29,607 nt of DNA from a virus, in IMG/VR virus record IMGVR_UViG_3300009149_000188, positions 1-29,607 of that record; one strand, given 5' to 3'. Positions 1-29,607 of the stretch are shown here, in pieces. Below the pieces are notes generated by a model. That model did not search any database, had not been told where the DNA came from, and worked only from the letters and a program-made list of their open reading frames with translations. The position numbers and the translations under genes are program-made. How positions within the stretch are numbered: the first letter of the stretch is position 1; every line of letters starts with the position of its first letter.

Positions 1-514
1 CCCACATATCAAGTAATTCAATAGTGCTACAAGACCCCTGTATGTGAACGTCTAAAATATCAAACTTACAATTACTTAGTATATACTGATACATATTGCC
101 TTTAGCCTGTGCAGTAAAGAACTCCTCATTGCCTGCACCAATTAAGAATCGTGGTGTCCTATCCTTTAGTTCATACCACGCCAGATTAACTAGATGTGCA
201 TATTCTTCACGGCCCATAAACTTCATTGGCTCGTTTACCAAACTCAACCGGCAAGTGTTAGGTGTATGCCCTATGTTTTTCAAGTATGTGTGTATGCCAT
301 TTATAAATGATATCCATTCTAGGTCTGATGGATAATGCCCCGACATATCATTTCTATTAATTGAGTGCGTCATTATTAAGAACTGCTTATTTTGTAATGC
401 TACCTGTGCTGTTGATTTCCACGCTGACTGGCTACCGATAAATGCTCTGGTTTCTACGACTTTACCGAGTGCCATCTTTGGACTTAACGCACAGCTTGAT
501 CCTACACGTATCAT
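1..514 (-). CDS. Glycoside-hydrolase-like protein (5' part; runs off window)
   Basis: The minus-strand frame opens with ATG at 514, one base after the stop of the upstream gene (TAA at 518-516), with an AGGTAAT ribosome site, and stays open for 171 codons to the window edge. The translation begins MIRVGSSCALSPKMALGKVV and contains SLVNEPMKF at residues 91-99. An NEP tripeptide at the end of a beta strand is typical of the acid/base glutamate (here E95) in clan GH-A TIM-barrel glycosidases. DVHIQGSC at 155-162 fits a later strand. The second catalytic glutamate would lie beyond the edge. Its place right after a holin-like gene suggests a lysin or a glycan depolymerase, but that is inference from context. 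I cannot assign a GH family or a substrate. Confidence 0.7.
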   Translation of the reverse strand, partial: MIRVGSSCALSPKMALGKVVETRAFIGSQSAWKSTAQVALQNKQFLIMTHSINRNDMSGHYPSDLEWISFINGIHTYLKNIGHTPNTCRLSLVNEPMKFMGREEYAHLVNLAWYELKDRTPRFLIGAGNEEFFTAQAKGNMYQYILSNCKFDILDVHIQGSCSTIELLDMW

Positions 515-515
515 A

Positions 516-788
516 TTACCTCACAAAATAATTGAGTACATTGAATAAAATTATAATGAAGCCGAGTATTGTTGCTCCCACTGCAAAACCCTTAGTGCTT
601 ATAAACATATCACACTTATCCTGTAGCTTGCTAATGCTTAACCTATTTTCCTGTATGTCCCGTATGTTTTCTGCTACCTGGCCTTTTATCTTACAGGCTT
701 GCAAATAAATCATTGTCAATAATTCCTTTTGTGGTTTCTTCATTAAGTCCTCCACACTAATCTTATCTTCCAGTCTTCTGTCCGGCAT
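516..788 (-). CDS. Holin-like / XhlA-like small membrane protein
   Basis: A 90-residue protein with a charged, helical first two thirds (likely coiled coil, about residues 35-60) and one hydrophobic segment at about 68-87, ending in a short FVR tail. This layout resembles XhlA/hemolysin-type lysis accessory proteins, which have a cytoplasmic coiled coil and a single C-terminal membrane anchor. Its position after the tail genes and before the glycosidase-like gene also fits a lysis role. The start ATG is preceded by an AGGAGAT site. I see no family-specific motif, so holin function is inferred from topology and neighbourhood; a tail or baseplate anchor is an alternative. Confidence 0.55.
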   Translation of the reverse strand: MPDRRLEDKISVEDLMKKPQKELLTMIYLQACKIKGQVAENIRDIQENRLSISKLQDKCDMFISTKGFAVGATILGFIIILFNVLNYFVR

Positions 789-834
789 CAGGTAACATCT
801 CCTATCTGTCCTTTGGTTATCACGTTGGCATGAA

Positions 835-1218
835 TTATTTTTTTATAAACATCATTGTATTGTCATCACTCCAACAAAATTGTATTTCTTCTACAACATA
901 AGTTGTTATGCCATCATAAGTGTAACCTGTTCTTCTATAACCCGAATTAATAAAACTCTCCTTTGTCCACGGACCATCTGTCTGGGGAGCATACTCTACT
1001 ACCATATTATTTTGGGTTATATTTACAATATCACCCTCATTGATGATGGTAGGGTCTATATTCCTTAGTTGGTCGATTATCCTTGCATGGCTTTTTAAGA
1101 TTATCCATATACTCGATACTTGATTTTCTAAACTATCCCTGTCATACGGAATTGCATAGATCAGACTCGGGATTATTAAGACAGCTATTAATACCATTAT
1201 AAATATTATCTTTTTCAT
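835..1218 (-). CDS. Secreted or membrane-anchored hypothetical protein
   Basis: A 127-residue protein whose first 22 residues form a classic export signal: MKK, then a long run of Ile, Leu and Val, then SLIYA before the mature IPYDRD sequence. A signal peptidase I site after the Ala is plausible, or the segment may stay as an anchor. The remainder is mixed polar sequence, with repeated aromatic residues around GYTYDGITTY, and matches no family I know. It starts on a TAATG overlap (1 nt) with the stop of the Tal-like gene, so it is translated with the tail-tip module. It lies before the holin-like gene, so it may be a lysis accessory or cell-surface protein. Function unknown. Confidence 0.6.
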   Translation of the reverse strand: MKKIIFIMVLIAVLIIPSLIYAIPYDRDSLENQVSSIWIILKSHARIIDQLRNIDPTIINEGDIVNITQNNMVVEYAPQTDGPWTKESFINSGYRRTGYTYDGITTYVVEEIQFCWSDDNTMMFIKK

Positions 1219-3230
1219 TACCCTACACTTCCCCCTATATATCCTTCTTGTATTGTGTTTGCATAAATTATTCTTTTGTTATCATTAAATGGCATGGCAT
1301 ACTTGAGTTGTTTTTCCAGTTTTGCCTGTAGGTCTGTTATGTCATACGCCCTGTTAGTCAATTCGATATCGGTATTGGTAGGATTAAGTAAGTCCTTAGT
1401 TATTTTCCTTACCCTACAATCTACATTTATACCGAGGTCTGAATCATATACTCTTACTGTATCGCCAAGACTTATTGTCTCGTCTTCCCACGTATCGACT
1501 ATAGCTTTTGACAGGTCAGCCATATGAACCTTGTATCTTAGTTTAGGTTCATCATGGTCATCAAGGTAGGCTTGCCCCTGTGCCTCTATTTCTGATTGCA
1601 CATCAGACGATGTGAAGAATGCCATTTCCTTATTAATCTTATAGGTTGCAATATTGGCACTATCCAGATAAATATTGCCGTCAAATGCCCGTATATCATC
1701 TACGAGGAAAGCATACGCACCAGCTCCTTGGTACTGGACTCCTATATATCTAACAGCATCTTTGGCAGCATCTGCAATACCTGAAATATCCCAAGTGTAT
1801 TCCTTCCAGTAATCAGTTGATGTGTGTGCTGTTGGTATTAGGTAACTCTGTTCCCACCAAGCAGCCTCTCCAAATCCTATTGCTATCGTGTTGAGTGGCG
1901 CAGTAAGGAATGTGTTAATCCAGAATTTAATAGTGTCATGACCAGATAGGTCTATCTCATTACCTGCCCCCAAGTCTCTGGTATATGTTTCGTTCTGCGC
2001 TCCGGAAGAAATACTAATTGAGCCGGAACCCTGCATCCTGTTTTGTGTATAATCCGCAAGCACCCCTGCCCCGCTTGCCGTGTAAAGAGATGCGTCATCA
2101 CAGTCATCTAGTCTGGTAGTATTGATTGTTTGGTTATCTGGGCCATAAGGATAAAGACGGGTAACAAGTTCGGTGCTGTCCTCTTCCTTTTCTATATAAT
2201 CACAATTTTTGTCATATCTTATCTGTAGTTTGGTTGCCGTGCCTAATGTCTCCAATAAGTCTACTGTTCTTGTGGCTGAATTGAAATTAAGTTCCCATGC
2301 AACATTGTATTTGTTTGCCAATAAGTAAAGAGCTTCCAGTATGTTTATACGCCTGTCACTTCTTAATGGGAATGCCCCTCCGCCATAAGCCGACATAGTA
2401 CCTTTCGTCCAGGCAGAGCCAGCCAAGAATGTATCCATATAATTTGTAGGTGTTTTGTAGAGATGGAATTGGTCAATAGATATATCAGCAAGCTCACTCA
2501 TGTTATGATATAAATCCACATCAAAATAGGTCTTGCCCCCGTTTTTTATCTTACGAAGTTTCTTGACGATGTATGTTTCAGAATCTATATCAACATAACT
2601 TTCAGCAGCAATGTAGTCATCTTCTAAAATACGCATCTTTGCAGTCCAGGGACCATTTATCTCTTTGGTAGTAGTAAGGCTTACAGGCTCACCGATTGAT
2701 ATTATGTCACCGGTTGCAGTCGTTACTACATCAGCATAGACGTAGAAACATAGATTTGAGGGCGCAACAGCTACCCATGAACCGCCTATTACAGCGCTCA
2801 AATTACCGGGATGTCCATAGACTGTTTCAATACCATGCCCAGCTACCAGCCTGTTTGAAATATCACCGCCTGAATATGCTAGCGCTATACAATACTTAAC
2901 ACCCTCAATCATCGTGTATTGTTGCGCACCAGTAAAAGTGAAAGTTATAAGGCTGTAATTTGTACCTAATTCTGAAACATCAATAGTGTCAGATGTACCT
3001 AGTGCCGCTCCTGTAGGTACTGAAGAAGTGCCATAGTTCCCTGAATGTGCATAGAGTACTGCAGTTGCATTACCAGCCGGAGAGCCTTCCTTTTTTACAT
3101 AGAATTTTACATACCTTAAATCCCCTGCCCTGCCTATAAAGGAATGGGCAGCCCCAGGATAAGTAGCCTGCACCTGCTGGCCGTTGGATTGATATGTCAA
3201 ATTATAACTATCTATTAACTGTATGCTCAT
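1218..3230 (-). CDS. Tail-tip (Tal-like) protein with added beta-sandwich domains
   Basis: A 670-residue protein after Dit and the LamG-like adhesin, where siphophages carry Tal, the tail-associated hub. Residues about 180-365 (ISIGEPVSLT through LYPYG) and 520-650 (NIYLDSANIATYK through LTNRAYDITDLQ) look like the two halves of a Tal/prophage endopeptidase-tail hub. Two extra domains are visible. Residues about 1-168 form an N-terminal beta-sandwich rich in Gly, Thr and Tyr. Residues about 373-517 form a jelly-roll-like insert, with WINT, WEQSY and FLVDDIRA segments, that splits the hub at a loop. Such inserts are usually carbohydrate-binding. It overlaps the adhesin gene by 4 nt. The Tal assignment is fairly firm; sugar binding is inference. 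Confidence 0.75.
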   Translation of the reverse strand: MSIQLIDSYNLTYQSNGQQVQATYPGAAHSFIGRAGDLRYVKFYVKKEGSPAGNATAVLYAHSGNYGTSSVPTGAALGTSDTIDVSELGTNYSLITFTFTGAQQYTMIEGVKYCIALAYSGGDISNRLVAGHGIETVYGHPGNLSAVIGGSWVAVAPSNLCFYVYADVVTTATGDIISIGEPVSLTTTKEINGPWTAKMRILEDDYIAAESYVDIDSETYIVKKLRKIKNGGKTYFDVDLYHNMSELADISIDQFHLYKTPTNYMDTFLAGSAWTKGTMSAYGGGAFPLRSDRRINILEALYLLANKYNVAWELNFNSATRTVDLLETLGTATKLQIRYDKNCDYIEKEEDSTELVTRLYPYGPDNQTINTTRLDDCDDASLYTASGAGVLADYTQNRMQGSGSISISSGAQNETYTRDLGAGNEIDLSGHDTIKFWINTFLTAPLNTIAIGFGEAAWWEQSYLIPTAHTSTDYWKEYTWDISGIADAAKDAVRYIGVQYQGAGAYAFLVDDIRAFDGNIYLDSANIATYKINKEMAFFTSSDVQSEIEAQGQAYLDDHDEPKLRYKVHMADLSKAIVDTWEDETISLGDTVRVYDSDLGINVDCRVRKITKDLLNPTNTDIELTNRAYDITDLQAKLEKQLKYAMPFNDNKRIIYANTIQEGYIGGSVG

Positions 3231-4249
3231 AATCTACCTTTGATTAATACGGTTGTCGGGGAATAAATTCTTTTACGTTTGACCTGTTCGCCTACTGTCC
3301 AGTAGTCCTGAGTACGGAGCATTTTGTCTTGAGCTGCGATATAGTTATCACTTCTAACTATATCTGAAAATCTTACTTCATTAATTACTTCAGCCCGTGT
3401 AGTACCAAAATTAGTTTTACCAATCCACGTTTCCTGTGCATAGTATGTTATTCCACCTGCAAGAGTATCAGTGTCCTTACTTACCGCATTAATCCACATT
3501 TCCTGACTGCCGTTGGTATAAGTTATCGTTGCATAATAAGTGGTATTTGCCGCTATTGTAGTACCAGTTAGAGATTTAGCTACCCCTGCATCATTAAAAC
3601 CAAAATACAAATAAGCACCAGAACCGTACCTCAAATGTTGAGCGTAGTAGGGTACTGCATGAGAAGTAAAATCATAACTCCATAGGTGGCGCCAGTTTGC
3701 AAGTATGGCAGGGGTTGTAAAAACAAACTCTAAAGTAAATGTTTGTTTGTTAAATGTCCCTGTACCGTCTGCGAGTACCGTAATATAATCATTAGTATCA
3801 AAACTTTGTGCAAGTCCTATAGACCCCGCTGCTTCAATAGGTTCATTAGCACCCTTTTTAGTTAGATCTACATTGTTGGAGGTACTATCCAAAATAGTAG
3901 AGGTAGTTTCATCTTTCATGTGATAAGCAGATACATAGTTAGCATCCCATACACCCGTCTTATCTTCGGTCGATGTATCACCGCCATAATAGACTTCAAT
4001 ATAATCTGTATTGGTTGCTGCAATGTTAAGGCACTTGACGAAATAATAAGACTTTGCCCCAGCGTTAAACTCTGCACATTCCCATGACAAACGTGTACCG
4101 TCTGAATCGTGGAATGAGATAGCGTCATAAGTGTCTAGTCCTGGATAAGCACCTGAGGTATCATCTATAATGACAAGGGCAGGGAAGTTGGTAAATATCT
4201 CAAAATCACCATTGGCTGCTGTAAGTTGTCTGCGATATGTAAAACTCAT
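3227..4249 (-). CDS. DUF2341 / LamG-like tail adhesin
   Basis: A 340-residue protein. Residues 1-110 have the DUF2341 pattern: opening YRRQLT, a middle SFHDSDGTRLSWE, then YYFVKCLNI and IEVYYGG. Residues about 115-300 look like a concanavalin/laminin-G jelly roll, with VSAYHMKD, DYITV, FTLEFVF, YYATITYTNGSQEMWING-like strands and a conserved EVRFSDIVRSDNYI near the end. DUF2341 followed by LamG is common in secreted and phage tail proteins that bind glycans. It lies between Dit and Tal-like genes, overlapping each by 4 nt, so it is very probably part of the tail tip and a candidate receptor-binding protein. The ligand cannot be read from sequence. Confidence 0.75.
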   Translation of the reverse strand: MSFTYRRQLTAANGDFEIFTNFPALVIIDDTSGAYPGLDTYDAISFHDSDGTRLSWECAEFNAGAKSYYFVKCLNIAATNTDYIEVYYGGDTSTEDKTGVWDANYVSAYHMKDETTSTILDSTSNNVDLTKKGANEPIEAAGSIGLAQSFDTNDYITVLADGTGTFNKQTFTLEFVFTTPAILANWRHLWSYDFTSHAVPYYAQHLRYGSGAYLYFGFNDAGVAKSLTGTTIAANTTYYATITYTNGSQEMWINAVSKDTDTLAGGITYYAQETWIGKTNFGTTRAEVINEVRFSDIVRSDNYIAAQDKMLRTQDYWTVGEQVKRKRIYSPTTVLIKGRL

Positions 4250-5025
4250 GACAGGTACACTTTCTCAAAGCTTGTATCACAATCTACATCTATATCTGCA
4301 TCGTCAGTTCCTATTTGTAATTGGTTAGCACCCACAGCCAGTAGAATGAACTCTGCCAGGCTTTCGCCACCGTCTCCAATACCAGCAGGACTTGATGTTC
4401 CATTCAGCTTAACAGTCCTGTCTTTGCAGTTAATCTCCAACTCGTCATCTTCGGCAAATGTCTTGGATATGTCAAAGCGGTTATCTGTGATAGTGTTATT
4501 CTGCAAGTAGATGTGTGTCTGCGCCTGATTGAATGTGATTGTGATTGTAGGGAAAGCATAATAGTGTCCGCTGTTTGTTACTGTAAATGTTGTATCGTTT
4601 GCCACTACCCCTGTCTGAGTATCGGTGTCTGCTGTAGTGTTATAACTGAAAGGATCAGCACAGATAAAGTCAATCTCTAAAATCCTAAATATAGACTCAG
4701 ACTTTACAGTACGCATCTTCTTAAACTGTGCATTAAAGTACCTGTCAGTTTCATCAGAGAATATAAGCTGTACATCGCTATCAGTTTGCAGGAATGAATA
4801 AAAGGCCGGAACTATCGTTCCTTTTAAGTTGGCATAGCTCGACCCCTCCAGACGTCCCTCTACCGGGATTATCCGGGGAGGGTATCTTTTAGATACTTCA
4901 ATACCGCCATCCCTTTGGGTCTCGATTATCCCCCTATCTTCTTCTGGGAGTTCCCTATCTGCGTAGTGGGTTGTAAATCCTTTAGTAAGTACTGATGTAC
5001 CGTCCCATGTAAAGTTTAAACCCAT
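4246..5025 (-). CDS. Distal tail protein (Dit, Sipho_tail family)
   Basis: A 259-residue protein with Sipho_tail/Dit features. These are an N-terminal domain with RDGGIEVSKRYPPRIIPVEG and GTIVPAFYSFLQTD, a link with RYFNAQFKKMR and IDFICADPFSYN (the CADPF strand is typical of this family), and a C-terminal galectin-like beta domain with FPTITITF and DISKTF. Dit forms hexamers that cap the tail tube and carry the Tal hub and adhesins. The gene directly follows the tape measure gene (10 nt overlap) and precedes the adhesin gene (4 nt overlap), the standard order in siphophages of Gram-positive hosts. Confidence 0.85.
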   Translation of the reverse strand: MGLNFTWDGTSVLTKGFTTHYADRELPEEDRGIIETQRDGGIEVSKRYPPRIIPVEGRLEGSSYANLKGTIVPAFYSFLQTDSDVQLIFSDETDRYFNAQFKKMRTVKSESIFRILEIDFICADPFSYNTTADTDTQTGVVANDTTFTVTNSGHYYAFPTITITFNQAQTHIYLQNNTITDNRFDISKTFAEDDELEINCKDRTVKLNGTSSPAGIGDGGESLAEFILLAVGANQLQIGTDDADIDVDCDTSFEKVYLS

Positions 5026-6824
5026 GCTAGCCTTGCCCTTGTATTCTGCATATTATAAAGTTCTGTTGCTATCCTGCCTACGTCTGCTTCTTCACGTACT
5101 ACCATTTCACCTATGGAGAAGTTATTTACAATACCCCCTCCGCTCATATCAAGCCCTGCAAATGAGGGCAGGTTTTGTTTTATGGCTCTGGTTACTGCTG
5201 CCGGGAGTATGGTCTCACCGCCTAAGAAGCCTACCTTTAAATCAGGGGCGTATTGCGGATAACCCACCGAACCGCCTGAAGCTCGGCCAGTGCTTATATA
5301 ACCGCTGTTGGTTACAAAGAAATCCTCATGTCTTGAAATAATGGTATGAGTAGATGTAATATTTGTACCCTGTAAGGCATTGATTCTTTCCTGAAAGGTG
5401 TTTATGTCTGAATCTAAATTACCAAAGTTAGCAGCGATACTGCCCGCCATTTCATTAAATTCTTTTTCAACATTACCAGTAGATGATACGGTCTCACGTT
5501 CCATGAATGTAGTAACGGTATCCCATGTACTTTTAAGTTCATTATAATTTTCAACGGTCATATCCTTGAAAGCAGATATAGTAAAATCTAGTGCATTAAA
5601 TTGTTCCTCACCCTCTCTGCCTGCTGATATAAACCACGTACCTAAAGCACCTAAAAATTCTATTGCTATGGATATCGAATTGGTTATTATACCAACTATA
5701 AAATATATACTGTCTGCAATGCCTTTTGTTACTGCCATAGCAGTTGCAAGCGTTTCCATACCCTCACCGATATTATTGATAAATTCCTGGTATTTTACAT
5801 CTGCGCCAGTAACACCTGAACTTGAATCTCCTATTACTATCCCAAAGGCAGTACCCATCTCCTGCAACCCTTTATTGATTGCTGAATAATCAGCCTCTTT
5901 TATTATTCTTATAAATGCTTCTATCTTTGTAAATGTCTCGCTCGCAAGGCTAACAATATTATCCCAATTAAGGTCAAGCCACCTACCCATATTATCGGCA
6001 GCCTCACCTACCCATGTCTTTATCCTTTCAAGTGGGGATTCTAAATTCGTAACAGCTCCCGTAAATGGGTCGACTACTTCCTTACCCTTTACAAACCATT
6101 CCATAAGATTGGTAAGCGTAGGGATAAGAGCAAATCCTACATCTTCTTTTATATCCCCAAATACATTTTTCATTTGTTCTAACTTACCTGCGTAAGTCTC
6201 TGCTGCTGACTGTGCCTGTCCAGAGAACTTATCATTTAAAGCATCCAGCACTACACTAAATCCCTCGGCTGCATATTTATCCTGGTCGATTATAATACCA
6301 TATCTTGATAGGGTCCCTGTCTCCCCTGCTATTGCTTTACCAACCAAGATAGCCGCTGCGTTTAAATCCATATCCATAGCAGATGCCATATCAAGAACTG
6401 CCATAGTAGCATCTTTAATAACATCTTCAGATGCTCCAAATGTGGCAAGCATAGATTCTACTCCAATAATAGTTTCATCACCGTATGTCGTAACTTTCTG
6501 GAGTTCGGCTGCATATTCGTTTAAGCGTTTCGCTGCTCCCTCGGTATGTATGCCAGCAGTCTCTAGTGCAGTGGCCAATTTCTTTTCTGCTGCCTCCTGG
6601 ACTCCTGCTAACTTGATACTTTCCTTAGTGAAATCAATAACCTTCCCCATAGCAGCCCCTAAAGCATCAAAGGCTTTCTTTGCCAGAAACAATGCACCTC
6701 CGGCAAGTGCCATCTTCTTTAGAGTAGAACCCAAATTCCCCATAGCGGTGTCAGCCCTTTTAGATGCGTCAACTGCACCCCTGGGATCTCCGTCTATATT
6801 TATTTCCATCCGTTTAGTCGCCAT
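5016..6824 (-). CDS. Tail tape measure protein
   Basis: A 602-residue, mostly helical protein with the usual start of tape measure proteins: KRADTAMGNLGSTLKKMALAGG, then AKKAFDALGAAMGKVIDFTK. Next comes the conserved core with EYAAELQKVTTYGDETI, MLATFGASEDVIKDAT and AGETGTLSRYGIIID. Hydrophobic segments occur in the middle (FIVGIITNSISIAIEFLGAL). The protein spans the tail lumen and sets tail length; at about 1.5 angstroms per residue, 602 residues suggest a tail of about 90 nm. It starts at ATG 6824, overlapping the end of the frameshifted chaperone frame by 11 nt, which is the classical arrangement. I see no lysozyme or peptidase domain. Confidence 0.9.
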   Translation of the reverse strand: MATKRMEINIDGDPRGAVDASKRADTAMGNLGSTLKKMALAGGALFLAKKAFDALGAAMGKVIDFTKESIKLAGVQEAAEKKLATALETAGIHTEGAAKRLNEYAAELQKVTTYGDETIIGVESMLATFGASEDVIKDATMAVLDMASAMDMDLNAAAILVGKAIAGETGTLSRYGIIIDQDKYAAEGFSVVLDALNDKFSGQAQSAAETYAGKLEQMKNVFGDIKEDVGFALIPTLTNLMEWFVKGKEVVDPFTGAVTNLESPLERIKTWVGEAADNMGRWLDLNWDNIVSLASETFTKIEAFIRIIKEADYSAINKGLQEMGTAFGIVIGDSSSGVTGADVKYQEFINNIGEGMETLATAMAVTKGIADSIYFIVGIITNSISIAIEFLGALGTWFISAGREGEEQFNALDFTISAFKDMTVENYNELKSTWDTVTTFMERETVSSTGNVEKEFNEMAGSIAANFGNLDSDINTFQERINALQGTNITSTHTIISRHEDFFVTNSGYISTGRASGGSVGYPQYAPDLKVGFLGGETILPAAVTRAIKQNLPSFAGLDMSGGGIVNNFSIGEMVVREEADVGRIATELYNMQNTRARLAWV

Positions 6825-7355
6825 AATATTCTTCGTATTCCTCTTCAGTCAAAGTCTTTTTTAATTTGTCTACTTTCTTTTCATGCGGGGTCTTTGTTGT
6901 CTCTCTGTATGCCCTGTCCATATAATCCAGATAACCCAGAAATCTCAATGTAGGCATAGTCCACTTATAATCATCCCACTCCTTACCGTAAAACTTCCAG
7001 AAGCTAGCTGTAAGATTTATCCATCTGGTTTTTTCTTTGGGGTCTTCTTTACTTTTTTTGAACCACTTGACGCACCTTTAAGAAAATCATTATAAGCGGA
7101 TACAAAATTAATAACCGCTACCTTAGTTAAACTTTCCTTAAACTTCTTTTTGTTTATATCGTTATAGTGTCCTATAAACTCCGCTAACCATTTCTTGGTT
7201 AGATTCCAGTCATGTTCTGTCTCAGGCGGTCTGGGTAAAGCAAAGAACTGCCTGTATATTTCTGCCGGAGCGTCCAGGTCTATCTCATATCTGTTGCCAG
7301 CAAAAGTAACACCAATCCTCTGGTTCTCAAAGCCCCCCATGTTTATTTCTTTCAT
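6814..7355 (-). CDS. Tail assembly chaperone GT fusion made by -1 frameshift
   Basis: Translation starts at 7355, reads 101 codons to the seven-A run at 7059-7053, slips back one base and continues for 79 codons to TAA at 6816-6814, giving about 180 residues. The minus-one frame has no usable start near its beginning. It encodes a sensible protein: SKEDPKEKTRWINLTASF, then FYGKEWDDY and LRFLGYLDYMDRAYRE, ending EEEYEEYYGD. This copies the lambda G/GT plan: a short product, a rarer fusion by programmed -1 slippage, and the tape measure gene directly downstream. The fusion binds the tape measure protein and recruits tail tube subunits. The slip is inferred from the sequence and the well-known conservation of this device. 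Confidence 0.8.
7017..7355 (-). CDS. Tail assembly chaperone, short form (G-like)
   Basis: The unshifted product is 112 residues, ending in a Lys-rich tail (GSKKVKKTPKKKPDG). It sits between the tail tube gene and the tape measure gene, where almost all siphophages place the tail assembly chaperone. The start ATG is preceded by AAAAGGAGGCGA. The body (FAGNRYEIDLDAPAEIYRQF, then KKWLAEFIGHYNDI) is mostly helical and has the size of lambda G-type chaperones. In such systems the short form is made in large excess over the frameshifted GT form and neither stays in the virion. The family is too divergent for sequence motifs alone; position plus the slippery site make the call. Confidence 0.8.
   Translation of the reverse strand: MKEINMGGFENQRIGVTFAGNRYEIDLDAPAEIYRQFFALPRPPETEHDWNLTKKWLAEFIGHYNDINKKKFKESLTKVAVINFVSAYNDFLKGASSGSKKVKKTPKKKPDG
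7053..7059 (-). other. Slippery A-AAA-AAA site for -1 ribosomal frameshift
   Basis: In the chaperone frame the codons read TCA AAA AAA GTA, giving the heptamer A AAA AAA in the correct phase for tandem -1 slippage. After the slip the next codons are AGT AAA GAA, and the frame stays open for 79 codons to 6814. Without the slip, translation stops at 7017. I did not find a clear pseudoknot or stem just after it. Confidence 0.8.
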
Positions 7356-7376
7356 ATTCAGTCGCCTCCTTTTAGT

Positions 7377-8336
7377 TTAGATATATGAACTCGATTCCGT
7401 ATTCTTAACAGTGCAGGTCATAAGCTCATTTGATGTATGCCAGTAAGCCTTACCAGACACGTCTACCATTACAGGAGAACTGTCTACATTTAAATGCTTT
7501 GTAGCTGTCAGCCAGTACATAGTAGGTATTTCTATTTTAAACTCTCGTTCAGTAGCCCCTGTACCACGAGTACAATCTATTGTGATGTTCCCACCGTCAA
7601 GCGTATTGACAAGTGCAGAACCTCCGCCCATCTGGACTGCCAGATACTGGGTATCAGCTGACTCTAATTTCAGGGTAAGGTTTACATCTACCGTACACTT
7701 CTGTTCTAGGAAGTCGTTATACTTATAGTCATCTACTGTCTTGGCTTTGTACAGGTTACGATTTATAGTAATGTTACCTGACATAATTGTAGTAACTACG
7801 CTACCGTCTATGGTGTAAGAACCCTCGTAGGTCATAAACGGCTTGTCTGTTTCGTAACTATCGGTAGCAGAATCTTCCTCGGTCAAGTCAATGCCAAAGA
7901 AATTAACGCCCATGATTATCGGCTGTCCTGCTTCAAATGAAAGTGATACTTGATTAATCTTAGCGTCAAGCACTCTCTCGGTTGAGATTAAATCCCTCTC
8001 TAATGTTAGCCAGGGGATTGTATTAGCCTTAGTGATTGTATGGGTATTAACCGTACCTGTCGTTACGCTGTCAGCCCCTAGTGCGTATGCCATTATGGCA
8101 GCCCCTATATCCGGCTTCACCAGCATATCAAATGAACCGTCTATATTATGGCCTGTCTTTAGGATATCATCTATTTCCTCATCCGCATTGGTACTGTTCA
8201 CCTCGATAAAGTCCTGTATGAAATCCCAGCTATCCGCACCGCTTACGGGGAAGAACTTTGCAGCCTGGACTGCTGTACCCTTTACTGTCTGTTTGGATAT
8301 TCCCAAATATCCGTCTGAACCTCTTTTACCAGTCAT
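7377..8336 (-). CDS. Major tail tube protein
   Basis: A 319-residue, mostly beta protein. It opens with GYLGISKQTVKGTAVQAAKFFPV, shortened here as the typical start of tail tube proteins, which often carry a KQ-T--GTA phrase. It continues with strands such as SGNITINRNLYKAK and VDVNLTLKLES, and a C-terminal KIEIPTMYW. It lies directly before the tail assembly chaperone pair and after the tail completion genes, the canonical position. The protein polymerises into the hollow tail through which DNA leaves. The length leaves room for an extra surface domain in the C-terminal half, although I cannot define one. Confidence 0.8.
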   Translation of the reverse strand: MTGKRGSDGYLGISKQTVKGTAVQAAKFFPVSGADSWDFIQDFIEVNSTNADEEIDDILKTGHNIDGSFDMLVKPDIGAAIMAYALGADSVTTGTVNTHTITKANTIPWLTLERDLISTERVLDAKINQVSLSFEAGQPIIMGVNFFGIDLTEEDSATDSYETDKPFMTYEGSYTIDGSVVTTIMSGNITINRNLYKAKTVDDYKYNDFLEQKCTVDVNLTLKLESADTQYLAVQMGGGSALVNTLDGGNITIDCTRGTGATEREFKIEIPTMYWLTATKHLNVDSSPVMVDVSGKAYWHTSNELMTCTVKNTESSSYI

Positions 8337-8337
8337 T

Positions 8338-8535
8338 TTATTTCTCCTTTACTAAAATAAAGTCTTGTCTATTCTTGGCTATTTCGATAGGCATCTCCGG
8401 AAGTAGATCCCCGTAGTTTACCCGTCTTTTATATTTTGGAAAATCAAGTTCCACCCCTCCTATATACTTAGGGATAAGCCTGATTGATTTGTTTTTCCCT
8501 GTCGCCATCATCTTGTTTTTGTACGTACTTTTCAT
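8338..8535 (-). CDS. Small head-tail region protein
   Basis: A 65-residue basic protein with the pattern PKYIGG, a Lys/Arg-rich middle, then PEMPIEIAKNRQDFILV. This resembles the short phage domain (K-Y-x-G followed by a P-E-[MV]-type turn and a final Asp-Phe) found as a tiny protein beside tail completion and tube genes in many phages. Its exact role is not known to me. It starts on a TAATG overlap (1 nt) with the tail terminator candidate and is followed after one base by the tail tube gene. A related pattern appears at the C-terminus of the large glycosyltransferase-type protein upstream. Confidence 0.6.
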   Translation of the reverse strand: MKSTYKNKMMATGKNKSIRLIPKYIGGVELDFPKYKRRVNYGDLLPEMPIEIAKNRQDFILVKEK

Positions 8536-8960
8536 TATCCCTCCCTCGTTTCTTCAGTATAAACAAATAATGGTATCTGCATTGATGAGTGCGGTACTTT
8601 AAATCCGGGGTTGGTTCCGTTAGTCGTACGCCCCAGCCTGTGCGAATCTACGTAAGCCGAAAATCCTAAGTCCGGGTTCTCCCAAAACTTCTGGAATATA
8701 AGCACCCCTAAAGTTGCCAGCTTTAAATCCCTGCTCTTAGCGTCCATGCCCTTGACATAAAGTATCAGGTCGAACCGCCAGCCTACCTTATATGTATGTG
8801 TAGTCTCAGGGATAAACTCTTCTACGCCATCCCAGTATATATCCATGCAAGTATATGCTGTAAGTTCTTTGATACCATACTCATAAACTTTATCCATGCC
8901 TGTAACGGCTTCCATCAAAGTCTTTATTGCATCTTTTATCCCTACAATGTCATTAGCCAT
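8535..8960 (-). CDS. Tail terminator / tail completion protein candidate
   Basis: A 141-residue protein between an HK97 gp10-like gene and the tail tube gene, where siphophages place the tail terminator (lambda U or HK97 gp10-neighbour type). It has an N-terminal helix (GIKDAIKTLMEAVTGM), then beta strands with TYKVGWRFDLILYVKG and a closing MQIPLFVYTEE. These match the alpha/beta layout of this group: helix, beta sheet carrying a W-RFDL-like strand, and a final strand. It overlaps the upstream gene by 8 nt. The family diverges strongly, so the call rests mainly on gene order and general fold. Confidence 0.65.
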   Translation of the reverse strand: MANDIVGIKDAIKTLMEAVTGMDKVYEYGIKELTAYTCMDIYWDGVEEFIPETTHTYKVGWRFDLILYVKGMDAKSRDLKLATLGVLIFQKFWENPDLGFSAYVDSHRLGRTTNGTNPGFKVPHSSMQIPLFVYTEETREG

Positions 8961-9330
8961 TTATAACCTTCTCCAGTTCTTCTTCATAAATCCTCTCAAC
9001 TTCAGGCTCGCTCTCTTCAGCCATTTTAAAGAAGTAGTGTTTCGGCTTTATATAGACTGAACCGCCACGGCCAGCCCTGCCTCCTTCATCCTGTATGTGT
9101 GCATAAGGCTGTGATAAGAACTGCCCTGCTACCAGCATATTGCTAGAATATAAAGCCTTTATTTCCCTTTTAAGAGTACCTGTCTTATATGGTGCTTTAT
9201 CGATAGCTCTTCTCTGCCATAACTCCAGCATCCTCTTAGCGGCTCTCTGCTTAAAGCTCTCGTACAGCGACGGGTAGTTATTAAAGTACCTCTGGTAATC
9301 TGAACTAAATTGATAGGATATGCTTATCAT
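8953..9330 (-). CDS. HK97 gp10-like head-tail joining / tail completion protein
   Basis: A 125-residue protein with the clear HK97-gp10 pattern. It has a helical start with KRMLELWQRRAIDKAPYKTGTL (the KAP--TG-L phrase is the family hallmark), then a middle strand, PYAHIQDEGG, and YIKPKHYFFKMAEE. These proteins complete the junction between neck and tail. It overlaps the connector gene by 4 nt (ATGA), so the two are translationally coupled. The gene order connector, gp10-like, terminator, tube matches HK97 and many related phages. Confidence 0.85.
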   Translation of the reverse strand: MISISYQFSSDYQRYFNNYPSLYESFKQRAAKRMLELWQRRAIDKAPYKTGTLKREIKALYSSNMLVAGQFLSQPYAHIQDEGGRAGRGGSVYIKPKHYFFKMAEESEPEVERIYEEELEKVING

Positions 9331-9911
9331 ACCGAACCGAACTCCACTCTTTTATATTTGCCTAAGATTGCTTTTACATCAGGGGGCATATATCCTTTTG
9401 CCAGATTCACATAAGCCCCTTCTTCAAACCTCTGGGAGTAATCCACTATCTCGCCTTTATAGACTGCGGCAACCCATTTCTTTAAAGCTAAAGCCAGTGG
9501 CCGGGGTACGTTTGCCCTTGCTGCCCCATAGCCTGCCTTATAGACTATATCAATGTTTTTAAATCCACCGTTAAACTTGTATCCGTACAGTTGTATATAT
9601 CCTTCTTTTAGATAGACAAAATAATCAGTATTTTCCGTGCCTGCCGATATGTCATCTATGGCAAGGCTCGTAACTGACACTATAGGCTTATGGTCGACAA
9701 ACAGCGTAGTAGTGCCATCACCGTCATAGGATTCTGTATAGGTCTTATCTATTATCTGGTCAAGTGAAAGTTCCTCTGATAACAAAGCGCAGATATCATC
9801 CAGCAGATAGATAAGCTCTGCGTCCATAGATGTATCATTGTCGTCCGATATATTTAAGTGGCTCCGCATCTCTGCTAGAGTTACTATTGTTTTATCCTGT
9901 ACATCTGTCAT
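9327..9911 (-). CDS. Head-tail connector protein (gp6-like)
   Basis: A 194-residue protein with an N-terminal helical bundle (VTLAEMRSHLNI, then DAELIYLLDDICALLSEEL), a beta insert with DGDGTTTLFVDHKPIVSV, and a C-terminal helix with NVPRPLALALKKWVAAVYKG. This is the layout of HK97 gp6/SPP1 gp15-type adaptors, which form a ring below the portal. The beta insert with VDHKPI followed by VTSL is typical of the longer versions. It is the first structural gene after the glycosylation-type cassette and starts directly after that cassette's last stop codon, so the cassette interrupts the usual capsid-connector adjacency. Confidence 0.8.
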   Translation of the reverse strand: MTDVQDKTIVTLAEMRSHLNISDDNDTSMDAELIYLLDDICALLSEELSLDQIIDKTYTESYDGDGTTTLFVDHKPIVSVTSLAIDDISAGTENTDYFVYLKEGYIQLYGYKFNGGFKNIDIVYKAGYGAARANVPRPLALALKKWVAAVYKGEIVDYSQRFEEGAYVNLAKGYMPPDVKAILGKYKRVEFGSV

Positions 9912-11591
9912 TTAATTCTCCTTTATAAATAAATCAGGTCTGACTGCTAAAAGATGTTTTGCATGTATCCCCAATATTATCTTTATTTCATCTTGCACGA
10001 ATGTTCCGACCTTTGAATAATTATAAGGTTTTTTCCCCTTGTATTTTATATAGACATTATCGGTATCAATTATCTTTTTAGGAGGTTCACTTTTGATATC
10101 TGTTTTTAATACCATTTTATATCTAGGCGCCGGTACATCATTTTCTACAAATTCAGGTTTGACGGTATCTTTAATACTTTCCCATTGCGCCCTGGCTTCC
10201 TTATTATAAGTTTCAATATCTATCCCCAACTCGTCAAATGCTATATGCCCATAGTGATGGACATAGGCATCTTTAACCCAGTAAGACTTACATTTACCCA
10301 GTATCTTGGCTCGCCATATCCATTCCCGTTCTTCGGTACATCCCAGCTTAAATTTTTTGTAATCGAATCCTCCAGCTATATCAAACAGTTCTTTCCGAGT
10401 TACAAAACAAAACCCCATTACATCGTAATGGATACAATCTCCTGACAGTCTATCAGCTACAGCATTTATTTCCTCTACAGACATCTTATATCTTTGATTG
10501 GTAAGCGCCCTTATGCATTGATTTCCTCCACAAAGGGAAGTAGAGGGACCTGTTATACCGCAATCCTTTTTATTCCTGAATGGGAACATGAGCTTGTCCA
10601 GCCAGCCCGGAGTTACTACAGTATCGGAGTTTAGAAAACATATATAGTCAGAACTCGCTATCTTTATAGCCTGATTACATCCATAAGGGAATCCCTTATT
10701 CTCTTTATTCTTTATGAGCTTTAAATCAAATTGCTTTAGGCTTTCAAGATATCCCTTAGTAGCTTCTCCTGCCCCGTTATCTACTACTATAAGCTCATAG
10801 TTAGAAGTATTTTTATAAAGCGAATTAAAGCACTTCTTTATATATTCAAGCTCATTTCTCACCAATACTATTATCGATACTTTTGGATGGCCTTTAAATT
10901 TATATTTTGTATTCTGTAATGCCGACCCCATACTGCCTATCATGTGTCCATCGTGTGGTGTCCGCAGGAAATAATCATTCTTATGGATATCACCCTGTAG
11001 CACCTGAGGTTTTATCTTCAGGTTATGCAGTACATAATTAAAACTTAACTGATCCCTTTTGGAATGCCTGCATATTTCAGCCCACCACCAATTATTGATC
11101 CTTTCTATTTTCTTAGTATGCTTTCGTAGTATTATGGTACATTCAAACAGCCCGTTATTTTTAGGATAATTCCTTTCCTTGTAAACCGACATCTGCTCAA
11201 GTATCACTTCATTGCTATCTAAGTTCTGCCTTATACATATATCTGCTTCCTCGTATATGCCGTTCCTTTTCTGAAAATGCCCAAAGACCGCAATATCATC
11301 TCTCTTGAGATATTTTTTTATAAGCTCAACAGGCGAACATATAAGGTTGATATTTCCATCTATCCATATACTGTAATCGTAATCCCCGACATATTGATGT
11401 GACAGGACTTTGTGTATCTTTGCATTCCTGTTAGCGTCAGTAAACAGATTACATGCAGGCTTTATCGTCCAGGTATCAGAGGCTATCTCCCCGTTATCGG
11501 TAAAACATATATAATCGCTGCCATCATCAAACTGGTCATCTTTTAATGTGTCCTTTGCCCCCGTTATTGCTGTGTAGACAACAACATTCAT
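9912..11591 (-). CDS. Two-domain glycosyltransferase-type protein (DUF616-like + GT2)
   Basis: A 559-residue protein in three parts. Residues 1-220 resemble the DUF616/TOD1-type glycosyltransferase fold, with YTAITGAKDTLKDD at the start, DYICFTDN, YDYSIWIDGN at 71-80 and NNGLFEC. Residues 237-475 are a GT2 (GT-A fold) domain, with VSIIVLVRNE, ELIVVDNGAGE, NKGFPYGCNQAI, the metal-binding NSDT at 321-324, and GGFDYKKF followed by acidic EERE. Residues about 513-559 (YKGKKPYNY, then HAKHLLAVRPDLF) resemble a short phage structural domain rather than an enzyme. The protein probably transfers sugars from nucleotide donors, but donor and acceptor are unknown. It overlaps the methyltransferase gene by 4 nt. 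Confidence 0.75.
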   Translation of the reverse strand: MNVVVYTAITGAKDTLKDDQFDDGSDYICFTDNGEIASDTWTIKPACNLFTDANRNAKIHKVLSHQYVGDYDYSIWIDGNINLICSPVELIKKYLKRDDIAVFGHFQKRNGIYEEADICIRQNLDSNEVILEQMSVYKERNYPKNNGLFECTIILRKHTKKIERINNWWWAEICRHSKRDQLSFNYVLHNLKIKPQVLQGDIHKNDYFLRTPHDGHMIGSMGSALQNTKYKFKGHPKVSIIVLVRNELEYIKKCFNSLYKNTSNYELIVVDNGAGEATKGYLESLKQFDLKLIKNKENKGFPYGCNQAIKIASSDYICFLNSDTVVTPGWLDKLMFPFRNKKDCGITGPSTSLCGGNQCIRALTNQRYKMSVEEINAVADRLSGDCIHYDVMGFCFVTRKELFDIAGGFDYKKFKLGCTEEREWIWRAKILGKCKSYWVKDAYVHHYGHIAFDELGIDIETYNKEARAQWESIKDTVKPEFVENDVPAPRYKMVLKTDIKSEPPKKIIDTDNVYIKYKGKKPYNYSKVGTFVQDEIKIILGIHAKHLLAVRPDLFIKEN

Positions 11592-12040
11592 TGTACGTCC
11601 TTTTCTACAATCAAGGTTGAAACTAATTCATTATTCTGTTTTTCAAGTATTTTGATTTTAAACCTGCATAGCCCTGCAAGTCCTTTTAATATCCCGTTAA
11701 TCCTTGCTTCATTCCATAAACTTAAATGACAGGCAAAGTACGCTTCGGTATTATCTGAATGTGGAGTCCTTATATCTATCTCGGTCCCGTTCTTTGAAAT
11801 CCTATGAAGCTCGATAAATAAATCCCCTATGTCCCTGTTCTCTAAATGTTCTAAAAAGTGGCTACAGTAAATTCCGCTTACAGAATTATCAAGGAAAGGC
11901 AATCCGCCCCTCACATCCCAGACGATCTCTTGTCCAAAGTTAAGGATATCCAATCCGATATATCCGGCTTTCTTTTTATCCTTACACCCTACATCCAGAT
12001 AGATCGGCTTAGTACCATCATATTTTATTTTTCTTAACAC
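11588..12040 (-). CDS. SAM-dependent methyltransferase (class I, COG4627-like)
   Basis: A short class I methyltransferase. Motif I is YLDVGCKDKK followed by YIGLDI; the next region is WDVRGGLPFLDNSVSGIYC and then SHFLEHLENRDI, the acidic/SHxLEH phrase seen in Methyltransf_11 and COG4627 proteins that sit among sugar-transfer genes. The target is likely a sugar or sugar-linked group, inferred from its neighbours. I prefer the GTG at 12040 because GGGGAAG lies seven bases upstream. A TTG at 12067 would add nine residues and deepen the overlap with the FkbM gene to 50 nt. It ends in an ATGA overlap with the large glycosyltransferase gene. Confidence 0.7.
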   Translation of the reverse strand: MLRKIKYDGTKPIYLDVGCKDKKKAGYIGLDILNFGQEIVWDVRGGLPFLDNSVSGIYCSHFLEHLENRDIGDLFIELHRISKNGTEIDIRTPHSDNTEAYFACHLSLWNEARINGILKGLAGLCRFKIKILEKQNNELVSTLIVEKDVQ

Positions 12041-12695
12041 CCTGTAACTTCCCCAGTCTTTTGCCAAAATGCCATGTTACCTCAAATCCGCAATCCTCAA
12101 GATGATTTACAAGGCCGTCATTCTTGCTTCCGTCATGTAGTTCACAGACTATCTTTTCAACCTTATCCAATTTAGAACTCTCAAGTATCCTGTATTCAGC
12201 CCCCTCGCAATCAAGTTTTATTAGCTTTACCCAGAGATAATCTTTAAGAATATCATCAAGTGTCGTGATCTCTACAAGTTCAGATCCGCCAATACCGTTG
12301 TCTATGCAATCTTCTATCAGGCTATGGCTTCCGGGATTAGTCTTATCCTTGTATAGCAAAGCAGTTCCCCTCGTATCTGATACTGCGGTATTATAGGCTG
12401 ATATTATATTCCCAAATTCATTAGCTTCTATATTCTTTTTTAGTATTGCAAAGTTTTTAGGCTCTGGTTCAAAGGACAGTACCGTAGCTTTCCTGATTGC
12501 GCATTCGATAGAAAATGCCCCTATATGCGCCCCTATGTCGATTACGATATCCCCGTACTCAAATACACCGAACCCTTTATCAAGATAAAAGTTCCTTACC
12601 CTGACATCATCTATTATTTCAGTGTCGTTCGTTCCGGGCCTTATGTAAAATTTAGCAGGCTGCCCGTTATAATTTTTAGTTTCAATCAATTCCAT
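12018..12695 (-). CDS. FkbM-family methyltransferase
   Basis: FkbM-type methyltransferases usually O-methylate sugars or polyketide-like hydroxyls. Motif I is VIDIGAHIGAFSIE at 51-64, followed by VLSFEPEPKNF at 72-82, NTAVSD at 102-107, and the family signature WVKLIKLDCEGAE at 155-167. The ATG at 12695 is chosen because AGGAGGCG lies four bases upstream. A longer frame to 12779 would overlap the upstream gene by 98 nt and adds an unlikely Arg-rich leader. The overlap with the upstream glycosyltransferase gene is 14 nt. Its place between sugar-transfer genes suggests capping or decorating a glycan by methylation. Confidence 0.85.
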   Translation of the reverse strand: MELIETKNYNGQPAKFYIRPGTNDTEIIDDVRVRNFYLDKGFGVFEYGDIVIDIGAHIGAFSIECAIRKATVLSFEPEPKNFAILKKNIEANEFGNIISAYNTAVSDTRGTALLYKDKTNPGSHSLIEDCIDNGIGGSELVEITTLDDILKDYLWVKLIKLDCEGAEYRILESSKLDKVEKIVCELHDGSKNDGLVNHLEDCGFEVTWHFGKRLGKLQGVKKNKI

Positions 12696-13437
12696 CAAAC
12701 GCCTCCTTATGCCAATTCCTAAAATTATCCCATGTATGTACTGACAGTAAATCCTTCCTTTGTGAAACCTTATCCTCAAGTTGTTTTAGCTTATGTACCA
12801 AAACATCGTAACTTTCATAGATAATATCGTCCTCATCTTTTAGGTCTACCATAAACCCGATGTCTCTTGAGATAACCGGGATGTTTAAACTCTTAGCATT
12901 TAAGACATCCATTGGGCCACCCTCCGCTGTCGAGGTTATAAGCAGATAATCAATATCATCAAAAAAGTTATCTGATACTATGCCAAAACCTAGCTTCCAA
13001 TCCTTTATAAAAACAAACTCAAAGATATCTTTATTAAGTTCAACATACAGCCTGGCGATTATACCCTGTCCTTTTCTTCCTGTGCCGTAAGGCCTACCAG
13101 ATACGCCTAGCCTTATTTTTCTCTGCTCTACCAATATACCGAATCCTCCGATTACCCGTATCTTATCTTCTGGTACTAAATTGCGGATAAGCTCTTTCCT
13201 ACCGTGATCTGACATACAGAAAATATAATCAGCCTTATCTAAAATAGTCCTATCGCTTAACTCGTCAAAATGTGTAAAGAAAACTATATCCATGTTAGAC
13301 TTTTGACAGCCGTTAAAATGCTTCCAGTAAATCCAGTTTATGTAGTAGGTAATATCTGTTTCAGGCAAATCTGCTTTTAAAAGTTCTTTGCCGATCTTCT
13401 CAAGTATCCAGTCATCATTCGGATATACTACTTTCAA
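12682..13437 (-). CDS. Glycosyltransferase-like protein (GT4/GT-B C-terminal half)
   Basis: A 251-residue protein with GT-B features. The first half has DIVFFTHFDEL and ADYIFCMSDHGRKELI (a GT4-like CxS phrase before a helix), then IRLGVSGRPYGTGRKGQ as the linker strand and nucleotide-sugar loop. The second half has LLITSTAEGGPMDVLNAKSL and NIPVISRDIGF, matching the GT4 EGxxxxxxEA helix, although the second glutamate is Asn here. The protein is short for GT4 (usually 350-400), so the acceptor domain is reduced. The start is TTG at 13437, on a TTGA overlap with the upstream gene, with GGGAGG eight bases before it. Activity is likely but unproven given the changed residue. Confidence 0.65.
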   Translation of the reverse strand: MKVVYPNDDWILEKIGKELLKADLPETDITYYINWIYWKHFNGCQKSNMDIVFFTHFDELSDRTILDKADYIFCMSDHGRKELIRNLVPEDKIRVIGGFGILVEQRKIRLGVSGRPYGTGRKGQGIIARLYVELNKDIFEFVFIKDWKLGFGIVSDNFFDDIDYLLITSTAEGGPMDVLNAKSLNIPVISRDIGFMVDLKDEDDIIYESYDVLVHKLKQLEDKVSQRKDLLSVHTWDNFRNWHKEAFDGID

Positions 13438-14552
13438 GCGTAGACCCTCCCATTCTTTACTATCGATAATGTATTAGGTTTACGTCTTGGCCCTTTACGT
13501 GCTATGGCCTGCTGTAGAATACGCTCATACTTAGACCAGTGATCCTTTATATTCCGTCTATCCCTGACATACTCAAAAGCCTTTTCCGCAATCTCTTTGC
13601 GCTTCTTTGGCCTATCGATTAAATACTTCAATCCCTCATACCATTTATTATCTGTTACCAGTACCCCTGTCTCTTTATCAGTTACCGTATGATAGGTTGA
13701 GACCTTAGATATAACAGCCGGGACCTTAAGCCTTGAATACTCTAAAAACTTTATATCACTCTTGGCCCGATTAAACTCATTATCAAGCAGTGGTATTATC
13801 CCTATATCCCAGTCCATAAACAGCGGATATTCGTAAAGCTCAAAAAACCCTGCCATTTTGTTGAGTTCCCTGTTACCGTGTTTAGAAGATTCGATATACT
13901 CTACCCTGTCATGTATGATATCCCCTGAATGGAAACCTACAAATTTAAACTTAACTGCAGGGTACTCATCCAGTATCTTTAAAATTGCATCTTTGGCAAT
14001 CAGTACATCCGGCCTGTGGGACTGGCTCCCCATAAATCCTATTACAATACCCTCATGTTTCTTCTTCTCTACATCCCACCGTGGGCTGTCAAAGTCCAGT
14101 TGGTTCATAAAGGTAACAGCAGGCTTGTTAAACTTGCCCCCGTAATAATCCGATAGATACTTAGTAGAACATATAAATCCGTCTGCCTTATTCCATAAAT
14201 ACGACCTCTGTAACCAGACATCTTTAGCCCTGTTGCCGGAAGCCTTATTTATCCAGTCGGTAGTCTTATCTGCCATATCGTCTGCTTCTATTAATACAGG
14301 GATATTGGCAAAGTTACTCCACTCCAGAATAGGCTCAAGCCCCATCTTAGCAGGCATCTCCATAACCACCACATCAGCGGACTTTAGATATCGTTCAGAC
14401 ATATCGTGAAATTTCTTCTGGTCTCTGAAAGTCTTTCTAAGTCCTGCCATAGTAACAACGGGTATGCCGTTCTTTATAAGCTCATTATTAGGTAATATCA
14501 TCCTGTAGTAGCCTGATGCACTATCTACCATTTCAAAGAACATTACTTTCAA
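13434..14552 (-). CDS. Glycosyltransferase (GT-B fold, GT4-like)
   Basis: A 372-residue protein of normal GT4 length. The N-terminal domain has MFFEMVDSASGYYRMILP at the start and VLIEADDMADK at 86-96. The C-terminal Rossmann domain begins near GIVIGFMGSQSHRPD (168-182), followed by FKFVGFH, DWDIGIIPLLDNEFNRAKSD and KFLEYSRLKVPAVIS (268-282), where E271 sits in the nucleotide-sugar helix. A final WSKYERIL helix is typical. TTG at 14552 is the likely start because AGGAGG lies six bases upstream; the next ATG (14543) would be too far away. It overlaps the Cys-rich gene by 20 nt. The sugar donor is unknown. Confidence 0.8.
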   Translation of the reverse strand: MKVMFFEMVDSASGYYRMILPNNELIKNGIPVVTMAGLRKTFRDQKKFHDMSERYLKSADVVVMEMPAKMGLEPILEWSNFANIPVLIEADDMADKTTDWINKASGNRAKDVWLQRSYLWNKADGFICSTKYLSDYYGGKFNKPAVTFMNQLDFDSPRWDVEKKKHEGIVIGFMGSQSHRPDVLIAKDAILKILDEYPAVKFKFVGFHSGDIIHDRVEYIESSKHGNRELNKMAGFFELYEYPLFMDWDIGIIPLLDNEFNRAKSDIKFLEYSRLKVPAVISKVSTYHTVTDKETGVLVTDNKWYEGLKYLIDRPKKRKEIAEKAFEYVRDRRNIKDHWSKYERILQQAIARKGPRRKPNTLSIVKNGRVYA

Positions 14553-14922
14553 GTTCCGCCTCCTTGATATAAAAATGAAAATGTTTCATAAGCTCCGGCA
14601 TATCATACTGGTAGATACAATCCTTGCCGAATAAGTTCCTGCATTGAAGCTGTACCCAGAGTAGACAGGTATCACAATCTACCATACCTGAATGTCTTTT
14701 CCAGATGACCATAGGCCCATTATCGGACTTAACAATCTTCCACTTCTCGCTATCATGGTATATGTCTTTAGATTTTAGCTTCTCGCAGATAGAACAATTA
14801 TCTGTTACGGCCTCCACCACGGCCACCGCCTTGTCCACGTCCCGGCCCTCCGCTGGGGCAGGGGTTTGTATTCCTGTTTCCACCATTTCCTCCGCCTGAA
14901 CCATCTCTTCTACCCATTTCAT
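14533..14922 (-). CDS. Cys-rich hypothetical protein, possibly HIT-like
   Basis: The reading frame gives 129 residues. From about residue 43 it looks like a real folded domain: NCSICEKLKSKDIYHDSEKW, IVKSDN and VIWKRHSG, then DCDTCLLW, and near the end KHFHFYIKE. Two Cys pairs (CSIC, CDTC) suggest a metal site. A leading CxxC, a K-[RE]H-like strand and a late HxHx-type strand recall HIT-like folds, but the match is loose. The first 42 residues are acidic low-complexity sequence (EEMVQAEEMVETG) that overprints a Gly/Arg-rich frame. The SD lies only one base before this ATG, so the true start is uncertain. It immediately precedes the glycosyltransferase genes. Confidence 0.5.
   Translation of the reverse strand: MKWVEEMVQAEEMVETGIQTPAPAEGRDVDKAVAVVEAVTDNCSICEKLKSKDIYHDSEKWKIVKSDNGPMVIWKRHSGMVDCDTCLLWVQLQCRNLFGKDCIYQYDMPELMKHFHFYIKEAELESNVL
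14798..14917 (-). CDS. Gly/Arg-rich 39-residue ORF overprinting the Cys-rich gene
   Basis: An alternative frame opens with ATG at 14917, six bases after AGGAG (14928-14924), the best spacing available here. It reads MGRRDGSGGGNGGN, then PCPSGGPGRGQGGGRGGG and ends RNR before TAA at 14800-14798. The composition is about half glycine with many arginines, which explains the local GC rise. Short Gly/Arg-rich leaders followed by a Cys-rich zinc domain exist in bacterial and archaeal small proteins, so this could be the true N-terminal part or a separate peptide. Both overlapping frames are open; ribosome-site spacing favours this one. Confidence 0.45.
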   Translation of the reverse strand: MGRRDGSGGGNGGNRNTNPCPSGGPGRGQGGGRGGGRNR

Positions 14923-14935
14923 GCTCCTAATGTAA

Positions 14936-14994
14936 TTAGGGGAAGCAGGAGGCGTATCGAACTTCCCCTAAACCTAAATTAATAATCGCCTCCT
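14936..14994 (-). promoter_or_regulatory. Interleaved inverted repeats with orphan ribosome-binding site
   Basis: The 79-nt gap after the capsid gene holds two interleaved pairs. TTAGGGGAAG (14936-14945) pairs with CTTCCCCTAA (14962-14971), ten perfect base pairs. AGGAGGCG (14947-14954) pairs with CGCCTCCT (14987-14994), eight pairs. In the minus-strand RNA the second pair contains AAAAGGAGGCGATT, identical in style to real ribosome sites here, but no ATG, GTG or TTG follows at a useful distance (only ATT ATT). The pairs cannot easily coexist because one linker is a single base, so they look like alternative hairpins. There is no U-tract, so this is not a standard terminator. Confidence 0.5.
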
Positions 14995-15001
14995 TTTAAC
15001 T

Positions 15002-16423
15002 TTAAACTGTTACGTTATACCCAACAATTGTATGCGTTTGTGCGCTCAAGTCGCCCTGGTCTCCGTAACCTACGAAAGCAAACCTCATGGAAGCTACCAG
15101 TTTAAGTTCCTGTGTCTCGATATCCTTATCGGCTTCGATTAACAGTCTCCTACGATAGCCACCTCTCCAGCTTGGTTTATGGACCAGCACTATCTGTCCT
15201 TTGGTATTACTGCCTGAGCTATTGTCTACCCATCCGCTGGAATTGGCTTTAACCAGTTCCTCTGTAGGTATGCAGGCTATATTAAATATAGACCCTACCT
15301 CGCCAGTATGGATTGTAGCGCCAGCTCCGTAATCAGATACGCTTACCAGACCTGTCAGTCCTACCATCTTGGCATTTACATATGGGTCAAAGAACGCTAC
15401 CAGATTAGAGGTCATGGTATTGTACTTACCCATAAGGGCCAGCATGGTATTAAAGTCTGCTACTGCCAGCGTACCTAAGTCAGATGCCATGCTGGTATTA
15501 TCTACCAGTGCAGCATGACGCAGGCCGTTAAAGCAGAGTACCAAATCGCTAGTCGATATAGTACCGCCAGACAGGTTGATATTGGATGTACCAGTAGTGG
15601 TATCACCGTTAAGTATGGCATCATCGATTGCAGCTGCAGCCGATATGCCGATACTGTTCCTTATCTCACCAGCCATTGAAAGGATAGAATCTTCGTCTAT
15701 CTCATAAGTGAATATCATCTTACCAGCCATTTTGCAGGCATCCAGCCTTCCGTATCCAGTACCCAGGGCTGACCCTGTTATATTGGCATCCTCGGAAGTC
15801 TTGTAAAATGTTATGTCGCTTGTCTTTATCGGCAAGTCATAAGGCTGCGTAGGCATCTCGTCTATCCTGAACATCTGTGCTACTCTGGAAACTTTTACCC
15901 ACTCTTCCCAGAGCATGCTGTCCAAATCAGACGGTACCCATTCGTCCCCGGAGCCTGAACCTGTACTGGTCATGTTGGCTGCCTTTTCCAGTTCATCGGA
16001 TACCCTTATATCGGTAAGCCCTTTTCTACTGAAAGCCTCAACTGCCCTTTTTGCAAAGACTACATCGGACTGCTTTATCCCAGCAAACTTACCATGTTTA
16101 TGCTTAAAGTCATGTACGACTTTACCGCTCCCGTATGGGTTTATCTTGGTTAGTTTAACAGGGGCATAATCCTTTTCGTAATCTTCCTTATCTCTTCCTG
16201 ACGTATTGAAATTTACGGTCTTATTCTTTACAGGTTCTGTAAGTTTCTTAACCGCTTCATCTACTGTGGACTGGATTTTAGCAAGCAGGTCGTCATCTGA
16301 CTTATCCTCTTTCTTCTCTTCTTTGACTTCAAGTTTTTCCATTAACTCGTCAAACTCTTTCTGCTCGTCCTCGGTCAGTTCCCCAGTTTTCATTTTTTCT
16401 AAAAGTTCTTTTAATCTTTCCAT
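15002..16423 (-). CDS. Major capsid protein (HK97 fold) with N-terminal delta domain
   Basis: A 473-residue protein. Residues 1-65 are a charged coiled coil (MERLKELLEKMKTG, then EQKEFDELMEKLE and LLAKIQSTVDEAVKK), typical of the HK97 delta domain that acts as internal scaffold and is removed by the protease. Residues 66-150 form a Lys-rich linker. From TSTGSGSGDEWVPSDLDSM the HK97 fold is visible: LWEEWVKVSRVAQMF, DLPIKTSDITFYK, AAAAIDDAILNGD, then YVNAKMVGLTGLVS and a late beta region with VHKPSWRGGYRRRL. The start lies on a TAATG overlap with the protease gene, the usual protease-capsid order. It is the main shell protein. Confidence 0.9.
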   Translation of the reverse strand: MERLKELLEKMKTGELTEDEQKEFDELMEKLEVKEEKKEDKSDDDLLAKIQSTVDEAVKKLTEPVKNKTVNFNTSGRDKEDYEKDYAPVKLTKINPYGSGKVVHDFKHKHGKFAGIKQSDVVFAKRAVEAFSRKGLTDIRVSDELEKAANMTSTGSGSGDEWVPSDLDSMLWEEWVKVSRVAQMFRIDEMPTQPYDLPIKTSDITFYKTSEDANITGSALGTGYGRLDACKMAGKMIFTYEIDEDSILSMAGEIRNSIGISAAAAIDDAILNGDTTTGTSNINLSGGTISTSDLVLCFNGLRHAALVDNTSMASDLGTLAVADFNTMLALMGKYNTMTSNLVAFFDPYVNAKMVGLTGLVSVSDYGAGATIHTGEVGSIFNIACIPTEELVKANSSGWVDNSSGSNTKGQIVLVHKPSWRGGYRRRLLIEADKDIETQELKLVASMRFAFVGYGDQGDLSAQTHTIVGYNVTV

Positions 16424-17415
16424 TAAATCCTCTTTCCCGTTGCTTTATACAACGCTTCTTTTATTATCGTATCCACGCTATCAAGCATTTTAACCTTGCG
16501 GTCAGTATTAGCTTTAGACAACGCTTCAACACGTTCCGATAGTTTATTGATTGATTGAACCTTACGAAGCTGGATCGCTTCAAGTTCTTTGCCTATGGAA
16601 TTGAACTTCCCGGCAAGTAGTTCGTTAAGGACTTTCAGATCGTCTTCAGGTAGTTCCCTGTCAACTTTCTGCCAGTGCTTAACTATATCGGATATACTTA
16701 TAACATTATTTTTAAACCTTGTCAATTCCAGTATGTATTTCTCGTCCTCATTCCAGACGACATCCTTAAATTTTACGTCCTCTATATCCCCCTCGAATTC
16801 AGGCAGTTTCTTATCCAGCTTTTTGTAGTGCTTTGATAAGTGGTCAAAATCTTCCTGCCTCTTTTCTGAGAACCTGAATATATCAGCCATGTCTACTGCC
16901 AGCTTATCAAAATCAAGGTCTTTGTCATCATGCTTGAATGTGTCGTCTGGTTCACTCTCAAACATCTTGGCACCTGTAAGCCATGCCTGTTGGTTCATTG
17001 GTATTGATACAATCGATATCTCCCATAAGTCCAGTTTCTTCAGTACATTGGTATCCCCTACGGCTTCGCTGTCCTGTACCGAATACCCTATCGATAGCCC
17101 TTTAAGGTCATTGGATTTTATAAGCTCGAATGTGTCCTTACCCAGTGCTGTATTAGTATTTATCTTACCCTTTACTTCAAGCCCCTTATCGGTCTCTACA
17201 AGCCCTGTCCATTTGCCTATAGGCTTATCCATCTGGTGCGAGAACAGCATTACGGGATTATTCATAAAGGTTTCTATCGTGTCTGAAAATGCCCCGTACT
17301 GTATCTGGTCTCCGCCTAAGTCTTTATTCCACGTTGAGGCAATACCCTCAATCGTACCCTCGGTTTTCCCTTTAGTATGTAAGTCCGCTAAAAAGAATTT
17401 ATTTAGTTTTTTCAT
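16423..17415 (-). CDS. Prohead protease (HK97 family U35) with long C-terminal extension
   Basis: The first 150 residues match HK97-type prohead proteases: GTIEGIASTWNKDLGGD, VMLFSHQMDKPIGKW with catalytic His60, LKGLSIGYSV with catalytic Ser108, and LWEISIVSIPMN before the domain ends. The enzyme cleaves the capsid delta domain during maturation. The protein is 330 residues against about 180-220 for many relatives. The extra part, from about residue 150, is a charged helical region (KRQEDFDHLSKHYKKLDKKL, then KHWQKVDRELPEDDLKVL and SINKLSERVEALSK) that could serve as scaffold or as a protease-capsid contact. It ends on a TAATG overlap with the capsid gene. Confidence 0.85.
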   Translation of the reverse strand: MKKLNKFFLADLHTKGKTEGTIEGIASTWNKDLGGDQIQYGAFSDTIETFMNNPVMLFSHQMDKPIGKWTGLVETDKGLEVKGKINTNTALGKDTFELIKSNDLKGLSIGYSVQDSEAVGDTNVLKKLDLWEISIVSIPMNQQAWLTGAKMFESEPDDTFKHDDKDLDFDKLAVDMADIFRFSEKRQEDFDHLSKHYKKLDKKLPEFEGDIEDVKFKDVVWNEDEKYILELTRFKNNVISISDIVKHWQKVDRELPEDDLKVLNELLAGKFNSIGKELEAIQLRKVQSINKLSERVEALSKANTDRKVKMLDSVDTIIKEALYKATGKRI

Positions 17416-17423
17416 ATCCTCTC

Positions 17424-19439
17424 CTATTTATAAATTACACTGCATCTGCAATTGACATGATTAGGTTCATGCTCTACCCCGGTATTAAAACTTTCCTCTA
17501 TGGGAATCCAGCCTTGGCCTTCATTTGAGTAGCATATATCTGCCACCCTATCGTCCCCTACTGTAAGCCACCTTTTCTCTTTAATCCCGGTCTCCTGATA
17601 ATATCTATAACTACCCTCACCATAGGCATTGGCACATTCAGTACGTGCTATCCTCTCGGCCCTATAGGTAGAGTATTGTTTCCATTTATCCTTGATTTCC
17701 CTTGTAACTTCATTTACGGTTTTATGCTCATCAAATGCTGTGCTGAGTAGTTTCCGCAAGTCCTCCTTAGAGGTCTTATCTGACAGGCTGGTAAGTTTTT
17801 CCAGCATAGCCTCTTTTACCGGGGCGAGTTTCGGACTGTCTAAGTCAAATGGTATGTCCGTTTCCGAAAGCCTCCTTGCCGTATCTATCCCCACCATCAT
17901 CGACGCCCCTATAAAGTAAGCTGATATATCTGCTATCATTATTGAGAAGTTGCCCTTTGCCCATATCCTCTCAGCGTCCAAATTCTTGATAGGCTCATCC
18001 TGCTTTACTGTGTTTTCCTCTCTTACAAGGCTTGCTACTTTACTGCCCTGGTCTACAAACATATCTGATAGTGCGCTGTTGTAGTTTGCCCTTACCGTGT
18101 TAATGCCCTGCTCCCGTGTCTGGGCCAGTTTTACTGCTGCCTCAGTCTCTAATGACTTTTTTTTTAACGACTTCTCAACAGGAGTACTGCCTATTGCCAG
18201 CAGGTTGAATGGCATAAATCTTTTATCCCCTGCGCTATCACCTAAAGGCCAGCCCATCATCTCACTGCCCTGATTCGGGGATAGCATACCTAGACCTACT
18301 GCCTTTACAATACGCTCTAACTTCTGGTCAAGGCTTTCCTGCAATACCTCGATGCCTGAATAATCATAAGCTACCCTGTACTGGCCTCCCCAGACCGGCT
18401 GGATTAAAAACTCATTTACATAGCTTGAGATACGGCCCAGCTTTTTAGTCATCACATCAGTCCAGAAGATCTTCCTCTGGGCCTCTGCATTGGCATAGTT
18501 AGCATACTCGTATAGGTTTACCATAGCAGGGGGCATCCTGAATATTCCCAGTATTGTCTCACGGAAGTTCTTGAGCTGTTCGATAAAAGCAGAGTCTTTG
18601 GCTGACATCGCTATTGATTGATACTCAAGTCCGCCTGTCATTATGGCAGTCTTAAATGCCTGCTTCGGTCCTTTGTGCGCTTTCTCCCACCGCTTCTCTA
18701 TGCTCTTTATATCCGGCCGTGAGAGTAGCTGGTCAGTCTTTAAAAGTCCGCCTGGTCGTGAAGAGTTTGCAAAGAAGTTCTTCTGGTAAGTCTTAGCATA
18801 TATATCGGCTATTACCGTAGTACGGGCTGCAGCAATGGGGGATAGGCCATAGAAGTATGAACGGGGGTCGTATGTCTTTATGTGAAGTATCTCTTCTTTT
18901 TCAAAGTATTCTCTAGTGTTGCCATTGCTGAACTCATAACCTTTTACCATACCCTCTTTAGTGGGGATAACTGTCATCCAGTCCGGCCTTAAAAAGTACA
19001 GCTGTCTCGGTATCCCTAGAGTATCATAGACTATCCACCAGTAAGCGTTTCCCTGCAGGCTCAATGCTGATAGGGTAAGCTCCTTAAACTCTGCCTCGGT
19101 AGTCTGCTCATTTACCCTGTCAAACAGTTGGTATATCGGATGGTCAGTATCGGTTACCTTTTCCCATACCGTCTCACCTTTGATTTTCTTCTTTTCTTCA
19201 ACTATAAGGTCGACATCATTGGAGGCCTCTGCTATCGTATTGACGCAGATATATACCCACTCATTGGCGGTGTAGACTTTGCCGTATGTCTCGATATCAA
19301 CAGGCTTTTCAACGCCGTACTTTTCCTGCCACGGCTGTATGATGACATCGTTTATACGCTTTTCGACATCGGTATTCTGTTTGACTCTCCAGACATACCT
19401 GTCCAGAAAATCTATAAACTTATCTTGGAATATTGCCAT
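17424..19439 (-). CDS. Portal protein fused to Mu F-like minor head protein
   Basis: A 671-residue protein. Residues about 50-400 have HK97/SPP1-type portal features: YTANEWVYICVNTIAEA, LQGNAYWWIVYDTLGIP, LYFLRPDWMTVIP, YGLSPIAAARTTVIADIYAK, FFANSSRPGGLLKTD and FRMPPAMVNL. Residues 592-671 carry a Phage_Mu_F/SPP1 gp7-type end: YRAERIARTECANAYGEGSY, then WLTVGDDRVADICYSNEGQG and HEPNHVNCRCSVIYK, with the paired Cys of this domain. Fusing the two is less common than separate genes, although it is known. The portal ring is the DNA entry and exit gate; the Mu F-like part is a minor internal head protein. The start follows AAAGGAAG. Confidence 0.9.
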   Translation of the reverse strand: MAIFQDKFIDFLDRYVWRVKQNTDVEKRINDVIIQPWQEKYGVEKPVDIETYGKVYTANEWVYICVNTIAEASNDVDLIVEEKKKIKGETVWEKVTDTDHPIYQLFDRVNEQTTEAEFKELTLSALSLQGNAYWWIVYDTLGIPRQLYFLRPDWMTVIPTKEGMVKGYEFSNGNTREYFEKEEILHIKTYDPRSYFYGLSPIAAARTTVIADIYAKTYQKNFFANSSRPGGLLKTDQLLSRPDIKSIEKRWEKAHKGPKQAFKTAIMTGGLEYQSIAMSAKDSAFIEQLKNFRETILGIFRMPPAMVNLYEYANYANAEAQRKIFWTDVMTKKLGRISSYVNEFLIQPVWGGQYRVAYDYSGIEVLQESLDQKLERIVKAVGLGMLSPNQGSEMMGWPLGDSAGDKRFMPFNLLAIGSTPVEKSLKKKSLETEAAVKLAQTREQGINTVRANYNSALSDMFVDQGSKVASLVREENTVKQDEPIKNLDAERIWAKGNFSIMIADISAYFIGASMMVGIDTARRLSETDIPFDLDSPKLAPVKEAMLEKLTSLSDKTSKEDLRKLLSTAFDEHKTVNEVTREIKDKWKQYSTYRAERIARTECANAYGEGSYRYYQETGIKEKRWLTVGDDRVADICYSNEGQGWIPIEESFNTGVEHEPNHVNCRCSVIYK

Positions 19440-19448
19440 ATTCTTCCT

Positions 19449-19592
19449 TTAGGATTTTATTTTTGTCAATCTAAATAAGGACATCCTCATCCCACATCTA
19501 ACACATTTCATCAATAATGAACCGTCTCTTCTTCCATTGGGGTAGTACCCCTCTTCTTCTAACTCTTCGAATTCACAATATAAGCATTTCAT
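19449..19592 (-). CDS. 47-residue zinc-ribbon protein
   Basis: A short frame between the large terminase and portal genes. It opens with ATG at 19592 on a TGATG overlap with the terminase stop and is preceded by GGGAGGCGATTG. The translation begins MKCLYCEFEELEEEGYYPNG and holds two CxxC pairs, CLYC (residues 3-6) and CVRC (30-33), enough for one zinc ribbon. It ends with a basic KIKS tail at TAA 19451-19449. Small Zn-ribbon proteins are common in phage genomes as nucleic-acid or protein adaptors. The role is unknown; its place among packaging genes suggests a link to terminase or portal. Confidence 0.75.
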   Translation of the reverse strand: MKCLYCEFEELEEEGYYPNGRRDGSLLMKCVRCGMRMSLFRLTKIKS

Positions 19593-20767
19593 CAATCGCC
19601 TCCCATTATATATATTTCAGGTTTACCCTGTTTTAAGTAAGTGTGCGTAGCGTAGCGCAAACTATCGAGAAGATGGTCATTGAACGGTACGGGGTCTTCT
19701 AAAACATTGCCGTCCTTATCTTCCTTATACTTGTAAGTCCTTGCCTCTTTTATAAGGTTAGGGCTGTCTTTGGTTATCCCTATTACCCTCGTCTTACAGG
19801 TATCTATGCCGTCCTTTACGCTCTTATCAGCAGGCTTTATGTTGTACCCTGCCTGGTAGAACTCGCTTATCCTTGCAGGCTCTGCGCTGTCTGCATACAT
19901 ATCTCTTGAGCGGTTATGCACCGGTACGACTTTATTTACTTCTTCTATGAGCCTGGTATTTGTAAGGCCTGATTCGTAAAGCAGTTCCCTCCCGGTAGCC
20001 ATCCCGTCTTTTATGTAGACCTTGACTAATGCACTTGGATTGTTATACCCAAAGTCCAGACCGTATATGATATCATCCCATCCGCCTGTTTCTTTGCCGG
20101 GCACCTCCACTACGGGGAAGTTGTAGATGATATTTTTGAGTACGCCCCACAGGCCTAAAGCATAAATGTTGTAATAGTTCTGGTCCTGCTTTATAAGGTT
20201 TTCAATTTCCCTTATCCTTGCTTTCGGCAGGAATGGATTATCCTTATAGGTAGATACGTTCTCTGTAAGGTCATGTATCCCGGAATCTATAAGGTCTGAC
20301 TTTATCCAGTGCATAGCGCTTACCGGGTTAAAGGTCATATACATCTGATTTGACATACGGAGATTGAACTGTTGCCAGTCATCCTTTGTAAAGTCTACGG
20401 CCTCTTCAAGCCAAATATTGTCAGTCTGCAATGATGCTATCTTGTCCGGGTCATCCACGCTCATAAAATAACAGGTGTTGCTGCCTATCGTAAGCTCAAG
20501 GTCAGTCTTATTCAGATTATACGGTATCTGGTATTCCTTGATTAGATCCATTACCAGCTTATATGCTGTCTTCTTTAATGCCGGTAGCGTCTTACGTGCT
20601 ATTACATTTACCGTCCTATCACCCTTTACCAGCTTATTTAGGATAAAGTACTGTGCCATTGAATAGGACTTACTAGACCCTGTACCGCCCCTTAGGACGT
20701 TTATCCTGGATTGTGTATTCTCTAGCCACCTGTAGACCTTAGTTACTTTCGCTTTCTTTATCTGCAT
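19592..20767 (-). CDS. terL: Terminase large subunit (PBSX/Terminase_3 type)
   Basis: This is the packaging motor, combining ATPase and nuclease. Walker A is RGGTGSSKS at 26-34, Walker B is NIWLEEAVDF at 117-126, and a coupling region follows at YMTFNPVSAMHWIK. The RNase H-like nuclease has acidic residues at YGLDFGYNNPSA (D238), MYADSAEP (D293) and FNDHLLDSLRYATH near the C-terminus. The length, 391 residues, is normal for the PBSX/SPP1-type group. The N-terminus overlaps the small-subunit candidate gene by 29 nt, and the stop overlaps the zinc-ribbon start. The ATPase and nuclease motifs are complete, so it should be functional. Confidence 0.93.
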   Translation of the reverse strand: MQIKKAKVTKVYRWLENTQSRINVLRGGTGSSKSYSMAQYFILNKLVKGDRTVNVIARKTLPALKKTAYKLVMDLIKEYQIPYNLNKTDLELTIGSNTCYFMSVDDPDKIASLQTDNIWLEEAVDFTKDDWQQFNLRMSNQMYMTFNPVSAMHWIKSDLIDSGIHDLTENVSTYKDNPFLPKARIREIENLIKQDQNYYNIYALGLWGVLKNIIYNFPVVEVPGKETGGWDDIIYGLDFGYNNPSALVKVYIKDGMATGRELLYESGLTNTRLIEEVNKVVPVHNRSRDMYADSAEPARISEFYQAGYNIKPADKSVKDGIDTCKTRVIGITKDSPNLIKEARTYKYKEDKDGNVLEDPVPFNDHLLDSLRYATHTYLKQGKPEIYIMGGD

Positions 20768-21062
20768 CTTCTATGATTATTTTTAATGGCTCATCGCCTG
20801 ATATCTCGGTATGCTGTTTATCGGGTACAAACTTCTTTAACACTGCTATGGCCATCTGTGGATTTACAAAGCTCCATTTTGCTAACTGCTCCCAGTAGGT
20901 TATGCCAGTTTTTTTAGCCTCCTTCTCTAGCGCTTCTTCTATTAGGGTAAGATAGTTTTTTTGGCCTTTAGGCCTACCGTCAGGATTACCGCTTTCCCCA
21001 GGTTTAAATAACCACGGCTTATCTGTTTTTACATCTGTTTTTTCAGTGTCGTTACCCACCAC
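20739..21062 (-). CDS. terS: Small terminase-like protein (DUF5681 type)
   Basis: A 107-residue protein directly upstream of the large terminase gene. Near its N-terminus is WLFKPGESGNPDGRPKG, the DUF5681 hallmark (F-x-P-G-x-S-G-N-P-x-G-R-P-x-G), followed by a helical body ending EDADKESESN. This domain is regularly found in small terminase or terminase-adjacent DNA-binding proteins. It presumably recognises the packaging site and regulates TerL. The start is GTG at 21062 or the next GTG at 21059, overlapping the upstream gene by 11 or 8 nt; the ribosome site is weak, suggesting coupling. Small-subunit identity rests on position and this domain. Confidence 0.75.
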   Translation of the reverse strand: MVGNDTEKTDVKTDKPWLFKPGESGNPDGRPKGQKNYLTLIEEALEKEAKKTGITYWEQLAKWSFVNPQMAIAVLKKFVPDKQHTEISGDEPLKIIIEDADKESESN

Positions 21063-21279
21063 TAATCACACTCTTTAATGCCCTGTTCTGCTCAGTTACG
21101 CTATCCTTATAATGCTTTAGCTGTATCACCTTTATCTGCGCTTCCCCTAATTCCTTAGTTGCTGTAAAAAGCTCATTACCGATATCTGCCAGTATTGTAG
21201 TATTGCCTGCTATCATACGCTGTGCAGCATGGACGTTTAATTCTTGTATTTCTTCTACTGTAAGTTTTTTGATTTCCAT
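21052..21279 (-). CDS. Hypothetical helical protein, first gene of the packaging operon
   Basis: A 75-residue protein, mostly helix: LTVEEIQELNVHAAQRMIAG, then ELFTATKELGEAQIKVIQLK and a QNRALKSVISGG end. This suggests a small coiled coil. It is the first gene after the promoter-like sequence at 21373-21344 and has an AGGTGG site ten bases before its ATG. I recognise no family. Genes of this size next to a small terminase are often packaging accessories. Confidence 0.6.
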   Translation of the reverse strand: MEIKKLTVEEIQELNVHAAQRMIAGNTTILADIGNELFTATKELGEAQIKVIQLKHYKDSVTEQNRALKSVISGG

Positions 21280-21343
21280 AAAAAAATACCACCTGTTACA
21301 ATGGCCTTATAAATTTAGAGACAATGAGCCCTCCCTTGCATAC

Positions 21344-21373
21344 ATTTTAGAACAAACGTATATGTTATGTCAA
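21344..21373 (-). promoter_or_regulatory. Sigma70-like promoter for packaging/structural operon
   Basis: On the minus strand TTGACA (21373-21368) is followed after 18 bases by TAAAAT (21349-21344). The only sizeable non-coding gap (21280-21377) in the downstream half of the window holds this perfect -35 and five-of-six -10 match. Transcription would start near 21337 and run into the terminase genes with a leader of about 58 nt. The -35 sits a few bases past the preceding stop codon. An imperfect AACATATACGTTTGTT dyad lies in the spacer and could bind a repressor. Confidence 0.6.
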
Positions 21374-21377
21374 TGTC

Positions 21378-21593
21378 TTACTCATACTCCCTTATATCAA
21401 GATGCCTATATATCTGCCTTATGTAAAATTTAAAATGCCCGTCTATCTTTACCTTTAGCTCCAGTAGGTCATGCCTTATAAGCTCTGGGTTCTTCTTACT
21501 GCCCTGGACGTTCTCGTCGTAGCTGTACCCATCACATTTATAAATCTTATCACATAGGAGTTCATAGGACTTATCGAAATCATCTTTTAACAT
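21378..21593 (-). CDS. Hypothetical protein, 71 residues
   Basis: A small charged helical protein (MLKDDFDKSYELLCDKIYK, then RHDLLELKVKIDGHFKFY and RHLDIREYE). It is the last gene before the promoter gap, overlapping the previous gene by 14 nt, so it is the likely 3' end of the early or accessory transcript. I recognise no domain. The two Cys are too few and too far apart for a metal site. Confidence 0.55.
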   Translation of the reverse strand: MLKDDFDKSYELLCDKIYKCDGYSYDENVQGSKKNPELIRHDLLELKVKIDGHFKFYIRQIYRHLDIREYE

Positions 21594-21783
21594 TTATCCC
21601 CTCGCTGTATTGTTCTTTGCCTAAAGCATTTACCCTGGATAGCGTTAAGCGCTTTGGATTGATATAATTTTCCTTAGTGTAATATTCCCCTCCAATCTCT
21701 TTGGCCAGCGCCCTTAGAGTTTTGGCTACCAGCTTATGTTGTCTTACAGTGTTATCTTCAAGCCTGATTATGTATTCTTTCAT
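21580..21783 (-). CDS. Hypothetical basic protein, 67 residues
   Basis: A small basic protein starting MKEYIIRLEDNTVRQHKLVA and ending SEGINVKR, with the middle segment LAKEIGGEYYTKENYINPKR. A GAAAGGG site precedes the ATG. It overlaps the HNH-type gene by 26 nt and the next gene by 14 nt. No known family is visible to me; its size and charge are compatible with a nucleic-acid-binding accessory. Confidence 0.5.
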   Translation of the reverse strand: MKEYIIRLEDNTVRQHKLVAKTLRALAKEIGGEYYTKENYINPKRLTLSRVNALGKEQYSEGINVKR

Positions 21784-22156
21784 ATATCCCTTTCAGCCTT
21801 TTAATATTATCCTGATACCATTCGACTGTAGTGGTTACTGTTTCATGTTTGGCTTTATCCAGATATTGATATCTCTTTAAGTCATGTAATTGTAACCATT
21901 CCATAAAGCCCTGGCTATCTTCATGCGCTGATTTCATATTAAACTTATGGCACTCAGGATCAAGACAAATTCCATTCATTAAGTCATATCTTAGACGCAT
22001 ATTCTTTCTACCAATTATGTGATGTGTCTGCATTTGCCCATATTCCTGACCGCACCATTCACAGTAGCCTTTAGAACGTATGATCTTACTAAATAGGGCA
22101 TCAGCCTTATTCCTAAGTGTTTTCTTCTTTGGCTTCTTCTTGGTCTTTACTGTCAT
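21758..22156 (-). CDS. HNH-type nuclease / NinG-like zinc protein
   Basis: A 132-residue basic protein with a Lys-rich start. The core reads CEWCGQEYGQMQTHHIIG, then RYDLMNGICLDPECHKF: a CxxC pair, the HH of the beta-beta-alpha metal centre, an Asn and a second Cys-His pair. This is the HNH layout with a structural zinc, close to phage NinG-like and HNH proteins. Many HK97-type phages need an HNH protein beside the terminase genes for packaging; here it sits four genes upstream. The ATG at 22156 is chosen over GTG 22159 because AGGAGG is six bases before it. It forms a TGATG overlap with the upstream stop. Confidence 0.75.
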   Translation of the reverse strand: MTVKTKKKPKKKTLRNKADALFSKIIRSKGYCEWCGQEYGQMQTHHIIGRKNMRLRYDLMNGICLDPECHKFNMKSAHEDSQGFMEWLQLHDLKRYQYLDKAKHETVTTTVEWYQDNIKRLKGIYERIHNQA

Positions 22157-22878
22157 CACATACCTCCTTTATGTCTTATGGTTATTTCTATTTCTTGACC
22201 TATATCAACCGCTGTGGCTTTGCCTATAAATACATCACCCAATTTATCCGTATGTGCAATAACCCTATCTCCATATTGAAAAAATCCAGTTATCTTCCCA
22301 CTTGCTACAACCTCTCCCCTATATAATTTAAGTAGGGATTGGACTGCTTTTCTTCTTGCAGGGTCTATCAACTGCTTCAGGTAAACAGCTTCAATTAGAT
22401 TATCTACAATCCACTTTACTTTTAATTCTATGGTCTTGGGTATATCCTCTGGTACTGTCTGCTGTTCTATTAGGGTAGAGAGTTCATTGGTCGCTTTTTC
22501 TATATCATAGCCTCCATACTCTGCATTTTCTCTACCGAGATACCACATTTCCCTAAACCAGTTTTTTACTATCTCCCTCACATTATCCTTGTTTAAGGTC
22601 TTACCTGGATTGAGTTTAGACACCTGCCTGACCATAAACTCTACTTTCTCCTTAGATATATCCAATGGTATTATTCCAGCATCCTGTAAATTTATAACTA
22701 CTTCTTCTATATCAGATTGCTTTGGTTCGGATAGTTTGTCTATTGCGGATTTAACATCAGCAACTTTTGCATTATGTTCTTCGATATCTTCTGATAAATA
22801 AAACTCTGGACATTGTTTAAAATCATCTTCTAAAGCTTTTAAATATTCTTTCAAGTCAGCAACAGCATATTCATTCAT
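22156..22878 (-). CDS. Hypothetical protein, helical with C-terminal beta domain
   Basis: A 240-residue protein with no family I recognise. The N-terminal half is helical and acidic (ADLKEYLKALEDDFKQCPEF, then ADVKSAIDKLSEP). The middle has NLQDAGIIPLDISKE and WFREMWYLGRENAEYGGYDI. The C-terminal part (GKITGFFQYGDRVIAHT, then GDVFIGKATAVDIGQEIEIT) looks like a small beta barrel of SH3 or OB type. It overlaps the preceding gene by 8 nt. Its place in the replication-proximal accessory region and a possible OB-like end permit a DNA-binding role, but this is not shown. Confidence 0.6.
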   Translation of the reverse strand: MNEYAVADLKEYLKALEDDFKQCPEFYLSEDIEEHNAKVADVKSAIDKLSEPKQSDIEEVVINLQDAGIIPLDISKEKVEFMVRQVSKLNPGKTLNKDNVREIVKNWFREMWYLGRENAEYGGYDIEKATNELSTLIEQQTVPEDIPKTIELKVKWIVDNLIEAVYLKQLIDPARRKAVQSLLKLYRGEVVASGKITGFFQYGDRVIAHTDKLGDVFIGKATAVDIGQEIEITIRHKGGM

Positions 22879-23194
22879 CGCATACCTCCAATATTAGTTT
22901 TACTTTTTTGCCTGAGTATTTTTTTATCTGCTTTATTAAATATTCAATCTGCGAACAGGTTTCAAAATTGTCTTCCCCTATTGCTACAATATCATGTCCA
23001 TATTCATGGTCTACGCATACCCAACCCTCGGATATAACTTTACCTGTCTGTGGAATATCCTGTACTGGCTGTTTAGATTGCCATAATTCATCCAATAAAT
23101 TTTTACCATACCCCCTAGTTTTGGTAAGTTGGTCTAATATCTTTTCAAGTTCTTTTCTTTTACTCTCGCTCACTACATATTTCTTTTCAGTCAT
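22871..23194 (-). CDS. Hypothetical protein, 107 residues
   Basis: A 107-residue protein with a helical, Lys-rich start (SKRKELEKILDQLTKTRGYG) and a beta/alpha C-terminal half (GWVCVDHEYGHDIVAIGEDN, then QIEYLIKQIKKYSGKKVKLIL). HEYGH resembles the HExxH zinc-protease core only superficially, because the residue spacing is wrong. The start ATG forms an ATGA overlap with the TGA ending the readthrough part of the YopX-type gene. That places a ribosome site (AAGGAG) inside that part's last codons. No function is visible. Confidence 0.6.
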   Translation of the reverse strand: MTEKKYVVSESKRKELEKILDQLTKTRGYGKNLLDELWQSKQPVQDIPQTGKVISEGWVCVDHEYGHDIVAIGEDNFETCSQIEYLIKQIKKYSGKKVKLILEVCDE

Positions 23195-23325
23195 GATTGC
23201 TCCTTTAGTAATTCAGGGTTTTCATATATGTTGCCAATTACTTCGTACCCTTGTGTCCCAAACAAATTCCATATATCGGTCTCTCCATCTTCGTTCTTTA
23301 AACTAAACCTACACTCGTCCTTAAA
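23191..23325 (-). pseudogene. C-terminal part of YopX-type gene beyond an in-frame TGA
   Basis: Directly after the TGA at 23328-23326 the same frame stays open to TGA at 23193-23191. It reads FKDECRFSLKNEDGETDIW, then GYEVIGNIYENPELL and KEQS. The phrase EVIGNIYENPELL is the standard C-terminal end of YopX proteins, so this stretch was selected as protein in the same frame. With the upstream 93 codons it makes a normal-length protein of about 138 residues. Either the gene recently gained a nonsense mutation, or the stop is sometimes read through; a read error is also possible. Confidence 0.75.
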
Positions 23326-23607
23326 TCAAACTACTTCTCGCCCCCTTTTCCAGCGTCTACTTTTATTGGTTTTCCAATCTATCCATGTACATACACTTAC
23401 TATATCCCCCTCATATATCTCTTTAGAATTTTTATCGTGAAGTCCCGTGAATTGCATTAAAGCTAAACCTTCTTCTTCCCATTCACGTATATCTTCGTGG
23501 TAAACTGCCAATTCCCTTTTGGGTTCGCCTGAAAATTGGATAAAGCCGGGTTCAATAACCATAACCTCTTTATTTTTATCCCATACTCTAAATTTTATCT
23601 CTCTCAT
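23326..23607 (-). CDS. YopX-type protein, N-terminal part ended by TGA
   Basis: The start MREIKFRVWDKNKEVM and LALMQFTGLHDKNSKEIYEG, followed by DIVSV, are diagnostic of the YopX family, a common small phage protein of unknown function. As read with standard stops the product is 93 residues, ending RWKRGREVV, and lacks the C-terminal third. The gene begins on an ATGA overlap with the upstream 60-residue gene (EML then TGA). Codon TGA (23328-23326) replaces what in relatives is an ordinary residue between VV and FK. I cannot tell whether the shortened product is active. Confidence 0.8.
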   Translation of the reverse strand: MREIKFRVWDKNKEVMVIEPGFIQFSGEPKRELAVYHEDIREWEEEGLALMQFTGLHDKNSKEIYEGDIVSVCTWIDWKTNKSRRWKRGREVV

Positions 23608-23786
23608 AACATCTCCTTTACATCTCTCTTAAACTGCTCATAATCTTCTTCAGGTACGTTCTTTTCTACCTCTGCCATTATCTTCTCTTTATCCTCTGGG
23701 CATCGTTCTATCTCATCCAGCTTATCATCCAGGTAGGTAGTTATTTTGTCTTGTAGTGCGTAGCTTGGGGGGTAGAATGGGTCCAT
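23604..23786 (-). CDS. 60-residue acidic protein, paralogue B
   Basis: A small acidic helical protein: MDPFYPPSYALQDKITTYLD, then DEIERCPEDKEKIMAEVEKN and a tail ending in KEML. It is nearly identical to the protein at 24448-24630, differing mainly at both ends. It starts on a TAATG overlap with the preceding gene and stops on an ATGA overlap with the YopX-type gene. The function is unknown; I recognise no family. The repeated gene suggests duplication by recombination within this accessory region. Confidence 0.7.
   Translation of the reverse strand: MDPFYPPSYALQDKITTYLDDKLDEIERCPEDKEKIMAEVEKNVPEEDYEQFKRDVKEML
23665..23765. repeat. 101 bp perfect direct repeat, copy B
   Basis: This stretch is identical base for base to 24509-24609. 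It covers the central part of a 60-residue gene. Sequence on both sides differs by scattered changes, so the perfect block stands out from its more diverged flanks. Confidence 0.95.
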
Positions 23787-24052
23787 TAGCCCTCTCCTAA
23801 AAGTTCGTAGGTTTTTTCAAATATATCTGGTTTGCAGGGATAAATTTCCCCATCAACACCTTGAATAATCCAATCACCTAAACTTGCTTTCATATCTCCC
23901 TCAATAGTTTTGATTGTAAGCGAACCATATTCGTTATAATAAACTTCGTTACGATAAGCCAGCCCCCTGTTATATGCCTTTATAAACCAAATGGGAGCTT
24001 CATCTCCTACCTTAAAAGCCTCAACAACTACTGGCTTTTTTCTATACTTCAT
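23786..24052 (-). CDS. Conserved phage protein (MKYRKKPVVVEA type)
   Basis: An 88-residue protein of a widespread phage family of unknown function, recognised from its start MKYRKKPVVVEAFKVGDEAP and its end GDWIIQGVDGEIYPCKPDIF. Relatives sit in accessory regions of many phages. ATG at 24052 is chosen because GGAGGT lies four bases upstream and because family members begin with MKYRKKP. A longer frame to 24079 would add nine residues. It overlaps the preceding gene by 11 nt. No catalytic residues are evident; the fold is probably a small beta-rich domain. Confidence 0.75.
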   Translation of the reverse strand: MKYRKKPVVVEAFKVGDEAPIWFIKAYNRGLAYRNEVYYNEYGSLTIKTIEGDMKASLGDWIIQGVDGEIYPCKPDIFEKTYELLGEG

Positions 24053-24293
24053 CTTTACCTCCACCATGTCTATACTCAAGAATTTGATTAAGCTTATTCA
24101 CAAATTCTTCCCGCTGTGAGATTTTGCCCTCAAGCATATAAATCCTGACTTTGTTATCAACAGGATTCCGCATTAGGATATCCTTTTCGTCTTGAAAGTC
24201 TTTAATCTCTCTTTCTGTATCAGCTATGTCGGTTAACATTTCATCTATCGGAATATGATTATTTTGCTCTATTTGTTCTTTTGTTAATGTCAT
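24042..24293 (-). CDS. Hypothetical coiled-coil protein, 83 residues
   Basis: A small acidic helical protein (KEQIEQNNHIPIDEMLTDIA, then EREIKDFQDEKDILM and EGKISQREEFVNKLNQILEY). Two predicted helices are separated by an NPVDNK turn, like a helical hairpin. It starts on an ATGA overlap with the 53-residue gene. I recognise no family or function. Confidence 0.55.
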   Translation of the reverse strand: MTLTKEQIEQNNHIPIDEMLTDIADTEREIKDFQDEKDILMRNPVDNKVRIYMLEGKISQREEFVNKLNQILEYRHGGGKDEV

Positions 24294-24451
24294 GATTGTT
24301 CCTTTTGAAAACTTATAATTTCGTGTAATTCTAGTTTGGTTTCATTGATAGCTTGATGTAATTCTTCGGACTTACTCCATATCTCATTACATTTATCATC
24401 AAGTCCTTTTATCGTGTCCATCAACCTTAATAGTTCTGGCTTAATACTCAT
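24290..24451 (-). CDS. 53-residue coiled-coil protein
   Basis: A short frame not obvious at first sight. It opens with ATG at 24451 in an ATGA overlap with the upstream 60-residue gene and ends with TGA at 24292-24290 in another ATGA overlap with the next gene. The translation starts MSIKPELLRLMDTIKG and continues CNEIWSKSEELHQAINETKL; it is one long amphipathic helix ending FQKEQS. Exact four-base overlaps at both ends and the GGAGAGATGTT ribosome region support translation. No known function. Confidence 0.7.
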   Translation of the reverse strand: MSIKPELLRLMDTIKGLDDKCNEIWSKSEELHQAINETKLELHEIISFQKEQS

Positions 24452-24630
24452 AACATCTCTCCTATATCTCTTTTAAATTCTTCATAATCATCTTCAGGTA
24501 CATTCTTCTCTACCTCTGCCATTATCTTCTCTTTATCCTCTGGGCATCGTTCTATCTCATCCAGCTTATCATCCAGGTAGGTAGTTATTTTGTCTTGTAG
24601 TGCGTAGCTCTTAGGGTAATATGTGTCCAT
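24448..24630 (-). CDS. 60-residue acidic protein, paralogue A
   Basis: The sister of the 60-residue gene at 23604-23786: MDTYYPKSYALQDKITTYLD, then the shared DEIERCPEDKEKIMAEVEKN and an end of IGEML. It lies just downstream of the radical SAM gene with eight bases between stop and start. Like its sister it ends in ATGTTATGAG, so the next gene starts on an ATGA overlap. Both copies keep intact frames, so both are probably expressed. Function unknown. Confidence 0.7.
   Translation of the reverse strand: MDTYYPKSYALQDKITTYLDDKLDEIERCPEDKEKIMAEVEKNVPEDDYEEFKRDIGEML
24509..24609. repeat. 101 bp perfect direct repeat, copy A
   Basis: Identical to 23665-23765 at every base, in the same orientation, 844 bp apart. 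It lies inside the paralogous 60-residue gene and is a possible site of homologous recombination that would delete four genes in between. Confidence 0.95.
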
Positions 24631-24638
24631 TAGTCCTC

Positions 24639-25511
24639 CTATTTGTAATTATTGATTGATAGATTGGGGTAGTTCCTTTCTAAAAACTGATCCCATGTAA
24701 TAGCCTGAAACCATACCCTGTTATTGACCCATCTGGAAAGGGCAGTAAGTTCCTTATTTGTCTTACCGTTATACCTCATTACATAAGCATTTTGGTTTCT
24801 GGATTTAAGATAACTAACTCGGTATAAATCTTCTTCAAGTGTAGTATCAAAGCCTACGAGAACAAGCCATGTGCATCTTTTCTCACCCATAAGGTCTATC
24901 GTTTTTATGACATCTTTTTCGTAAGATAAGTCATCCCACGCAAAATGTAATTCTTGGTATTTGATATGATCTAACTGCCATGCAATCTCTTCAGTCATTA
25001 ATCTACAATCTAAACCCTGGTTAAAATCAAGTCTTACATCTATATCCCTTGCCTGCCTGCACATAGCTTTGAAATGGTCTGGGAGTGCCAGTATGTTGTT
25101 ATCAAGTAATGTTATATCTTTAGACTTACCATCCCATAAATCCACCAGATCACCAACTGGTCTAATCTTGCCCTCTTTTTGTGGTACGATACAAAACTTA
25201 CAATTACGAATACAACCTCTTGTGGTAAAACCCAAATTTAGCTTTGGATTAATATTTTCTATTTCTTCAGGCAGTTCAATATCTAAACTATATCCACTAC
25301 CACCGATTAAACATTTGGGATCATCTTCATAGTCGTAGCACTTGCCTTTGTTCTTCTCAAAGACACAAGACACATAAACCTGATCTGCTAATGGTCTGTA
25401 TAGTGGTAAGTTCCATTCAACAGTATCGCCCTTATCAGTGTGGTACTTGGCGATCTTATGTAAAGCAAGATTGGGAATCTTAGAATCTATGTCTATGAGT
25501 AATACTTTCAT
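24639..25511 (-). CDS. Radical SAM protein of unknown substrate
   Basis: A 290-residue protein with the radical SAM iron-sulfur motif GCIRNCKFC (Cys at 100, 104 and 107, the CxxxCxxC signature), preceded by LNLGFTTR. Before it lies an N-terminal domain (MKVLLIDIDSKIPNLALHKI, then KGDTVEWNLPLYRP) that resembles the B12-binding-like half of MiaB/HemN-type radical SAM proteins but lacks the DxHxxG cobalamin motif. Later strands include ITLLDNNIL, VRLDFNQGLDCRL and CTWLVLVGFD, in keeping with a partial TIM barrel. It probably makes a radical for a modification reaction; target unknown. It overlaps the lipoprotein gene by 4 nt. Confidence 0.85.
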   Translation of the reverse strand: MKVLLIDIDSKIPNLALHKIAKYHTDKGDTVEWNLPLYRPLADQVYVSCVFEKNKGKCYDYEDDPKCLIGGSGYSLDIELPEEIENINPKLNLGFTTRGCIRNCKFCIVPQKEGKIRPVGDLVDLWDGKSKDITLLDNNILALPDHFKAMCRQARDIDVRLDFNQGLDCRLMTEEIAWQLDHIKYQELHFAWDDLSYEKDVIKTIDLMGEKRCTWLVLVGFDTTLEEDLYRVSYLKSRNQNAYVMRYNGKTNKELTALSRWVNNRVWFQAITWDQFLERNYPNLSINNYK

Positions 25512-25858
25512 TCAACTCCCTCATTAATTAAATCTTGCATAATTGCCTCAACTATATTTTCAGGATAGCTTATACCGTAGCTTGTCATACGTTCCTGCAA
25601 GTACCATTCGTAAGTAAGGTTATATTTTAGTATCTCTATCATATCGGAGTAGGCTTGTTCGTGTGCCTGTAGCCTGATGTTTTCCAGCTTCTCGTCTGCA
25701 AGGTCTAAGCGTAAATCCTTGTTGGCTATCTCTAAAGCACCTAGTTGGAATGATAGGAGTTCTACCTGTTCTTTTAAGTCCTGGTTTACTGGATTGGTAC
25801 AGCCGGATAAAGAGAGTAGGATTAGGATTAATATTATTACTGATAGTTTATATTTCAT
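25508..25858 (-). CDS. Small lipoprotein with coiled coil
   Basis: A 116-residue protein with a lipoprotein signal: MKYKL, a hydrophobic run and SLSGC, with Cys20 as the lipid-modified residue. The mature part is a helical coiled coil (QDLKEQVELLSFQLGALEIA, then DLADEKLENIRLQAHEQAY). Phage lipoproteins serve as superinfection-exclusion proteins, spanins or membrane anchors, and no specific family is visible here. It is locked by ATGA overlaps between the metallophosphoesterase and radical SAM genes, far from the lysis genes, which argues against a spanin. Exclusion or a partner in the neighbouring system are guesses. Confidence 0.7.
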   Translation of the reverse strand: MKYKLSVIILILILLSLSGCTNPVNQDLKEQVELLSFQLGALEIANKDLRLDLADEKLENIRLQAHEQAYSDMIEILKYNLTYEWYLQERMTSYGISYPENIVEAIMQDLINEGVE

Positions 25859-26502
25859 TTGGTATCACCTTTGTAATGTTTACATTTCCTACATACTTTT
25901 ATTATTTCTTCTTCTATTTCACAGCCATTAACCATAGCCACGTATTGCCAACATAATTGCCCTTTAAGGTCGCAGTTAAAATTAATATATTTATGCCTAT
26001 TACCTATTAGGATTTCTTCAAGAGTTACTGGCTCATAATTCCAAACATCAACACCTACGTCATATCTGTTAGGTAGTATGTTTTCCAGTAACCCGTGTGA
26101 ATGTCCATGTAAATGTATGACTGTCTTTTCTGGTTTATCTTTAGCCCATCTTCCCTGCCAACACTCAATAGCCCAATGGAACATAAGCACCCTATAATCT
26201 CCATCCCTGACTGTGTGATAATTAGAAACATTAATAAATCCTTTAGGGTGCGGTCTATCGTGATTACCCAATATGAGGTACTTCTGTCCATTTAGCTGAC
26301 TTGTATATTTTTCGTAGTTTGCGGTATTCCCAAAACAAAAATCCCCAATAATATAAACCAAATCATTTTGACCCACCTTGTTATTCCAATTAGTAATTAA
26401 TGCTTCATGCATTTTCTCTATCGTTTTAAATGGTCTATAGGCAAGCTCGATTATTCTTTCGTGTTCAAAATGTAAATCTGCTGTATAAAATTTCTTACTC
26501 AT
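25855..26502 (-). CDS. Metallophosphoesterase (calcineurin-like)
   Basis: A 215-residue phosphoesterase with all core motifs of the two-metal family: YTADLHFEH (D9, H11), IIGDFCFGN (D54), ILGNHDRPH (N80, H81), MFHWAIE (H109) and HLHGHSHG (H134, H136). These hydrolyse phosphomonoesters, phosphodiesters or cyclic phosphates; relatives include RNA and nucleotide phosphatases. A C-terminal tail adds four Cys (NCDLKGQLC, then CRKCKHYKG) that could bind zinc. It starts on an ATGA overlap with the RlaP-type gene and ends on one with the lipoprotein gene. Substrate unknown; coupling to a nucleotidyltransferase makes RNA or nucleotide repair an attractive guess. Confidence 0.88.
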   Translation of the reverse strand: MSKKFYTADLHFEHERIIELAYRPFKTIEKMHEALITNWNNKVGQNDLVYIIGDFCFGNTANYEKYTSQLNGQKYLILGNHDRPHPKGFINVSNYHTVRDGDYRVLMFHWAIECWQGRWAKDKPEKTVIHLHGHSHGLLENILPNRYDVGVDVWNYEPVTLEEILIGNRHKYINFNCDLKGQLCWQYVAMVNGCEIEEEIIKVCRKCKHYKGDTK

Positions 26503-27185
26503 TTAAAATTCCTTTTTCTTATCTTCACCAAAAAAGCATTTAGTTGTTCTATATCGGTTCGCTTGTCTGGATTATGGTCGTATGCCTCCCTGACTTTATT
26601 TTCCCAATCATAGGTTTTCTGCATAACTTCCCCCATTTCATATTGTCCAGCTTTAAATCTTTTCAAGGTTTTAAATTCTTCGGTATCTTCCATGTTGATT
26701 ATTAGCTTGTTAAATGTTAGCAGATAATAAGCCTGGACTAGGGTTCGCAAATAGGCAGTAGCATACTTGTGCGGTCTACTGTCTTTTTTGTCTAAAAACT
26801 TTTTACGCTGATTTAACCCATATCCCACAAAAGCATCCCTAACACCTTTAGAGTTCCACACCCTAGAGAATTGTGCTTTTAGTGCTTCCCCCTCATCCGT
26901 ACTTTCAATTACTGATGCTTCAAATACTTCCAAAATAGTAGGGTTGCATTTAGTGGCAAGGAATAGGAATTTACCTAATTCCCAAGCGGTGTTATCTTCT
27001 TTGCCCTCAATCCATATACAGTTATCTTTTATTGGGAATATACCCAAATGTAATTCAGTCGGTAGGATATAAACTCCACGATAATCATAATCTGAATTTT
27101 CGTTATGTAGTCCATGTGCTCTTGAACCCACCAATACATTTAAAATAACTTTTTCTTTTGCCTTAGTAGCTTTAGGTTCTTTCAC
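26499..27185 (-). CDS. Nucleotidyltransferase (RlaP / COG3541 type)
   Basis: A 228-residue DNA polymerase beta-superfamily nucleotidyltransferase. The catalytic signature is VGSRAHGLHNENSDYDYRGV at 19-38: the GSRxxG loop, then D32 and D34 binding metal, then the RG that marks the COG3541/RlaP group. A helical C-terminal domain follows (KCNPTILEVFEASV, then FVGYGLNQRKKFL and KYATAYLRTLVQAYYLLTF). RlaP proteins are linked with RNA ligases and end-repair enzymes, and T4-like phages encode relatives. GTG at 27185 is the start, with AGGAGG six bases before it inside the previous gene's stop. It is ATGA-coupled to the phosphoesterase gene. Confidence 0.85.
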   Translation of the reverse strand: MKEPKATKAKEKVILNVLVGSRAHGLHNENSDYDYRGVYILPTELHLGIFPIKDNCIWIEGKEDNTAWELGKFLFLATKCNPTILEVFEASVIESTDEGEALKAQFSRVWNSKGVRDAFVGYGLNQRKKFLDKKDSRPHKYATAYLRTLVQAYYLLTFNKLIINMEDTEEFKTLKRFKAGQYEMGEVMQKTYDWENKVREAYDHNPDKRTDIEQLNAFLVKIRKRNFK

Positions 27186-27188
27186 TCC

Positions 27189-27377
27189 CTACCTCCTATT
27201 GTTATGTGCTACTATTTTATTTCTCAATTCAACCAAATAATTTAAATAGCCATACTTAAACTTTTCTTTATTCTGTCTTTCTGGTAACTCATAGACATTA
27301 CCCAAAAACCGCATCTGATTTGTTGCAAAATCAATACACCTTACTACTTCATTTAATTCATCATCACTTAGCTTCAT
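27189..27377 (-). CDS. Hypothetical protein, 62 residues
   Basis: A small helical protein (MKLSDDELNEVVRCIDFATN, then KFKYGYLNYLVELRNKIVAH) with an AGGAGGT site before its ATG. The last codons (AGG AGG TAG) themselves form the ribosome site of the nucleotidyltransferase gene, so its translation end and the next start are linked. The helix ELRNKIVAHNNRR recalls HEPN/HEPN-like C-termini (R-x-x-x-x-H), but a 62-residue protein is too short for a complete HEPN domain. Function unknown. Confidence 0.55.
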   Translation of the reverse strand: MKLSDDELNEVVRCIDFATNQMRFLGNVYELPERQNKEKFKYGYLNYLVELRNKIVAHNNRR

Positions 27378-27416
27378 TCCATACCTCCTATTTAACTTTT
27401 AAGTTGGTTATCATAA

Positions 27417-27641
27417 TTAATCTTTTATTACTGGGTCATCTTTTAGCATATAGTCAAATAATATTTGTCTTGCCTGTGTTAATTTAATTAACCTGTCCGT
27501 CAATTCATCATAGACCTCATCCAGCTTCTTGATTGGCTTGAGCCCTAACTTCCCTTGCTTGTCTTGCACCATTCTTAAATTATCTAGCTCTCTAATAATT
27601 TCTTCTCTCCTAGTGTTGATAACAGCCATTGCTTCTATCAT
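27417..27641 (-). CDS. Hypothetical coiled-coil protein, 74 residues
   Basis: A small helical protein starting MIEAMAVINTRREEIIRELD, with a basic GKLGLKPIKKLD turn and a second helix (DRLIKLTQARQILFDYML). It lies 15 bases after the helicase gene, with a GAGAGGGG site before the ATG. Two helices around a turn suggest a helical hairpin. No family recognised. Confidence 0.55.
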   Translation of the reverse strand: MIEAMAVINTRREEIIRELDNLRMVQDKQGKLGLKPIKKLDEVYDELTDRLIKLTQARQILFDYMLKDDPVIKD

Positions 27642-27656
27642 GGTGTATACCCCTCT

Positions 27657-28943
27657 CTAACAACTTTCACATAATCTTGAAGTTTTCCCCTCAAAATAAA
27701 ATTTAATAATCTTACCATCTTGTCCAAACCTGTTTTTAGCAATTATCAATTCCATCATCTTTTCAAATTCTTCTGGATCCTCGCCTGCTTTATAGTCTGC
27801 ATCCCGAAACATACACTCCCTATGGAGCAACAGAATAAGACCAGCGTCATATTCAATCTGCCCCGATTCCCTCAAATCTGTAACCCTCGGTTTTTTATCA
27901 TCCCGTTTAGAATAATCCCTATTGATACTAGAAATAATCACGACCGGAATGCCTGTCTTTCTAGCCAGTAGTTTCATCTCCCTTGAAAGATTAGTTATCT
28001 TTTCCCTTATATTGCCATACTTTGATACAGGCTCCATAAGTTGCAGATAATCCACCATTATTATATCTACCTCATCCAATTCTTTTAACTTTAATTCTAT
28101 GTCTACTGGCGTAATCTCTTTTTCCCCTATACGGTAAAGCTTATACTTGGCTATCTCTGCCCTTGCATTATTTATCCTTTTGAGTTCATCTGTCGTAAGT
28201 TTTTCTGTTTCGAATATGGACTTATTGAAATCTACTCCTGAGATTAAAGACACCATTTTTGCGTGGACTTCCTTAAACTCCATCTCCAATGGCATAAACA
28301 ATACACTCTTACCCTGCTTATGGCATAGATTCCTTATAAGGTTAAGCATAAAAGAAGTTTTCCCCATGCTTTGAGCTGATGCAATTATATTCAAAGATGC
28401 CCTATAAAATCCATTCGTTATTCTATCAAGACTTGGGTAACCAGTTTTAAGCACTATCTTCCCAGTATCGTTTAAGAGTTCCTCATATTCTGAATCAATC
28501 CTGTCGTTCTGGTTTTTAAAGCTATCGATCTCTATACCCTTGACTTCTTCCAGTTTTGTTATAGCCCAATTCCTTACTGACTTAGGCTCGATGTTTCCCT
28601 GTGTTTTCGATAGTAACTTCTGTCCTAACTGGTGCATCTTCCTCATATCGGAATAGTCTACCAGCTTTTTGTGTAGACCTTTAAACTCATATTGCATTGG
28701 TCTCTTATTGAGTACCCCTGAAAATTTAGGATCTCCTGCCAGTTTAGGAGGTACAGTTTCGGGTATCAGTTCTTCTTCTCTGGAGAGGATAGCCTTAAAC
28801 TCTCTAAAGACTTCCCTGTGAAATGTTTTATAAAAGTCATTTTCGTCCAGCTTATGGATGTTGGGTTGTAATTCCTTATACCATAAGAGACTGTAAAGGA
28901 TGGCTTGTTCAAGTTCTTCGCTATGTATCCCAAGACTAGACAT
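27657..28943 (-). CDS. dnaB: DnaB-type replicative helicase
   Basis: A 428-residue protein with the DnaB layout. The N-terminal helical domain reads LGIHSEELEQAILYSLLW and TFHREVFREFKAI. The RecA-like helicase core has Walker A ASAQSMGKT (188-196), LFMPLEME, Walker B DIIMVDYLQLM (293-303) and IPVVIISSINRDYSKR before LRESGQIEYDAGLILLLHRE, the DnaB motif 4 and arginine-finger region. It unwinds DNA at the phage fork. ATG 28943 is chosen because GGAAGG lies ten bases upstream and the start overlaps the upstream stop by 8 nt. An earlier GTG at 28967 would add eight residues. Confidence 0.93.
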   Translation of the reverse strand: MSSLGIHSEELEQAILYSLLWYKELQPNIHKLDENDFYKTFHREVFREFKAILSREEELIPETVPPKLAGDPKFSGVLNKRPMQYEFKGLHKKLVDYSDMRKMHQLGQKLLSKTQGNIEPKSVRNWAITKLEEVKGIEIDSFKNQNDRIDSEYEELLNDTGKIVLKTGYPSLDRITNGFYRASLNIIASAQSMGKTSFMLNLIRNLCHKQGKSVLFMPLEMEFKEVHAKMVSLISGVDFNKSIFETEKLTTDELKRINNARAEIAKYKLYRIGEKEITPVDIELKLKELDEVDIIMVDYLQLMEPVSKYGNIREKITNLSREMKLLARKTGIPVVIISSINRDYSKRDDKKPRVTDLRESGQIEYDAGLILLLHRECMFRDADYKAGEDPEEFEKMMELIIAKNRFGQDGKIIKFYFEGKTSRLCESC

Positions 28944-29607
28944 ATTTGTATGACCTTCCTTCTCCACCTATCTTATTTGATTTAATATTTCCACCGCTAT
29001 CCTGTTTCCTTGATAGCCACCCTGTTATAAATTTCATGTAATTAGATTTCTTCTTTTTAGGGTTAGCCACTAGCCATGCCCCGGCTCTCTTAATTTCAAG
29101 TTCCACATCACAGGCCGGATAAGCCTCTTTCCAAAATTCAATATCTACAGTTTTTATATTTTCCCATTTCCTAGTAGAGAAGTTAAAATTTATCTTTGCT
29201 ACGGCTTTAGTCGGAGCATTAATATTATTCTTTTCTTTTAATATAGTTTCATCTATGGATTTCTTACGTAGGTTATCCTTATTACTATGGGATTTCTTAC
29301 GTAAGTTATCTGGTCTATTGGGGATATCTACCAGCCTATTCCTATAAGCATCCTTAATATTATCTACGAAGTTCTGACTCCAAATTCTATCTTCTTCCCA
29401 TAATTCCTTGTCTATCGCTTTTATATCTGCAAGTAAGTCCAATATCTCTTTACACTTGTCTTTAGGTAGTCTTGTCTTAGCTTCCAGGTATTCCCAATCA
29501 ACACCATTTTTAAAATATAAACAATGCCCCTCAGTATTGCCTAAAATCTCTAACAACTTAAACCAGAAAGCGTACCCATCATTGCCATATTTTTGTTCTA
29601 AGATAAA
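28936..29607 (-). CDS. DUF4373-like replication protein (5' end beyond window)
   Basis: The frame is open from the window edge; the first visible codons read FILEQKYGNDGYAFWFKLLE, the hallmark of the DUF4373/Lin1244-Lin1753-like winged-helix domain (E-x-K-Y-G-x-x-G-Y-A). Next come EYLEAKTRLPKDKCKEILD and LWEEDRIWSQNF. A Lys/Ser/Asn-rich linker (about 90-130) leads to a C-terminal segment with VDIEFWKEAYPACDVELEIK and YMKFITGWLSRK, as in phage replisome organisers. Directly upstream of the helicase gene, it likely loads DnaB at the origin. The missing 5' end is probably only a few dozen codons. Confidence 0.75.
   Translation of the reverse strand, partial: FILEQKYGNDGYAFWFKLLEILGNTEGHCLYFKNGVDWEYLEAKTRLPKDKCKEILDLLADIKAIDKELWEEDRIWSQNFVDNIKDAYRNRLVDIPNRPDNLRKKSHSNKDNLRKKSIDETILKEKNNINAPTKAVAKINFNFSTRKWENIKTVDIEFWKEAYPACDVELEIKRAGAWLVANPKKKKSNYMKFITGWLSRKQDSGGNIKSNKIGGEGRSYKYV

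Follow-up and report, generated by a model that had tools for sequence, protein, structure and literature searches.

Five sugar-transfer and methylation genes, all on the minus strand, lie between the gene for an HK97-type major capsid protein (MCP) and that for a phrog_442 head-tail adaptor in an uncultivated tailed phage (Table 1). They span positions 9912-14552 of the window, the whole 29,607-nt stretch of DNA that was analysed, in the order GT4 glycosyltransferase (GT), short GT4, FkbM methyltransferase, COG4627-like methyltransferase and DUF616+GT2 protein. We consider it probable that these genes form a cassette for virion glycosylation as an integral part of the head operon, with one of the enzymes docked on the head.

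Table 1. Features of the head operon and its cassette, in order of transcription, with window positions.
Feature	Position	Strand	Basis
Portal-MuF fusion protein	17424..19439	-	phrog_2662 E 4e-99
S78 prohead protease	16423..17415	-	PF04586 E 9e-24
HK97-type MCP, 5' neighbour of cassette	15002..16423	-	PF05065 over cut-off; phrog_10 E 6e-18
Small CxxC ORF, first gene after capsid gene	14533..14922 (conserved part about 14533-14796)	-	
GT4-type glycosyltransferase	13434..14552	-	372 aa, TTG start; PF13692; phrog_7162 E 1.2e-30
Short GT4-like glycosyltransferase	12682..13437	-	251 aa, TTG start; PF00534 E 2e-4; phrog_2170 E 4e-4
FkbM-type methyltransferase	12018..12695	-	225 aa; PF05050 E 2.6e-16; phrog_8156 E 1e-23 (longer frame)
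COG4627-like class-I SAM methyltransferase	about 11588..12040	-	~150 aa; PF08241 E 6e-4 (just under cut-off); phrog_6636 E 1.2e-7
DUF616 (TOD1/MUCI70) + GT2 bifunctional glycosyltransferase	9912..11591	-	559 aa; PF04765 E 1e-24; PF00535 E 5e-25
YqbF-like domain, last 60 residues of DUF616+GT2 protein	9915..10094	-	predicted fold
Head-tail adaptor/connector, 3' neighbour of cassette	9327..9911	-	phrog_442 E 1.5e-16

The coordinates and gene identities in an earlier note on this DNA hold when set against Pfam and PHROG matches, and its description of a chain of short overlaps is borne out: neighbouring genes overlap by 4-23 nt, and for most of them a Shine-Dalgarno sequence lies within the gene before. 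The short GT4-like gene is joined to the GT4 gene before it by a TTGA overlap, and the DUF616+GT2 gene to the preceding methyltransferase gene by ATGA. The sequence AAGGAGG stands six bases before the FkbM ATG at 12695 and provides a Shine-Dalgarno sequence, so that a TTG at 12779 is not required as the start of this gene. Curated Pfam cut-offs were well exceeded by the DUF616/TOD1_MUCI70 domain (PF04765, 87.8 against 21.4 bits) and the FkbM protein (PF05050, 60.7 against 22.7 bits), and narrowly by the GT4 protein (PF13692, 28.3 against 27 bits). Two cassette proteins fall below them: the COG4627-like protein and the product of the short gene, which at 21.4 bits against a GT4 (PF00534/PF13692) cut-off of 26.4 is filed as GT4-like only. 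No hydrophobic or membrane segment was found in the cassette proteins (maximum Kyte-Doolittle 19-residue mean 1.40).

It had been proposed that the cassette lies exactly between capsid and connector genes that are normally neighbours. The cassette does sit between them, but three elements separate it from the capsid gene, namely a structured intergenic stretch of 80 nt, an ORF of 39 aa rich in Gly, and the conserved CxxC ORF, and in relatives one small gene usually stands between capsid and connector. The CxxC ORF is 46% identical over 87 aa (E 1e-20) to positions 3228-3506 of the relative L043, and Pfam and PHROG searches gave no family match for it. At the junction of the capsid gene and the cassette there is also an RNA pseudoknot (14936-14994, minus strand) in which a stem of 8 bp is interleaved with one of 10 bp; its topology is kept in L043 (3192-3252) with compensatory changes. 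No Rfam match was found in the window, and a folding program that cannot form pseudoknots gave the intergenic region an unremarkable minimum-energy fold (z -0.5). Programmed frameshifting from the capsid gene into the CxxC gene was considered and dropped, as the spacing between pseudoknot and capsid stop differs (~11 vs ~30 nt) and a slippery site in common was not seen.

Comparison with L043 and with more distant phages proved informative. L043 carries the same block behind the same capsid gene, and its GT4 (4605-5720) is 52-53% identical to that of the window, compared with 40-42% for the MCP, 40% for the S78 protease and 48% for the C-terminal part of the portal protein. Between these two relatives the GT4 has thus diverged no more than the capsid protein has. 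The same slot is occupied in L033, L041/L042, L046, L015, L080, L110 and the podovirus-like MW202801, and in L110 a GT4 gene is followed directly by a phrog_442 adaptor gene (E 8e-29). The search for the block in related phages that the earlier note had called for therefore found it in L043 and in many other lineages, and because of this recurrence the placement of the cassette is not due to chance. In 18 of 23 capsid lineages, which were collected with DUF616 and GT4 queries and in which MCP detection was partly seeded from examples of the slot, sugar genes start less than 2.5 kb downstream of the MCP gene only; in one they lie upstream only, and in another on both sides. Sugar genes upstream of the TerL, portal or capsid gene are found in L029/L032, L135/L145, L171, L119 and L120. 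A position after the capsid gene is common for these GT families, not exceptional, and the earlier note's view that phage GTs are as a rule found in accessory regions does not hold for them in the sampled contigs with a capsid gene nearby. Relatives in IMG/VR were found only with alignments as queries; scans with the single capsid, portal or GT proteins returned nothing, and an alignment of nine GT4 sequences was too divergent to serve. No prophage relative was found in GTDB genome scans, and isolate collections likewise lacked a close copy of the GT4 cassettes of the slot type.

Of particular interest is the C-terminus of the DUF616+GT2 enzyme. It is 50-53% identical to the C-terminus of the protein encoded at 5732-7543 of L043, although the catalytic domains of the two enzymes differ. 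Its coding sequence ends at 9915 and the adaptor gene starts at 9911, so the domain itself is encoded between capsid and connector. A confident AlphaFold model (pLDDT 87), set against the N-terminal domain of YqbF with its four strands, helix and strand, aligns to YqbF (2hjq) with a VIA-align Z of 5.5 and rmsd of 1.7 over 45 residues, a score tied with GINS and ArsM domains; Foldseek gave E 0.5. The alignment to gpFI is poor (Z 4.8, rmsd 8.2). In three of the four BFVD records checked, the structural neighbour is the product of the gene directly after the capsid gene (rank 3, AAS23 gp08; rank 5, phiPLPE gp30; rank 14, BboS-125_00073), the fourth, from VWB (131 aa), not being a post-capsid gene. 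In capsid relatives that lack a cassette, a small stand-alone gene occupies this place. There was no convincing sequence match to the domain in Pfam, PHROG or the PDB (best PHROG E 0.24; hhalign probability 2%), and the pattern AKHLLxxxPDxF retrieved L043 and chance matches only. The stand-alone relative L109 shows a similar order of strands and helix, which is weak evidence; its model is poor (pLDDT 60), with no YqbF row and no phage match. In predicted fold and in position the domain looks like post-capsid proteins; sequence similarity is not significant. What is new here is a GT ending in a domain that is conserved in L043 and appears to resemble YqbF in its predicted fold.

The C-terminal domain of gpFI is its head-binding part, and yqbF sits between yqbE and yqbG. 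A link has been drawn between ORF37 of TP901-1, which occupies the same slot, and lambda gpFI, a protein that works by way of the major head protein (PMC4493119, PMC7889075). The post-capsid protein of TP901-1 can be lost without being missed by the phage (PMC4493119).

We infer the following course of events. The five genes would be translated together with those for capsid, neck and tail. As many as four GT domains (two GT4, DUF616 and GT2) could use host nucleotide sugars to assemble a short sugar chain, which would probably be O-methylated by the FkbM and COG4627-like enzymes. The chain would most likely be attached to the capsid protein or to some other protein of the head or tail. Because its C-terminal domain appears to resemble the small protein (YqbF, perhaps lambda gpFI) whose gene normally stands between those for capsid and connector, the last enzyme probably docks on the head or prohead and could glycosylate its target there. 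Decoration of the virion, as the earlier note had suggested, is favoured by the recurrence of the slot in unrelated capsid lineages, the conservation of the GT4, the fused post-capsid-like domain, the lack of a membrane segment and the mycobacteriophage precedent; that a protein is modified is the part we infer.

The main alternative, which we regard as unlikely, is that late enzymes alter capsule, LPS or wall glycans of the host and so prevent superinfection or renewed adsorption to debris. In gut Gratiaviridae, GTs that lie between the portal and capsid genes have been interpreted in this way (PMC8008677), and the mix of GT2, GT4, DUF616 and methyltransferase resembles bacterial surface-polysaccharide loci, as do the NodB-like, radical SAM and TupA-type ATP-grasp enzymes of other phages. 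However, the cassette encodes neither a flippase nor a polytopic membrane protein nor a membrane anchor, and features of GtrABC-type O-antigen conversion (flippase GtrA, polytopic GtrC) are absent from its proteins; late expression would come late for exclusion, and the preference for the slot and the fused domain would be left unexplained. It is less likely again that the capsid-connector junction is merely a permissive site for late-expressed accessory genes that share no common target. The contents do differ widely among lineages and appear shuffled, the lineage can do without the cassette, as capsid relatives that lack it show, and the capsid relative L108 has two other genes at that place. 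Against this, the sampled loci, drawn with GT queries, hold mostly sugar chemistry, the GT4 matches the capsid gene in its degree of conservation, and the C-terminal domain is kept across different enzymes. Phage GTs can glycosylate modified DNA bases (see Pyle 2024, cited in PMC12619734), but such a role is very improbable here, as none of the window genes examined was recognised as encoding a base-modification enzyme, the cassette genes lie in the late head operon and not in a replication region, and a DNA target needs no post-capsid-like domain.

It is also possible, although we put this forward tentatively and at somewhat less than even chances, that a GT captured a post-capsid head protein as its docking domain, tying glycosylation to head assembly, and that the slot cassettes represent methylated-glycan decoration of virions widespread among uncultivated tailed phages, far beyond mycobacteriophages. 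In the literature searched, virion glycosylation has been demonstrated only for a few mycobacteriophages. The recurring capsid-connector slot for sugar and methylation genes, in about 18 capsid lineages, could serve as a simple marker by which phages that are candidates for glycosylation are recognised from their genomes, and the head-protein-like domain on a GT offers a testable mechanism by which such enzymes might find their target. The question of a viral or a host target, raised in PMC3706429, would become directly testable with cultured relatives.

The closest parallel in arrangement is found in the cluster J mycobacteriophages (Omega, Thibault, BAKA and others), which have an insertion between the major capsid and head-tail connector genes, the target of which was left open by the authors (PMC3706429). 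In Thibault, as in the window, the same slot holds chained GTs and methyltransferases with the capsid gene upstream and the adaptor gene downstream. The Thibault cassette differs in having a kinase gene and in lacking DUF616, an FkbM match above noise and a fused post-capsid-like domain. No phmmer match worth noting was found between the two phages for cassette, capsid or adaptor, and judged by sequence the cluster J cassettes are analogous to that of the window, of a similar kind but not homologous. Virion glycosylation is described for mycobacteriophages Che8, Corndog and Myrna (Freeman et al. 2023, as cited in PMC12363180 and PMC11600133); in cluster O phages the capsid and tail tube carry glycans, for which Corndog gp38 is required (PMC11600133, PMC12363180). 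Like the window, these systems have GT genes with an O-methyltransferase in or near the head module; in the cluster O phage Firecracker, gp33-36 comprise an O-methyltransferase and GTs between portal and capsid. They differ in that the cluster O genes lie at the portal-protease position and those of cluster F near the 3' end of the genome (PMC11256854), in their hosts, and in having demonstrated glycans.

Outside the mycobacteriophages, the uncultivated podovirus-like ctQWt234 (MW202801) has a capsid gene followed by radical SAM, GT, PhyH, methyltransferase, NodB and GT genes and then the next virion gene. Its capsid and enzyme set differ from those of the window, with GT4 the clear shared family (26% identity). 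The cultured Cellulophaga phage phi12:1 resembles the window in having a DUF616 GT and a methyltransferase-type gene in its head module, but there these genes precede the capsid gene, lying between those for MuF and protease; in Cellulophaga phage phi18:1, also cultured, gp41 is a GT in the structural module (PMC11946311). The C-terminal domain of the DUF616+GT2 protein has the genomic position of YqbF and lambda gpFI-like proteins and may share their fold, as predicted, and differs from them in its fusion to a glycosyltransferase and in sequence, where similarity is not significant. A bacterial analogy comes from Clostridioides difficile, in which the GT and methyltransferase genes for flagellin follow fliC directly and share a transcript with it (PMC5207246). 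Bacterial flagellin is an unrelated acceptor, but the modifying enzymes are encoded directly behind the gene for their target protein.

Every convincing gene of the window lies on the minus strand, and no end repeats were found in this complete 29,607-base IMG/VR virus record. The gene order is DnaB helicase, terminase, portal-MuF, S78 protease, HK97-type capsid, the cassette and a phrog_442 adaptor, followed by a gp10-like neck protein, tail tube, tape measure, Dit and a prophage-endopeptidase-type tail protein. The cassette make-up proposed in the earlier note (GT4, short GT4-like, FkbM, COG4627-like methyltransferase and DUF616+GT2) was borne out, with the FkbM start corrected. Its placement between capsid and adaptor also held, although it does not immediately adjoin the capsid gene as had been claimed, since a gene for a protein with CxxC pairs, a 39-aa ORF and a structured intergenic region intervene. 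Neighbouring reading frames of the cassette share 4 to 23 bases (TTGA, ATGA), and for most starts a Shine-Dalgarno sequence lies within the upstream gene, so that a single late transcript with coupled translation would fit. The early region also encodes a divergent radical-SAM-like protein (PF04055 below cut-off; CxxxCxxC motif) and an RlaP-type nucleotidyltransferase from a family of the RNA repair pathway (PF10127, E 5e-28), which could form a tRNA/RNA repair pair with the calcineurin-like phosphoesterase that it adjoins. Two near-identical 60-aa ORFs (..YALQDKITTYLDDKLDEIERCPEDKEKIMAEVEKNVPE..) look like a recent duplication.

Coordinates of features in the window and in related uncultivated IMG/VR loci (L-numbers)
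Feature	Coordinates	Strand	Remark
Fused C-terminal domain, DUF616+GT2	9915-10094	minus	last 60 residues
FkbM start	12695	minus	ATG
CxxC gene	14533-14796	minus	first gene 3' of capsid gene
CxxC counterpart, L043	3261-3506		
39-aa ORF (MGRRDGSGGGNGGNRNTNPCPSGGPGRGQGGGRGGGRNR)	14798-14917	minus	good Shine-Dalgarno sequence
H-type RNA pseudoknot	14994-14936	minus	between capsid stop and CxxC gene
Same pseudoknot, L043	3192-3252		same position as in window
Similar topology, L080	6717-6783		cassette boundary
Similar topology, L002	24442-24508		cassette boundary
Extra cassette genes, L043	3487-4608		
60-aa ORF	23604-23786	minus	
60-aa ORF	24448-24630	minus	
Radical-SAM-like protein	24639-25511	minus	early region
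Calcineurin-like phosphoesterase	25855-26502		
RlaP-type nucleotidyltransferase	26499-27185	minus	early region

Alignment of DUF616 against IMG/VR gave 381 relatives, of which 80 loci were kept. One of these, L043, is a direct relative of the window with the same order (portal-MuF, S78, capsid, CxxC gene, radical SAM, GT4, GT4-like+DUF616, ATP-grasp). Identity between the two is 40-42% for the capsid protein and 52-53% for GT4, so GT4 is no less conserved than the capsid protein. The same slot is used beside unrelated heads (L033, L041/L042, L046, L015, L076/L080/L081). Among 80 GT4 loci, almost all new relative to the DUF616 sample, L110 has capsid, one GT4 and a phrog_442 adaptor in that order, the start of the adaptor gene overlapping the stop of GT4. 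Capsid proteins of both samples, clustered at 50% identity, fell into 23 lineages. In 18 of these the nearest sugar gene started less than 2.5 kb from the capsid gene and on its downstream side only, in one upstream only, in one on both sides, and in three upstream at 5-6 kb (binomial p 8e-5). This count covers two GT families, draws its capsid seeds partly from slot examples and leaves out the majority of the DUF616 loci (many of them on large or marine contigs), whose fetched flank held no capsid gene. In L142, one of the 18, a connector-like gene separates capsid and GT4. GT/methyltransferase genes upstream of terminase or head genes, not post-capsid, were seen in L029/L032, L135/L145 and L120. 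Besides GTs and methyltransferases, the slot cassettes of L043, L015, L046, L080 and L002 contain genes for radical SAM, NodB-like deacetylase, PhyH, dehydrogenase and TupA-type ATP-grasp proteins, so their glycans are probably diverse.

The 60-residue tail of the DUF616+GT2 protein is 50-53% identical to the C-terminal end of the GT4-like+DUF616 protein in L043, more than the DUF616 part common to both enzymes (39%); the remaining domains differ. No convincing sequence family was found for this tail. AlphaFold predicts a four-strand, helix, strand fold for it with confidence (pLDDT 87). Among the PDB matches, YqbF from Bacillus subtilis stands at Foldseek rank 4 with E 0.5, and VIA-align gives Z 5.5 and an rmsd of 1.7 for 45 residues; the lambda gpFI C-terminal domain is also among them but aligns poorly. 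GINS and ArsM domains score alike, so fold similarity by itself does not settle a YqbF-like identity. The top BFVD rows are small uncharacterised phage proteins, four of which were checked and assigned to genes by protein length. Three of the four lie directly 3' of the major capsid gene: gp08 of Pantoea phage AAS23, with the adaptor beyond it, gp30 of Iodobacter phage PhiPLPE and gene 73 of Bacillus phage BboS-125; the fourth, in VWB, is not a post-capsid gene. In capsid relatives without the cassette (L099-L102, L105, L109), a small gene stands alone between capsid and adaptor; in L046 a small ORF follows the cassette, directly 5' of the connector. TP901-1 ORF37 lies in the slot and has been linked to gpFI, which in lambda is thought to act via the major head protein (PMC4493119, PMC7889075). 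From the predicted fold, the post-capsid neighbours and the stand-alone genes, it seems that a small post-capsid protein has been fused to a glycosyltransferase, plausibly as a docking mechanism.

The CxxC protein, 46% identical to its L043 counterpart and without a family match, may bind zinc and act as a partner of the cassette. The Gly/Arg/Asn-rich 39-aa ORF overlaps the CxxC ORF in a different frame, and the intergenic sequence of L043 showed nothing corresponding to it. The pseudoknot that window and L043 can both form has stems of 8 and 9-10 bp and loops of 15-17, 7 and 1-2 nt; two double changes in stem 2 (A-U to U-A) are compensatory. Scanning 5.3 Mb of strand gave 19 occurrences of this topology (about nine distinct places; 3.3 expected from shuffles), and four of the places lie between genes at the edge of a sugar cassette (window, L043, L080 lineage, L002). 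Rfam gave no match; one guess is that the predicted element affects intercistronic expression or mRNA stability after the capsid gene.

Most likely, the cassette enzymes would glycosylate a virion protein, the methyltransferases would methylate its glycan, and the DUF616+GT2 enzyme would be held at the (pro)head. The main rival is modification of the host surface, as put forward for gut phages (PMC8008677); the cassette has no membrane component, but lipid-linked glycans can be substrates of soluble GTs, so this reading keeps some probability.

Decoration of the virion has a precedent in cluster O mycobacteriophages, which have O-methyltransferase and GT genes within the head module and a glycosylated capsid and tail tube (PMC11600133, PMC12363180). 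Cluster J mycobacteriophages carry 8-10 genes, including GTs and methyltransferases, in exactly the same slot, but these are not homologous to those of the window, and their target was left open by the authors (PMC3706429). A tested analogue of the placement is Clostridioides difficile flagellin, whose modification genes lie directly 3' of the gene for the modified protein (PMC5207246). Head-module sugar cassettes and virion glycosylation are already known; the novelty lies in the window lineage, in how widely such cassettes recur among uncultivated phages and in an enzyme with a domain resembling a post-capsid protein.
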